From the NCBI RefSeq assembly GCF_000724545.1, contig NZ_JHBV01000140.1:1-47645 (forward strand): DNA of 47,645 nt. The letters run 5' to 3'. The notes beneath the pieces were generated by a model. It was not told the origin of the DNA, ran no database searches, and saw nothing but the letters and a program-made list of their open reading frames with translations. This document shows positions 1-47,645 of this stretch, piece by piece. Made by a program: the position numbers and the translations under genes. The first letter of the stretch is position 1, and every line of letters starts with the position of its first letter. Source of the stretch: Aureispira sp. CCB-QB1 (GTDB lineage Bacteria; Bacteroidota; Bacteroidia; Chitinophagales; Saprospiraceae).

Positions 1-44
1 TTTAGGGTACAAAGCCCCTTTCGGGATTATAAGTCCTCGCATGT

Positions 45-338
45 GTGGGCGCGAATAGTCAACTTTTTCTAATTAACTCTAATGATAAATTAGAATCATT
101 GTTCCATGAATTTAAAGCAATGGAAATAAATGAGGCAGATTTGGAAAAACTGCAAGGAGGTACAAATAGTGTTACAGGTGCGACAGCCGTTCAAGGGCCT
201 GCTGCTGCGGATACTTGTAATGGAGATCCTTGCTGCACAGAGACAGCACAAGAGGATTGTTGTACTTATCAAGATACTGGGGATTTACCTTTATCTGATT
301 GTGACCCTGATGGTGAAATAGCAGATTTCTGTGTTTAG
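45..338 (+). CDS. Double-glycine RiPP precursor peptide, Cys-rich acidic core (grasp-with-spasm type)
   Basis: Probable ribosomally made precursor. Seen: a leader ending in LEKLQGG (Gly38-Gly39), the usual site for C39-peptidase exporters, then a 58-residue core with seven cysteines (58, 63, 64, 72, 73, 86, 96), including two CC pairs, twelve Asp/Glu and no Lys, Arg or His. The gene leads an operon encoding an ATP-grasp maturase, a SPASM protein, a C39-domain ABC exporter and an HlyD adaptor, so it is the natural substrate. The start is uncertain: GTG at 45 is the first possible start after the in-frame stop at 30-32. ATG at 121 would leave only a 14-residue leader, too short to include the plausible helix at residues 14-25. 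The modification chemistry cannot be read from sequence. Acidic and Cys/Thr side chains fit ATP-grasp ester or amide cross-linking, which is inference. Confidence 0.8.
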   Translation: MGANSQLFLINSNDKLESLFHEFKAMEINEADLEKLQGGTNSVTGATAVQGPAAADTCNGDPCCTETAQEDCCTYQDTGDLPLSDCDPDGEIADFCV

Positions 339-417
339 AAGTTTTGCTTTAATTTGCAAGCAAATGTCAAATGACATTTGCTTGTCTCAATTTGTCCCAA
401 TTAAAATTTAATTTTTT

Positions 418-1596
418 ATGAAAGAAAGCTTTTTCTTAGTAATAAGTTTATTGTTATCAACAGCATCCTATTCGCAAAAACGAGGCTTTGCCTATGCAAC
501 TTATTTACAAGTAAAGGATAAATATTCGACTTGCTTTGATTCTACTAAAGTGCGGAAATGTGAAAAAGCTGCAGAACATTTATCTTTTATTGGTCTGAAT
601 AGAGAATCTTTAGCTACTTACAATATTTGCCATCCCACTACATACAGTATGCCAGAAGAAACAGGACGAAGCATAGAGGATTACAAACCTATTGATGCCG
701 AAAAACACCTGTTACATCTATCAGAGGATAGACAAGTAGTAATGATTAATGAGAATCATTCTAGCCCCCAACATCGTTTGTTTACAGCCAACTTGTTAAA
801 AGGGCTTAAAAAACGAGGGTTCACACATCTGGGGTTGGAAGGGTTAAGAGATGCTAATTTACTAAAGGAAAAAGGCTATCCTACAAAAAGAATGGGGTAT
901 TATGTGGCAGATCCTCAATATGCTAATATGATCCGAGAGGCATTAAAATTAGGTTTTACTATTTTTGATTATGATACCTCTCGTGTATCAGTAAAAATAA
1001 GAGAATTAACACAAGCAAAGCGCATTGCAAAAGTATTGTCAAAAAATCCTGATGCTAAAATTATTATTCATGCAGGAGGAGGGCATATTCGAGAAGATAC
1101 TACTTACTATGGTGGTCTAATGGCTTACCAATTTAAAAAATTAACAGGGATAGACCCCTTGACTATAAATCAGACTCGGATGAATGAACAAAGCTCTACG
1201 GCATGTGAACATCCATTCTACGCAAGCATAAAAAATTTACCTAGTCCTAGTTTTATGCAACATAGAAAAACGAAGAATTTGTATTCAGACAGTGCTTCAG
1301 ATCTGATTCTCTTTCATCCCAGAACAAGATATAAAAAAGAACGCCCATCTTGGTTATATAATAATAAACGATACCATAGAAAACGAATCAAGTTAGAAGA
1401 TAGTTTAGTTTTTCCAATACTAATATTGGTTTTTCCAACTAAAGATAAAGATATATTAACTGTTCCTTCCGATGCTATTGAATTACACAAAAAAAATAGA
1501 AAAGCACTCTTGTTCTTTCCTGAAAAGGGAAAATATGATGTAGCTATATTAGAAGGATCAGGAAAAAAAATTATAGAAACGATAGAAATAAAATAA
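418..1596 (+). CDS. Secreted EreA/ChaN-like (erythromycin esterase-like) protein in RiPP locus
   Basis: 392 residues with a signal peptide (about 1-19, ending near SYSQ). The central part resembles the EreA/ChaN/TraB-like fold: E112-N-H114, then H119-R120, a LGLEGL motif with E141, and a HAGGGHIRE motif with H218 and H223. These are typical positions for the metal or catalytic His/Glu of this superfamily. After about residue 260 the sequence is basic and unlike known domains to me. It lies 79 bp after the precursor gene and 4 bp before the ATP-grasp gene, so it is probably co-transcribed with them. Its place suggests a periplasmic or outer-envelope role in product maturation, release or self-protection, but no function is demonstrated. 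The superfamily call is moderate; substrate unknown. Confidence 0.6.
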   Translation: MKESFFLVISLLLSTASYSQKRGFAYATYLQVKDKYSTCFDSTKVRKCEKAAEHLSFIGLNRESLATYNICHPTTYSMPEETGRSIEDYKPIDAEKHLLHLSEDRQVVMINENHSSPQHRLFTANLLKGLKKRGFTHLGLEGLRDANLLKEKGYPTKRMGYYVADPQYANMIREALKLGFTIFDYDTSRVSVKIRELTQAKRIAKVLSKNPDAKIIIHAGGGHIREDTTYYGGLMAYQFKKLTGIDPLTINQTRMNEQSSTACEHPFYASIKNLPSPSFMQHRKTKNLYSDSASDLILFHPRTRYKKERPSWLYNNKRYHRKRIKLEDSLVFPILILVFPTKDKDILTVPSDAIELHKKNRKALLFFPEKGKYDVAILEGSGKKIIETIEIK

Positions 1597-1600
1597 TCGC

Positions 1601-2590
1601 ATGATTTTAATAATAACAGTAGTAGATGATTGGTCTACTAATGACATTATTGACTGGCTTGGATATAAAGAACAACAATTTTTTAGATTGAATATAGATG
1701 AACGTGAAAAGTATCATTTCGTGGTTCAATTAGAAAACTCAGAACAAGTTGTAACTATTTTTGATGCAAAAACCCAAGAAAAGCTAATCGCTTCTAATGA
1801 GGTCACTAAAGTTTGGTTCAGAAGAAGTGCTCGATTTGTTCCAGAAAAATTAGAGCTTGTGAATAATGAATTAGAGCAAGAAATCAGAAAAGCAATGTTC
1901 ACAGAAATGCATTATTTTATGCGTGCTGTTTATGAGGTATTAGGGTTGGAAAAAGACTGGTTAAATTACTATGAAACAGCTACAAATGATAAAATAAATA
2001 CTCTAATTCATGCTCGTAATATTGGTTTAAGTGTTCCTGATACTATTTTAACTACCTCCAAAAAAGCTATTGAAACCTTTCACGAGAAACATTCTTATCA
2101 AATAATAATAAAAGCTATTTATAATGTAACGCATCTTCCAGTAAATGAAGATGAAGTTTATGTACCATATACAGCTATTCTTACAAAGGAGGATTTAGAT
2201 GCTTTAGAGCATGCTATATTCCCTTCTTTGTGTCAAGAGTACTTAGATAAGGAATACGAGCTTAGAGTATTTTACATGAATGGTCAATTTTATAGTATGG
2301 CTATCTTTTCTCAGCAAGATGAGCAGACTAAAATTGACTTTAGGGTGTATAACTATGCAAAACCAAACCGAAGAGTTCCATACAATCTGCCAATAGATAT
2401 CGAAAAAAAATGTGAGGTTTTGATGCAAACACTGAATTTAAACAGTGGTTCATTAGATTTTGTAAAAACAAGAGACGGTCGATGGGTGTTTCTAGAAGTT
2501 AATCCAGTCGGGCAATTTGGTATGACCTCTTATCCTTGCAACTACCATATCGAACACAAAATAGCTAACTTTTTAAGCTCTAAAGTATGA
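1601..2590 (+). CDS. gwsG: Grasp-with-spasm system ATP-grasp peptide maturase
   Basis: A 329-residue cytoplasmic ATP-grasp ligase of the MvdD/graspetide-maturase-like group. Seen: an N-terminal pre-ATP-grasp domain (MILIITVVDDWSTNDII start), the WFRRS segment typical of peptide-modifying ATP-grasps near residue 70, a nucleotide-binding stretch around residue 160 (YQIIIKAI), and the C-terminal metal-binding signature with E299 and N301 (LEVNPVGQFG). Family knowledge: these enzymes use ATP to activate Asp/Glu side chains of a precursor and join them to nucleophilic side chains. The next gene begins at its stop codon (ATGA overlap) and the SPASM partner follows. The substrate is inferred to be the Cys-rich acidic peptide at the start of the window. 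Confidence 0.9.
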   Translation: MILIITVVDDWSTNDIIDWLGYKEQQFFRLNIDEREKYHFVVQLENSEQVVTIFDAKTQEKLIASNEVTKVWFRRSARFVPEKLELVNNELEQEIRKAMFTEMHYFMRAVYEVLGLEKDWLNYYETATNDKINTLIHARNIGLSVPDTILTTSKKAIETFHEKHSYQIIIKAIYNVTHLPVNEDEVYVPYTAILTKEDLDALEHAIFPSLCQEYLDKEYELRVFYMNGQFYSMAIFSQQDEQTKIDFRVYNYAKPNRRVPYNLPIDIEKKCEVLMQTLNLNSGSLDFVKTRDGRWVFLEVNPVGQFGMTSYPCNYHIEHKIANFLSSKV

Positions 2591-2775
2591 AAAAACATTT
2601 TAAAGAATTGGGAATAAACAAAGGTAAAGCATCCAAAATACCTTTAACTTTAACTTTAGCAACACTTAAACCAAAAGATAAAAATAAAATTAGGATTATT
2701 TTTGAAACTCAAGCACATCAGTCTACTAGAGTACCTTTGAAGCCATTTTATAAAAAAATATCTCGTTTTATATAA
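2587..2775 (+). CDS. Small basic protein in RiPP operon
   Basis: 62 residues, about a quarter Lys/Arg, no cysteine, no signal peptide or membrane segment and no double-glycine leader. Its ATG overlaps the TGA of the ATP-grasp gene (ATGA), an arrangement that usually means translational coupling, and it is followed by a 116-bp gap before the SPASM gene. I do not recognise the family. Possibilities are a small accessory or recognition protein for the maturases, or a fortuitous open frame. The coupling and operon position favour a real gene. Confidence 0.5.
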   Translation: MKKHFKELGINKGKASKIPLTLTLATLKPKDKNKIRIIFETQAHQSTRVPLKPFYKKISRFI

Positions 2776-2891
2776 AGTTACTTCTTAAAGATATTTTAGT
2801 GAAGAACGATTATTAACAAACTTAATACTTGGCTAGCTATTTTAGTTGTTTCTTAAATTAAAGCATTCATGCTCTTAACTCATCTAAAACT

Positions 2892-3962
2892 ATGAAAAAC
2901 TATTTTATGCTATATGCTAATTGCATTATAGTGAAAGGCATCTCAAGGGGAATTATTACAGACTTACAACATTTGAGATATAAGTTGATACCTCTTTTAT
3001 TAGCTGATATACTTGAAGTTATGTCTAAAGAAGAACTTAGTATAGATGAAGTAAAACAACAGTTTAATAATGAATATAACAAAGGTATTGATCTTTTTTT
3101 AGAGAATTTGATTGAAGAAGGGTATGGCATCAAAACAGACGATATTTCCTTCTTTCCAAAATTGCCCTTGGATTATGATTATCCTGCCAAAATTTCAAAT
3201 GCTATTGTAGATTTAAATAAACTTTCAACTTATCATGTTAAAAACATTGGAGTTGATTTGAATATCCTTGGTGTCAAGGCTGTTGAGATTAGGTTTTTTG
3301 ATCCAATTTCCCTAGAGAAGATAAATAGCATATTAACCTCCTTTGAGCTTACAGGTATTAGAAGTATAGAATTACTTATTCAGTACAGTACTTTTTGGAC
3401 TGTTGAAAAAATCCACCAAATATTTATAAATCAACGAAGAGTACAACGTATTATTCTTGCTTCTGCCCCAGAAGATAAAGAGGTACAAAGTGAATTTTTA
3501 GATATATTTTGGATAACAAAAGCCGTAAAGTCTTCAAATTGCTGTGGATTAGTAGGATTTAGGTATTTTAATCCTAATATGAAACATTTCACAGAATCCC
3601 AACACCATAACACCTGTCTTAATCGAAAAATATCTATCGACACACAAGGGCGTATCAAGAACTGTCCTTCTATGCAACAATCCTTTGGGCATATCAATGA
3701 CACAACTTTAGAAGAAGTCATACAAAACCCAGCTTTCACGAAAGTATGGAACATCAAAAAAGATGAAATTGAAAAATGCAAGGGCTGCGAGTTTCGGCAT
3801 ATATGCACCGATTGTCGAGCCTATTTAGAAAACCCAGAGGATGTATACGCTGCACCATTAAAATGTGGGTACAATCCTGAAACCTGTGAGTGGGAAGACT
3901 GGAGTACCAATCCCCTGAAAGAAAAAGCCATCGAATACTATCAACTTCAATCTACTTTTTAA
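2892..3962 (+). CDS. gwsS: Grasp-with-spasm system SPASM-domain peptide maturase
   Basis: 356 residues. The C-terminal half carries a SPASM-type cysteine set: C242, C258, C296-x2-C299-x5-C305-x2-C308, C325 and C332, enough to hold one or two auxiliary Fe-S clusters. The N-terminal half has a barrel-like pattern but no CxxxCxxC; the only cysteine before about residue 215 is C11. This matches the known oddity of the grasp-with-spasm family, whose SPASM partner has lost the radical-SAM cluster motif. It is therefore expected to act as a scaffold, a precursor-binding partner, or a non-SAM enzyme beside the ATP-grasp protein. It follows the small basic gene in the same direction and precedes the exporter by 24 bp, consistent with one operon. 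Confidence 0.87.
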   Translation: MKNYFMLYANCIIVKGISRGIITDLQHLRYKLIPLLLADILEVMSKEELSIDEVKQQFNNEYNKGIDLFLENLIEEGYGIKTDDISFFPKLPLDYDYPAKISNAIVDLNKLSTYHVKNIGVDLNILGVKAVEIRFFDPISLEKINSILTSFELTGIRSIELLIQYSTFWTVEKIHQIFINQRRVQRIILASAPEDKEVQSEFLDIFWITKAVKSSNCCGLVGFRYFNPNMKHFTESQHHNTCLNRKISIDTQGRIKNCPSMQQSFGHINDTTLEEVIQNPAFTKVWNIKKDEIEKCKGCEFRHICTDCRAYLENPEDVYAAPLKCGYNPETCEWEDWSTNPLKEKAIEYYQLQSTF

Positions 3963-3986
3963 TCCAATCTTATTTCTTCTTCCTCT

Positions 3987-6197
3987 ATGCCCTTAAAATT
4001 CCCATTCTACAAACAGTTAGATGCCATGGATTGTGGTCCAACCTGTCTCAAAATGATTGCACAATGGCATGGTAAATCTGTTCCATTGCAGTATCTTCGA
4101 GAGCAAAGTTATATTACACGAGAAGGGGTTTCTATGTTGGGTATTACAGAAGCAGCAGAGAATATAGGTTTCAGAACTATTGCCGTTCAGCTCAACTATG
4201 CAAAAGAGGGTGATGTACCTGGACTGATGCAATTTCCTCTCCCTTGCATTGCCTACTGGCAACAAAAACACTTTGTTGTTGTCTACAAAATTTCCAAAAA
4301 ATACGTATGGGTTTCTGATCCCGCAGAAGGGAGACTCAAATTAAAACGATCTTTTTTTGAAAAAGGATGGTGTAATAGAGGAAAAAAAGGCATTGTACTA
4401 GGACTCGAAACAACTCCTGCTTTCTATGAAGAAAATGTGGTAGAGCAAGACAGCTCCAAATGGAGGTATCTAATAGGATATATAAAGCCCTATAAGCGAC
4501 TCATTTTGCAATTTATATTGGGTATGATGGCAGGATTAGTCTTTCAACTCATTTTTCCTTTTCTCACCCAATCTTTGATAGATGTTGGTGTCAACAATCA
4601 AAATATAAGCTTTGTCTGGTTGGTACTCATTGCGCAACTTGTTTTGTCTGTGAGCCAAGTTTTTGTGCGATTTATTCAGTCTTGGATTGTGCTTAACATT
4701 GGTCGTAGAGTAAACGTCAATTTGATTGCTGATTTTTTGGCCAAAATGATGCGGCTGCCATTGGGCTTTTTTGATGCAAAAAATGTCGGGGATTTGTACC
4801 AAAGAATCAGCGATAACCATCGAGTAGAATCTTTCTTAACAGGCTCTATTCTCAATATGTTATTTTCTATTGTTACCGTTGTCGTTTTTTCGGCTATCTT
4901 ATTGATGTACAACACGCTTATTTTTGCCGTTTTTTTCTTCTTCTCTATCCTCTATTTATTATGGGTGTGGGGATTTTTGAAATGGCGAAAAGAGTTGGAT
5001 TATATGACCTTTCAGCAAGCATCCGAAAACCAACAGGCTTTGTATGAAATCATCAACGGGGTTCAAGAAATAAAGCTGCAAGGAAGTGAACGCAAACGAC
5101 GTTGGAAATGGGTCGAAATTCAAGCCAAGCTCTTTAGTGTCCAAACTAAATCCTTAGCATTACGCCAGTACCAAGAATTTGGAGTTTTACTTTTTTCAAG
5201 ACTCAAAGATATTCTCATATCCTTTATAGCAGCTACAGCGGTTATTAATGGGGAAATGACCTTGGGAATGATGGTTGCGGTACAGTATATTGTGGGGCAA
5301 CTAAGTGCCCCCTTTCAGCAATTCATAGGCTTTGTCTACGCTGCACAAGATGCCAAAATCAGCTTGGAGCGAATGAGCGAAATTACGTCTGAGAAAGACG
5401 AGAATACGCAAGACGTCATTCAAACACAACAACTCCCCAATAGCATTGAGTTGGAACTTCAAGATGTATCTTTTTCCTACAATCCCATTTCATCTGCTGT
5501 CTTACAGCATGTTAATTTAAGAATTCCCGCAGGAAAAACAACTGCCATTGTTGGCGCAAGTGGAAGTGGAAAAACAACCTTATTAAAATTACTCCTTGGA
5601 TTTTACGAGCCACAAAAAGGAAAAATACTGGTTGGAAAAACACCGTTATCATCCGTTGATAAACGCTACTGGAGAAGCTTGTGTGGAACCGTTATGCAAG
5701 ATGGGTATATTTTTTCTGATACGATTGCTCATAATATTGCAGAGAGCGACACCACTATTGATTATCAAAAGCTCGATCACGCTATAGAAGTAGCGAACAT
5801 TAGTGATCTGATAGACTCGCTCCCTTTAGGGTATAACACGATGATTGGCTCGAAAGGAAGCGGTATATCACAAGGGCAAAAACAACGAATTCTTATCGCT
5901 AGAGCGGTGTACAAAAATCCTGATGTGCTTTTTTTAGACGAAGCAACCAATTCGCTCGATGCTACCAATGAACGCAAAATTGTAGAGAATCTTGATAGGT
6001 TTCTTGAATCAAAAACAGTTATTGTAGTTGCTCATCGACTGAGTACGGTTATGAATGCGGACCAAATTGTGGTTTTAGATAACGGACAGATCGTAGAACA
6101 AGGTACTCATAAATCATTGCTCCAAGAACAAGGGAAATATTATAGGTTAGTTCAAAATCAACTCGATGTAGAACAAGTTGGAACAAACAAAGAATAA
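3987..6197 (+). CDS. Peptidase-containing ABC transporter (C39 bacteriocin-processing exporter)
   Basis: 736-residue inner-membrane protein that removes double-glycine leaders and exports the core peptide. Domains: C39 peptidase (about 1-135) with catalytic C16 in DCGPTC, H95 in KHFVVVY and D111 in VSDPA; six-helix ABC transmembrane domain (about 155-455); ATPase domain with Walker A GASGSGKTT (523-531), an SGISQGQ signature (from 625), Walker B with D651-E652 and the H-loop in VVAHRLST. All catalytic elements are present, and the length is normal for the family. It is followed after 2 bp by the HlyD adaptor. The likely substrate is the precursor peptide ending its leader in LQGG at the start of the locus. 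Confidence 0.95.
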   Translation: MPLKFPFYKQLDAMDCGPTCLKMIAQWHGKSVPLQYLREQSYITREGVSMLGITEAAENIGFRTIAVQLNYAKEGDVPGLMQFPLPCIAYWQQKHFVVVYKISKKYVWVSDPAEGRLKLKRSFFEKGWCNRGKKGIVLGLETTPAFYEENVVEQDSSKWRYLIGYIKPYKRLILQFILGMMAGLVFQLIFPFLTQSLIDVGVNNQNISFVWLVLIAQLVLSVSQVFVRFIQSWIVLNIGRRVNVNLIADFLAKMMRLPLGFFDAKNVGDLYQRISDNHRVESFLTGSILNMLFSIVTVVVFSAILLMYNTLIFAVFFFFSILYLLWVWGFLKWRKELDYMTFQQASENQQALYEIINGVQEIKLQGSERKRRWKWVEIQAKLFSVQTKSLALRQYQEFGVLLFSRLKDILISFIAATAVINGEMTLGMMVAVQYIVGQLSAPFQQFIGFVYAAQDAKISLERMSEITSEKDENTQDVIQTQQLPNSIELELQDVSFSYNPISSAVLQHVNLRIPAGKTTAIVGASGSGKTTLLKLLLGFYEPQKGKILVGKTPLSSVDKRYWRSLCGTVMQDGYIFSDTIAHNIAESDTTIDYQKLDHAIEVANISDLIDSLPLGYNTMIGSKGSGISQGQKQRILIARAVYKNPDVLFLDEATNSLDATNERKIVENLDRFLESKTVIVVAHRLSTVMNADQIVVLDNGQIVEQGTHKSLLQEQGKYYRLVQNQLDVEQVGTNKE

Positions 6198-6199
6198 AT

Positions 6200-7471
6200 A
6201 TGCCAGAAAACACTCCATCATCTGAATTTACATTAGTAGAACAAGCCATGGGAAATCCCCCAGGATGGCTTACCTATTGGGGCATTACTGTAATTTTTAT
6301 TTTTCTAAGCGTTACTTTAGGGATTACAGCGATAATCCGTTATCCAGATGTACTCCAAGCAGAAGCAATAACCTATATAGACCGCCCACCTATTGATGTA
6401 TTTCCACAAAAAAATGGAATCATACAGACCTTATTCGTAGGTAATAATGACACAGTTGAGTATGACAGTCCTCTTCTTGTTTTAGAATCTACGACTGATT
6501 GGAAAGCTGTCTTGGCATTAGACAGTCTCTTACAGCAAAAAACACGCTCTATTGTCAATGAAGATTTACGTTCTAAGGAATTAGGTGAACTTAATACGTT
6601 GTACCAAGAATTGGCTCTTTTAGACACACAAATAAAGGATGCCAAGAGAAGTGACATAACAACGAAACAAGTTGTAGGGGTTCGCAATGAGATCAAGCAA
6701 AATAAGGTTCTTAATGCTTCCTTATTAAAACAAAAAGAAGTTTTTGAAAAAGAATTAAGCAATGTCAAGAAAGACTTGGAACGCTCTAAACAATTACTCC
6801 AAGATGGAGTTATGAGCCAACAGGAATTTGAGAAAAAAGAGAATACGTATTTGCAGAGTGAACGAGAACTTCATCGAATGGAATCATCTATTATTTCTAA
6901 CAGGATAAAGGTGCAGCAGCTTGAACTTCAAATTCCAGAATCGAACAAGCAAAGACACGATCTTTTCTTTCGCTTAGAAACGGAATTTGCAAAAAAGAAA
7001 GAAGCTCTAAAAACAACAATCGAACAATGGAAAACGCAATATATCCTTCATGCTCCATCATCAGGAACCGTTGTTCTTAGTAGCAACTTTCAAGCAGGAA
7101 GTTCAATCAAAACGACTGAATCAGTTGTAACCATAATGCCCCTTATCTCGCAAAAAAAGTCATTCCTCAAAGCCAAAATGAATGCCAATGGTATTGGGAA
7201 GATAGCCATTGGGCAAAAGGCAACAGTTTATTTTAGTAACTATCCTTCGGCAGAATATGGAACATTGTCTGCAACGGTTTCTAAAATTGCTCCAATTCCT
7301 ACTGAAAACCAGTATGAGATTCTTTTAGATCTTCCGCAAGATTGGGTTACCAATTATGGAATTAAAATTCCTAAGCAGCAAAAAATGAGTGTGACAGTTG
7401 CTGTACAAACGAAGGAATATACTTTATTGGAGCGTGTTTTTGCTGGATTGTTGGAGGTAATTGAAAGATGA
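6200..7471 (+). CDS. HlyD family secretion adaptor
   Basis: 423-residue membrane-fusion protein linking the ABC exporter to an outer-membrane channel. Seen: one N-terminal membrane helix (about 27-50) after a short cytoplasmic stretch, a first lipoyl/barrel half (about 70-95), a long coiled-coil hairpin (about 105-275, rich in Lys/Glu/Gln/Leu with an SQQEFEKKE turn), the second lipoyl half with a HAPSSGTV motif (about 283), and a beta-barrel tail. Its start lies 2 bp after the exporter stop, so the two are translationally coupled. It is the last gene of the operon; no outer-membrane channel gene is in the window. Confidence 0.92.
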   Translation: MPENTPSSEFTLVEQAMGNPPGWLTYWGITVIFIFLSVTLGITAIIRYPDVLQAEAITYIDRPPIDVFPQKNGIIQTLFVGNNDTVEYDSPLLVLESTTDWKAVLALDSLLQQKTRSIVNEDLRSKELGELNTLYQELALLDTQIKDAKRSDITTKQVVGVRNEIKQNKVLNASLLKQKEVFEKELSNVKKDLERSKQLLQDGVMSQQEFEKKENTYLQSERELHRMESSIISNRIKVQQLELQIPESNKQRHDLFFRLETEFAKKKEALKTTIEQWKTQYILHAPSSGTVVLSSNFQAGSSIKTTESVVTIMPLISQKKSFLKAKMNANGIGKIAIGQKATVYFSNYPSAEYGTLSATVSKIAPIPTENQYEILLDLPQDWVTNYGIKIPKQQKMSVTVAVQTKEYTLLERVFAGLLEVIER

Positions 7472-7494
7472 TACTTAATTGTGCCAATCAGAAC

Positions 7495-7713
7495 CTAGCA
7501 TGACAAATATAAAGTAACCATTTTTTTTCTTAGTACATCTAATAGTGTTTGACCATTCAAAGATCCATGGGGTCTGTGGCAGTTGTAAAAAATCTCCCAC
7601 TCTTTAAACATTTTCCTAATGCCAATATCACCTACATAATCAATTAGTTGATAGAATTCCGTCTTATCAGTAAGATTAGATCGTTCAACTTTTCCGTTGA
7701 GATGTCTGAAAAG
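7495..7713 (-). pseudogene. IS481-family transposase C-terminal remnant
   Basis: The minus strand reads through about 70 codons with HLNGKVERSNLTDKTEFYQ, then FYNCHRPHGSLNGQT and a final VLRKKM. That is the end of the DDE integrase core of IS481-like transposases, where the Glu in NGKVERS is the last catalytic residue. The rest of the transposase, with the two Asp residues, is missing and no terminal repeats are recognisable. It marks the downstream edge of the RiPP locus and a past insertion. Confidence 0.8.
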
Positions 7714-8187
7714 TAAAAATCAGGCAGCCTCATTTATTTTTGCACAAAAAGCAAGATGCATTATTGTAATTTAGATATGTAGTTGGATTTTAGCTGAAAA
7801 AAGCTTATTTCTTCTTTATGAAGCCGTTTTTACTCTATTATCTCCCTTTTTAGCCTCATTTTGCCCTAAAACCGACTCAATTGAGCAGACTCCGTCCACT
7901 GGAGCTACAAGTTTACTCCCCATTCGGGCTATATTCATACTTAATGCTAAGCATGAATTGAGGAACTTCCCTCAAAAAGTAATAAAATTGCGATAAAAAA
8001 AAATTGCCACTTCCCCATATTCAGCTATATTGATAATTAGTAGTTTCTCTCTTCTTAAGAAACTGATTAAATTTTATATTTACAAATAAATATTATTACT
8101 AAAACCCTAACAATCAGTTACAAAATGCCTTATTTTTAAATTCCATACAACAAATGGTTAAACTTGAGAGTGAGCACACACGTTTCT
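7714..8187. other. AT-rich intergenic stretch without recognised gene
   Basis: No open frame of convincing composition on either strand. The part at 7800-7960 has several short stop-broken runs and may be decayed mobile DNA, but I could not assign it to a family. Confidence 0.5.
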
Positions 8188-8646
8188 CTATTCTATATAG
8201 TTTTTGGCAAGCTGTTCAATAAATGGGAGTAATTTAGGATGAATTTTCTCTTTTACTTCATCAAATATAAACCATCTAGCTTCTGCAATTTCAGGAAAGC
8301 GCTTTCTTACTCCTGAGCCTTTGGGGTATTCCATTTCAAATAATGAACTAGAGATTAATTGTGGATTCACATCTCTTTCACAATAAAATGCACAAACTAA
8401 CTTTCCTTTTCTGAGTTTTATTTTTCCCAATGGGTAAATATCTTGATTTATAACAATTCCCGTTTCCTCCTTAAATTCTCGTTTCGCAGCTTCTTCTTCA
8501 GACTCATTTTCATTTTTTTCTCCTTTAGGGAAGGTCCAAATGTTATTTTGATGCTCCTTATAGAATGGTCCACCTGGGCGAACCAGAAAGAATTCAACTT
8601 TATGGTTCTTTTTTCGATAAAGTATAATACCTGAGCTTAATTTCAT
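8188..8646 (-). CDS. NUDIX hydrolase
   Basis: 152 residues, the full length of a small single-domain NUDIX protein. The Nudix box is complete at residues 42-64: G-x5-E-x7-REFKEETGI, providing the metal-binding glutamates. The start MKLSSGIILYR is the usual first beta strand of bacterial NTP pyrophosphohydrolases, and WTFPKG before the box is also typical. It probably hydrolyses a nucleoside diphosphate linked to some group; the substrate cannot be told. It lies 13 bp downstream of a hypothetical secreted-protein gene on the same strand and may share its transcript. Confidence 0.93.
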   Translation of the reverse strand: MKLSSGIILYRKKNHKVEFFLVRPGGPFYKEHQNNIWTFPKGEKNENESEEEAAKREFKEETGIVINQDIYPLGKIKLRKGKLVCAFYCERDVNPQLISSSLFEMEYPKGSGVRKRFPEIAEARWFIFDEVKEKIHPKLLPFIEQLAKNYIE

Positions 8647-8659
8647 TTAATCTAAATAG

Positions 8660-9163
8660 TTAATCGATCAATATGGGGGCTGTTTGTCTCATAATATTTA
8701 ATCTATTATCAAGTTCTGGAAATGTGTTTTTAAGTTGCTCAAATGAGTTCTTTGAAACTCCTATAAAGTACCAAGTTTTGCCTTTATCATAAGAAATCCC
8801 AACTAATGAACTAATTGTATACATCTTTTGAAGATCAACTTTAATCGTTTGTTTCTGTTCAAGGACACATTGGTAATTATACTCATTAACCAATAAAGTT
8901 TTAGGAAATGAAAGTTTTGTTTCTATAATCTCCAATGGTAAATCTTTAGTCATCTCGTATTTAAAGTTTTCCCTAGAACCGTATAACTCTATGATTTTAG
9001 GATGTATAAAATCCATAAAAGTATCAATATCTTTTGCTTGAAAAGCATCAATCATAGTTTGACTATCTTCTAATACTTTCTTTAGAACAAAAACCGTATC
9101 TACTTGACAATTAGATACTTTACTAACAAAAAACACAAGGATAAATAGTAGATATTTAGGCAT
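8660..9163 (-). CDS. Secreted hypothetical protein
   Basis: 167 residues with a signal peptide (hydrophobic 4-16, probable cleavage near SNC-Q). The mature part (residues 30-70, with AFQAKDIDTFMDFIHPKII) resembles secreted NTF2/SnoaL-like proteins of Bacteroidota that begin with a helix pair and 'residue-counting' text such as DIDTFMDF, followed by an antiparallel sheet ending in YDKGKTWYFIG. The gene at 11523-12239 has the same organisation (VVEFLQNRDTAKYLNAII), so the two may be distant relatives. Function unknown. Confidence 0.7.
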   Translation of the reverse strand: MPKYLLFILVFFVSKVSNCQVDTVFVLKKVLEDSQTMIDAFQAKDIDTFMDFIHPKIIELYGSRENFKYEMTKDLPLEIIETKLSFPKTLLVNEYNYQCVLEQKQTIKVDLQKMYTISSLVGISYDKGKTWYFIGVSKNSFEQLKNTFPELDNRLNIMRQTAPILID

Positions 9164-9283
9164 TATTCAAAGTTTAAATCTTTATTCATCTTCAGATAAC
9201 ATTTGCACAAAATTTTTATATTTTTCCGTAGCAAAATAATTAGTTTGCTTGGTCTCTTTTTCGTATTTCTATGCTTTTCTTGT

Positions 9284-9679
9284 TTATAATTTAGCATCAA
9301 TAGAAAAGCCATATTTTATTAGATCTTCAAAACCTAAATCGAAACTTTGATCATGATTAAGATGTTTAGCAACAAGCTTTAGACTGTTAATTTCATTTTC
9401 AAGCTCCATTATCCTTTTGCACATTTGGTTTATTTCTTCTACTTCTTCAACTGAAATATGTTCTTTACCAAATAGCCTACTAGGAGATCCATGTCTATGC
9501 CCACCATAGTTGTATTGAGTATTTCGTAAAATATATGATCTAATTTTTTCAGGTTGCTGCAAGAATTTTTCAAGTTCTATATTTCTTGCGTCAAGTCTTT
9601 CTTGAAGAGAAGTTAGTCTAGACGATATCGCTTTTTTAATATCCATTCCAGATTTTTTAAAGATAAGTTCTCTAGCCAT
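9284..9679 (-). CDS. Hypothetical coiled-coil protein
   Basis: 131 residues, no signal peptide, about half predicted coiled coil: residues 15-45 (SRLTSLQERLDARNIELEKF) and 75-110 are heptad-like and charged. A central NYGGHRHGSPSR segment is Gly/His rich. No known family recognised. It stands alone on the minus strand, 24 bp downstream of the next gene, with which it may be co-transcribed. Confidence 0.6.
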   Translation of the reverse strand: MARELIFKKSGMDIKKAISSRLTSLQERLDARNIELEKFLQQPEKIRSYILRNTQYNYGGHRHGSPSRLFGKEHISVEEVEEINQMCKRIMELENEINSLKLVAKHLNHDQSFDLGFEDLIKYGFSIDAKL

Positions 9680-9703
9680 TTTTTTTGTTTTAATTACATG
9701 AAT

Positions 9704-10297
9704 TTATTGATCAAATTTAAATTTTCTAATTATTCTTTTCTCCCAACCTCTCGTAGTATCAGGTTTAGAATTTTCTAATTCATTTTCAATACTCCAGAGT
9801 ATTTCTTTGGTATGTTTTAAATTAAGCATTTCTCCCCAAGCAATAATTTCTTCATTTGGTATTTCACATTCCCACCAAAACAAAATATCAAGAATAAAAA
9901 TTCCTTCCCACGCATATCTTGGTGCATCGTTTCTCCAATCTTTATTAGGAGCTTCTATATCATAGGTAAAGAATCCTTTTCTAATTTTATCATAAGCATA
10001 AATTTGGTAAAAGTTCATGTCACATAAAATCGGTATAAAGATATTCATGTGACAAGCCTCTTGATTTTTTTTATCCATATCATATAGCTCAAATGGAAAT
10101 CTAAAGTATTTTGACAACGGACTTTCTTTAGCAATGTCTGATTCTATAAATAATTCTAAAATCATTTTAGGAAGTCTTAACTCTTTTAAAAAGATGAGTG
10201 TATCCTTTTTAGTTGTTTTTTTATCTTTTTTAAACCAATCTAGCATGGGAATTTTTGTTTTTTTTATTGCGAGTATGAGCTGTTGTTTTAATCCCAC
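9704..10297 (-). CDS. Hypothetical protein, Trp/Tyr-rich, immunity-like size
   Basis: 197 residues, cytoplasmic (basic start, no signal peptide), rich in aromatic residues (ILFWWECEIP, YRYAWEG-like stretch) and with alternating beta and helix pattern. Size, isolation and composition resemble small immunity-type proteins of interbacterial toxin systems, but no specific family motif is visible and no toxin gene adjoins it. The next gene downstream (9284-9679) is 24 bp away on the same strand. Confidence 0.6.
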   Translation of the reverse strand: MGLKQQLILAIKKTKIPMLDWFKKDKKTTKKDTLIFLKELRLPKMILELFIESDIAKESPLSKYFRFPFELYDMDKKNQEACHMNIFIPILCDMNFYQIYAYDKIRKGFFTYDIEAPNKDWRNDAPRYAWEGIFILDILFWWECEIPNEEIIAWGEMLNLKHTKEILWSIENELENSKPDTTRGWEKRIIRKFKFDQ

Positions 10298-10498
10298 TTC
10301 AAGCTATACCTTTAAATCCACAGAATATGAAAGGCTCAAAATCAAATCAGGCAAGCCAAAATACAAATTAAGTATTCTGATTGATCAGAGGAATTAAAAC
10401 ACTTAAAAAATTGGATAATAGTAGAGAGTCTGTTTAAAGTAAATAAAATCTGAGTATAAGATGAAGATATAAATCTTAATCGCTGTAGTCTTTTATTT
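10298..10498. other. Intergenic region, nothing recognised
   Basis: About 200 bp of AT-rich DNA between two minus-strand genes. No RNA gene, attC-like palindrome or strong hairpin seen. Confidence 0.4.
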
Positions 10499-11266
10499 TT
10501 ATTGAGGTAAAGTGAATTTTATTGGTAAAACATAATAGCACCTTATTCTCACTCCTTTATCTTTTCCAGGGCTCCAAAGGGGCATTTTATCAATTATCTT
10601 TAAAACAGCTAGGTTGCAATTTTCATCTAATCCTTTTATGATTTCAGGATTTGAACATTTTCCATCTTTTTCCACAACAAATCGGACATAAACAACCCCT
10701 TCTACTTTATTGTTTATACTTTCCTGCGGATATAATAAGTTTTCACGGATAAACTGTAACATTTTTTCTTCTCCTCCAATAAAATTAGGTTTTATACCAA
10801 CCTCTTCATATGAAAATATTTTTACAGGAGATTTGTTTACAACTTTTTCCTCTTTTTGAAGTTCACTTGGAGCGATATATTTATAAAGGTAAAGAGCTTC
10901 ATGCCCATTTATCATACTCTTGCTATTTAGTTCTAAAGAGCCATTTGCCTTAATTTTCCCTGAATATTTTACTTTGCCATATTTATTTTTTGAGTAAAAG
11001 GAAATATATTCATTTTTGATTTTATACTTACCCTTAGAAACATGCTCACTTTCTATTAATAACCAGTTTTTTACTTTCTGAGGTGTTCCTATAGATGTTG
11101 CACTTACAACATCTCTATTTTTATAAAATTTTAAGTATTTTTTCTCCTTCGACAAGCTTGTTGAATCAACAACTGCCATATATAGACCTTCAAAATATAA
11201 CCTTTGAGAAAAGGTATTTAAATTAAAGAATAGTATAATGGAAAAAATAAGCATTTTATTTTTCAT
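10499..11266 (-). CDS. Secreted/periplasmic protein with TonB C-terminal domain
   Basis: 255 residues. Signal peptide at 1-20 (ending NTFSQ). Residues about 25-130 form a beta-rich region like the MORN/lipocalin-type repeats often placed before TonB domains in Bacteroidota. Residues about 155-255 are a TonB C-terminal (energy transducer) domain: FIGGEEKMLQFIRENLLYP start, GVVYVRFVVEKDGK, a PEIIKGL stretch and final LPIKFTLPQ. It lacks the usual N-terminal TonB membrane anchor followed by a Pro-rich linker, so it is a secreted orphan TonB-C protein, a common and poorly understood class in this phylum. Confidence 0.85.
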   Translation of the reverse strand: MKNKMLIFSIILFFNLNTFSQRLYFEGLYMAVVDSTSLSKEKKYLKFYKNRDVVSATSIGTPQKVKNWLLIESEHVSKGKYKIKNEYISFYSKNKYGKVKYSGKIKANGSLELNSKSMINGHEALYLYKYIAPSELQKEEKVVNKSPVKIFSYEEVGIKPNFIGGEEKMLQFIRENLLYPQESINNKVEGVVYVRFVVEKDGKCSNPEIIKGLDENCNLAVLKIIDKMPLWSPGKDKGVRIRCYYVLPIKFTLPQ

Positions 11267-11334
11267 AAGTTCATGGTTTATACTACTTTATCTTTTAAGG
11301 TTCAAATTCATTTTAAACTACAGTCATTGGTCAC

Positions 11335-11515
11335 TTTGCCTATCTTAGGGGCTATGTATAATGAAGATAAGTAATCTCAAGAGCAAAATTTACAATTTTG
11401 CTCATATTTTGTTTTAAACTGCCAGCAAAATTATAGGCTTTTCGGAGTCTTACCCAATCTAAGAATTGAGCTTTCACCTCATAGTTAACATGGTCATATA
11501 CATAAGAAATTTTCC
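11335..11515 (-). repeat. Decayed attC-like site
   Basis: Contains the hallmarks of the palindromic sites seen later in the window: a GGGGCTATG...AATGAAGATA stretch, then an inner GAGCAAAATTTACAATTTTGCTC palindrome, and GAGCTTTCACC near the far arm. The outer arms no longer pair well. It lies just after the stop of the 11523-12239 lipoprotein gene, the place an attC would take in a cassette. Confidence 0.4.
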
Positions 11516-11522
11516 TTTCTAT

Positions 11523-12239
11523 CTATAACCAAAACTCATCAGTTTTTGCATTGATTTCTTTAACTCTCTTTTTAATAAACTCTAAGTCCCTTTTAGTCCT
11601 GATATAATATTCAGGATAATATAAAAACCACTTGTTTTTAAGTTCTATTATTTGAGGAATTTCAAAGAAATAATCTTGTCTATTAAACTTCATTTTGACA
11701 GTGACATCCGCCCATTTTCCAACAATAAATCTATTAAAGCCACCATAATTTTTTATTCGTACTTCCTCTATCGTGATAGTATCAATTGTGGCATTTTTTA
11801 TTTGGAAGCCTTTATCTCTTTCCATTATTTCTGTAATATATTCCGATCTGATTAAAAAGTTATTCATTCTCCTTTCAAATCTTGATTCGAGGAGTTTCAT
11901 AAACTTAGCTTGATCTTTAATGTCAGGTCTATATTCAAAGTTTTGAGAAAAAAGATATTTTTGAGCTTCGAGAGGAATGATTGCATTCAGATATTTGGCT
12001 GTATCCCTATTTTGTAAAAACTCAACAACTTGTTTTGCAACTTCTTCAGGAGAGTCAAACCCTATTGAATCTGCTTTAAAATCATATACATTTTGAACGG
12101 CAGGAGCTTTAGACTTAGTTGTAGCCTCGGACAACGTTTTAGCTTCTTTTTTTATGTTTTCTTTATTCGTACATCCCACAGTTAAGGTTACTAAATTTAG
12201 AAAAAAGAATAAAATTATGAGATAGCTAATTTTTGTCAT
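11523..12239 (-). CDS. Lipoprotein, hypothetical
   Basis: 238 residues with a lipoprotein signal (hydrophobic 5-20, lipobox TVGC-T, Cys23). The mature part begins with a charged linker and then a domain of about 180 residues with a helix pair (SPEEVAKQVVEFLQNRDT) and a beta-sheet tail (WADVTVKMKF, ELKNKWFLYYPEYY), similar in layout to the secreted gene at 8660-9163. Likely attached to the outer or inner membrane; function unknown. A decayed attC-like palindrome follows the stop, suggesting it may once have been a mobile cassette. Confidence 0.7.
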   Translation of the reverse strand: MTKISYLIILFFFLNLVTLTVGCTNKENIKKEAKTLSEATTKSKAPAVQNVYDFKADSIGFDSPEEVAKQVVEFLQNRDTAKYLNAIIPLEAQKYLFSQNFEYRPDIKDQAKFMKLLESRFERRMNNFLIRSEYITEIMERDKGFQIKNATIDTITIEEVRIKNYGGFNRFIVGKWADVTVKMKFNRQDYFFEIPQIIELKNKWFLYYPEYYIRTKRDLEFIKKRVKEINAKTDEFWL

Positions 12240-12316
12240 TAAATGGGTGGATTTTGATAATTGGTAGTCAATTTAGTTTTATAGCTAATCGGCTATTTTG
12301 TTACAGATAACGATTA

Positions 12317-12372
12317 AGTGTATATGCAAAGGCAACTATCACTAATGCTTTTTCGCCTTTTGCATATACACT
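12317..12372. terminator. Long near-perfect hairpin
   Basis: Arms 12317-12333 and 12355-12372 pair over 17 bp with a single bulged base, and the right arm is followed by ATTTTTTA on the plus strand. It lies in the 220-bp gap between the genes at 12460 and 12239, both minus-strand. It may serve as a terminator, although the T tract is on the plus side, or may be the relic of an attC-like site (it is preceded by GATAACG). Confidence 0.45.
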
Positions 12373-12459
12373 ATTTTTTACAGTCATTTCTTCCTTACTA
12401 TTAAAAAGGAACAACCGAACGAATTATTTTATATGTTGAATAATATTTTCCAATAAAAT

Positions 12460-14130
12460 CTAGAGTTTATTTTTTAATAGCTTTTTAGTGGCAATAGTTC
12501 CATTGTTGCTTGTTATTTGTACAAAGTACATTCCTATTTTCAATGCAGAAATATCAATTTTGCTATTGGTGCTTTTTAGCACTTCTTTTCCTTGCACATC
12601 GACCACTTTTACCGATTGTAGGTTATCCATCTCAATCATTACAATATTACTTGCAGGATTGGGGTAAAGAGAAATATTCTCAGAAGACTCAATATCCTCA
12701 ATACCTACAACATTACAATTTGAGCTCCAATTTGCAGTAGCATCTTTAAGCCAACCATTACCTTGATACCACGGTACAGGTGTATAACCAGCATCATGTT
12801 GAATACAAGTTAAACTTGGATTATTAAACGCAGACATACTCATTAAGTTGGTATTGTTTCCGTTAGAAACATTTAAACTGGTTAACTGATTATTATTACA
12901 ATTTAATACTTCTAGAGCTGTGTTTGTTGAAATATCTAAATGAGTTAACCCATTATTTTGACACCATATCTGTGTTAAAGCTGTATTAGTCGAAATGTTT
13001 AAACTCGTTAACTGATTATGTCCACATTGTAGGTAATCTAAAACGGTATGCACTGTAACATCTATACTAGTTAACTGGTTATCATCACATATTAATCTTG
13101 TTAAAGCAGTATTTGCTGAAACATCTAAATTAGTCAACTGATTTACAGAACAATTTAATCCTGTTAAAGCAGTAAAAGCTTCAATTCCTGTAAGGTCGCT
13201 GATACCTTTATTTTGCGCATAAATCCATCCTGTGTAAGCTTGTGCTTCATTTTGACAAATTTCACCATCACCATCTGTATCTATTATGCCAATGTTTGTT
13301 CCAACAATATTTGTTCCGTGCTCCAATAAGGCATTTTTAAAGTTAGCATCTGGTATGTTTACAATTGCACAAGTACCTCCGCTGTTTTTTTCGTTATATA
13401 ATGCTGCTATTTGTGTTAGGGTAATCGGAGCTTTGTAAAAACGGAAATTATCTATTTTCAAATCTTGAGCAATGCCTGTTCCCATAACTTGTGAAGGAAT
13501 ATAAATATTTAACCCTCCAAAAACCCAAACGTTACTTAAAGAAACCTGTGCTTGATCATCAATAATTTCTGCGTTATCAAGATAAGTACGTAAATAATAT
13601 TTTTGTCCTCCAGGCCAATAAACAAGTTTTACTGCTATATGATGCCAATTATTGTCTAAATAACCTAAAAAACTGTTAAATGATCCCAGACTAGTTAAAC
13701 CACTAGCATTTTGTGTAACATTTAATTGTTGGCCATTATTTGCTACCTCAACGGTTAAGCCTATATTACTGTTATTTTGGTCTTTTAACTCTAACAGCTT
13801 AAATGGTGTGGTATTAGCACTAGCATTTGCTTTGAACCAAAAACTTACTACATATTCCTTTACATTACTAGAAAAAGCAATATTTCCTACATTGCTCAAT
13901 ACTTCTCCATTTGGAGACACAGCGTCATTTCCGTCTATTCCTTGAACATAATTAACACTATTTGTTGATGTTAAAGCTCCAGCATTATAGGAACTTCCGC
14001 TCGTTTCTAAAAGGTTGTTATCAAACAGGTACTCTACGACTAAATCTTGCGTAGGTATTTGTTGTGCTTGCACATTCATTCCTAAAAATGAAAGAATCAT
14101 TGCTAATAAAAAAAATGTAATTTTTGCCAT
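12460..14130 (-). CDS. T9SS-secreted LamG plus leucine-rich-repeat protein
   Basis: 556 residues, exported. Signal peptide 1-22 (ending NVQAQ). Residues about 25-240 are a LamG/concanavalin-like jelly roll (LVVEYLFDNNLLETSG start; WHHIAVKLVYW; FDNFRFYKAPIT). Residues about 255-440 are Bacteroidetes-type leucine-rich repeats with the cycle LTSLNISTNTALTQIWCQNN, preceded by a dockerin-like DTDGDGEI turn. The last 80 residues are a T9SS sorting domain (SLYPNPASN, VDVQGKEVLK, GMYFVQITS). The LamG and repeats point to surface adhesion or glycan binding. It lies downstream of a LuxR-family regulator gene, and a dyad sits in the space between them. Confidence 0.9.
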   Translation of the reverse strand: MAKITFFLLAMILSFLGMNVQAQQIPTQDLVVEYLFDNNLLETSGSSYNAGALTSTNSVNYVQGIDGNDAVSPNGEVLSNVGNIAFSSNVKEYVVSFWFKANASANTTPFKLLELKDQNNSNIGLTVEVANNGQQLNVTQNASGLTSLGSFNSFLGYLDNNWHHIAVKLVYWPGGQKYYLRTYLDNAEIIDDQAQVSLSNVWVFGGLNIYIPSQVMGTGIAQDLKIDNFRFYKAPITLTQIAALYNEKNSGGTCAIVNIPDANFKNALLEHGTNIVGTNIGIIDTDGDGEICQNEAQAYTGWIYAQNKGISDLTGIEAFTALTGLNCSVNQLTNLDVSANTALTRLICDDNQLTSIDVTVHTVLDYLQCGHNQLTSLNISTNTALTQIWCQNNGLTHLDISTNTALEVLNCNNNQLTSLNVSNGNNTNLMSMSAFNNPSLTCIQHDAGYTPVPWYQGNGWLKDATANWSSNCNVVGIEDIESSENISLYPNPASNIVMIEMDNLQSVKVVDVQGKEVLKSTNSKIDISALKIGMYFVQITSNNGTIATKKLLKNKL

Positions 14131-14193
14131 ATTGCATAATTTTTTAATTAAAAAAAAGTTTTCGCAAAGGTCTATGAAATAAGCTTCTCAATC

Positions 14194-14213
14194 AACTACC
14201 CATTTGGGTAGTT
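14194..14213. promoter_or_regulatory. 20-bp dyad between regulator and surface-protein gene
   Basis: AACTACCC, a short TTT-containing centre, then GGGTAGTT: a perfect 8-9 bp inverted repeat, 64 bp upstream of the LamG gene start and 22 bp after the LuxR regulator gene stop. It may be a regulator binding site for the LamG gene. A terminator role is also possible: the T-run follows on the plus strand only, so it would not be a strong terminator for the minus-strand regulator gene. Confidence 0.45.
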
Positions 14214-14235
14214 TTTACACTTTTTTTAAGGCAAA

Positions 14236-14874
14236 TCACAAAATTATAGTAGGCAGTAGTGTTTTTCTATTGATTCCAAGTTTTTTAAAAATGTTCTTAG
14301 TGTGGTAGTGTACGGTATTATTACTAATATATAATCGTTTAGCAATTTCGTTTCGTGTGTAGCCTTTTTGTAGAAGTAAAGCAACTTCTCGTTCCTGTTT
14401 CGTGAGAGTTTCTTGGGGAATATGGTCTGTTTTTTTAACAACAGCTAAATAACGCGTAGGTTCTTCTATTAAAAGAACATAGACACCATTAAAACAAACG
14501 GTATTTTGGTTAAAATCTTTATTTTTTAGTTGAAAAAAATAGGGCGTATTTTTATTTTTCTTAAAAAAAGCACGAGTTTTTGGGATATGATTAAATAACG
14601 AAGAATCCATTGTTGTTACAAATGAAAGTAAGTCAAAATCTGTTAATCGGTTGCACGATGTTCCCATAAAATTGGTGAGCATATTATCACTCACTAAAGT
14701 TGCACTAAGAAAATCGTCTTCAACTATCGCAACCATATACGATGATTGGTTAATAATTTTTAATGTTTCATCAGAATCTATTTGTTCGGGAACAATTAAC
14801 CCTTTTTGTTTCATCTCCCCAACAATACTTTGCGCCACTCTATCTAAATCCCTGTCAATTAATTTATTATGCAT
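14236..14874 (-). CDS. LuxR-family transcriptional regulator with N-terminal sensor-like region
   Basis: 212 residues. C-terminal LuxR/GerE helix-turn-helix at about residues 157-212: LTKQEREVALLLQKGYTRNE, then IAKRLYISNNTVHYHTKNIF and KKLGINRK. The first ~130 residues look like a PAS-type sensor (SSYMVAIVEDDFLSATLVSD), not a receiver domain: no phosphorylatable Asp motif. It is thus probably a one-component regulator. It stands between the LytTR pair upstream and the LamG surface-protein gene downstream on the same strand. Confidence 0.9.
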   Translation of the reverse strand: MHNKLIDRDLDRVAQSIVGEMKQKGLIVPEQIDSDETLKIINQSSYMVAIVEDDFLSATLVSDNMLTNFMGTSCNRLTDFDLLSFVTTMDSSLFNHIPKTRAFFKKNKNTPYFFQLKNKDFNQNTVCFNGVYVLLIEEPTRYLAVVKKTDHIPQETLTKQEREVALLLQKGYTRNEIAKRLYISNNTVHYHTKNIFKKLGINRKTLLPTIIL

Positions 14875-14984
14875 TCTTCCACCTTGAAATGATACAATAA
14901 ACTACAAAGATAATAAAATCTTTAACTAATCTTGAGTCCATATTTTTTGAGGTACCTTTGTCCGCATAACAAAAAACGACTCAG

Positions 14985-15036
14985 GTATATTCTGTGGCGC
15001 AAACCATGCACATCTAAATATAGCTATTCCCTACAC
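14985..15036 (-). repeat. Fragment of attC-like site
   Basis: Contains AACCATGCACATCTAAATAT then AGCTATTCCCT, close to the left half of the attC-like sites at 42584 and 44585. The inner palindrome and right arm are missing. It lies immediately downstream of the LytTR regulator stop, as an attC would lie after a gene. Confidence 0.35.
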
Positions 15037-15041
15037 AAAAT

Positions 15042-15809
15042 TCATTCCCCCTCCAACCACCGTCTAAATTCAGGGGTTCTAGCACCACTTGTATAAAGCT
15101 CGATGCCCTTGGGTAAAAGGATTTGCATCTTGTTTTTGAAGTGAGGTTCAATCTTTAAAATATATTCAATGTTAACGATTTCGCTTCTATTGATTCGGAA
15201 AAATAACTGAGGGTCTAGCAAGTTTTCTAATACGGATATTTTATAGTTTACAATATGTTTTTCTCCATTAACATCTACAAGAATGCAAAAATCTCCTGAA
15301 GCTTGAAAGTAATAGGCCTCTGATACCTTCTTAATGATAATCCCGTTTTTCTTTTTTATGCTAAATCTTTGTTTGTAGCTTTTGTTATTATGCTGAAACA
15401 TTTTTTCAATTAAATGGATGGTGTCTTTATTGGTTTGGACAGTATTCTTTTGTTCAAAAAAATGTTCATATTTCTGCATTGCATTATTAAATGCTTCTTG
15501 AGAATAGGGCTTGATAAGGTATGCGATACCATTTGTTTCAAAAGCATTCTCCATATATTTGTTGTAGGCAGTACAAAAGATGATTGGACAATTTATTTTT
15601 AATTGTTGAAATAACTGAAAACAGTTTCCGTCTAATAATTGTATATCAGAAAGTAATAAATCGCATTGAGCGAATAATTCTTTGCCTTTTAGGGCATCTT
15701 CCACAGAGTCAAACCATTCCAAAACCTGAGCATCTGCCCTATGCTCCAAAAGATATTTTGAAAGTTTATTAAAAGCAGGTTTTTCATCTTCAATTATTAT
15801 AACGTTCAT
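15042..15809 (-). CDS. LytTR-type response regulator
   Basis: 255 residues: a receiver domain with phospho-acceptor D55 in LLSDIQLLDG, D8/E7 acidic pair (IIEDEK) and conserved K100 (LIKPYS), followed by a LytTR DNA-binding domain from about 150 (FSIKKKNGIIIKKVSEAYYF, then FFRINRSEIVNIEYILKIEP). Its start overlaps the end of the histidine kinase gene by 20 bp, so the pair is translationally coupled and forms a two-component system. Target genes are unknown; the LuxR regulator and LamG protein downstream are candidates from position. Confidence 0.93.
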   Translation of the reverse strand: MNVIIIEDEKPAFNKLSKYLLEHRADAQVLEWFDSVEDALKGKELFAQCDLLLSDIQLLDGNCFQLFQQLKINCPIIFCTAYNKYMENAFETNGIAYLIKPYSQEAFNNAMQKYEHFFEQKNTVQTNKDTIHLIEKMFQHNNKSYKQRFSIKKKNGIIIKKVSEAYYFQASGDFCILVDVNGEKHIVNYKISVLENLLDPQLFFRINRSEIVNIEYILKIEPHFKNKMQILLPKGIELYTSGARTPEFRRWLEGE

Positions 15810-16839
15810 ACTTATGGTCGTTTATTTTTAGAATAAGAGGTAATGTTATGGTATAATTTTCATCAACTTCTACGATTAGAGGAAGATTACAAAGTATTTG
15901 GTAACGAGATTGTAAATTACTTAAACCAACACCAAAAGATACAACAAGTTCTTCTTTAGATCTTATGTTATTACTGATGACCATCTGCTCATCTTCCACA
16001 ATAATTTTCGTGATAATAGGCTTGCCTCTCGAAGCATTATTATGTTTTACTATGTTTTCAAAAACTGTTTGAATAGCACAAGGCGGAATGAGCCTTTCTT
16101 CCTTTTTTGTTCTTTTATTTATAATATTAAATTGATAATTTTCTCCAAACCGCTCTTTTATAAGATAAATATAATCATTGGCAAAATTCATTTCCTCCTC
16201 TAAGTTGACGGTATCTTCATCTTGCGTTCTAATCAAATATTGATAAAGCTTAGCAAGCCTTTGTATATAAGGTTTGGCTTTTCCGACATCTGTTTCAATA
16301 AAAGCATCTAAGGTGTTGAGGTTGTTGAACAAGAAATGAGGGTCGATTTGTTTTTTGAGGGCTTTTAACTCATAAGTCTTTTGCAAATTTTCGATTTTAA
16401 GCATCTGAATCTGAGATCCAACTCCTTTTTTTAACATAATAATTCCCAACAGTATACTACTCAGTAGTAAAATAATAATAGATACATTTATAAAATCTCC
16501 TAAGGTAACACCTTCTTCGTCTGGCGTCACTTCAATAAAGTAATAATATACAAGCCCCTGAAAAGCCAATAGAAAAACGGTAAATAAAATCGTTTTTAAG
16601 ATAAGAAGTAAATAATGCTTGCGAGTATTAAGTTGCTTTAACCACCTAAACACTATAAAATATACAACTAAAACAGCATTCCCTACAAACACCATAACCG
16701 TATACAAACCATATATCCATTTTTCTCCCATGTCTTCGCTAGATAAAATTAGCAAAAGCGAAAAAATCCAGAAAAACAAAATGAATATTAACTTATCTCC
16801 TTTTTGTAATTTGTACAATCGTAAATTTTCCTCTGCCAT
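15790..16839 (-). CDS. LytS/YehU-type sensor histidine kinase
   Basis: 349 residues with four membrane helices (about 17-33, 43-66, 79-101 and 116-136), a short coiled coil and a His_kinase domain of the LytS type: LKKQIDPHFLFNNLNTLDAF with phospho-acceptor H168. The ATPase half has the N-box PPCAIQTVFENIVKHNNAS and a GVGLSNLQSRYQI G-box. It phosphorylates the LytTR regulator encoded directly after it (20-bp overlap). The membrane part has no recognisable extracellular sensor domain, as is usual in Bacteroidota members of this group. Confidence 0.92.
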   Translation of the reverse strand: MAEENLRLYKLQKGDKLIFILFFWIFSLLLILSSEDMGEKWIYGLYTVMVFVGNAVLVVYFIVFRWLKQLNTRKHYLLLILKTILFTVFLLAFQGLVYYYFIEVTPDEEGVTLGDFINVSIIILLLSSILLGIIMLKKGVGSQIQMLKIENLQKTYELKALKKQIDPHFLFNNLNTLDAFIETDVGKAKPYIQRLAKLYQYLIRTQDEDTVNLEEEMNFANDYIYLIKERFGENYQFNIINKRTKKEERLIPPCAIQTVFENIVKHNNASRGKPIITKIIVEDEQMVISNNIRSKEELVVSFGVGLSNLQSRYQILCNLPLIVEVDENYTITLPLILKINDHKYERYNN

Positions 16840-16870
16840 AATTTATTCTGGTTGGGTTAGAAAATCAATA

Positions 16871-16893
16871 CGGCAACACTATAAGTGTTGCCG
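16871..16893. terminator. Perfect 10-bp hairpin
   Basis: CGGCAACACT-ATA-AGTGTTGCCG, a perfect stem with a 3-base loop, between the serine-hydrolase gene end (16990) and the histidine-kinase gene start (16839), both minus-strand. The T tract after it is weak. Confidence 0.55.
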
Positions 16894-16989
16894 GTCAATT
16901 CAAAGCAGGTGTTATTAATTAAATGTTGTCTCTTATGATAGTAGTAGTTCGTTGATTAGCTGCGCTGCTACTATGTGATTGATGATCGG

Positions 16990-18090
16990 TTATAACCAAA
17001 TATTTCCTATCTCTTCTGCTATCTCATACAAATCAGAATTAGAGGAGTTATCTAAAACGACAATACTTGTTCCATTTTTAGTGTTTCGACTGTAATAAGT
17101 ACGTGCTCCCAGCCAACCTCCATTGTGCCAAGCACCATCGTCTGTTACAACCCATCCGAACCCATAGTCCGATGATTTTCCATTATTCAATTGTGGCTTT
17201 TTAAATGCTTCTGCCAAATTAGAGCTGCTTAATAAATCATTTTCATACCAGAATTTATCCCAAATTAAAAAATCGTTTATACTACTAAATACGGCTCCAT
17301 CACCTGCAACACCATCCACAAAATCAGGCAGTACTTCTTTATAAACACCACCTTCAATCTTAAATCCGCCACATTTGTTTGTAAAATCTGTCTCTGCAGA
17401 GAGCAAATTCCAAACTCTCGTATTTTCCATTCCCAATGGCTCAAATAACTCCTCCTTCATATAATCCTCAAAACTTTTACCAGAGACAATTTCAACCAAT
17501 CTTGCCAGAAGGATATAATTTGTATTCGAGTATTCAAACTTTTCAAAAGGTTCTTTTTTCGCTGAACGGTTTTCATTTATGATCAGCTCGGTGGCTTTCT
17601 GATTGGTAAGCACATTAATATTATCTTTATTCTCAAGCGCAAGCTCAATATAGATGTCAGGAATACCTGAACATTGATTTAATAAGCTACGAATGGTGAC
17701 CTTTTCATAAGGGAAATTTTCAATATATTCGGACACTAAGTCGTCATAAGATATGCTTCCTTTCTCTTTTAATAGCATAATACCAGCCGCAGTAAATTGT
17801 TTGGATACCGAAGCAAGCCGAAATGAAGAATTGGCTGTTAGTTGTTCATTTTTTTCGTGACTGGTAAAACCATACCCTTTGGCAAGCATCGATTGCCCAT
17901 CTCTTATAAGTAATACGGAACCATTGAATTTTTGGTCTTTTTGTAGTTTACTAAGCCATGAATCAACCAATTCAATCTTTTCTTGTTCTGATGCACCATT
18001 TGGAATTTCTAAATCAAACTCATCTCTGCAACTAGATAGTACCAATAAAATAACGAAAATTCCCCAAAATAAACTTTGTGTTTTAATCAT
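16990..18090 (-). CDS. Lipoprotein serine hydrolase, class C beta-lactamase fold
   Basis: 366 residues from the start at 18090, chosen over an in-frame ATG at 18180 because it gives a clean lipoprotein signal (MIKTQSLFWGIFV, lipobox LSSC with Cys21). The fold is that of class C beta-lactamases and DD-peptidases: SVSK (S94, K97) as S-x-x-K, YSN (Y187-N189), and HNGG (from H322) in place of K-T-G. Family members hydrolyse peptides or esters; a true beta-lactamase activity is not implied. It stands apart from its neighbours, with a hairpin terminator downstream. Confidence 0.9.
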   Translation of the reverse strand: MIKTQSLFWGIFVILLVLSSCRDEFDLEIPNGASEQEKIELVDSWLSKLQKDQKFNGSVLLIRDGQSMLAKGYGFTSHEKNEQLTANSSFRLASVSKQFTAAGIMLLKEKGSISYDDLVSEYIENFPYEKVTIRSLLNQCSGIPDIYIELALENKDNINVLTNQKATELIINENRSAKKEPFEKFEYSNTNYILLARLVEIVSGKSFEDYMKEELFEPLGMENTRVWNLLSAETDFTNKCGGFKIEGGVYKEVLPDFVDGVAGDGAVFSSINDFLIWDKFWYENDLLSSSNLAEAFKKPQLNNGKSSDYGFGWVVTDDGAWHNGGWLGARTYYSRNTKNGTSIVVLDNSSNSDLYEIAEEIGNIWL

Positions 18091-18306
18091 GTTGTATAAT
18101 TTATATTTTGAATGTATATAAAATAAGACAAACTTAGGATTACTATCCCTCAAGAATATTTTTACAAAAGAAAAAAACATCTCACCTACTTAACGCCTCC
18201 ATTTACCTAATTTTGTTTTAGACAAAGGTAGAAGTGATTTACTTTTTAGTAAACCGACTTTTGTCGAATGCGGGTTATTCCCTGTTTAATTAAGAAGTTT
18301 TCAAGT

Positions 18307-18360
18307 TTAATGAATCAACACCTTAGCAGCTAAATCTGTAGCAAAAGTATGCCGAGCTAC
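18307..18360 (-). pseudogene. Tyrosine-recombinase fragment (HxxR region)
   Basis: The minus strand reads VARHTFATDLAAKVLIH then stop, matching VARHTFATHLASKIPLHV of the intact recombinase at 31385-32548 (its residues 337-354). Only this box survives. Confidence 0.75.
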
Positions 18361-18379
18361 ATAGTATATGTCGTACTTT

Positions 18380-18613
18380 TTACATTTTTTCTCTGAACCA
18401 ATTACTTGCTTGTGCTATAGACTCATTTACTTCAACATCTTGGTCGTAATAATTAAATTGGTGAAAAGGCGATTCCAATTCAGTATTCATCCAATATAAT
18501 TTTTTGTCAGCTTTGGCAATGTCATTAAAAAACTTCTTGGTGTAGCTTGGTAATACTATACATAGCACCAGCACATGCACCCAACGCTCCAATTTTATTG
18601 CTATTAACTTCAT
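18380..18613 (-). pseudogene. Possible C-terminal fragment of an alpha/beta hydrolase
   Basis: 77 codons. The second half (ADKKLYWM, FNYYDQDVEVNESI, ASNWFREKM) resembles the C-terminal end of alpha/beta hydrolases, where a histidine-bearing loop is followed by YDQ and a final helix. The first 25 residues are hydrophobic and unlike a hydrolase. The catalytic Ser and Asp are absent, so if the match is right this is a remnant. It lies beside an integrase remnant. Low certainty; it could be a small unrelated gene. Confidence 0.3.
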
Positions 18614-18826
18614 TTAAAGATGCTAAATAATTATGCATTAGCTCTATCGGCAGAGAATGAGTTTTAGACAGTTCATAAACTCCCCCTATGGCGATATATT
18701 GCTGTGTTACCTACTGTCTTTTATTTATTTTAAATTCAAAATCACAACATACTCAAATGTTTCGTTTAATGAATAAATTTGAATACTTAAAGAAAACACT
18801 TTTTACATCTTAAAACATGATATGTT

Positions 18827-20236
18827 ATGGTTTTGCTTAAATTACAATTTTTAATAGCATTTTTTTTCTGTGCAAATTTACTTTTTGCGCAAACTATCCA
18901 TTATTACGGGTGGGATTCGTTGTATCATCATTATCCTAGCGATATTATTGAAACTCAAAACGGAGATTTTTTTATTGTCGGGAATGTTAATTTAACAGCT
19001 CCAATCGTTGAGAATTATACATTAAAAAAATATTTAGTTCGTATTGATTTCAATGGAGATACAGTATGGACTAGCTATCATGACCATAGTCATTATGGAA
19101 GGTGTAATGTAATTGAGAGTGCTAATAATGATTTTTTGACATTAGGGAACATTGGACAAAATTACACGTGTGGGTTTATAGGTCAATCTATCCCATTTCA
19201 CGATTATTGTACCTATAGATATTCCTCAAGTGGCTCAATACTTAATACTAACGTGATGACTGATAATTGTGAAAACTCCATTGATAATTATCTAAAAAAT
19301 GATGAAGGAGGTATCACAACAGTACAAGGTTCTAGAAATCCAATAACAATAGGATCAATGTATGATTATACCATAAAAGAGTTATTGCCTAATGGACAGC
19401 TATTAACAATTCCATTCCCTCCTGGGCTTTCAACTCCAGGTAGAATTGAAAAAAATATTAATGGTTATTGGTTACTTCAACATGATTCTTTGCATCGATT
19501 GGATTTAGGAGGAAATATTGTATGGCAAACAGCAAATACTTATCCAGTGTATATTAACGATTTTTGCAAGGTGAATGAAGATAGTTTTATAATAGTTGCC
19601 TCCAATCCTTATGCTCCTGGAGTTGGTACTACTACAGTAATGAAGACAGATAGTTTTGGAACACCAGACTGGACAAGAACTTTTCCTATGAAAGGAATCG
19701 ATGTTTTGCATCACTCTTCAGGAAACTATGTTATAACAGGAACTTTTAGTGATGATTTGAAGGTGATTGTTGTGAGTCCTAATGGAGATTCTTTGTGGAG
19801 TCGAACACATACTTTAACAAAACCAGCAGCAGCAACAAAAAGTATAGAAGCAAGTGATGGTCGAATTGTTACTTTGGCTCAGGCAAAACCTCCTTATACA
19901 ATTTATAATGTTCCTAGTCAATATGTGGTAGTTTTTGATTCTTTAGATTTGGCACTGACTTCCGTTTCTATAATAGATAACATTAAGAGTAAACGAGTAG
20001 ATTTTTATCCTAATCCTACTTATGAAGTATTAAACGTGCAAATGAAAGATTTTAATCCTTCAATGAATTATACGCTTGAAATTTATAATTCAATAGGTCA
20101 GCTTGTTTCTAATTATACTGTTAATAAAAGACTCTCTATATTTAATTTATCAAGTCTAAGTTCAGGGATTTATTTTTTAAAGATAAATTCTAATAAGGGT
20201 TTAATTTCTCAAGAGAAATTAGTTTTGAATAAATAA
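18827..20236 (+). CDS. T9SS-secreted beta-propeller-like protein
   Basis: 469 residues. Signal peptide 1-21 (CANLLFAQ). The body (about 25-380) has repeated short units such as DIIETQNGDFFIVGNV, VRIDFNGDTVW and IVVVSPNGDSLWSRTH, the style of Bacteroidota 'delta-60/SBBP-like' propellers. Residues about 390-469 are a T9SS sorting domain (RVDFYPNPTYEVLNV, LEIYNSIGQLVSNY, SGIYFLKINS). It is thus probably anchored to or released from the cell surface. No enzymatic motif is seen. No adjacent gene shares its strand within 1.3 kb, so it is likely transcribed alone. Confidence 0.87.
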   Translation: MVLLKLQFLIAFFFCANLLFAQTIHYYGWDSLYHHYPSDIIETQNGDFFIVGNVNLTAPIVENYTLKKYLVRIDFNGDTVWTSYHDHSHYGRCNVIESANNDFLTLGNIGQNYTCGFIGQSIPFHDYCTYRYSSSGSILNTNVMTDNCENSIDNYLKNDEGGITTVQGSRNPITIGSMYDYTIKELLPNGQLLTIPFPPGLSTPGRIEKNINGYWLLQHDSLHRLDLGGNIVWQTANTYPVYINDFCKVNEDSFIIVASNPYAPGVGTTTVMKTDSFGTPDWTRTFPMKGIDVLHHSSGNYVITGTFSDDLKVIVVSPNGDSLWSRTHTLTKPAAATKSIEASDGRIVTLAQAKPPYTIYNVPSQYVVVFDSLDLALTSVSIIDNIKSKRVDFYPNPTYEVLNVQMKDFNPSMNYTLEIYNSIGQLVSNYTVNKRLSIFNLSSLSSGIYFLKINSNKGLISQEKLVLNK

Positions 20237-20289
20237 GATGGACAGCTTTGGGCGGGTGTTATTAATTATCATAATATGCACTTTTTCAT

Positions 20290-20445
20290 TGCAGGTAACG
20301 GCTCTTTCATATGCATATGCTGTTCTGAGAACCTAGCATTTAACAGTAAGAGCCCCGTTCTTAAGCTAAACCTACGATTTTTGCTCGCAAATTTTTAAGC
20401 CGAATAAGAAAAATCATAGGTTTGGCGTTTTTACACTGAGCTGAA
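20290..20445 (-). repeat. Decayed attC-like site
   Basis: Starts with GGTAACGGCTCTTTCATATG (compare AACGGCTGCGCATATG at 44591), then AGAGCCCCGTTC, and an inner palindrome AAACCTACGATTTTT...AAAAATCATAGGTTT. The right outer arm is not recognisable. Confidence 0.45.
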
Positions 20446-20480
20446 GTCTATCTCATATTTAGGAGCATTTTCCGCTCATT

Positions 20481-20611
20481 AATAATTTATTAGATATTTT
20501 TCTTCTTCTGACCTTTTAGATGTTGGTTTCTAAAAAACATCTTCTGCACCATCCTGCAACTGTTTCTTCCAAATCCGAATTTGGGTTGGAGCCAACTCAT
20601 ACTTTTGCATC
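20481..20611 (-). pseudogene. IS3-family transposase OrfA remnant
   Basis: The minus strand reads LMQKYELAPTQIRIWKKQLQ then DGAEDVF, a stop, and KPTSKRSEEEK. That is the second half of the OrfA helix-turn-helix of IS3-type transposases. It is followed on the + side by integrase debris. No OrfB and no terminal repeats were found. Confidence 0.75.
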
Positions 20612-20740
20612 AACTAGGACAAGATAAAAGTCTCCCAACAACAGAGCAACTTGTTTTCTATGTTCCTACCACCTTATCCCAAACATCATCCACCAACTTA
20701 CTAGGCAGATCGAAATAAATCATCATTACTTCAATGTTAG
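20612..20740 (-). pseudogene. Tyrosine-recombinase 3'-end remnant
   Basis: The plus-strand text TCATCCACCAACTTACTAGG then AATAAATCATCATTACTTCA and TTAGAATGCT parallels the 3' end of the intact recombinase (31390-31475). The 40 bp on the lower-coordinate side (CCCAACAACAGAGCAACTT) is shared with the remnant at 25968-26115 but not with the intact gene, so the two remnants come from a related copy. Confidence 0.7.
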
Positions 20741-20784
20741 AATGCTACAACAATACAAAAGGTCGCCTAACACCAGACAACCTT

Positions 20785-20905
20785 CTATATCAGTAAGAGA
20801 GCTTAGACCAACCATTCAAGCCGTAGTAGCTCGTCCCAATTACTTGACCTTAAGCACTAACAATAGGCTTACCTTGACATTGACCATTCAAATAAAAGGA
20901 TGATT
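20785..20905 (-). repeat. Duplicated decayed coding segment, copy 1
   Basis: About 120 bp matching 23960-24080 at roughly 75-80% by eye. On the minus strand one frame reads FYLNGQCQGKPIVSA, a stop, then GQVIGTSYYGLNGW. No intact gene is left. See copy 2. Confidence 0.6.
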
Positions 20906-21003
20906 GTTGTCCAGTTTGGTCTTAGATAACAATTCATAGATAATTGGTTGCGCGCAATTGTGTTTATAAGAGAGTTATAGGGCATTCCAAAATAGGAGAA
21001 GGT

Positions 21004-21453
21004 CTATGATAAAATAAATTGTAGGTCATTTAAATTAAGGGAATTTCCTTCCTCATTAACAATTGTCATTTTAACAGGAGCACCACTTTTGTCTACTATT
21101 TTGAGGAATGGTTCATTTTTGTCTACCAAGTTTGAGTTGCCCCAAATTAAAATAGCACTCATTATTTTGATTAAATCTCCTCCCTTTTCTGTCAAGAAAT
21201 ATTCATTTCGAGCTCGTTTGTTGTTTTCTTGGTATTCTTTTTTCGCGATTAAACCTGCATTTTCCAACATTTTTAATTTGCTAGTCAAAACTGATTTAGA
21301 AATTTTCAGATTGTCTTGAAATTCGCTGAATTTGGAGTTGCCTAGAAAAAGCTCTCTAACTATTAACAACACCCATCTTTCACCTAATAAGTTAGCAGTT
21401 AATTGAATTGGACAATTCAATCTATTCGTCTCAGTTTTTTGAAATTTTTTCAT
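21004..21453 (-). CDS. HxlR-family transcriptional regulator
   Basis: 149 residues. Winged helix of the HxlR type: NCPIQLTANLLGERWVLLIV at about 14-33, FLGNSKFSEFQDNL, KSVLTSKLKMLENAGLI and a wing with ARNEYFLTEKG. These are normally dimeric redox or electrophile-responsive regulators. There is a single Cys at residue 15, in the position where redox-sensing members keep one. It is divergent from the thiolase/hydrolase pair and shares with it an inverted repeat in the 93-bp intergenic space, which suggests it represses both. Confidence 0.92.
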   Translation of the reverse strand: MKKFQKTETNRLNCPIQLTANLLGERWVLLIVRELFLGNSKFSEFQDNLKISKSVLTSKLKMLENAGLIAKKEYQENNKRARNEYFLTEKGGDLIKIMSAILIWGNSNLVDKNEPFLKIVDKSGAPVKMTIVNEEGNSLNLNDLQFILS

Positions 21454-21474
21454 TTTTTTACTATCTGGGTTCTT

Positions 21475-21510
21475 TTTTAGAACTTATGTACATATATTTG
21501 AGTTCTAAAA
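21475..21510. promoter_or_regulatory. Inverted-repeat operator in divergent promoter
   Basis: TTTTAGAACT at 21475-21484 and its exact complement AGTTCTAAAA at 21501-21510, separated by 16 bp that contain a second palindrome (TATGTACATA). The overlapping TATATTTG at 21493-21500 matches the Bacteroidota -7 box TAnnTTTG, oriented toward the thiolase gene. Good candidate for binding of the HxlR protein encoded at 21004-21453. Confidence 0.7.
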
Positions 21511-21546
21511 TAAAACTATTTATTAATTGGTTACGAAAATAATAGA

Positions 21547-22830
21547 ATGAATACAAATAATTTAATAAAAAGAGTGGCTATTATAGGGCATAGTAGAACT
21601 CCGTTTAGTAAGGCTAACACATATTTGAAAAGCTATTCAGCAAACGAACTCTTGACCACTACCCTTCAATCCATAAGCAACAAGTATGCTTTAAAAGATA
21701 AAATATTAGGTGAAGTTGTTGGAGGGGCTGTTATAAAACACAGCTCGCAAGGAAATTTAGTACGAGAATCTTTACTAAAAACTGACATTCATCCTTTAAC
21801 ACCAGCATTTGATATTCAAAAAGCATGTGCAACTTCTGCGGAAGCAGCTATAATTATTGCAAATAAAATAGCATTAGGTCAAATAGAAAATGGCATAGCA
21901 TGCGGTACAGATAGTGCAAGTGATTCTCCAATAGTATTAAATGAATTATTCAGAAAAGAATTTCTAAATCAACATTTGAGTCTTTCTGATTTTACAAAAG
22001 AAAATCTGAGAAATTTAGAATTGATGCTCCCTGAAATCCCGAACAATAATGAGCCAGAAACTGGTCTTTCAATGGGTGAACATGCTGAGATAATGGCTAA
22101 ATATTATAAAATAACGCGTGAAGAACAAGACCATTTTGCATTTAACAGTCACAAAAAGCTAACAAGGGCATATCAAAGTGGATTTATTGAAGATATGATT
22201 GAACCCATCGGGCAAATTAAGGAAGACTCAATACTAAGAAAGAACCCTTCTTTAAATAAAATGAGATCCTTAAGCCCGGCTTTTGATTTGAACTCTGGAA
22301 GCCTTACTGCAGCTAATTCAACTCCTTTCTCGGATGGAGCTGCGGGTATCTTTCTAGCCTCAGAAGAATGGGCAAAAAAACATAATTATCCAATTCTAGC
22401 TTTTTTAAGTTTTGCCGCTACAGCTGGAATTGAATATATCAACAATAAACAAAACCTACTACTAGCACCAATACTTGCGATTCAAAAAGCATTAAAACAG
22501 AGTAATAGAAATTTGGATTCATTTTCCTTTATTGAAATTCATGAAGCATTTGCTGCTCAGGCATTAACAACTATTAAAATATTGAACAATAAAGGTTTAG
22601 GTGATCCATTTTGGAGCAAGCAAAATTTAGACTCCATAAAAGGGGAAATTGATTTTTCTAAATTAAATATGGTTGGCAGCAGTTTAGCTACCGGTCACCC
22701 ATTTGCAGCAACAGGCGCAAGAATAATTGCAACCCTCTCAAAACTTTTGAATCAGGAAGGTAAAGGTTCTGGGCTAGTCTCAATTTGTGCGGCAAGAGGA
22801 AATGGTCTTGCACTAATATTAGATAAATAA
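21547..22830 (+). CDS. Thiolase (acetyl-CoA acyltransferase family)
   Basis: 427 residues, the length of FadI/AtoB-type thiolases. Seen: nucleophile C94 in QKACATSAEAA, the EIHEAFAAQ motif, GHPFAATG with H384, and the second active-site C414 in SICAARGNG. Family reaction: cleavage of, or condensation to, 3-ketoacyl-CoA. With the alpha/beta hydrolase 20 bp downstream it forms a two-gene operon, divergent from an HxlR regulator. No 3-hydroxyacyl-CoA dehydrogenase is next to it, so it may act outside beta-oxidation, possibly in breaking down a particular acyl or polyketide-like compound. Confidence 0.92.
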   Translation: MNTNNLIKRVAIIGHSRTPFSKANTYLKSYSANELLTTTLQSISNKYALKDKILGEVVGGAVIKHSSQGNLVRESLLKTDIHPLTPAFDIQKACATSAEAAIIIANKIALGQIENGIACGTDSASDSPIVLNELFRKEFLNQHLSLSDFTKENLRNLELMLPEIPNNNEPETGLSMGEHAEIMAKYYKITREEQDHFAFNSHKKLTRAYQSGFIEDMIEPIGQIKEDSILRKNPSLNKMRSLSPAFDLNSGSLTAANSTPFSDGAAGIFLASEEWAKKHNYPILAFLSFAATAGIEYINNKQNLLLAPILAIQKALKQSNRNLDSFSFIEIHEAFAAQALTTIKILNNKGLGDPFWSKQNLDSIKGEIDFSKLNMVGSSLATGHPFAATGARIIATLSKLLNQEGKGSGLVSICAARGNGLALILDK

Positions 22831-22850
22831 TTAAATTAAAATTCGAAAAA

Positions 22851-23699
22851 ATGAATGAAATCCTAAAAAGCGAAATTAAATTCGCAATTATTAAAAATGA
22901 AACGATAGCATATCGTACCTTTGGAAATGGACAACCGCTAATACTTTTCAATCGATTTCGAGGGACAATTAACGATTGGGATCCTGCCTTTATAACAAGG
23001 CTTGCAAAAAAAAATAAAGTTATCGTCTTTGATAATCTTGGTGTTGGAAACTCTTCTGGTACAAGTCCAAATTCAATAGAAGGCATGGCTGAAATAGCGT
23101 ATGAATTTATTATCTTCTTAGGATATGATAAAGTGAACTTACTCGGTTGGAGCATGGGAGGTCTCGTAGTCCAAGCTTTTGTTTTGAATTATCCCAAAAT
23201 TGTTCAAAAGGTGGTTTTAGTAGGTACTGGATTAGGCGCTAGTGAACACACTGAATATCCTACAGAACGCTTTTTGAATGTGGCCACTAAAGTTTACAAT
23301 ATGAAACCTGAACATCATCAAACTGTGTTTTTTACAGATGATCAAAAAGGTTTACATGCTACTAAAGAATCACTATCCCGTATTGATAACTACTTGACTA
23401 AAGTTAAGCCAACACAACCAGAAACTTGGATTGCTCAGGGAACAGCCACTAAAAATTACTTTTCTAGTGAAAAAAATTACTTTGAAAAAATAAAATCGAT
23501 TTCCCAACCAGTTCTAGTTGCTGGAGCAAAGGAAGATATAGCTTTTTCAAGTAAAAATTCTTTTCTACTGTATAAACAAATACCTAATAGCCAATTAATT
23601 CTGTATTCAAATGCTGCTCATGCTTTTCATCATCAACTACCAGATGAATTTGGCGGGCAAGTTGAAAGGTTTTTATGTCGTCAAGAAAAAACAACATAG
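22851..23699 (+). CDS. Alpha/beta hydrolase
   Basis: 282 residues. Catalytic triad visible: S101 in GWSMGG, D229 in AGAKEDIAF and H257 in NAAHAF. The oxyanion segment usually read HG is here LFNRFRGTINDWDP, with NR in place of HG, as in some haloperoxidase-like members. Full length, no signal peptide. It is 20 bp after the thiolase gene and ends near a rho-independent hairpin. It probably hydrolyses an ester or thioester in the same pathway. Confidence 0.92.
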   Translation: MNEILKSEIKFAIIKNETIAYRTFGNGQPLILFNRFRGTINDWDPAFITRLAKKNKVIVFDNLGVGNSSGTSPNSIEGMAEIAYEFIIFLGYDKVNLLGWSMGGLVVQAFVLNYPKIVQKVVLVGTGLGASEHTEYPTERFLNVATKVYNMKPEHHQTVFFTDDQKGLHATKESLSRIDNYLTKVKPTQPETWIAQGTATKNYFSSEKNYFEKIKSISQPVLVAGAKEDIAFSSKNSFLLYKQIPNSQLILYSNAAHAFHHQLPDEFGGQVERFLCRQEKTT

Positions 23700-23720
23700 A
23701 ACATTGTATAAAAAGAATAG

Positions 23721-23753
23721 CGGTTTGGGATTATTTCCGAACCGTTTTTATGT
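23721..23753 (+). terminator. Rho-independent terminator
   Basis: CGGTTTGG, an 8-base loop, then CCGAACCG followed by TTTTTATG, starting 22 bp after the hydrolase stop. One G-T pair in the stem. Confidence 0.75.
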
Positions 23754-23959
23754 TGAATTAAGTATCTTACTAACCTAAAAATAAGAGCGTTTATATCCGC
23801 TACTGTTTTTATACTAACCATAGGATACCACTAATTTTCTAGTGTTGTTGCACTAAACACTAGAAATACAGTTGGTAAAATAGCCTCTGTGTAATTTCAA
23901 CAAATTTGTGTTTGAACCTTAGCATATTGCAAAACAAAAGGTTGCCCTCTATTACCAAA

Positions 23960-24190
23960 GGCAACCTCTATATCAGTAAGAGAGCATAGACTAACCATTC
24001 ACGTCGTGGTAGTTAGACCTCAATATTTGACCATAAGAAGTAACAATAGGATCACTTTGACATTGGCCATTCAAATAAAAGCCATCTTTATATTTGCATT
24101 CCCATTCTCAACAAGCTTCAATAGCATTGCTCCAATGCATGTTTCTGAGCTTGATTTTGCACAACCTTAGCTTCTTTACCCTCCTTTTCC
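23960..24190 (-). pseudogene. Decayed Cys-containing gene, duplicated segment copy 2
   Basis: The minus strand reads, with one stop and a frame change, GYALEKEGKEAKVV, HALEQCY, then EWECKYKDGFYLNGQCQSDP and IVTSYGQILRSNYH. The second half matches the segment at 20785-20905. The pattern (coiled start, several Cys, a repeated YLNGQCQ box) suggests a small secreted protein that has lost its reading frame. No family recognised. Confidence 0.5.
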
Positions 24191-24206
24191 AAGGCATATC
24201 CCCCCT

Positions 24207-24725
24207 TTATAAGATTTCACCACGAGCTGGATATTCAGAAGATATAATATAATCTACTGCTTTTATAAATGTTGGAAGATATGGTCGTCCCCATGGATTG
24301 CTATTAATTCCTACATAATACACGTGCTTTTTATTATCAATTAAAAATAAACCTGGTTCACTAAATACTTCTGGTTCGCCCTGTTTTACCCCTTGACTTA
24401 GATAAAGCCCCCAGTTCTTTGCCATCTCTTCGCTCAAATTATATCCCAAATGAAGATTAAATATTTCCCAGTTTTGCCTTGAAAAGGAGGCTCTTTTTTT
24501 AGTGTCCATACTTACTGCTACTACCTCAACTCCTCTACTTTCAAACTCAGGTAAAAGACTCTCTAATGTTTCTAAATATTTCTTGCACAATGGGCAATGT
24601 AGCCCCCTGTAAAAAACTATCAATGTAAAATTCTCACTCTTCTGCTCTTCTAAACTCCATTTCTCTCCATCAATTAAAGGAAAATTTAATCTTGGGGCTT
24701 TTTGTTTCGGTGTTGGTCGCATCAT
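24207..24725 (-). CDS. Peroxiredoxin-like (AhpC/TSA) protein
   Basis: 172 residues, thioredoxin fold. Motif FYRGLHCPLCKKYLE gives C44 and C47, a CxxC in place of the single peroxidatic Cys of typical peroxiredoxins, and matches the 'peroxiredoxin-like' AhpC/TSA subgroup. VVAVSMDTKKRA and PGLFLIDNKKHVYY follow as expected. It probably reduces hydroperoxides or acts as a disulfide reductase. It follows mdaB after 1 bp, so the two form an operon for oxidant or quinone stress that is divergent from an HxlR regulator. Confidence 0.88.
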   Translation of the reverse strand: MMRPTPKQKAPRLNFPLIDGEKWSLEEQKSENFTLIVFYRGLHCPLCKKYLETLESLLPEFESRGVEVVAVSMDTKKRASFSRQNWEIFNLHLGYNLSEEMAKNWGLYLSQGVKQGEPEVFSEPGLFLIDNKKHVYYVGINSNPWGRPYLPTFIKAVDYIISSEYPARGEIL

Positions 24726-24726
24726 C

Positions 24727-25314
24727 CTATTTTTTAAAAGAATTTTCTAAATGAGAATCAAAACGTTTAAAATCGTTTTCAATTGCTGGGTTTTTCATTA
24801 CATCATAAGCCATAAATGTTGGAAGTGGTTCTAAACCAAACCATTTAAAATTTAGATGCATTGGTTGAAGTAAATCGTCCTCACTCATTCCTCCAAAAAA
24901 AGACTCTTCTGGGTTGTTAAATGCCTCTTTCGGAGCATTAGCAGTAACAGAAATCATATATTTTCCTTCCAACTTCCCCCCCATTCCATAATTCTTTTTT
25001 GGAGCAGCTTTACTTCTCCCATCTCCCTCTGACATTTCGCCCATCATCCCCATTGAAAAAACTTCATCGATATACTTTTTAAAAGACCAACTTACTCCCA
25101 TCCAGTTTAATGGAGTCTGGAAAAATACTAAATCAGCCCACTTAAATTTATCAATCTCCTCAGTAACATTATAACTATCTTCCATTCTCGTTATTTGTAC
25201 CTCACAATCCATTTCCTTAAAAAAAAGCTCCGCCCTCTCTGTCAAACTTGCATTCAATTTACCTTCTGAAAAAGGATATTTTTGATGTCCATTGATAATA
25301 AATACATTTTTCAT
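24727..25314 (-). CDS. mdaB: NADPH:quinone oxidoreductase MdaB-like
   Basis: 195 residues, flavodoxin-like fold. Close to MdaB: INGHQKYPFSEGKLNASLTE start, FKWADLVFFQTPLNWMG, FKKYIDEVFSMGMM, GKYMISVTANAPKEAF, then GLEPLPTFMAYDVMKNPAIE near the end. The enzyme binds FAD and reduces quinones by two electrons, guarding against redox cycling. It forms an operon with the peroxiredoxin-like gene and is divergent from an HxlR-family regulator; quinone-sensing HxlR proteins controlling such reductases are well known. Confidence 0.92.
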   Translation of the reverse strand: MKNVFIINGHQKYPFSEGKLNASLTERAELFFKEMDCEVQITRMEDSYNVTEEIDKFKWADLVFFQTPLNWMGVSWSFKKYIDEVFSMGMMGEMSEGDGRSKAAPKKNYGMGGKLEGKYMISVTANAPKEAFNNPEESFFGGMSEDDLLQPMHLNFKWFGLEPLPTFMAYDVMKNPAIENDFKRFDSHLENSFKK

Positions 25315-25371
25315 TTTAAAGATTTTTCTAGTTCTATTATAAAATCATTACATTTATTTCATAAAGGAACT

Positions 25372-25400
25372 AATAATAGTTTACTTTAGAAACTATTGTT
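25372..25400. promoter_or_regulatory. Inverted-repeat operator between mdaB and HxlR genes
   Basis: AATAATAGTTT (25372-25382), 7 bp, then AAACTATTGTT (25390-25400): 11-bp arms with one mismatch, lying 57 bp from the mdaB start and 40 bp from the regulator start. A second, wider pair, TAGTTC/GAACTA, spans 25329-25372. Likely bound by the HxlR protein encoded at 25441. Confidence 0.62.
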
Positions 25401-25440
25401 TAAAAACTCTACCTAAGAAGTGGTAACCTAAAAGTAACTT

Positions 25441-25800
25441 ATGGCACGAAAATATATTGACAACCCCAATTTGTGTACTCTTGTACATACAATGAATATC
25501 ATTGGAAATAAATGGAAGCCCATTATTATATATTTACTATCTAATGGTCCTCTACGATTTGGGAAATTGTATGCATTAGTTCCTACTATTTCTAAAAAAG
25601 TTCTTACAAGTCAACTAAAAGAGTTAGAGGCTGATGGATTAATTAATCGAAAATCATTTGCAGAGATACCTCCTCGTGTTGAATATTCATTATCTAAAAA
25701 AGCAAAAGGCTTATTACCTGCTCTAAAGATGTTGAGCGCTTGGACAGAATTAAGTTATCCAGATATAAACTTTGAAAAATGTAGAATAATAGAAATATAA
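25441..25800 (+). CDS. HxlR-family transcriptional regulator
   Basis: 119 residues, a complete winged-helix HxlR protein: LVHTMNIIGNKWKPIIIYLL, GPLRFGKLYALVPTISKKVL, TSQLKELEADGLINRK, then VEYSLSKKAKGLLPAL. C12 in NPNLCTL is the usual sensing cysteine of quinone- or aldehyde-responsive members. Divergent from the mdaB/peroxiredoxin pair with an inverted repeat between, so it most probably controls that operon and itself. An inverted attC-like site follows directly. Confidence 0.93.
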   Translation: MARKYIDNPNLCTLVHTMNIIGNKWKPIIIYLLSNGPLRFGKLYALVPTISKKVLTSQLKELEADGLINRKSFAEIPPRVEYSLSKKAKGLLPALKMLSAWTELSYPDINFEKCRIIEI

Positions 25801-25955
25801 AAGCGTATAAATGTGCATGTTTTTATGCCACGTTGTGGGAATAACCTTAGAAGAATAAACGCATGTATTACAATGCAAAACCTTAGGTTTTGCTCAGAGA
25901 ACAACTATATTTATATTTCCATGACTTCTGTCACGGAGTATACACGGGTTCTTAA
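25800..25955 (+). repeat. attC-like site in opposite orientation
   Basis: Read on the minus strand this gives ATATAGTTGTTCTCTGAGCAAAACC, an AAGGTTTTGC half-palindrome, ATACATGCGTTTATTCTTCT and CAACGTGGCATAAAAACATGC, the same order of blocks as the plus-strand text of the site at 42584-42786. It is thus inverted relative to the others and follows a plus-strand gene, as an attC should. The outer arms are only partly complementary. Confidence 0.5.
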
Positions 25956-25967
25956 AAACAAAACAAG

Positions 25968-26240
25968 TCACCCAACAACAGAGCAACTTATTTTGTTACA
26001 ACCTACCAATCCCTCATCCCAAGCATCATTGACCAACTTATTCGATAAGTCCAAATCAAACAAGTCGTTTTTAATGCCCCAATTGATGTATTTTCTACCC
26101 TGCTTGTGATGTGTAAAAACAGTATATCTGTAATCACCTAAAATAGAGTTTGATGTTATTCTAGTATTTGTGCAACCTAAAAAGACTGATAGTACTGTAA
26201 AAAGTAGGGTATCGTTTAGTAAAGTTTTCATAAATATCAA
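25968..26240 (-). pseudogene. Tyrosine-recombinase remnant with internal deletion
   Basis: A 90-codon frame beginning with an unrelated lipoprotein-like signal (LSVFLGCTN) and continuing with TVFTHHKQGRKYINWGI, which matches residues 166-182 of the intact recombinase at 31385-32548. It then jumps to LSNKLVNDAWDEGLVG, matching the last 14 residues. All catalytic residues between are deleted. It lies between two attC-like sites that face each other. Confidence 0.8.
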
Positions 26241-26280
26241 GGAAGATCTTTTTTATGTTGCATTTTCGGCAAGTTTTAAT

Positions 26281-26425
26281 TAGCCACAATACGACTGTCT
26301 ATCCCTGTACGCTATGGATATAACTAATCTCAAAGCAAAACCTGCGATTTTTCGGTGTTATACATGTGTTAACCGTATAAATTGTACTTTTTTCTCGCAT
26401 GGCTCTGTACACTTTGTTGCCTGCT
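26281..26425 (-). repeat. attC-like site (array 1, site 1)
   Basis: Right end GTTGCCTG (from 26416) is the inverse complement of CAGGCAAC at 27441-27448, across the gene at 26433-27368: the start and end of one cassette. The interior has the shared CAAAACCTGCGATTTTTCGGTG and TACATGTGTT blocks. The left outer arm is degenerate. Confidence 0.6.
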
Positions 26426-26432
26426 AGCATTT

Positions 26433-27368
26433 TTATTCAAGAGGACCTGTTACATTTCGCATAGAGTCAATAATTTTTGTCTTGTTTTTTTCATAGTATT
26501 CGTTTTGCAACTCAATGAATGTTTTAGGAAGACTAAGGTAGAATTGTGATGTAAATATGTTTAACTGATTATTTGCATTTGTTAAATCACGTAACAAGAA
26601 TGAGTCTTTTAGATTGAACTGCTTTGGATTTATGATTCCCTCAAAAGATTTACTGACATAAAGATTTTCCTTTGCCTTAAATCGAACCCTCATTTTAGTT
26701 TTTTGTGAACCTTCATATTTTTGGAAAAGGGCAATAGCAAATTCTTTTGGTTTTAATAAAATTGCAAAAGCTCCATTTCCACAACCAAAGTTTGCATCTC
26801 TTTCAATAGGATACCAGCAATCATTTCCTTGAGTTGTATCAAATGCTTCCTGAATCCCATAGGTATATCCCTCTTTTCCCCGAATCAACTTTGGGCTTTG
26901 AGAGTAATTAACAAGATAGACAGGGTAATATGGAAATAAAATTGAATCTGGACTGCCATAATCTTTTTTAAAAAATACATCTTGAGAATAATTTGGGATG
27001 ATATCAATCCCATTTACATCTACAGTATCATATACTTTATATTTTATGTCATCTCCATGCGAGAAATAGCCCCAGGAATAGATTAAGCTATCTCTATTTT
27101 TATCAGTAATTTTAATATTTTCATCAAAGTACTTTTTATTTATATCAACAGTATCTTTAAATGAATATATTCCAAATAGAAAAGGACGCGCATAAGTGAT
27201 TTGATCTTCTTTGAATATCTTTTTAACAGGTTTAGGATGTTGTGCAGAGTTTATGATAACTGGAATTCTAAACACATCTGAATTATTATGTTTTTCACTA
27301 GTCGTGCAAGATATGTGTATAAAAATACACGAAGTAAGTAAGAATAGAAGTGGAATTTTCAGGCTCAT
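26433..27368 (-). CDS. Cassette gene: hypothetical lipoprotein
   Basis: 311 residues from 27368, chosen because it gives a lipoprotein signal (MSLKIPLLFLLTSCIFIHIS, lipobox HISC, Cys21); an ATG 45 bp upstream would add a charged extension. The mature protein is beta-rich with many Asp/Tyr/Lys and no recognised domain; a CWYPIERDANFGCG stretch could form a disulfide. It fills a cassette between two attC-like sites, with matching 8-bp boxes on either side. No promoter of its own is evident. Confidence 0.7.
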   Translation of the reverse strand: MSLKIPLLFLLTSCIFIHISCTTSEKHNNSDVFRIPVIINSAQHPKPVKKIFKEDQITYARPFLFGIYSFKDTVDINKKYFDENIKITDKNRDSLIYSWGYFSHGDDIKYKVYDTVDVNGIDIIPNYSQDVFFKKDYGSPDSILFPYYPVYLVNYSQSPKLIRGKEGYTYGIQEAFDTTQGNDCWYPIERDANFGCGNGAFAILLKPKEFAIALFQKYEGSQKTKMRVRFKAKENLYVSKSFEGIINPKQFNLKDSFLLRDLTNANNQLNIFTSQFYLSLPKTFIELQNEYYEKNKTKIIDSMRNVTGPLE

Positions 27369-27441
27369 AGGTTTTTTATTAAAAGTAACACACTTTCTTG
27401 AGGAAGGTGACATTTCTTATAAATCAGGCTATTTTGCTTAC

Positions 27442-27640
27442 AGGCAACATTGGTATATGTGATGTGCGGAAAGCTATGCGCTGTTAAATGTAGCTAATCC
27501 CTGAAGCAAAATCATAGATTTTGCCAGTAAATTTTATTTTCATCTAGTGGCAAAATCTGCGATTCTGCGGTGTTGTACATGCGTTCATTCTTGTAGGCTT
27601 ATTCTCGATTCGTACCATAAAAATATACACATTGTTGGCT
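27442..27640 (-). repeat. attC-like site (array 1, site 2, long form)
   Basis: Outer arms AGGCAACATTGGTATATGTG and ATATACACATTGTTGGCT pair with small mismatches. Inside are two copies of the GCAAAATC..GATTTTGC palindrome separated by CAGTAAATTTTATTTTCATC. Confidence 0.75.
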
Positions 27641-27654
27641 ACTCTCATTTCTTT

Positions 27655-28368
27655 TTACTGTTCTTGCTTTATTTTCCAATTATCAAAATACTTTAGATAA
27701 CTATCTTCTATTTCTTTTATGTCAGGTTTTGGAAATGAGAGCAACAGGAGTTTTTTTATGTTCCAATAAATACCTAATTGATTTTTTTTGTCATCTTCAG
27801 GCATTGGATTTTTAGGTCTATAAATTATACGAATATTCTCTGAAATCATGAGCATTAGAAGCCGATAATATGCATCAGTTGAGAGTCCAAACCTTTCTTG
27901 AAAGCAGCTAAGAGTAATAGGAAGAATTTTCTTTGGTAGATTAGGGAGTCTATATTTTTGTTCAAATTATTCGTAATTACTTTTAACAAAAAGGCTTATA
28001 GTTTCAAGTTCAGTAGCAGATAAACTATCCAAGATAAACCTTGTAGTTTTAATATAAGCACTGTCTTTGCTTTCATGTAACTCTCTATTTTTATGTATTT
28101 GTTTTTTTGTATAAGGATAGTTTATAACAATATTTTGTCCAGGAAGCTTTACTTCCAAACGAAGGGAGTCTTTAATTTTTAATTCATGAAGTGTTTCTCC
28201 AATAACAAAATCCACGAAGCCTGAAACGTGCGCTCTTTCATCTGTAAAATCAAATGAAAGAGTTTTTTTATATTGAATAACCTTGTATCCAATCTTAGAA
28301 ATAGTTTTCTTTTTAGAGCATGATATTAGTAGGATCAATACATTTAAAAAAATTGTTATATTTCTCAT
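27655..28368 (-). pseudogene. Cassette lipoprotein gene interrupted by an in-frame stop
   Basis: The first part (27967-28368, 133 codons) has a lipoprotein signal (LILLISC, Cys17) and ends TAA at 27967. The frame then stays open without a break for a further 103 codons to 27655 (EQKYRLPNLPKKILPITLS, CFQERFGLSTDAYYRLL, then YLKYFDNWKIKQEQ). The first ATG of that part is only at 27855, 37 codons in. Two readings: a nonsense mutation in a ~237-residue lipoprotein gene, or two short genes. The open frame continuing straight after the stop favours the first. Family unknown. Confidence 0.5.
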
Positions 28369-28414
28369 ATTTAAGGTTTCATTTTATTGATTTCTTTAGT
28401 TCTCCCTGATGCTC

Positions 28415-28603
28415 TCAGACAGGGTTTTTGAAGATTTTTTCGGAATTGTGAGAAATCTTCTTTTCAAAATTTTCTACATCAATAAATCCATTTAATAAAC
28501 CAAAAGATTTAGAAAGTTTTTCAACTGTTTGTTGTAGGTGGTATATAGCATTTGGATATTCTTTTGCTTTGTATAATAATTTAGATATTGCAAAATCATA
28601 AGT
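28415..28603 (-). pseudogene. Truncated HEPN-domain gene
   Basis: 62 codons without any ATG, closed upstream by TAA at 28604-28606. The text YDFAISKLLYKAKEYPNAIY followed by HLQQTVEKLSKSFGLLNG is the HEPN motif of small helical proteins (alpha-helix with YPNA-Y-LQQ-VEKL), many of which are toxins or RNases in toxin-antitoxin and abortive-infection systems. The N-terminal helix with the usual start is missing and the catalytic RX4-6H motif is not visible, so it is a remnant. It lies in the same cassette as the interrupted lipoprotein gene. Confidence 0.6.
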
Positions 28604-28640
28604 TTAAAAAAGGGTTTCATGAAATTTTAGCTTTTAATGA

Positions 28641-28707
28641 TGCACAGCGGTCTTGTGTATGTTCGTGGCGGGCTTTTACCCGACATGAACACATACAGTT
28701 GTTCTGC
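28641..28707 (-). repeat. attC-like site (array 1, site 3, short form)
   Basis: A 67-bp imperfect hairpin: GTTCGTGGCGGG-CTTTTA-CCCGACATGAAC at its centre, and right box GTTCTGC (28701-28707) matching GCAGAAC at 29388-29394 across the next gene. Lacks the inserted long palindrome. The left AAC has decayed (CACAGC). Confidence 0.65.
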
Positions 28708-28723
28708 TTAGTATTTTTTCTTT

Positions 28724-29380
28724 TTATTTAATTTCATTTCCAATTATATAGGTATCAATATCAATTCCTAAATTCAATTTATTCAACCTATTTATTGTCT
28801 CAATTTCAAATCCAACTCCTGCATTTCCACTTATGTATTGATGTCGGCAAACTGAAATATATGCATTTGAATTTTCACTAAGTTTTAGAACTCCTTCAAT
28901 ATCCTTTTCCAATTCATCAAGAAGCAATTCCAATTTTTCGTCTAACCCATAGGCTTCATTCTTTATCGGCTCGAAATTTACTCGGCTGAAATCGTATTTT
29001 AATTTTCCATTCTTTCTAAAATCTCCTTTTGACCAACCCTGTAATGGCTTAAACTCTCTAATGAATTTTGAAAGTTCTTTAAATGACAGTTTTTCTGATG
29101 TTGCCGTCAGGTAAACTCTATGTCCCGATTCTGTCCAAACGAATTCCACTTCTATTTCGGGTTCTTTCGTTAAATGGATTTCTATGAAATATCTTTCGTC
29201 TTTTACTTCGATATAAACTACTACTTTATTCTCGAAAAAATTTTCATTTACTCTGGCGACTTTCGGCTTTCCACTCTCCATTTTTATTTCGCAGACTTTG
29301 AGATACTGCTTTGTAGTCTCAAATTTTGGATTGAGAATTTCCTCAATAGCCTTTTCGATATATTGGTTTTCTTTTTTCAT
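28724..29380 (-). CDS. Cassette gene: DUF4279-like protein
   Basis: 218 residues, cytoplasmic. The C-terminal 90 residues (ISVCRHQYISGNAGVGFEIE, then LNKLNLGIDIDTYIIG) resemble DUF4279: a strand set, a GxGFxI turn, a helix and a final IDIDxYxxG strand. A similar strand pattern earlier (YFIEIHLTKEPEIEVEFVW) may be a first copy of the fold. Function unknown; relatives occur in accessory regions and near toxin genes. The cassette borders are the matched boxes GTTCTGC and GCAGAAC. Confidence 0.6.
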   Translation of the reverse strand: MKKENQYIEKAIEEILNPKFETTKQYLKVCEIKMESGKPKVARVNENFFENKVVVYIEVKDERYFIEIHLTKEPEIEVEFVWTESGHRVYLTATSEKLSFKELSKFIREFKPLQGWSKGDFRKNGKLKYDFSRVNFEPIKNEAYGLDEKLELLLDELEKDIEGVLKLSENSNAYISVCRHQYISGNAGVGFEIETINRLNKLNLGIDIDTYIIGNEIK

Positions 29381-29387
29381 TTATTGA

Positions 29388-29585
29388 GCAGAACGTGAGT
29401 GTCTATGGCATAGAGAAGGGCAAAACCCGCCCGTATTCTGTACTCAATATAGCAAAATCACAGATTTTGCGGATAAATTTTTTGACGCTTTTCGAAAAAT
29501 CTGTGATTTTTCGCCCCCAAGAGCAAAGACTGAATTTTAGGGTATTCCCTGCCCCCCATGAACATAAACATATTGTTATGTACAG
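29388..29585 (-). repeat. attC-like site (array 1, site 4, long form)
   Basis: Left box GCAGAAC (29388-29394) pairs with the start of the DUF4279-like cassette. The interior holds two copies of GCAAAATCACAGATTTTGC-like text around TTTTTTGACGCTTTTCG. Right box GTTATGTACAG. Its partner CTGTACATAAC is not in the following sequence, so the upstream cassette is incomplete. Confidence 0.65.
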
Positions 29586-29946
29586 ATTTTCATTTATTAG
29601 GAGGAATCCTTATTTAGAGCTTTTAGTTGTTCTATCGGGATTTTATAATAATCGAAACTTATGGATTAAGCTGCTTTTTTGTAGGAATTTCAATAGAAGG
29701 CATTGTTGTTGGTCTGGATGACAGTCGCCACCTAGCAGAAATGAAATACACGAATGAGAAAGGAGAGGAAGTTGTTGCAAAAGTAAATTATTTGAAATTA
29801 ACTCGAAAGTAGTCGTTAAGCTTAATTTTAGATAATAGAGGGTAAGTTTCATTGAAGCTTATCCTTTATTTTTTTAGACTGAAAAAGTATGTTAAAATTG
29901 GCAATAATTTGATATTTTTGATATTGAGTTATAAACCTTATCTACC
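29586..29946. other. Region upstream of array 1, possible gene fragment
   Basis: The only open frame is on the plus strand at 29627-29812 (61 codons, TTG start), ending EKGEEVVAKVNYLKLTRK. It may be the C-terminal end of a lost gene or chance. No attI-like site or integrase gene was recognised here. Confidence 0.3.
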
Positions 29947-30504
29947 ATGAAAAAAGCCATTATATATATCATAGCAATCAACCTTTCCCAAATCATTCGT
30001 TTTTCACCACTGATTCTCATCACAGGAATATTGAATTCCTGCTATATTGGGGAGCATAGCACAGAGCGCCAAAGAGCTATAAAGATTAATGTAAAAGAAG
30101 CAAAAGGATTAGTATTGAAAATCGAAGAATACATTCCTGAAAATGATTCTCTTACTTTTTTGGATATAACATTTCACAATCCAACAGATTCACATCGGAC
30201 AGCTTATTGGTATAACTTTAATTATGCTAAAAATAAAATTCCGTTAAGCCTCAATATCTCTGTAAAAGAGAAAAATGGTGATTATCTATGGCATAAATTC
30301 ACTATGTCTTATTATATGGATCCAGGAGTGTATAAGATGTATAAAAAGTATACTGAGCAAATAGATATAATGCCAGGAAGTACCTTTAAAAGAAGAGTAG
30401 AATTAAATTGGATAGGAAAAAAGAAAGGAGAGTATGAGTTTACACTTCATTATTTTAGGGATGTTTTGGAGTCAAATACTATAAATGTAAGTGTTAAATA
30501 TTAG
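29947..30504 (+). CDS. Hypothetical lipoprotein
   Basis: 185 residues. A long hydrophobic N-terminus (about 14-33) ends in LNSC (Cys32), suggesting a lipoprotein, although the charged start is unusually long. The remainder is a beta-sandwich-like domain with IPENDSLTFLDITFHNPTDS and a late IDIMPGSTFKRRVELNW, typical of Ig-like or DUF-type accessory proteins in Bacteroidota. No family assigned. It stands alone on the plus strand; an integrase remnant follows. Confidence 0.6.
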   Translation: MKKAIIYIIAINLSQIIRFSPLILITGILNSCYIGEHSTERQRAIKINVKEAKGLVLKIEEYIPENDSLTFLDITFHNPTDSHRTAYWYNFNYAKNKIPLSLNISVKEKNGDYLWHKFTMSYYMDPGVYKMYKKYTEQIDIMPGSTFKRRVELNWIGKKKGEYEFTLHYFRDVLESNTINVSVKY

Positions 30505-30523
30505 TATTATATTATTCAGATGG

Positions 30524-30580
30524 TGTAGGTCAATCATGGTTGTTTTGATTTTAGGTTATCGTAATATTGAGGACTGCCTA
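30524..30580 (-). pseudogene. Tyrosine-recombinase fragment (Tyr box)
   Basis: The minus strand reads SSILR-stop-PKIKTTMIDLH, matching SILQHSKIETTMIYLHLS (residues 357-374) of the intact recombinase. The catalytic Tyr is changed to Asp and a stop is present. The 57 bp are diverged more than the other remnants. Confidence 0.6.
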
Positions 30581-30588
30581 CTTTTTGC

Positions 30589-31284
30589 TTATCTAGGTGA
30601 ATTGTAGAAATGGCATAAAACAAAGAACATTTTTGTAAGTAAGGCATAAGTATAAATGTCGGATAGCCTGGTTTTAACAGATAAAAAGTGTCCTTTTGAA
30701 TGCAAATTCTGTATAAGTTCATCCTTTAAAACAGTTGACATTTGCTCCCATTCATCGTAGTCCAAGTTATTATTCAGTCTTATGGAAATCTGAGCTGAGA
30801 AATGATATTTATCTACTTCAATATTAGAAAATAACAGACCTTCAGAATAAACGATATATTCTAATTCATTTTCATCAACCAAAGCATTAACAGCTTGTTT
30901 TAGTTTATCCTCTTTTATCTTGAGCAATTTTTTCTCATAGTTTATCAAGGTAGTATCACACGCCCGAAGCAAAGAGTTAAAGGTTATTTGCCACTCCTGG
31001 AGTTGACGTTCTAAATCAACTAAGAGAAAAGGATCCCCCAAATCACATCTATCACTCTGTTCTAAAACATCTTGATAAAAATCTTCTATTTCTTTACGTT
31101 GAGGGAGAAGAACAGAATCCTCTAGGTAATCGACAAGGCTTTGTAAATCTTCTTTTATCCATGTTTGCAATACTATATTTTTATTGACGTAAGCAGTATC
31201 AATAATTCCTACTTTAGTGGATTGTCCTACCGTTACAGTATTGATAGACAACATCAAAGACATAAGAAGTATAATAATTAACAT
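30589..31284 (-). CDS. OmpH/Skp-like periplasmic protein
   Basis: 231 residues. Signal peptide (about 1-20) followed directly by KVGIIDTAYV, the hallmark start of OmpH/Skp chaperones. The middle (about 40-140) is a long helical arm (EIEDFYQDVLEQ, ERQLQEWQIT, KKLLKIKEDKLKQAVNALV), then VDENELEYIVYSEGLLFS, the expected end of the Skp body. The last ~70 residues have no counterpart in Skp and may come from fusion to unrelated DNA. It lies opposite the T-rich hairpin at 31314 and near recombinase debris. Confidence 0.75.
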   Translation of the reverse strand: MLIIILLMSLMLSINTVTVGQSTKVGIIDTAYVNKNIVLQTWIKEDLQSLVDYLEDSVLLPQRKEIEDFYQDVLEQSDRCDLGDPFLLVDLERQLQEWQITFNSLLRACDTTLINYEKKLLKIKEDKLKQAVNALVDENELEYIVYSEGLLFSNIEVDKYHFSAQISIRLNNNLDYDEWEQMSTVLKDELIQNLHSKGHFLSVKTRLSDIYTYALLTKMFFVLCHFYNSPR

Positions 31285-31313
31285 AGATTTATTATTTAGG
31301 TGGACAAAAATAG

Positions 31314-31349
31314 TTAGGGTAGCTGTGAAAAAGAATAAAGCTACCCTAC
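31314..31349. terminator. Bidirectional terminator hairpin
   Basis: TTAGGGTAGC and GCTACCCTAC around a 16-base loop, 36 bp after the recombinase stop (minus strand). On that strand it is followed by TATTTTTG. Confidence 0.65.
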
Positions 31350-31384
31350 TTAGGATAAATTTAACCTACCCTAAAAGATGAGTT

Positions 31385-32548
31385 TTACCAATCCACCCCA
31401 TCCAAAGCATCATTCACCACCTTATTGGAAAGGTGCAAATAAATCATAGTTGTTTCAATCTTAGAATGCTGTAAAATCGACTTCAGAACATGTAATGGAA
31501 TTTTAGAAGCTAAATGAGTCGCAAAGGTATGCCGAGCCACATGGCTGCTAATTGCCTTATTAATCCCAGCACGAGCCGCCAACAATTTCAACGTTTGATT
31601 AAAATATTGATTGGTATATTGATGAAAAACTAGGACATGAGGAGCTGCGCCAGAAATCAAATGTTTTTGGATGAGCTGCTCAGGTTTCTTCAAGTGCAAT
31701 TTGTACAAAGGAAGTAAAAGTTGCTTGCCTGTCTTTTGGGCAATGATGTTTAGGAGCAGACCTTCTTTTTCCTGTTCAATGTTTTGGTGTTGAATATTAC
31801 AAGCATCTGAAAAACGCAAACCTGTATAACAAGAAAACAAAAACATATCTCGAATTAACTCCAGATAAGACTCTTTGGGAGAAAAACTCAAGGCTTCTAG
31901 GCGCTCGACTTCCTCCCAGACCAATACTAGGCGCTCAGTAGCGACCGTTTTAGGCTTAAATTTTAAGTATGGATTTTTATGCGCTTCAAAACTTCCTTTA
32001 CTAATAGCCAAATTAATGTATTTGCGTACTTGTTTGTGATGTGTGAATACGGTATTGGTGTGCAAATTCTTTTTATATAAGAAGGTATCAAAATCGTGAA
32101 TCAAGTTAAAATTCAATTCTGAGAATTGAACATCTTTTCGAAAGTCAGTCCAATGATTGAGCGCAGCTTTGTGTTTCCCCTTCGTTTCTTTAGATAGTTT
32201 GGTATCTGCAGCAAGTTCGCAACGCCAAAAGTCAGTAAAAGACTCTACATCTTCATAACGAAAGAAATCTTCTACCTGGTTAATAGTAATGACGCCGTTC
32301 TTTTTGATGCAATCCAAAGCAAAGGCTTCTAGTGCATTAATTTGTCTTCTAATTTCAGCATTGTATTGAAAAGTGTTGGGATGATCAATAACTTGCTTGA
32401 GTCGTTTGCTCCATTGAAAGGGGGTAACGTAAATTCCAGTAGAGAAGAATTTACATTGGCCTTTTGTGTAAGCTCTGATTTGAATCAGTCCAGTTCCGTT
32501 CTTTCGGAGTTTGTTTTTGTAGTTGTGGACAACAGAAAATTGAATCAT
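31385..32548 (-). CDS. Tyrosine recombinase, Bacteroidetes arm-binding/SAM-like type
   Basis: 387 residues, intact. N-terminal arm DNA-binding domain (1-90, with GTGLIQIRAYTKGQCKFFST), SAM-like core-binding domain (about 100-200), and a catalytic domain with R245 (YTGLRFSD), K272, H336-V-A-R339, H361 and nucleophile Y370 (TTMIYLHLS). All catalytic residues are present. This is the type used by conjugative transposons and genomic islands of Bacteroidota and is not an integron integrase (no IntI-specific insertion). It is followed by a terminator hairpin. At least four decayed copies of its 3' end lie elsewhere in the window. Confidence 0.95.
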   Translation of the reverse strand: MIQFSVVHNYKNKLRKNGTGLIQIRAYTKGQCKFFSTGIYVTPFQWSKRLKQVIDHPNTFQYNAEIRRQINALEAFALDCIKKNGVITINQVEDFFRYEDVESFTDFWRCELAADTKLSKETKGKHKAALNHWTDFRKDVQFSELNFNLIHDFDTFLYKKNLHTNTVFTHHKQVRKYINLAISKGSFEAHKNPYLKFKPKTVATERLVLVWEEVERLEALSFSPKESYLELIRDMFLFSCYTGLRFSDACNIQHQNIEQEKEGLLLNIIAQKTGKQLLLPLYKLHLKKPEQLIQKHLISGAAPHVLVFHQYTNQYFNQTLKLLAARAGINKAISSHVARHTFATHLASKIPLHVLKSILQHSKIETTMIYLHLSNKVVNDALDGVDW

Positions 32549-33065
32549 AGTTTGTTCTTTTTTATAGAAAGCTACGGAAAAAGCCTTCTATTTGGTGAAC
32601 AAACGAAGAACAAAAAGCCCTGTAAACAGATGTTAACAGATGTAAAAGAGAGAAAAGCGAACAAAAAACAAAAGCAGCATTAAACGGCTGAAACAGCGAT
32701 ATAGCCTATGTTTTATACTGCTAAATGTAGACTTTTGACAGTCTGAGTAGCGCCCACAACAGTATGAGTAATGCATTTTATATCACTCTGTGAACGAATA
32801 AGATAAGAAAATTGTTTTATTTCGGGTACTAAAGTAGGGCAAAAAATAAATCTCCTTTTTGTACTAAAGTAACATGCTGTTAATAGGCTTTAATATTAGG
32901 TATTTGTAGGTGGATTTCTTAATACATAAAGATGCATATTGTGTATTATTTTTTATCCGTATTCGTTGTTCATTATTTAAAATAATATTTTTGTGAGTAA
33001 AATTGGCATAAATAAACTTGTTAAAAGCTAATAATATTTTAAACATCTTCATTAATATTTAACTC
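32549..33065. other. Intergenic region upstream of recombinase and T9SS gene
   Basis: 517 bp between two divergent genes. It contains AT-rich promoter-like DNA but no clear -7/-33 pair, no attC-like palindrome and no RNA gene that I can recognise. Confidence 0.4.
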
Positions 33066-36000
33066 ATGAAACAAATCTATATTATATTATTTTTTTTATT
33101 AATTCAGAATATAGTTATAGCCCAACATTTTGAATGGGTAGCTAGATTAGGAGGCTCAGGAGCTCATGGTGAATATTCTGTTGCTATAGGGACAGATTCT
33201 CATGATAATATTTATACAGCAAATAATATTTATCACAATTCAACTTATTATAATACAGGAGGAGCAGGAGCAACTAATTTAAATGGTTTTGTCCTTACAA
33301 AATCAGATAATGATAAAAATATTATTTGGACAAAAAGTATAGCTATTTCATTAGCAGACTTAGAAGTTGTTGATATGGCTGTGTCTTCTGAAGGAAATGT
33401 CGTAAGTGTTGGTCTTTTTAAAGGTACAAAAGATTTTGATCCAGGAGCAGGGGTGCATAACCTTACTTCGGGAAGTAATGTAAATAATATTTTTATTCAA
33501 AAATTAGACTCTAATGGGAATTTTCTATGGGCGGAAGCATTAGCGAGCTTAGGCAACCAATATAATCCAACTGTAACTTTAGATACTGAAGGTAATATTA
33601 TTGTTTCGGGAGAAATAACGGATACAGTTGATTTCGATTTTGGACCTAGTGTAAATAATGTTGGGGCTACTTCATTTATATTAAAACTTACCCCGAATGG
33701 TGATGTTAATGATGTTCATGAGGTGGGGAGTTTAGATATTATATCTACTACAACAGATAGATCTGATAATATATTCCTTTTAGGGAAATTTTCAGGTACA
33801 AAAGATTTTGATCCAGGAGTAGGAGTTCAAAATATAACAGCAATTAATGTAGATTATTTTATATTAAAACTAGATTCAATAGGTGGCTACAATTGGGTGC
33901 ATCATTTTAGCCAAGGAACAGGAACTTATAATGTAAATAATGATAATCCTTCAATAGTTGCTAATGAGTCAGGAGAAATTTACACAGTTGGGACTTTTCA
34001 TACTAGTACGAATCTAAATCCCACAGGAATAATACCAAGTGTTCAGACAGCTAAAGGTGGGAAAGATATATTTATACTAAAACTAGACGTTAACGGAAAT
34101 TTTGTCTGGGGAAGATCGTTTGGAGGAGTAGGAGATGATATTGCAAGCTCTATAGTCGTCGATTCTGCAGAATATATTTACACCGCAGGCTCTTTTCGCC
34201 AAACAGTCGATTTTGACCCAAGTTATGGAGTATATAATTTAGTTTGGTATAATGGGTTTAATAGTTATGGCTCAGATGGTTTTATTCAAAAATTAGATCC
34301 TAATGGAAACTTTGTTTGGGTACAACATATTCGTTCTGTCGATTATTATTACTCTACGGATATGACAATTGGCAGTGATGCTACTTTGTATACTAACGGA
34401 TTTTATAGGCGTAGAACTTATTGGCCTAAAAATGATGGTACAAATATTTCTATCTCTAGTTCTGGAGGTGATGATATTGCGATAGGGAAAATACTTCAGG
34501 ATAGTTGTTCAAGTATGGGACTAGTTATAGATACAATTATTGATGCTACCTGTGGAAATTTAGGCTTAATCCAATTTAAGGCATTAGGTTCTGTAGCGCC
34601 TCATATTTATACTTGGAATACTACTGCTATAACTGTAGATTCAGTACTATCCATAAGTACTCCTGGTGTTTATACTGTGACCGTTGAGGATGGATTAGGG
34701 TGCATCCGAACTAGTTCTGTTCTATTGAATGGTCCTTCATTAACAACGTCTACATTGTTTGATTTAAATGCTAATTTGGTAGCTACAGGATTTCGTCCAG
34801 GACAGGCAACAACTATTTGGCTAGATGCATTTAATGATGGTTGTCAACCTGTAAATGGGCAGTTATCGTTAGTTTTAAGTCCTTTAGTTAATTACGATAG
34901 TGCGTCAATAAACCCTGATTTTATTCATGGTGACACATTAATTTGGAATTTTAATGCATTGATGTATGATTCATCCCACCTCCAACCAGAGATTTTTGTA
35001 ACGACATCTACAAATGCTCAAATAAGTGATAACATATGCCTTTTGTTGAAAATGAGCCCTGAATTAGGTGATAATGATGTTACCAATAATAACAAAAAAT
35101 ATTCTTTCGATGTGGTGAACAGTTACGATCCCAACACGAAAGGAGTTTACCCTAAAGGTCTTTGTAATTCTGGTTATGTGCAAAAAAACAAAAAATTAAC
35201 ATATACTATTCAATTTCAAAATACGGGGAATGCACCTGCCATAGATATAAACATCTTAGATACTCTTTCAGGGGCATTGGATGTAAATTCTGTTCGGATA
35301 GTAGGAAAAAGTCATCCCAAATTAGTTACTCATGTATTACCAGGAAATGTTTTAAGATTTGAATTTCAAAAGATTAATTTGCCAGACTCTACAACTAATG
35401 AAAACAATAGTCATGGATTTATTATTTTTGAAGTTTATCCACTACAAACAATACCTAATAGTACTCTATTAAGTAATAGTGCTGCGATTTATTTTGATTT
35501 TAATGACCCAATAATTACTAATACTGTACATAATATCATATTGGATACTTTGCCTGTCTATTCCTCTATAATTAATATTTCGTCTTGTTCTAGCTATATA
35601 TATAATAATAACAGTTATGATACTACAGGTACATATTTACATATCTATCAAACATTAGAAGGGTGCGATAGTACTGTTTATCTAAATTTGTCTATTTTGC
35701 CTCCAACTAATAGTCGTATTACACTTAGTCAATGTGATAGTTTTATGACTCCTAGTGGTAGTTTACTTGGAACAACAGGTATATATAATGATACAATAAC
35801 AAACAGTTTAGGGTGTGATAGTATTATATCAATTGATTTTACAAAATTAGAGACTACAAGTAATAATATATTTGTAGATATGTGTGATAGTTTTATAGCA
35901 CCAAGTGGTAACATATACAGAACTCCAGGTATATATAATGATACAATAACAAATAGCTTAGGGTGTGATAGTATTATTTTATTTAATGTTCAATCTGCGG

Positions 36001-36635
36001 TAACAACAGCAAATATATCAAGTACATTATGTGAAGGAACCTATTTTACAGGACCAAGTGGAAATATCTATACAATACCAGGGGCATATAGTGATACAAT
36101 AACAAATAGTTTGGGATGTGATAGTATTGTATCAATTGATTTGCTTTTGCCACCTGTTATTGATACTCTAGTTACTCAATCAGGTATTTCACTATTAGCA
36201 GCTACAGGAAACTATAATTACCAATGGATAGATTGTCAGAATGGTAATCTTCCTATTCCTGGAGAAACAAATCAACTATTTACGCCATTATCAAATGGTT
36301 ATTATGCAGTTATTATAGAAGTAAATGGTTGTTCTGATACATCAGAATGTATAAATGTTGTCATTACAAGTTCACAATCATTCATGCAAAAAACTACCGA
36401 TAAAGTTGTACTTTTTCCTAATCCTACTGAAGGTGGATTTAATATAGTTTTTGATAAAAAGTATGATGACCTAATTATTGAAATCTTGGATGTTACAGGA
36501 AAACAGGTAATGATAAAAAAACTCTCATCATTAAAATCAACTCAATTAAATATTGAGGGTAGACAAGGTTTTTATTTTATAAAAGTAGTTTTGGATAATA
36601 ACGAAGAAATCATTTTAAAAGTGCTAAAATTTTAA
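33066..36635 (+). CDS. Large T9SS-secreted SBBP-repeat protein
   Basis: 1189 residues. Signal peptide 1-20 (NIVIAQ). Residues about 25-480 are SBBP-type propeller repeats (GGVGDDIASSIVVDSAEYIY, DFDPGAGVHNL, repeated several times). About 490-560 is an Ig/SprB-like domain (GVYTVTVEDGLGC), about 570-830 a DUF11-like region (FQNTGNAPAIDINI), and about 840-1030 four tandem Cys repeats with CDSF..PSGN.Y and NDTITNSLGCDSI. The last 80 residues are a T9SS sorting domain (VLFPNPTEGGFNI, EILDVTGKQV, GFYFIKVVLD). Such proteins coat the cell surface or are shed. A rho-independent terminator follows. Confidence 0.9.
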   Translation: MKQIYIILFFLLIQNIVIAQHFEWVARLGGSGAHGEYSVAIGTDSHDNIYTANNIYHNSTYYNTGGAGATNLNGFVLTKSDNDKNIIWTKSIAISLADLEVVDMAVSSEGNVVSVGLFKGTKDFDPGAGVHNLTSGSNVNNIFIQKLDSNGNFLWAEALASLGNQYNPTVTLDTEGNIIVSGEITDTVDFDFGPSVNNVGATSFILKLTPNGDVNDVHEVGSLDIISTTTDRSDNIFLLGKFSGTKDFDPGVGVQNITAINVDYFILKLDSIGGYNWVHHFSQGTGTYNVNNDNPSIVANESGEIYTVGTFHTSTNLNPTGIIPSVQTAKGGKDIFILKLDVNGNFVWGRSFGGVGDDIASSIVVDSAEYIYTAGSFRQTVDFDPSYGVYNLVWYNGFNSYGSDGFIQKLDPNGNFVWVQHIRSVDYYYSTDMTIGSDATLYTNGFYRRRTYWPKNDGTNISISSSGGDDIAIGKILQDSCSSMGLVIDTIIDATCGNLGLIQFKALGSVAPHIYTWNTTAITVDSVLSISTPGVYTVTVEDGLGCIRTSSVLLNGPSLTTSTLFDLNANLVATGFRPGQATTIWLDAFNDGCQPVNGQLSLVLSPLVNYDSASINPDFIHGDTLIWNFNALMYDSSHLQPEIFVTTSTNAQISDNICLLLKMSPELGDNDVTNNNKKYSFDVVNSYDPNTKGVYPKGLCNSGYVQKNKKLTYTIQFQNTGNAPAIDINILDTLSGALDVNSVRIVGKSHPKLVTHVLPGNVLRFEFQKINLPDSTTNENNSHGFIIFEVYPLQTIPNSTLLSNSAAIYFDFNDPIITNTVHNIILDTLPVYSSIINISSCSSYIYNNNSYDTTGTYLHIYQTLEGCDSTVYLNLSILPPTNSRITLSQCDSFMTPSGSLLGTTGIYNDTITNSLGCDSIISIDFTKLETTSNNIFVDMCDSFIAPSGNIYRTPGIYNDTITNSLGCDSIILFNVQSAVTTANISSTLCEGTYFTGPSGNIYTIPGAYSDTITNSLGCDSIVSIDLLLPPVIDTLVTQSGISLLAATGNYNYQWIDCQNGNLPIPGETNQLFTPLSNGYYAVIIEVNGCSDTSECINVVITSSQSFMQKTTDKVVLFPNPTEGGFNIVFDKKYDDLIIEILDVTGKQVMIKKLSSLKSTQLNIEGRQGFYFIKVVLDNNEEIILKVLKF
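35585..36150 (+). repeat. Four tandem in-gene repeats (CDS/LGCDS units)
   Basis: Four units of about 115-150 bp within the T9SS gene. Each runs from a Cys box (for example CDSFMTPSGS) through a Y-N-DTITN core to LGCDSII; units 2, 3 and 4 are nearly identical in the NDTITNSLGCDS part, at DNA level as well (ATATATAATGATACAATAAC). Confidence 0.8.
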
Positions 36636-36656
36636 TTAGTAATAGTTACAATACAG

Positions 36657-36690
36657 AAGGAGTCTTGTCTTGAAGGTATGACTCCTTTTT
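36657..36690 (+). terminator. Rho-independent terminator
   Basis: AAGGAGTC and GACTCCTT around a loop of about 17 bases, then TTTAG, 21 bp after the T9SS gene stop. Confidence 0.75.
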
Positions 36691-37251
36691 AGTAACTATT
36701 CTCAAATTTGGGGGCATTATAAGTTCGGTTATTATTCGTGGTTTAATAAAATATAAGTTCGTAGTTAGATCTTTTATTAATATTGCAAGAAAGCTCCTAA
36801 AAAATCATCTTTTTGATAGTAATTCTTAAAAGTTAGTTGGTAGACTACTCTAAAAAACCTTGTCTATAAACAAGGAGGGCTATCTATATCCTTATGGGAA
36901 GAAAAAGGGGGGAAACATGATTTTACCAAGAACCAAAGAGCGATGAATATGGCAAAAAAGATATCAATAAGGATGGAATTGGATCTATTTTTCAAAAAAA
37001 GAGCCTTCTAGAACAATGGGCGACTAAGCGCTAATTTATTGAAATTACACAAGAGCTATTTTACGAACTGTACTCGGGGTGTTCAGTGCAACAACACGAT
37101 AAAATTAGTGGGGTCTCATGGACCCACTTAATTTTGATCGCTAATTGTTGTAGCCTGTTTTTTTATAATTTTTACCCGTATTTTAATTGATAAAGCTTTG
37201 GCTTTTATGATAACAAATGTGTAATAGCGCATATTTTGCTGCTTTATTACT
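36691..37251. other. Intergenic region, no recognised gene
   Basis: Short reading frames only. A stem-loop with GTGGGGTCTCATGGACCCAC at about 37108-37132 may be a terminator or structured element. The stretch 36890-37035 is open in one plus frame for about 45 codons without a recognisable product. Confidence 0.4.
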
Positions 37252-37536
37252 CTATTTTCCATCAATACGGAGTTTTTCATATGAGTTGGAGAAATGATTT
37301 ATGTTAAAATCAGAAAACAACTTCATTACATTTTTATATTTAGTAGTGAATCTCAGAGGATGTCCATCAGCTAATGTTAAAATAGCTAATTGCCAGTAGG
37401 CAAATCCTCTGGTATATTTTTGCATTTAAAAATAGCCTTTGAAATTTAAATATAAAGGTTTAAGAGCAACATCAAATTCAAAATAAAAAAGCCCTTTCTC
37501 TAGCTGGTTTAAGTAAAGTACAGCTGCTGGCTTCAT
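37252..37536 (-). other. Two small in-phase open frames separated by one stop
   Basis: The minus strand has a 36-codon frame (37426-37536, MKPAAVLYLNQLEKGLFYF start) and, right after its TAA, a 57-codon frame starting ATG (37252-37425; MQKYTRGFAYWQLAILTLAD, KYKNVMKLFSDF). They are in the same phase, downstream of the GNAT gene. Either a broken gene of about 94 codons or two small proteins. No family recognised. Confidence 0.35.
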
Positions 37537-37570
37537 CTTAAAAATAAAGCTTTTCATACATGGATATTTA

Positions 37571-38125
37571 TCAACAAGACTCCTCTACATCTAAAAACCA
37601 AAGAAAGTACAAAGAAATATGTTTCTGGACGATCCAATCTGACTGATGGACTATAAATAAGACGATCTCTGAATGAGAAGACAAACATTCAAATCCTAGT
37701 CGCTTAGCTAGTTTTTGGCTAGAAATATTACTTGGCTCACATTCAATGATAACAGACTGGATTTTTTCTTCTTCAAAGACCTTGGAAATAAGCAAAGAAC
37801 AAGCCCTTGTCATATAGCCTTTCCCCTGTGCTCCTATCCCCAAAAAATAAGATAATTTGACCGTTTGATTTTCCATTTGTCCACTATGCAAACTAACTTG
37901 CCCAATGAGTTGTTGGTTTAACCAAATGCCATACTGCTCTTCTCCCCAATAAAAATCACTTTGTTCATGCTGGGCAATATGCTCTTTTGAAGCAGCAATA
38001 GAAGCTATCTTGCCCCAAGAAGGAAGCCACTCCTCTAGTACAGTTTGAGAAGTGGCAATAAGGTGATATAGATGCTCAGCATCTGTTTGCACTTGTAGTT
38101 TTTTTAAATAAACCTCATAAAGCAT
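37571..38125 (-). CDS. GNAT acetyltransferase, RimJ/RimL type
   Basis: 184 residues. Acetyl-CoA-binding motif A with LGIGAQGKGYMTRACSLL, and motif B NISSQKLAKRLGFE; the start VYLKKLQVQTDAEHLYHLIA is typical of RimL-like Ser/Ala N-acetyltransferases. It is the third gene of a minus-strand operon, 5 bp after the OTU-like protein gene. A role in modifying or neutralising the neighbour's product or a host protein is possible but not shown. Confidence 0.88.
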   Translation of the reverse strand: MLYEVYLKKLQVQTDAEHLYHLIATSQTVLEEWLPSWGKIASIAASKEHIAQHEQSDFYWGEEQYGIWLNQQLIGQVSLHSGQMENQTVKLSYFLGIGAQGKGYMTRACSLLISKVFEEEKIQSVIIECEPSNISSQKLAKRLGFECLSSHSEIVLFIVHQSDWIVQKHISLYFLWFLDVEESC

Positions 38126-38130
38126 TTTTC

Positions 38131-39657
38131 CTAAGCATCATTTTTACTCATTGGACTAAAATGAACATTATTGGCATTGTGGATATAAATGGTTGTTCCC
38201 CCACCAAAATTATACGTCCAATTATCCATTAAATTTCCCTGTGTAAAAAAGATATTCACATCATTAGGATCTTGATTTAACGCTACTAAAATTTCTTCTA
38301 GAACTCGCTGATCATTATACAAAAACTGATTTGCTTGCGCCAAGCCAGCATCAATCAAAGCCTGTCGAATTTCAGCAATTCGCTCTGCGGAGGTATTTAA
38401 ACCAAGTGCAATACGAATAGAATCAATAAGGCAATTCAATCCTTCCCCACTAGCCGATCCAACGATAAACGATTCCCCATTAACATCAATGGCCGAATCC
38501 CAAGTAAAATTTTTCCATTTAAAAAATAACCCTCCATATCCAATACGCTTCATATAGCGCTTAAACTCCTCTTGCCTTTCTTCACTTTTTTGGGTATCTT
38601 GATGTTCCCAATCCTTCTTTAGATAAGATAAAAAAGCTGTATTAATCGTTGAATCATCCTCAACAATAGGATGCCCATGATCTCCATCTATACGCACACA
38701 TTGTGTCTCTTCTCCCCTATCTGCGCCAACAACAAACGGAAATTTATGTATATTTTCATTGCCTGCTGTCACCCAACCATAAGTACGAGCATAATGTTCC
38801 AATTTTCTGACCTCAATAGGATCTGTCGAGTCATACTTTGCAGCTCCACCATTGGAAGAATCTACTTTGGCAGATTTTAAAATACCTGTTGAGCCATCCT
38901 TTTTTCTTAAGTGTTTACCATCATGAGGGAATGTTTTTAAATCACCCATTTTTTCAATCATATCCCGCTCAACCTCATCCATTCGGTTTTCGACTAATTC
39001 AGCATCTTCTGCGGTGCTACTGTCGATCTCCTCTCCAAAACGTTGCTTAGCGTCTTCTTTATAAGATTGGGTTCTATTGTAATCATATATCTGAGCTATG
39101 AAGGTAATCGTGTCATCTGCCTCCCTCCTGTATTCTACCCATTCTCCATCTAAAAGACCAACATAAGTGGCATTAGCTTCGTCAATACACATTTCACATT
39201 TTATATCATCAAAACGACCAATAATATGGTCACGATAATAGTCATTATAAGCTTCAATTAACTTATTCAAATCGTTATAGACCCCTCGCAAACTATTCAT
39301 CAAATCAGAAGCTCTTTCATTACCTTGAATTGCTTGCATTTGCTCCTTTGATGGGTCAAAAACCTCTCTTAAACTTCTTAAGTTTCCTATTTGAATAAAT
39401 GCTTCACACAATGCCAAATATCTATTTTCTAATAACGTCCAACGGTCTAAAAGCCCTGTTCTTGTCTCTACCTCTATTATTGACTCTATCTTCGCTTTAA
39501 GAATCATTAATTCTTGATAAACGCCCTTTATTTTATTTTTTTTTGTTTTAGGATCTACCTTTAATAAATTAGTCGCATTAGCTCCTGTGATAGACTCTAA
39601 TTGATGCCTTATCATATCTCTAATTGCCTCCGAAAAATTTATATCATTATTTTGCAT
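38131..39657 (-). CDS. Large protein with OTU-like cysteine-protease C-terminus
   Basis: 508 residues, no signal peptide. Residues about 1-150 are helical and coiled-coil; about 150-330 is a mixed region; the last ~130 residues look like an OTU/papain-like protease: SGEGLNCLIDSIRIALG with candidate nucleophile C409, and NNVHFSPMS with candidate H499. This layout (helical delivery part plus terminal protease) resembles polymorphic-toxin or contractile-injection effectors. The upstream gene (39701-40738) and the GNAT gene downstream are 43 bp and 5 bp away on the same strand. The family call rests only on the two motifs. Confidence 0.6.
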   Translation of the reverse strand: MQNNDINFSEAIRDMIRHQLESITGANATNLLKVDPKTKKNKIKGVYQELMILKAKIESIIEVETRTGLLDRWTLLENRYLALCEAFIQIGNLRSLREVFDPSKEQMQAIQGNERASDLMNSLRGVYNDLNKLIEAYNDYYRDHIIGRFDDIKCEMCIDEANATYVGLLDGEWVEYRREADDTITFIAQIYDYNRTQSYKEDAKQRFGEEIDSSTAEDAELVENRMDEVERDMIEKMGDLKTFPHDGKHLRKKDGSTGILKSAKVDSSNGGAAKYDSTDPIEVRKLEHYARTYGWVTAGNENIHKFPFVVGADRGEETQCVRIDGDHGHPIVEDDSTINTAFLSYLKKDWEHQDTQKSEERQEEFKRYMKRIGYGGLFFKWKNFTWDSAIDVNGESFIVGSASGEGLNCLIDSIRIALGLNTSAERIAEIRQALIDAGLAQANQFLYNDQRVLEEILVALNQDPNDVNIFFTQGNLMDNWTYNFGGGTTIYIHNANNVHFSPMSKNDA

Positions 39658-39700
39658 TTATATCTTGGTTTTAATTTGCCTTTGAATAAAATAAGTTGGA

Positions 39701-40738
39701 TTATAGTTTCTCCTCTATTTGAGCAGCCAATTGGGTAGCATTTTCTAGGTTGCTTCCCTCTACTTGATTAAAGAATTGTTCCAATACTCCCTTAATCTGA
39801 TTAAAGGTCTTGCTAGCTTCTTTATAATCCGCTACCATTTGTTTGAGTATCTCCCCAAACTCCGACTTATTGTGTTCTTTGACAAATTTGGTCCATTCAC
39901 TAATTCGCTCTTTCATATCCTCCAGATGGTTTTCAATAATAGAAACATCCCGAATATCCCCGCTAGAGAGCGATTGATAAAAGCCATTTCTGTGTTTTAA
40001 TGTTCTAGCATAGAGCTTTTCTTCCCTTGCTTTTAGACCATCCACCTCACTTTCATCCCCTTCTTTTGCTTTTTTCCGCTTCTCGAAAAAGGCTTCAAAC
40101 TGTTGAACCGTCTTTTCAATTTTAGCATGTTTCTCACTCTGAGCAGCTCCGTTGGCATGGGCAGCTCTCCATTGACGACATAGACGTTTTAAACGCTTTA
40201 GTGCTTGATCTTTTTCTTCTACTTTTTCCTTATTTTTTTGGGGCTGAACATAGAGTTTGGCATATTTCTCTATGCCATTTTCAATCATTTCTAATGGAGC
40301 TTCTTCTGGTACTTGGCTAGCCGTAGCAGCTTCAGCAGAGACCGTCTTTAAATCAGGCAATTCACTAACAAACTCAATATAGATGTTTGATTTTTTGAGT
40401 TCTTTATTTACTGCTTTGATGGTACTATCTTTGGCACCTTTGCCCACTTCTGGCAACATTTTGATCGTAAATCCCTCGCCTAAAGGCTCAACAAAACAAC
40501 GCCCAGCTACAAACGTTTTTTCTGCTTTTTGTTCTTTTTTAAAGTTTTTCCAACTTTGAGGCGTTTCTCCCAAGTATACAAAAGGCATGGGATCTGTCTC
40601 CTTAAACTCTGCATCCAATTTTAAAATAAACTCACAAATTCCCCCTGTATTTTTGCCTAAAAACTCCCTCAATAACTTTCTATATTGAGGATGTTTAAAG
40701 CCTTTTATACTATTAACATCTTTGAACTTTTTTTTCAT
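39701..40738 (-). CDS. Coiled-coil hypothetical protein (operon with OTU-like protein)
   Basis: 345 residues, cytoplasmic. A globular N-terminal part (about 1-135, with FVYLGETPQSWKNFKKEQK) is followed by long charged helices (about 165-340, with EKVEEKDQALKRLKRLCRQW and later heptads). No known family recognised. First gene of the minus-strand trio with the OTU-like protein and the acetyltransferase; it may be a chaperone, carrier or scaffold for the protease-like protein. The trio starts near an attC-like site. Confidence 0.6.
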   Translation of the reverse strand: MKKKFKDVNSIKGFKHPQYRKLLREFLGKNTGGICEFILKLDAEFKETDPMPFVYLGETPQSWKNFKKEQKAEKTFVAGRCFVEPLGEGFTIKMLPEVGKGAKDSTIKAVNKELKKSNIYIEFVSELPDLKTVSAEAATASQVPEEAPLEMIENGIEKYAKLYVQPQKNKEKVEEKDQALKRLKRLCRQWRAAHANGAAQSEKHAKIEKTVQQFEAFFEKRKKAKEGDESEVDGLKAREEKLYARTLKHRNGFYQSLSSGDIRDVSIIENHLEDMKERISEWTKFVKEHNKSEFGEILKQMVADYKEASKTFNQIKGVLEQFFNQVEGSNLENATQLAAQIEEKL

Positions 40739-40854
40739 GAAAAAATTGGTTTATGATTCAATAAAATATACAAAACACCAATATATGTATATTTATTGCA
40801 ATGGGTGTTGAATTCCTATGGCTTTTATTCCTGAGGTCGCAATTTTGTTGAATT

Positions 40855-41014
40855 GAGCATAATGTCTGGCTATATAACGTGCCACAAGTTATGCGAACAG
40901 AAATATAAGTATTCCCAAGAGCAAAATCTGCGATTTTGCGGTGTTAGACACGCCACTTGAACTTTAGCTTTAGCCCTGAACTGTATTATTGACATATAAC
41001 GCCGTGTTGTCTTC
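40855..41014 (-). repeat. attC-like site (array 2, site 1, short form)
   Basis: Right box GTTGTCTTC (41006-41014) is the exact inverse complement of GAAGACAAC at 42584-42592. The interior has a single GCAAAATCTGCGATTTTGCGGTG palindrome and TTAGCTTTAGCCC. The left box is GAGCATAAT, one base off GAGCATAAC. Confidence 0.75.
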
Positions 41015-41019
41015 AGTAT

Positions 41020-42564
41020 TTATTTGCAATTATTTTTTAACAATATCTGGACTTCATCTCCATATAATTCTGTAAATCCAAGTTCTAAAGCTTTATTCAG
41101 ATTAATGCATGCTGTTTCTTTTTTATTTTGAGCAATCTGAATTAATGCTAAATTCTTGTATGTATAACAATTATTTGGGAAATAAGCTAATGATTCTTTT
41201 ATATCATCTATGGCTTTATCATACTCACCTAATTGATATTTTGCATAGGCCCGATTATTATATGCTCTACCGATTGTAGCATCGTCAGGTTGCAAGTTTA
41301 TTATTTTATTAAAGAAGAATATTGCTGAGTCTGGCTTGTTATTTTCCAAATAATGAAACGAAATAATATCTAGAGGAATTGAATTACTGGAATCTACAGA
41401 AATAGCTTTTGTACACGTTTCAACTAATTTATCTCCTTCTTTTAGAAACTTATAGTTTAGGGCTTGAAAAATATATGCATCAATAAGATTTGGGAATTGT
41501 TTTAATATTTGATGAAGTATTTTTTCTGAGGTTCTATATTCTTGTAAGTGAAAATATAGTTTGCCTTTTAATAATTTAGGGCTGCTTTTTGAATTGTCAA
41601 GCTCAATAAGTCTATCAAGTATTTCAAGGGCTTTTTCTTTCTCTTTTTTTACGACATAATAGGTGCTTATTTTTTCACCTAACGAAGTAAGGTTAGATTC
41701 AATAGATAGTATTTCTTCTATTGTTTTGTAAGCCTTATATTTATCTATCTCGTAATCAATTTTAGCCATAATAAATAAATATTCAGGATTATTAGAATCA
41801 CTTAATAGTAGGACTTTTATAATCTTTTTAGCTAAATCATATTGCTCTGCTTTTATGAGATAAAGGAAGAAAGTATGAAAATCATCAATGTTATTAATTT
41901 TTTTATAATCTAAAGGTATAATAACCCCTTTATAGGCACATTCAAGATTTAGTGTGGTAGAATCTATTTTTGTGATAAACAGTTGCATTCTATCTCCCTC
42001 TTTAAATTGAGGTATTGTACCGACAGATTTTATATAATCTGCAACTTTAATACAAACCTCTTGAGAGTTTAGTTTGAAATAGACTATAGATTGGTCTATT
42101 TCATTTACTTCTACTAAAATAGAGTCATTTAAGAATGCAATAGAAGATTCTAATTTATATAATCCAGTAAAATATTTTTGGCAATTATCATTTTCTTCCA
42201 TGACAGGCGGAAGATTTAATGGATAATTCATGAATCCCGAAATGATGTTAAATGCTTCACAATCTTTTTTTAGTTCAGTGGTTATATTAAGACCATAATC
42301 TATAATTTTTTGCTCTTGATTTGTATCATATATAAGACTTGTTTTTTTCTTATCCATCACTTTCTTATATAAATACTGGACTTCTTTTAGTTTAAAACAC
42401 TTATTCACTTGATTGGTGAGAGAATCTCTATCTAAATTTTTGTTATCATAGGTTATTTTTGATAGACAATTACAAGCAATATTATTAAGACTATCCAATA
42501 AATTTTGGGAATAAGAGTTTGTGGAAATTGAACAGAATAATACTAAGATAATATTTTTGATCAT
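41020..42564 (-). CDS. Cassette gene: secreted TPR protein
   Basis: 514 residues from 42564, taken because it gives a signal peptide (MIKNIILVLFCSISTNSYSQ); the ATG 51 bp upstream lies in the cassette leader. A Cys pair (ACNC) begins the mature N-terminal domain. Residues about 230-510 are tetratricopeptide repeats (AKYQLGEYDKAIDDIKESLA, PDDATIGRAYNNRA, ETACINLNKALELG). TPR proteins act as protein-interaction scaffolds; partner unknown. The cassette's start and end boxes match exactly over nine bases. Confidence 0.82.
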   Translation of the reverse strand: MIKNIILVLFCSISTNSYSQNLLDSLNNIACNCLSKITYDNKNLDRDSLTNQVNKCFKLKEVQYLYKKVMDKKKTSLIYDTNQEQKIIDYGLNITTELKKDCEAFNIISGFMNYPLNLPPVMEENDNCQKYFTGLYKLESSIAFLNDSILVEVNEIDQSIVYFKLNSQEVCIKVADYIKSVGTIPQFKEGDRMQLFITKIDSTTLNLECAYKGVIIPLDYKKINNIDDFHTFFLYLIKAEQYDLAKKIIKVLLLSDSNNPEYLFIMAKIDYEIDKYKAYKTIEEILSIESNLTSLGEKISTYYVVKKEKEKALEILDRLIELDNSKSSPKLLKGKLYFHLQEYRTSEKILHQILKQFPNLIDAYIFQALNYKFLKEGDKLVETCTKAISVDSSNSIPLDIISFHYLENNKPDSAIFFFNKIINLQPDDATIGRAYNNRAYAKYQLGEYDKAIDDIKESLAYFPNNCYTYKNLALIQIAQNKKETACINLNKALELGFTELYGDEVQILLKNNCK

Positions 42565-42583
42565 GGTAATTTTAGATTTTATT

Positions 42584-42786
42584 GAAGACAACGGCTTGCG
42601 CATATAGCGTGACACAAGTCATGCACCACTAAATATAGTCGTTCCCCGAGCAAAATCTATGATTTTGCCAGTAAATTTTATTTTCGTCTAGTGGCAAAAT
42701 CATAGATTTTGCGGTGCTTTACATGCGTTCATTCTTATAAAGCTGTTCCTGGAACGTGGCATGAATATATGCGCCTTGTTATCGAC
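42584..42786 (-). repeat. attC-like site (array 2, site 2, long form)
   Basis: Arms ACAACGGCTTGCGCATATAG and AATATATGCGCCTTGTTATC pair. Inside, GCAAAATCTATGATTTTGCC and GGCAAAATCATAGATTTTGC flank AGTAAATTTTATTTTCGTCT, giving two palindromes that also pair with one another. Confidence 0.85.
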
Positions 42787-43116
42787 TGGCTTCTTATAAT
42801 AATTGTTCCATTGGATTAGTTTAGGCAATTCTCAATAAATAATGACTCCACTTTTAATCTTATTTCACTGTGCTTAAGCTTTTTTAAAGCTACGTTTTAG
42901 AATTATGGGGTAGTTTTTTTGTAATTTGCCTTAGTGTTTTTTCCAAAGTTTTAGGGCACAAAAAAGCAAAAAATAAGATAGAAAAACGAAGAAATTTTGT
43001 AACAATTTCACACAAATTTAAAAACGGGGGAGGGAATAGAAGTTTTTCAAGAACGAGCAATATTACTAGAATTTTCCCCTTGCCAAAAAAATAAAGATAC
43101 AACATCTTAATCTACA
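42787..43116. other. Cassette 3' tail between RDD gene and attC
   Basis: 330 bp inside the cassette of the RDD protein. A minus-strand frame at 42890-43105 (71 codons, hydrophobic then basic) is possible but has composition like non-coding AT-rich DNA; I do not call it a gene. Confidence 0.4.
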
Positions 43117-43524
43117 CTAAAATTTGTCCAATATTTGGGAAGTATCGCATGTTTCAGAATCAATAACATAAGTTTTTGAAATTGTATCATGCCAAGCTTT
43201 AGAATCATAGCCTAAGGCTAAGGATGTAAATTCTAATGGAATCCACCTACATAGGAATCTAATTGTTGCAGTTTTTATACTAATTTTGCTTCCGTCATAA
43301 TTAACTACTTCCGAATTAGTAAAATATTTGCCAACAGTTTTTCCAAAAAGATACTCAAGCGGTATGTAATAACCACCAAAAACAAGAGCCAATCTTAATA
43401 TTCCCCAAAATCTTTCAGCCCCCCAAAAAACTTCTAAATAAAGAGTAGTTTCTAAGAGGAGAAGAATAGTAAAAACATCGATTATAAAGTTTATAAGGCG
43501 TTTCTTTTTAGAAGTTTCTTTCAT
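43117..43524 (-). CDS. Cassette gene: RDD-family membrane protein
   Basis: 135 residues with three hydrophobic segments. The RDD signature is present: basic start then RLINFIIDVF (D16), a GKTVGKYF box, and RFLCRWIPLEF (second Arg/Pro box), ending WHDTISKTYVI. RDD proteins are small inner-membrane proteins of poorly known role, some linked to ion exchange. The cassette is bounded by GTTATCGAC and GTCGATAAC. The gene start is about 145 bp from the cassette start, with no SD-like sequence. Confidence 0.82.
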   Translation of the reverse strand: MKETSKKKRLINFIIDVFTILLLLETTLYLEVFWGAERFWGILRLALVFGGYYIPLEYLFGKTVGKYFTNSEVVNYDGSKISIKTATIRFLCRWIPLEFTSLALGYDSKAWHDTISKTYVIDSETCDTSQILDKF

Positions 43525-43668
43525 GTTTTATGTGCTTTAAGTTTTTTTTCAGAGGATTGTAGCAAAACACTTTCATTCTTGATACAATTTTTTGCTAGCT
43601 TTAGAGATAAACAATTTATTGATTTTCTATTATATGTTTTTTCATAGCTTAGAATTTTTGTTTTGCTT

Positions 43669-43872
43669 GTCGATAACGGCAGTGCATAGACAGTAGCGAA
43701 AGGGCAGCGCTCTTTCGTCAAGCTCCCACAATATAGCAAAATCTGTGATTTTGCGGATATCTTGCTTCAGATGACTTCCGCAAAATCACAGATTTTGCGA
43801 CCCCAGAAGTAAAAGATAAGCTTCATGGCTAAGCACGAAACTCGCTATTGCTCTGTGCACATTGTTATGCTC
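43669..43872 (-). repeat. attC-like site (array 2, site 3, long form)
   Basis: Left GTCGATAACGGCAGTGCATA, right TCTGTGCACATTGTTATGC. Interior has GCAAAATCTGTGATTTTGCGG and CCGCAAAATCACAGATTTTGC around ATATCTTGCTTCAGATGACTT. Confidence 0.85.
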
Positions 43873-44560
43873 AGTTTTTTAATACTATTTTGCCATGTTC
43901 ATAATAGCTGAGAGTGCTTTTGTGATAATGAAAATAGATACCTTTTCCTTTTTTAGTTTTCCTGTATTTTTTAGGTTTATAACCATGTCCAGAAATAATT
44001 TGGGGAAGCGAGTCTTTTATCAGATTAAGTTTTACTTCATATTTTATTTGATTGATGGTGAGGAATAGTGAGTCTTTTTTAGGAGGCTTACATCTCTTCT
44101 TTTTATCAATTAGTACTTTTCTTTCTAATCGATAATATTTTTCATCTGATACTCCATTTATTGATTTATAGTATTTCTTTTTCATATAGGTCGTATCATT
44201 TACACAGCTATTTCTTTGGATAAATTTTTTAATATGGATTGTATCTTCTTCAAAGTAAAAGCTATTTTTTAAGGAGATGAAGCTTCCATCTTTGTTTAAT
44301 GGTATTTCAATTTCTGCAGAATCACTTTCGATTTTAAGCCTGGAGTAATACATAGGTCTTCTTTCCGCTAATACATACTCTTCAATCCTTTCTCCGAATC
44401 CTCCAAAACCTTGGTTTTTAATATTTATGATAAAAGATAATCCTGGATTAGAATTTTGGAAAACGATAGTGTCAATTATGAGGACAATATCTTTTGATTG
44501 GGCTAGAGATATATTGAATTGAATAACTATTAGGAAGAAGATGTAAATTAAACGATTCAT
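43871..44560 (-). CDS. Cassette gene: secreted hypothetical protein
   Basis: 229 residues with a signal peptide (1-20, ending ISLAQ). The mature protein is beta-rich, with a NQGFGGFGERIEEY glycine stretch, two Cys (C119 and C157), and a very basic C-terminal third (GHGYKPKKYRKTKKGKG). No recognised domain. The stop lies inside the attC-like site, so the gene uses the whole cassette. Borders GTTATGCTC and GAGCATAAC match exactly. Confidence 0.7.
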   Translation of the reverse strand: MNRLIYIFFLIVIQFNISLAQSKDIVLIIDTIVFQNSNPGLSFIINIKNQGFGGFGERIEEYVLAERRPMYYSRLKIESDSAEIEIPLNKDGSFISLKNSFYFEEDTIHIKKFIQRNSCVNDTTYMKKKYYKSINGVSDEKYYRLERKVLIDKKKRCKPPKKDSLFLTINQIKYEVKLNLIKDSLPQIISGHGYKPKKYRKTKKGKGIYFHYHKSTLSYYEHGKIVLKN

Positions 44561-44584
44561 TTTAGAGTTTTGTGGGGTTCAATT

Positions 44585-44786
44585 GAGCATAACGGCTGCG
44601 CATATGATGTGCTAGAAGCTATGCGCTGAACAATATAGCTTTTCCCGAAGCAAAATCACAGATTTTGCTAGTAATTTTTTCTTCGTGGTACTAGCAAAAT
44701 CTGTGATTTTGCGGTGTTAGACATACGCTCTGCCTTTTTCTTTAGCCCAACCTGCTAGGATAGCCATATGCGCTTTGTTATCGATA
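44585..44786 (-). repeat. attC-like site (array 2, site 4, long form)
   Basis: GAGCATAACGGCTGCGCATA against CCATATGCGCTTTGTTATC, with inner GCAAAATCACAGATTTTGC and its complement-like copy GCAAAATCTGTGATTTTGCGG. Confidence 0.87.
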
Positions 44787-44810
44787 GTCATTATTTTGAT
44801 TCCAAATCAT

Positions 44811-46082
44811 TTATTTACAGAGTTCATCCCATACCTTCTTAACTTCTAATATATTATCATAAAAAGTATTTACAACTCCAGACATATCATCTATATAGAA
44901 TTGATTCCAACTATTTTCATATACATTCCAACCAATTTTTGTTGAGTTGTAATCATACTCATCTAACTTTAAAAAGATCCAATTACTGGAAGAGTCTATT
45001 CTATTTTGAAGCTTCGTTTCTTCAAATTTTGCATATAAAAAGTCTTTTAAATCACTATCGTTATGAGTAAAAACACCACATATGAATTTTCTAAAATCTT
45101 GAATTTCAATTGAAAGTTTTACTTCTGTTTGGTTATGTAGAAGTAGGTGTTTTTGATACCTGAAACCAAAGTTTTTATGATTTGCATCTTCAATAGTTGC
45201 TTTTTTGTTTACAAGTTTGACAGGGACCCAATCATTGCCTTGAGAGTTTAATTTTTGATATAAGTCCTCAATAAAATTTTTACGTAATTTTGCAGTAATT
45301 GAATATAGCAAATCATTGATATGGTTTGTTAACAGAGATAATTGTTCAAGTTTTTCTGAAAGAATAATCTCATCTTCTTTTAAATTACCTTTCAAGCTTA
45401 ACTTTTCTTTGATTTTATTTTTTATTTCACTATTCATTTTTTTGTCTTTTTTTCTAATGTTTAGAAGCCTCTCAAGATAGTCTAAATAAAGAGTTAATGA
45501 GTTAACAAAAATTTTATCTTTTATCCTACATTTCTGTAATACTTCATCTTTTATCCATGGGAAAATGTCTTTCATGTAGTTTATTTCGAAATAACGAGAT
45601 TCAAATATTTTTCTGTTTTTCGTTGAAAAACTCGAAATAGGAGGAGAGCCTCCATTTCTGGTAAGATAAAGAACATAGATTTTTTCTTTTGGATAATTGA
45701 GCTGTTGAACCTTTTGTATGTATCTATCAATTTGCTCTTCTTGGTCAGTTGCAAAATGAATTTTATTTTCTATTATTACAGCATAGTCTGAATCTTTTAT
45801 TAGAATATCTATTCTGCTCTCTTCTGATGTAATAATCGGCGTTTCTACTTTTAGATCTAGAGATAGATACTCAAAGAAAGATTTTAGAAAGGTGTAGAAG
45901 CCAAAGTCTTGGTATTGGAGGATGTTGGACAGAATTATGCTGTGAGCATTTTCATTAACTTTTAAGGATTCTAAGATATTGTAATCAAAGGACTTGTTTT
46001 TCGTTTTCAACTTTAGGAAGTTGAATATTTCATCGGAAAAATCTAAAAGTTCTGTGTATGCTTTTGAATTCATGTTTTTCAT
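44811..46082 (-). CDS. Cassette gene: PD-(D/E)XK nuclease-superfamily protein (PDDEXK_4-like)
   Basis: 423 residues from the ATG at 46082. A longer frame open to 46244 was rejected because its first ~15 codons are the attC arm itself. Nuclease core: E44-N-A-H then SIILSNILQY (typical first motif), D92 in ESRIDILI, and E105-N-K107 in VIIENKI, giving D-x12-E-x-K, followed by a helix with YIQKVQQLNY and VLYLTRNG. The C-terminal half (about 200-423) is a second domain with no recognised fold. PDDEXK_4 proteins are frequent in defence islands and mobile cassettes; a DNA-targeting defence role is plausible but not shown. Confidence 0.85.
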   Translation of the reverse strand: MKNMNSKAYTELLDFSDEIFNFLKLKTKNKSFDYNILESLKVNENAHSIILSNILQYQDFGFYTFLKSFFEYLSLDLKVETPIITSEESRIDILIKDSDYAVIIENKIHFATDQEEQIDRYIQKVQQLNYPKEKIYVLYLTRNGGSPPISSFSTKNRKIFESRYFEINYMKDIFPWIKDEVLQKCRIKDKIFVNSLTLYLDYLERLLNIRKKDKKMNSEIKNKIKEKLSLKGNLKEDEIILSEKLEQLSLLTNHINDLLYSITAKLRKNFIEDLYQKLNSQGNDWVPVKLVNKKATIEDANHKNFGFRYQKHLLLHNQTEVKLSIEIQDFRKFICGVFTHNDSDLKDFLYAKFEETKLQNRIDSSSNWIFLKLDEYDYNSTKIGWNVYENSWNQFYIDDMSGVVNTFYDNILEVKKVWDELCK

Positions 46083-46199
46083 ATTGATTAAACGAATCAA
46101 TGTATTGTTGCAAATCAATTTTTTTAACTTTTGATGAATATAGTGGATTTTTAGCTTTTTACCTTGTAGTTCACTATCTAAGTTTTGGGAGAGGGAAAT

Positions 46200-46359
46200 T
46201 ATCGATAACGGCAGCGCATACGCCTGTGCGAATGTTATGCGCAATGAATATAAGCATTCCCTTGAGCAAAATCTACGATTTTGCGGTGTCTCACAAAAGC
46301 CGAGGTTTTAGCTTTAGCCCCATATCTAGCATGGTCGTATCGGCGCATTGTTATGCGGA
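46200..46359 (-). repeat. attC-like site (array 2, site 5, short form)
   Basis: TATCGATAACGGCAGCGCAT left and CGGCGCATTGTTATGCGGA right. The left box is the complement of GTTATCGATA at 44777. Single inner GCAAAATCTACGATTTTGCGGTG palindrome. Confidence 0.82.
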
Positions 46360-46382
46360 GTTTTATTTTATTAGGCAAAGGT

Positions 46383-47051
46383 TTAATTTAGTAAGGGAGG
46401 TAGACTGCTGAATATTTCTACTGTAAAAGACCAAATAGCATGAAATGTACTTTCATCAATAGCCAATCTTGTGGCATTAGATAAGAATAACCCAATGAAT
46501 AACATTTTCCAGTCTTTTTTTGTAAACTTTTCACTATTGGCTTTTTCAACACTTTCGTCTAAATCTTTAGATAATTCAGTTTTTTGAAATTCAGAAAGTG
46601 AGGTTTCATTTATCATTTTCTTGATTTCTTTAACAGCCTCTGATAATTTTAAAATTTCATCAGGAGTAAACGGTTCATCGGAATCAGGGATGTTCATATT
46701 TACTTTCCCAACCTGTTCTTTTAAGTTTTCCCATTCATCGGGAACGATTGTTTCACTAGCAAGCCAATCTATCCAGAGTTTTATGATTTTTATAGCATGA
46801 TTGATGTCTTTTGCAGAATAGTTATCTTTCCATTCTTTCTGGCCTGGACTACACGTACAGTCAACTTTTCCATCGGCTTGGTTTATAAGTTTAAAATAGA
46901 AATACCTAGACTTTTCTTTTTTATATTCTATAACAGCACTTTGATTTGAGTTTTCAATGAATTCAAAGTCAGTAGGAGAAAACTTTGTCTCTTTAATAAT
47001 TGCGAATATTTCGTTTCTTTGAGATCTTCTTAGTGGGATATGATTTTTCAT
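46383..47051 (-). CDS. Cassette gene: hypothetical protein with hydrophobic C-terminus
   Basis: 222 residues. N-terminal part (about 1-85) is an alpha/beta region with a CTCSPG pair; the middle (about 115-180) is strongly helical (EILKLSEAVKEIKKMI, then ELSKDLDESVEKAN); the last ~40 residues are hydrophobic (WKMLFIGLFLSNATRLAI, FTVEIFSSLPPLL). This order resembles AbiTii-like and other phage-defence effectors that end in a membrane-active helix, but I cannot assign a family. It is the first cassette, nearest the integrase remnant; borders GTTATGCGGA and TCCGCATAAC match over ten bases. Confidence 0.65.
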   Translation of the reverse strand: MKNHIPLRRSQRNEIFAIIKETKFSPTDFEFIENSNQSAVIEYKKEKSRYFYFKLINQADGKVDCTCSPGQKEWKDNYSAKDINHAIKIIKLWIDWLASETIVPDEWENLKEQVGKVNMNIPDSDEPFTPDEILKLSEAVKEIKKMINETSLSEFQKTELSKDLDESVEKANSEKFTKKDWKMLFIGLFLSNATRLAIDESTFHAIWSFTVEIFSSLPPLLN

Positions 47052-47146
47052 TTAGCAAGAGGTCTTATTTACCATTTTTATCTAAAATCAAGATTAAGAA
47101 AGGTAATAATAATATTTGAATTTTGCTAAACTGAGTTTATGATAAT

Positions 47147-47256
47147 TCCGCATAACTACTTGCTAAACGCAATAGTCTATTGTGTTTATTTCTAAAAAAG
47201 AGATATCCTAAATTATTAAAAAATCTAAAGGACTAGCAATTTTTTTTAAATTTTGT
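47147..47256. other. Candidate attI-side junction of array 2
   Basis: TCCGCATAAC (47147-47156) is the start box of the first cassette. The DNA beyond, up to the recombinase fragment, carries a hairpin AAACGCAATAG-T-CTATTGTGTTT at 47166-47188 and no attC. By position it would hold attI or its remains. Confidence 0.4.
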
Positions 47257-47396
47257 TTAGAGATATGAGTATAAAATTTCAGTAGTTTTAATGGAATTAT
47301 GTCCTAGTAAGGTTTGAATATATCTTAAATTGACGCCTCTTTCCAATAAATGGGTGGTAGAACTATGTCTCAATGTATATATAGTTCGTTTTTTTC
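47257..47396 (-). pseudogene. C-terminal fragment of an XerC/IntI-like tyrosine recombinase
   Basis: The minus strand reads [20 protein letters not shown] then [14 protein letters not shown] and ILYSYL-stop, about 44 codons: the R-H-S box, the LGH box and the Tyr end of integron- or XerC-type recombinases, with a one-residue insertion before the expected Tyr and Y in place of the first His of HxxR. A TGA closes the frame just upstream, so the rest of the gene is missing. It is transcribed in the same direction as the cassettes. An integron integrase cannot be told from XerC by this part alone. Confidence 0.75.
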
Positions 47397-47399
47397 AAT

Positions 47400-47645
47400 T
47401 CAAGTCAACAACTTCCCATACTCAGCAATCCTCCCAGCCCGATCCAAACGATTGACCACCTGCCTCGCCTTATAAAAGTCCTGGCGTTTTGTATTAATAA
47501 AATCCTTCAAAGCAAGCCCCGTAAAAGAACCCTGCATCATGCCATAAACCAAAATACGAGCTGCATAAGTTGGCTGCAGTGCTAGATCAGGCTGATTGAC
47601 AAAATCCACCCGAAAGACCCGAGCCATCTTTTGATAATTCTCCAA
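47400..47645 (-). CDS. Peptidoglycan-hydrolase-like protein (GH19/endolysin type), partial
   Basis: The window edge cuts the gene; only the last 81 codons are present. The text DFVNQPDLALQPTYAARILVY, then GSFTGLALKDFINTKRQDFY and ARQVVNRLDRAGRIAEYGK matches the C-terminal end of GH19-like chitinase/endolysin domains (PDLAL, GxFTG, NARRxVN, IAxYGK pattern). The active-site Glu residues are outside the window. Such enzymes cut glycan chains and occur as phage lysins or effectors. The stop lies 4 bp before the recombinase fragment, which suggests a recombination joint there. Confidence 0.8.
   Translation of the reverse strand: MENYQKMARVFRVDFVNQPDLALQPTYAARILVYGMMQGSFTGLALKDFINTKRQDFYKARQVVNRLDRAGRIAEYGKLLT

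Follow-up and report, generated by a model that had tools for sequence, protein, structure and literature searches.

A cassette array of integron architecture in Aureispira sp. CCB-QB1 beside the remnant of an integrase that lacks the IntI insert

The window (the whole stretch of 47,645 nucleotides of contig NZ_JHBV01000140.1 that was analyzed) contains, at positions 40855-47156, five cassettes, five attC sites and an attI next to a decayed integrase remnant. The remnant belongs to a type of tyrosine recombinase without the insert that defines IntI, referred to here as patchless integrase. A second, smaller attC cluster is found at about 26.3-29.6 kb. The features are as follows.

47208..47399, minus strand: C-terminal remnant of a patchless integrase, decayed, co-oriented with the cassettes (upper end approximate)
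47154..47195, minus strand: attI, the insertion point of the newest cassette (far end approximate)
46350..47155, minus strand: cassette 1 body, boxes GTTATGCGGA/TCCGCATAAC
46383-47051, minus strand: cassette 1 gene, 222 aa, no Pfam family above cut-off
46201..46358, plus strand (= bottom strand): attC of cassette 1, by covariance model and DNA fold
44777..46208, minus strand: cassette 2 body, boxes GTTATCGATA/TATCGATAAC
44811-46064, minus strand: cassette 2 gene, 417 aa, PD-(D/E)XK nuclease (PF14281), PADLOC candidate defence family PDC-S26
44585..44785, plus strand: attC of cassette 2, by covariance model and DNA fold
43864..44592, minus strand: cassette 3 body, boxes GTTATGCTC/GAGCATAAC
43871-44560, minus strand: cassette 3 gene, 229 aa, no Pfam match
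43669..43872, plus strand: attC of cassette 3, by covariance model and DNA fold
42778..43676, minus strand: cassette 4 body, boxes GTTATCGAC/GTCGATAAC
43117-43524, minus strand: cassette 4 gene, 135 aa, RDD family (PF06271)
42584..42786, plus strand: attC of cassette 4, by covariance model and DNA fold
41006..42591, minus strand: cassette 5 body, boxes GTTGTCTTC/GAAGACAAC
41020-42564, minus strand: cassette 5 gene, 514 aa, TPR protein
40855..41014, plus strand: attC of cassette 5 and last site of the array, by covariance model and DNA fold, far box AAT
26282..29583, plus strand: second attC cluster, with one box pair GTTCTGCT/AGCAGAAC recognized by eye
26282-26424 (weak, 24 bits), 27440-27642 and 29386-29583, plus strand: attC sites of the second cluster found by the model
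28642-28711, plus strand: short attC of the second cluster, by eye only

The original prediction described complementary boxes that agree within each cassette and differ between cassettes. All five pairs are present at the predicted places. Beyond the shared GTT/AAC, the two boxes of a cassette are alike over 7, 6, 7, 7 and 7 bases (5/5 cassettes), while the 20 cross pairings between cassettes have 0-5 bases in common. Among 400,000 random GTT/AAC pairs taken from the window, 0.06% share at least six bases and 0.02% at least seven. All five cassettes are thus bounded by G^TT and carry matching R''/R' boxes, as in integrons. The claim that the cassette ends are exact does not extend to the outermost attC (40855), which ends in AAT instead of AAC; its far box is therefore degenerate, marking the end of the array.

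An attC covariance model (R1) was built from the genus' own sites rather than taken from IntegronFinder, and recovered the five sites. The window's five bodies helped to build this model, so that bit scores such as the 176 bits of the attC of cassette 2 are high by construction. On the plus (bottom) strand, the three long sites form long hairpins (-40.6 to -45.2 kcal/mol, DNA parameters), and the lowest-energy folds of the two short sites (-18.4 and -25.5 kcal/mol) are no clean single hairpins. The other strand yields -40.1 to -41.7 kcal/mol for the long and -17.3 and -25.9 kcal/mol for the short sites, and minimum free energy reveals no strand preference for these five sites. The predicted folding is borne out by the long hairpins and by covarying stems; since both strands are nearly equal in energy, the identity of the bottom strand rests on gene direction and on an extra unpaired base in the 3' arm. 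This base, part of a 1x2 internal loop, lies on the bottom-strand 3' arm in 53 of 66 genus sites (the other 13 have a 2x2 loop). Over the same 66 sites, 199 stem cells changed on both sides versus a shuffled mean of 70, in an alignment that was fitted to the structure and therefore leans towards covariation; the covariation of the hairpin exceeds both shuffled and slid controls. The sites fold with structure conserved over sequence, again as in integrons. The Rfam models gave nothing over their gathering scores, and eight weak matches were taken for chance.

The attI consists of a GTT on the minus strand (AAC at 47154-47156 on the plus strand), followed by TACTTGCTAAACGCAATAGTCTATTGTGTTTA. Its flank is 99.2% identical in the same-species genome G002, which carries other cassettes there; homology to the G002 attI copies (L029, L031, L032) starts no more than three bases from the AAC, and the sequence beyond differs. 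The same-species genomes hence differ at the very points where gain and loss of cassettes had been predicted. G002 contains 25 plus-strand attC matches between 5,175,593 and 5,217,178, and a 909-base cassette occurs twice in this genome (99.6% identical) with boundaries at AAC/GTT. Contig C8 of G000 and the G002 array also share a cassette of 1,174 bases (99.7% identical), which has one of its boundaries at TT. When the whole array was searched against eight genus genomes, matches (E <= 1e-10) were confined to attC bodies and the roughly 40 bases adjoining them, and no cassette gene matched at E <= 1e-10 among the best 37 candidates scored per genome. The reading of the window as an integron array, with a geometry produced by recombination at G^TT, is supported by these fold and strain tests: the sites fold, their stems covary and cassettes differ within a species.

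It is extremely improbable that common intergenic repeats explain the boxes and hairpins, with matches that reflect coincidence or repeat expansion. A palindrome, GCAAAATC...GATTTTGC, does recur within the attC bodies, and model matches limited to this palindrome part also occur away from arrays. Repeats of this kind do not account for own pairs of 6-7 bases against cross pairs of at most 5, for the duplication of a whole cassette at AAC/GTT in G002, or for the enrichment of box-matched links downstream of integrases described below.

The integron-array reading also places an integrase near the array, which holds for G002, where an intact gene adjoins the same attI, but in the window's genome only a remnant and no intact patchless integrase was found. 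The remnant has a disrupted frame and no N-terminal part; over positions 47245-47394, which contain one stop, its identity to the intact G002 integrase (residues 223-272) is 76%. An excerpt of PMC9668308 counts two or more attC sites as a cluster if they are spaced by less than 4 kb; the five sites at 40855-46358, which have an integrase remnant and no IntI beside them, correspond to a CALIN.

The intact G002 integrase is a tyrosine recombinase of 283 residues, encoded directly upstream of attI in the direction of the cassettes. All catalytic residues are present. The insert of about 42 residues that defines IntI is absent as judged by alignment, with 20 residues in the G002 integrase versus 63 in 2a3v chain A, and the spacing between the catalytic K and H motifs is 64-69 residues in patchless integrases versus 106 in IntI. 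Two outliers of the motif search were observed (L103 with 108 and L022 with 113), and the protein of L103 (L141 in alignment A4) aligns without the insert. For several proteins a looser motif pattern gave spacings of 106-107, which were not used; the match lengths of those proteins show no insert. Against the IntI model TIGR02249 the G002-type integrase scores 223 bits, below the cut-off of 265, and it passes NF040815 (recomb_XerA_Arch, “site-specific tyrosine recombinase/integron integrase”) with 228 versus 220 bits. It has no IntI-specific additional domain around patch III, and it is co-directional with the cassettes in G002 and in the linked chains rather than transcribed away from them. 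By its sequence, the integrase tied to such arrays is thus not an IntI by the usual definition. In a tree, a long branch separates the rows labelled Xer from the patchless rows. IntI appears nested within the patchless rows, which we take as a lead rather than a result, given that the tree includes a very long row (L005) with the attendant warning of long branches meeting.

Patchless homologs were found in 73 of 149 sampled genomes of the order. Within the genus, two of nine genomes (G002, G007) have an unbroken match of at least 270 residues, four (G000, G003, G004, G005) have fragments only, and three (G001, G006, G008) have Xer-like matches only (28-34% identity). These last three still have 40, 9 and 9 attC-model matches, respectively (E <= 0.01, both strands). 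Such matches without a patchless integrase would fit ordinary attC clusters made by a canonical IntI, lost or acting in trans, with the patchless recombinase as a bystander, as would the general attC type of the sites and the presence of canonical IntI above cut-off in 84 of 296 sampled genomes of the phylum, and in G025 of the same family. We consider this origin unlikely: IntI above cut-off was found in none of the nine genus genomes and in one of 149 genomes of the order (G025), and it is the patchless gene, not IntI, that stands directly before attI at the chain starts in several families.

This association was quantified by counting box-matched links around integrase homologs. The test covered 61 integrase hits (59 fetched out of 79 homolog hits, plus G002 and G007); the 20 hits left aside were fragments, weaker hits or had little downstream sequence. 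We found 43 links in 250,536 bases downstream and seven in 437,703 bases upstream (L134, four in L150, L153 and L171), with 0.4 links in shuffled downstream sequence. Chains or single links that start about 50-160 bases beyond the integrase match are found in L175 (seven links), L147, L148, L162 and L029 (two each) and L130 (one). A second set of 80 loci of named genomes, with examples in Rufibacter, Flavobacterium and Algoriphagus, gave 30 links in 365,224 bases downstream and six in 460,120 bases upstream. Some links, either single or sharing one AAC, may be due to chance. Of the 37 integrase hits followed by 2,500 bases or more of sequence, 20 showed no link; many homologs may thus have another role, or their arrays may have been lost or have diverged. 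No adjoining link was detected at the patchless integrase of G007, and the detector gave 0 links on both strands at the canonical IntI locus of G025 (L179). As an association, relatives of the patchless integrase in other Bacteroidota thus lie ahead of motifs resembling attI and of box-matched arrays. Chains that begin beside the patchless gene in many families, and the conservation of all its catalytic residues, make it very unlikely that the cassettes are moved by the host XerC/XerD, as for CTX phage or pdif modules, with the patchless gene as a passenger. XerC, XerD and XerA, including the XerCD that integrates CTX phage, resemble the patchless integrase in having no I2-like insert, and we know of no attI and attC cassette arrays for Xer.

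We therefore favour, with considerable confidence, an integron array built by circular cassettes inserted at attI, most likely by the patchless integrase. Circular cassettes, each with one gene and an attC, would have entered successively at attI (47154), through site-specific recombination that joins at G^TT and uses a hairpin formed by the attC bottom strand. Such insertion would explain why each cassette bears its own complementary box pair. The most likely builder would be the enzyme found intact beside the same attI in G002; it would cut folded single strands, as the window's remnant presumably once did. As the integrase gene at attI has decayed, what is left would be a cassette cluster with no functional integrase beside it. 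The functions of the cassettes are likewise putative.

Like IntI integrons (sedentary chromosomal integrons, or CALIN where no integrase is close by), the array has an attI and cassettes that pair a single gene with an attC. Common to both are also junctions at G^TT, matched boxes, an extra unpaired base in the folded attC, large array size and cassette differences from strain to strain. The array differs in an integrase without the IntI insert, below the TIGR02249 cut-off and co-directional upstream of attI. IntI is usually divergent from its cassettes, with co-directional exceptions in some Treponema. Excerpts of PMC9668308, PMC9024848 and PMC2426708 regard the additional domain of IntI as its defining feature and as a requirement for integron recombination, and an excerpt of PMC4792948 proposes that gaining this domain was what made single-strand recombination possible. 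Surveys requiring this domain will miss or mislabel such arrays. Should attC prove to be a substrate of the patchless enzyme, experiments could address the proposed origin of integrons directly; a mechanism would be at hand for a large pool of mobile genes in Bacteroidota, and perhaps an explanation for the repeats of gut rAID immunity arrays.

The rAID arrays were reportedly described by Ross et al. in 2019. They are the recombinase-associated acquired interbacterial defence arrays known from gut Bacteroidales, as described in an excerpt of PMC12247911; a count of the word “integron” in that paper gave 0. The likeness lies in a tyrosine recombinase, short co-oriented genes and conserved intergenic motifs. 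A plasmid locus of Parabacteroides distasonis, which is a rAID system in our reading of its gene names, carries Tdi1 and SMI1/KNR4 immunity-type genes in consecutive box-matched units, identified with a start pattern picked after that locus had been read. Its recombinase is 46% identical to the G002 integrase and has no insert (residues 8-281 over 825 bases); the spacing motif found no match in it. The locus differs in units that start with ATT instead of GTT, in mostly short intergenic sites and in genes of the orphan-immunity type, whereas the window's cassettes carry genes of other kinds. No immunity-type Pfam family was found among the five window proteins, and the window's recombinase is a remnant. 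The remaining rAID features are common to the window array. An excerpt of Smyshlyaev et al. (2021; PMC8138268) on an integron-like subgroup of tyrosine recombinases links no cassette arrays to insertion-less members. On balance, we lean towards an integron lineage, widespread in Bacteroidota, running on an integrase without the I2/IntI patch, which would include the rAID arrays and perhaps the tet(X3) setting; recognition of folded attC would then need no such domain, and IntI would have arisen within or beside this lineage. We rate the system as an integron variant, new in that integron architecture is combined with an insert-less integrase and recurs in other Bacteroidota.

The window carries a real integron array, the cassettes of which differ between strains. 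It spans all 47,645 bases of contig C140 in the 7.37 Mb draft genome G000. Within it, the array extends from attI, the cassette insertion point at 47154, to 40855 and contains five cassettes with all genes on the minus strand; the plus strand is thus the bottom strand of the cassette recombination sites (attC).

Cassettes of the window array, counted from attI (all genes on the minus strand)
Cassette 1 (next to attI): protein of 222 aa, kind unassigned
Cassette 2, gene at 44811-46064, minus strand: PD-(D/E)XK nuclease of 417 aa, matching the PADLOC candidate defence family PDC-S26 (E 1.1e-32)
Cassette 3: protein of 229 aa, no match
Cassette 4: RDD protein of 135 aa
Cassette 5: TPR protein of 514 aa

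The original prediction of a five-cassette, integron-like array with matched ends was confirmed. The paired end sequences (boxes) of cassettes 1 to 5 agree over 7, 6, 7, 7, and 7 bases beyond GTT/AAC, respectively, versus at most 5 bases in the 20 cross pairings, and six or more bases are shared by 0.06% of random GTT/AAC pairs drawn from the window. The attC sites also fold as anticipated, into hairpins with covariation. MAFFT and RNAalifold gave double-sided changes in 15 of 37 pairs among 12 attC sites, and a covariance model built from 15 sites returned 66 matches (E ≤ 1e-9) across the 24 sources searched. In the alignment of these matches (65 distinct rows), which was fitted to the model and whose pairing and covariation figures should be read accordingly, 90.3% of the cells are paired (81.5% in shuffles, 32-46% in slid controls) and 199 cells are double-sided versus 70 in shuffles. 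One internal loop is 1x2 in 53 and 2x2 in 13 of the 66 rows, and the 3' arm of the bottom strand contributes two bases to it. Known attC sites carry their extrahelical bases on this same side. Sites from other families form similar hairpins of about 64-196 bases; not all of them fold cleanly, and the bottom strand is energetically favoured in most, not all. Away from arrays, the model matched inner attC parts at 11335-11499 of the window and in another contig of the same draft genome (G000:C148); the palindrome inside them may represent a separate element.

The predicted strain variation at the G^TT points was borne out by G002, a genome of the same species assembled in 2 contigs. Window positions 6009-26355 are syntenic with G002 5,155,000-5,175,666 (98.6-100% in pieces), and 47154-47643 is 99.2% identical to 5,253,268-5,253,757. 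On the right side of the locus, identity begins at the attI AAC; on the left side, it stops within an attC, not at GTT. Blocks 29703-32904 and 36842-37172 also occur in the fetched G002 stretches, within which 37173-47150 has no match of at least 150 bases. The first block (3.2 kb) contains a frame for a 400-residue tyrosine recombinase and matches the middle of the G002 main array at 98.5%. When the complete G002 genome and seven further genomes of the genus were searched with the array, at least 48 matches (E ≤ 1e-10) were obtained in three genomes; among the best 37 first-look candidates per genome, all matches listed lie on attC bodies or within about 40 bases of them, and none lies in a cassette gene. 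Within G002, a 909-base cassette is present in two copies, 13.4 kb apart and with different neighbours, identity running from AAC to two bases beyond the next AAC. A further cassette, of 1,174 bases, occurs both on contig G000:C8 and in the G002 array; one of its edges falls at TT, the other 11 bases beyond AAC, inside the attC arm. Behind two integron copies of G002 lies a duplicated stretch of 9.8 kb (96.5%; G002:C1 5,219,614-5,229,463 and 5,254,189-5,263,997). Integron-like working of the array is well supported.

The expectation of an integrase in the flanking genome held in part: the window attI, like two further attI copies in G002, is accompanied by a partial gene only, while an intact gene for a 283-residue tyrosine recombinase precedes attI in G002, in the same direction as the cassettes. 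This protein, most likely the recombinase of the array, a putative role, departs from the IntI definition. It aligns with IntI4 (2a3v) on both sides of the IntI-defining insert, a region of 20 residues here and 63 in IntI, and scores 223 bits against the TIGR02249 cut-off of 265, which places it outside the IntI family; we refer to it as patchless. It reaches 228 bits with NF040815 (cut-off 220), and its top PDB match is the XerC-like enzyme 4a8e. R139, K164, H228, R231, H254, and Y263 are invariant across 12 patchless members, each with at least one link (a box-matched GTT...AAC pair) downstream. The AlphaFold model has a mean pLDDT of 82.6 and a pTM of 0.61, with residues 256-266 below 50.

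Of 149 genomes sampled from the order, 73 contain patchless homologs (E ≤ 1e-40), as do 93 of the 296 sampled from the phylum (E ≤ 1e-45). IntI over the cut-off occurs in none of nine genus genomes, one of the 149, and 84 of the 296, 83 of these 84 being labelled outside the class. Links were detected where the 6 bases after GTT match those before a hairpin-opening AAC. Around 61 integrase hits (59 of 79 homolog hits in the order, plus G002 and G007, another genome of the genus), 43 links lie downstream (250,536 bases) versus 7 upstream (437,703 bases); block-wise shuffling of the downstream sequence (block size 60) gave 0.4 (mean of five shuffles). Downstream sequence of 2,500 bases or more is available for 37 hits, of which 17 have a link and 20 none. 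The sequence stops within 1,250 bases past the gene in 20 of the 61, as may be expected if repeats come next, other causes being possible. An attI-like motif, roughly TATAAryAAG^TT, marks the start of several chains, about 50-250 bases past the integrase match. A second set of 80 loci from named genomes, canonical and Xer-like relatives included, yielded 30 downstream links over 365,224 bases versus 6 upstream over 460,120 bases.

Downstream links in the named-genome set
Rufibacter sp. SYSU D00344: 7 links
Sphingobacteriales MAG: 4 links
Algoriphagus ornithinivorans: 3 links, two with one common end
Flavobacterium aciduliphilum: 2 links
Aquiflexum sp.: 2 links
Bacteroidetes MAG: 2 links
Ten further loci: 1 link each

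On two Chryseobacterium plasmids (L391, L392), an attI-like ACATATAAACAAG^TT comes after the patchless integrase, and the integron type may therefore also be mobile. Acinetobacter accounts for 50 of the 71 plasmid records with a patchless match (E ≤ 1e-40). On the Acinetobacter indicus plasmid p80-1-2-tetX3 (L390, 5052-7240), a shortened patchless recombinase gene lies about 190 bases before tet(X3), with a small hairpin and then GTT immediately before the gene and a sequence resembling the initial half of an attC from Bacteroidota immediately past it. Because the two boxes flanking tet(X3) do not match, a cassette origin is only a suggestion. Integrase relatives are also present on viral contigs (IMG/VR, L310-L389) and in Cellulophaga phages (H21-H30).

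The literature consulted (PMC9668308, PMC9024848, PMC2426708, PMC8138268, PMC4792948, PMC8618304, PMC8352920, and PMC12247911) presents the IntI-specific domain as distinctive and necessary. Our search of a literature set that included few subscription papers, and not Ross et al. (2019) on rAID, returned no account of cassette arrays accompanied by a patchless integrase. In IntI, the insert separates the catalytic K and H motifs, which are 106 residues apart in 19 of 19 measurable rows (21 fetched), whereas the patchless spacing is 64-69 and that of rows that we labelled Xer 67-72. The motif search left two outliers, L103 (108), whose protein aligns without the insert, and L022 (113). Among the 46 rows of a tree, those of IntI form a single clade (100/100) surrounded by patchless rows, and Xer sits on a long branch; because of the long branches, the nesting of IntI is tentative. 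At a Parabacteroides distasonis plasmid locus, the recombinase shares 46% identity with the G002 integrase, and matching boxes bound the units, seven of them consecutive. At 6 bases, this single locus, for which the start pattern was fixed after it had been read, has 8 links downstream and 0 upstream, versus 0.04 in shuffles. Its gene content resembles that of the known recombinase-associated acquired interbacterial defence (rAID) systems of gut Bacteroidales.
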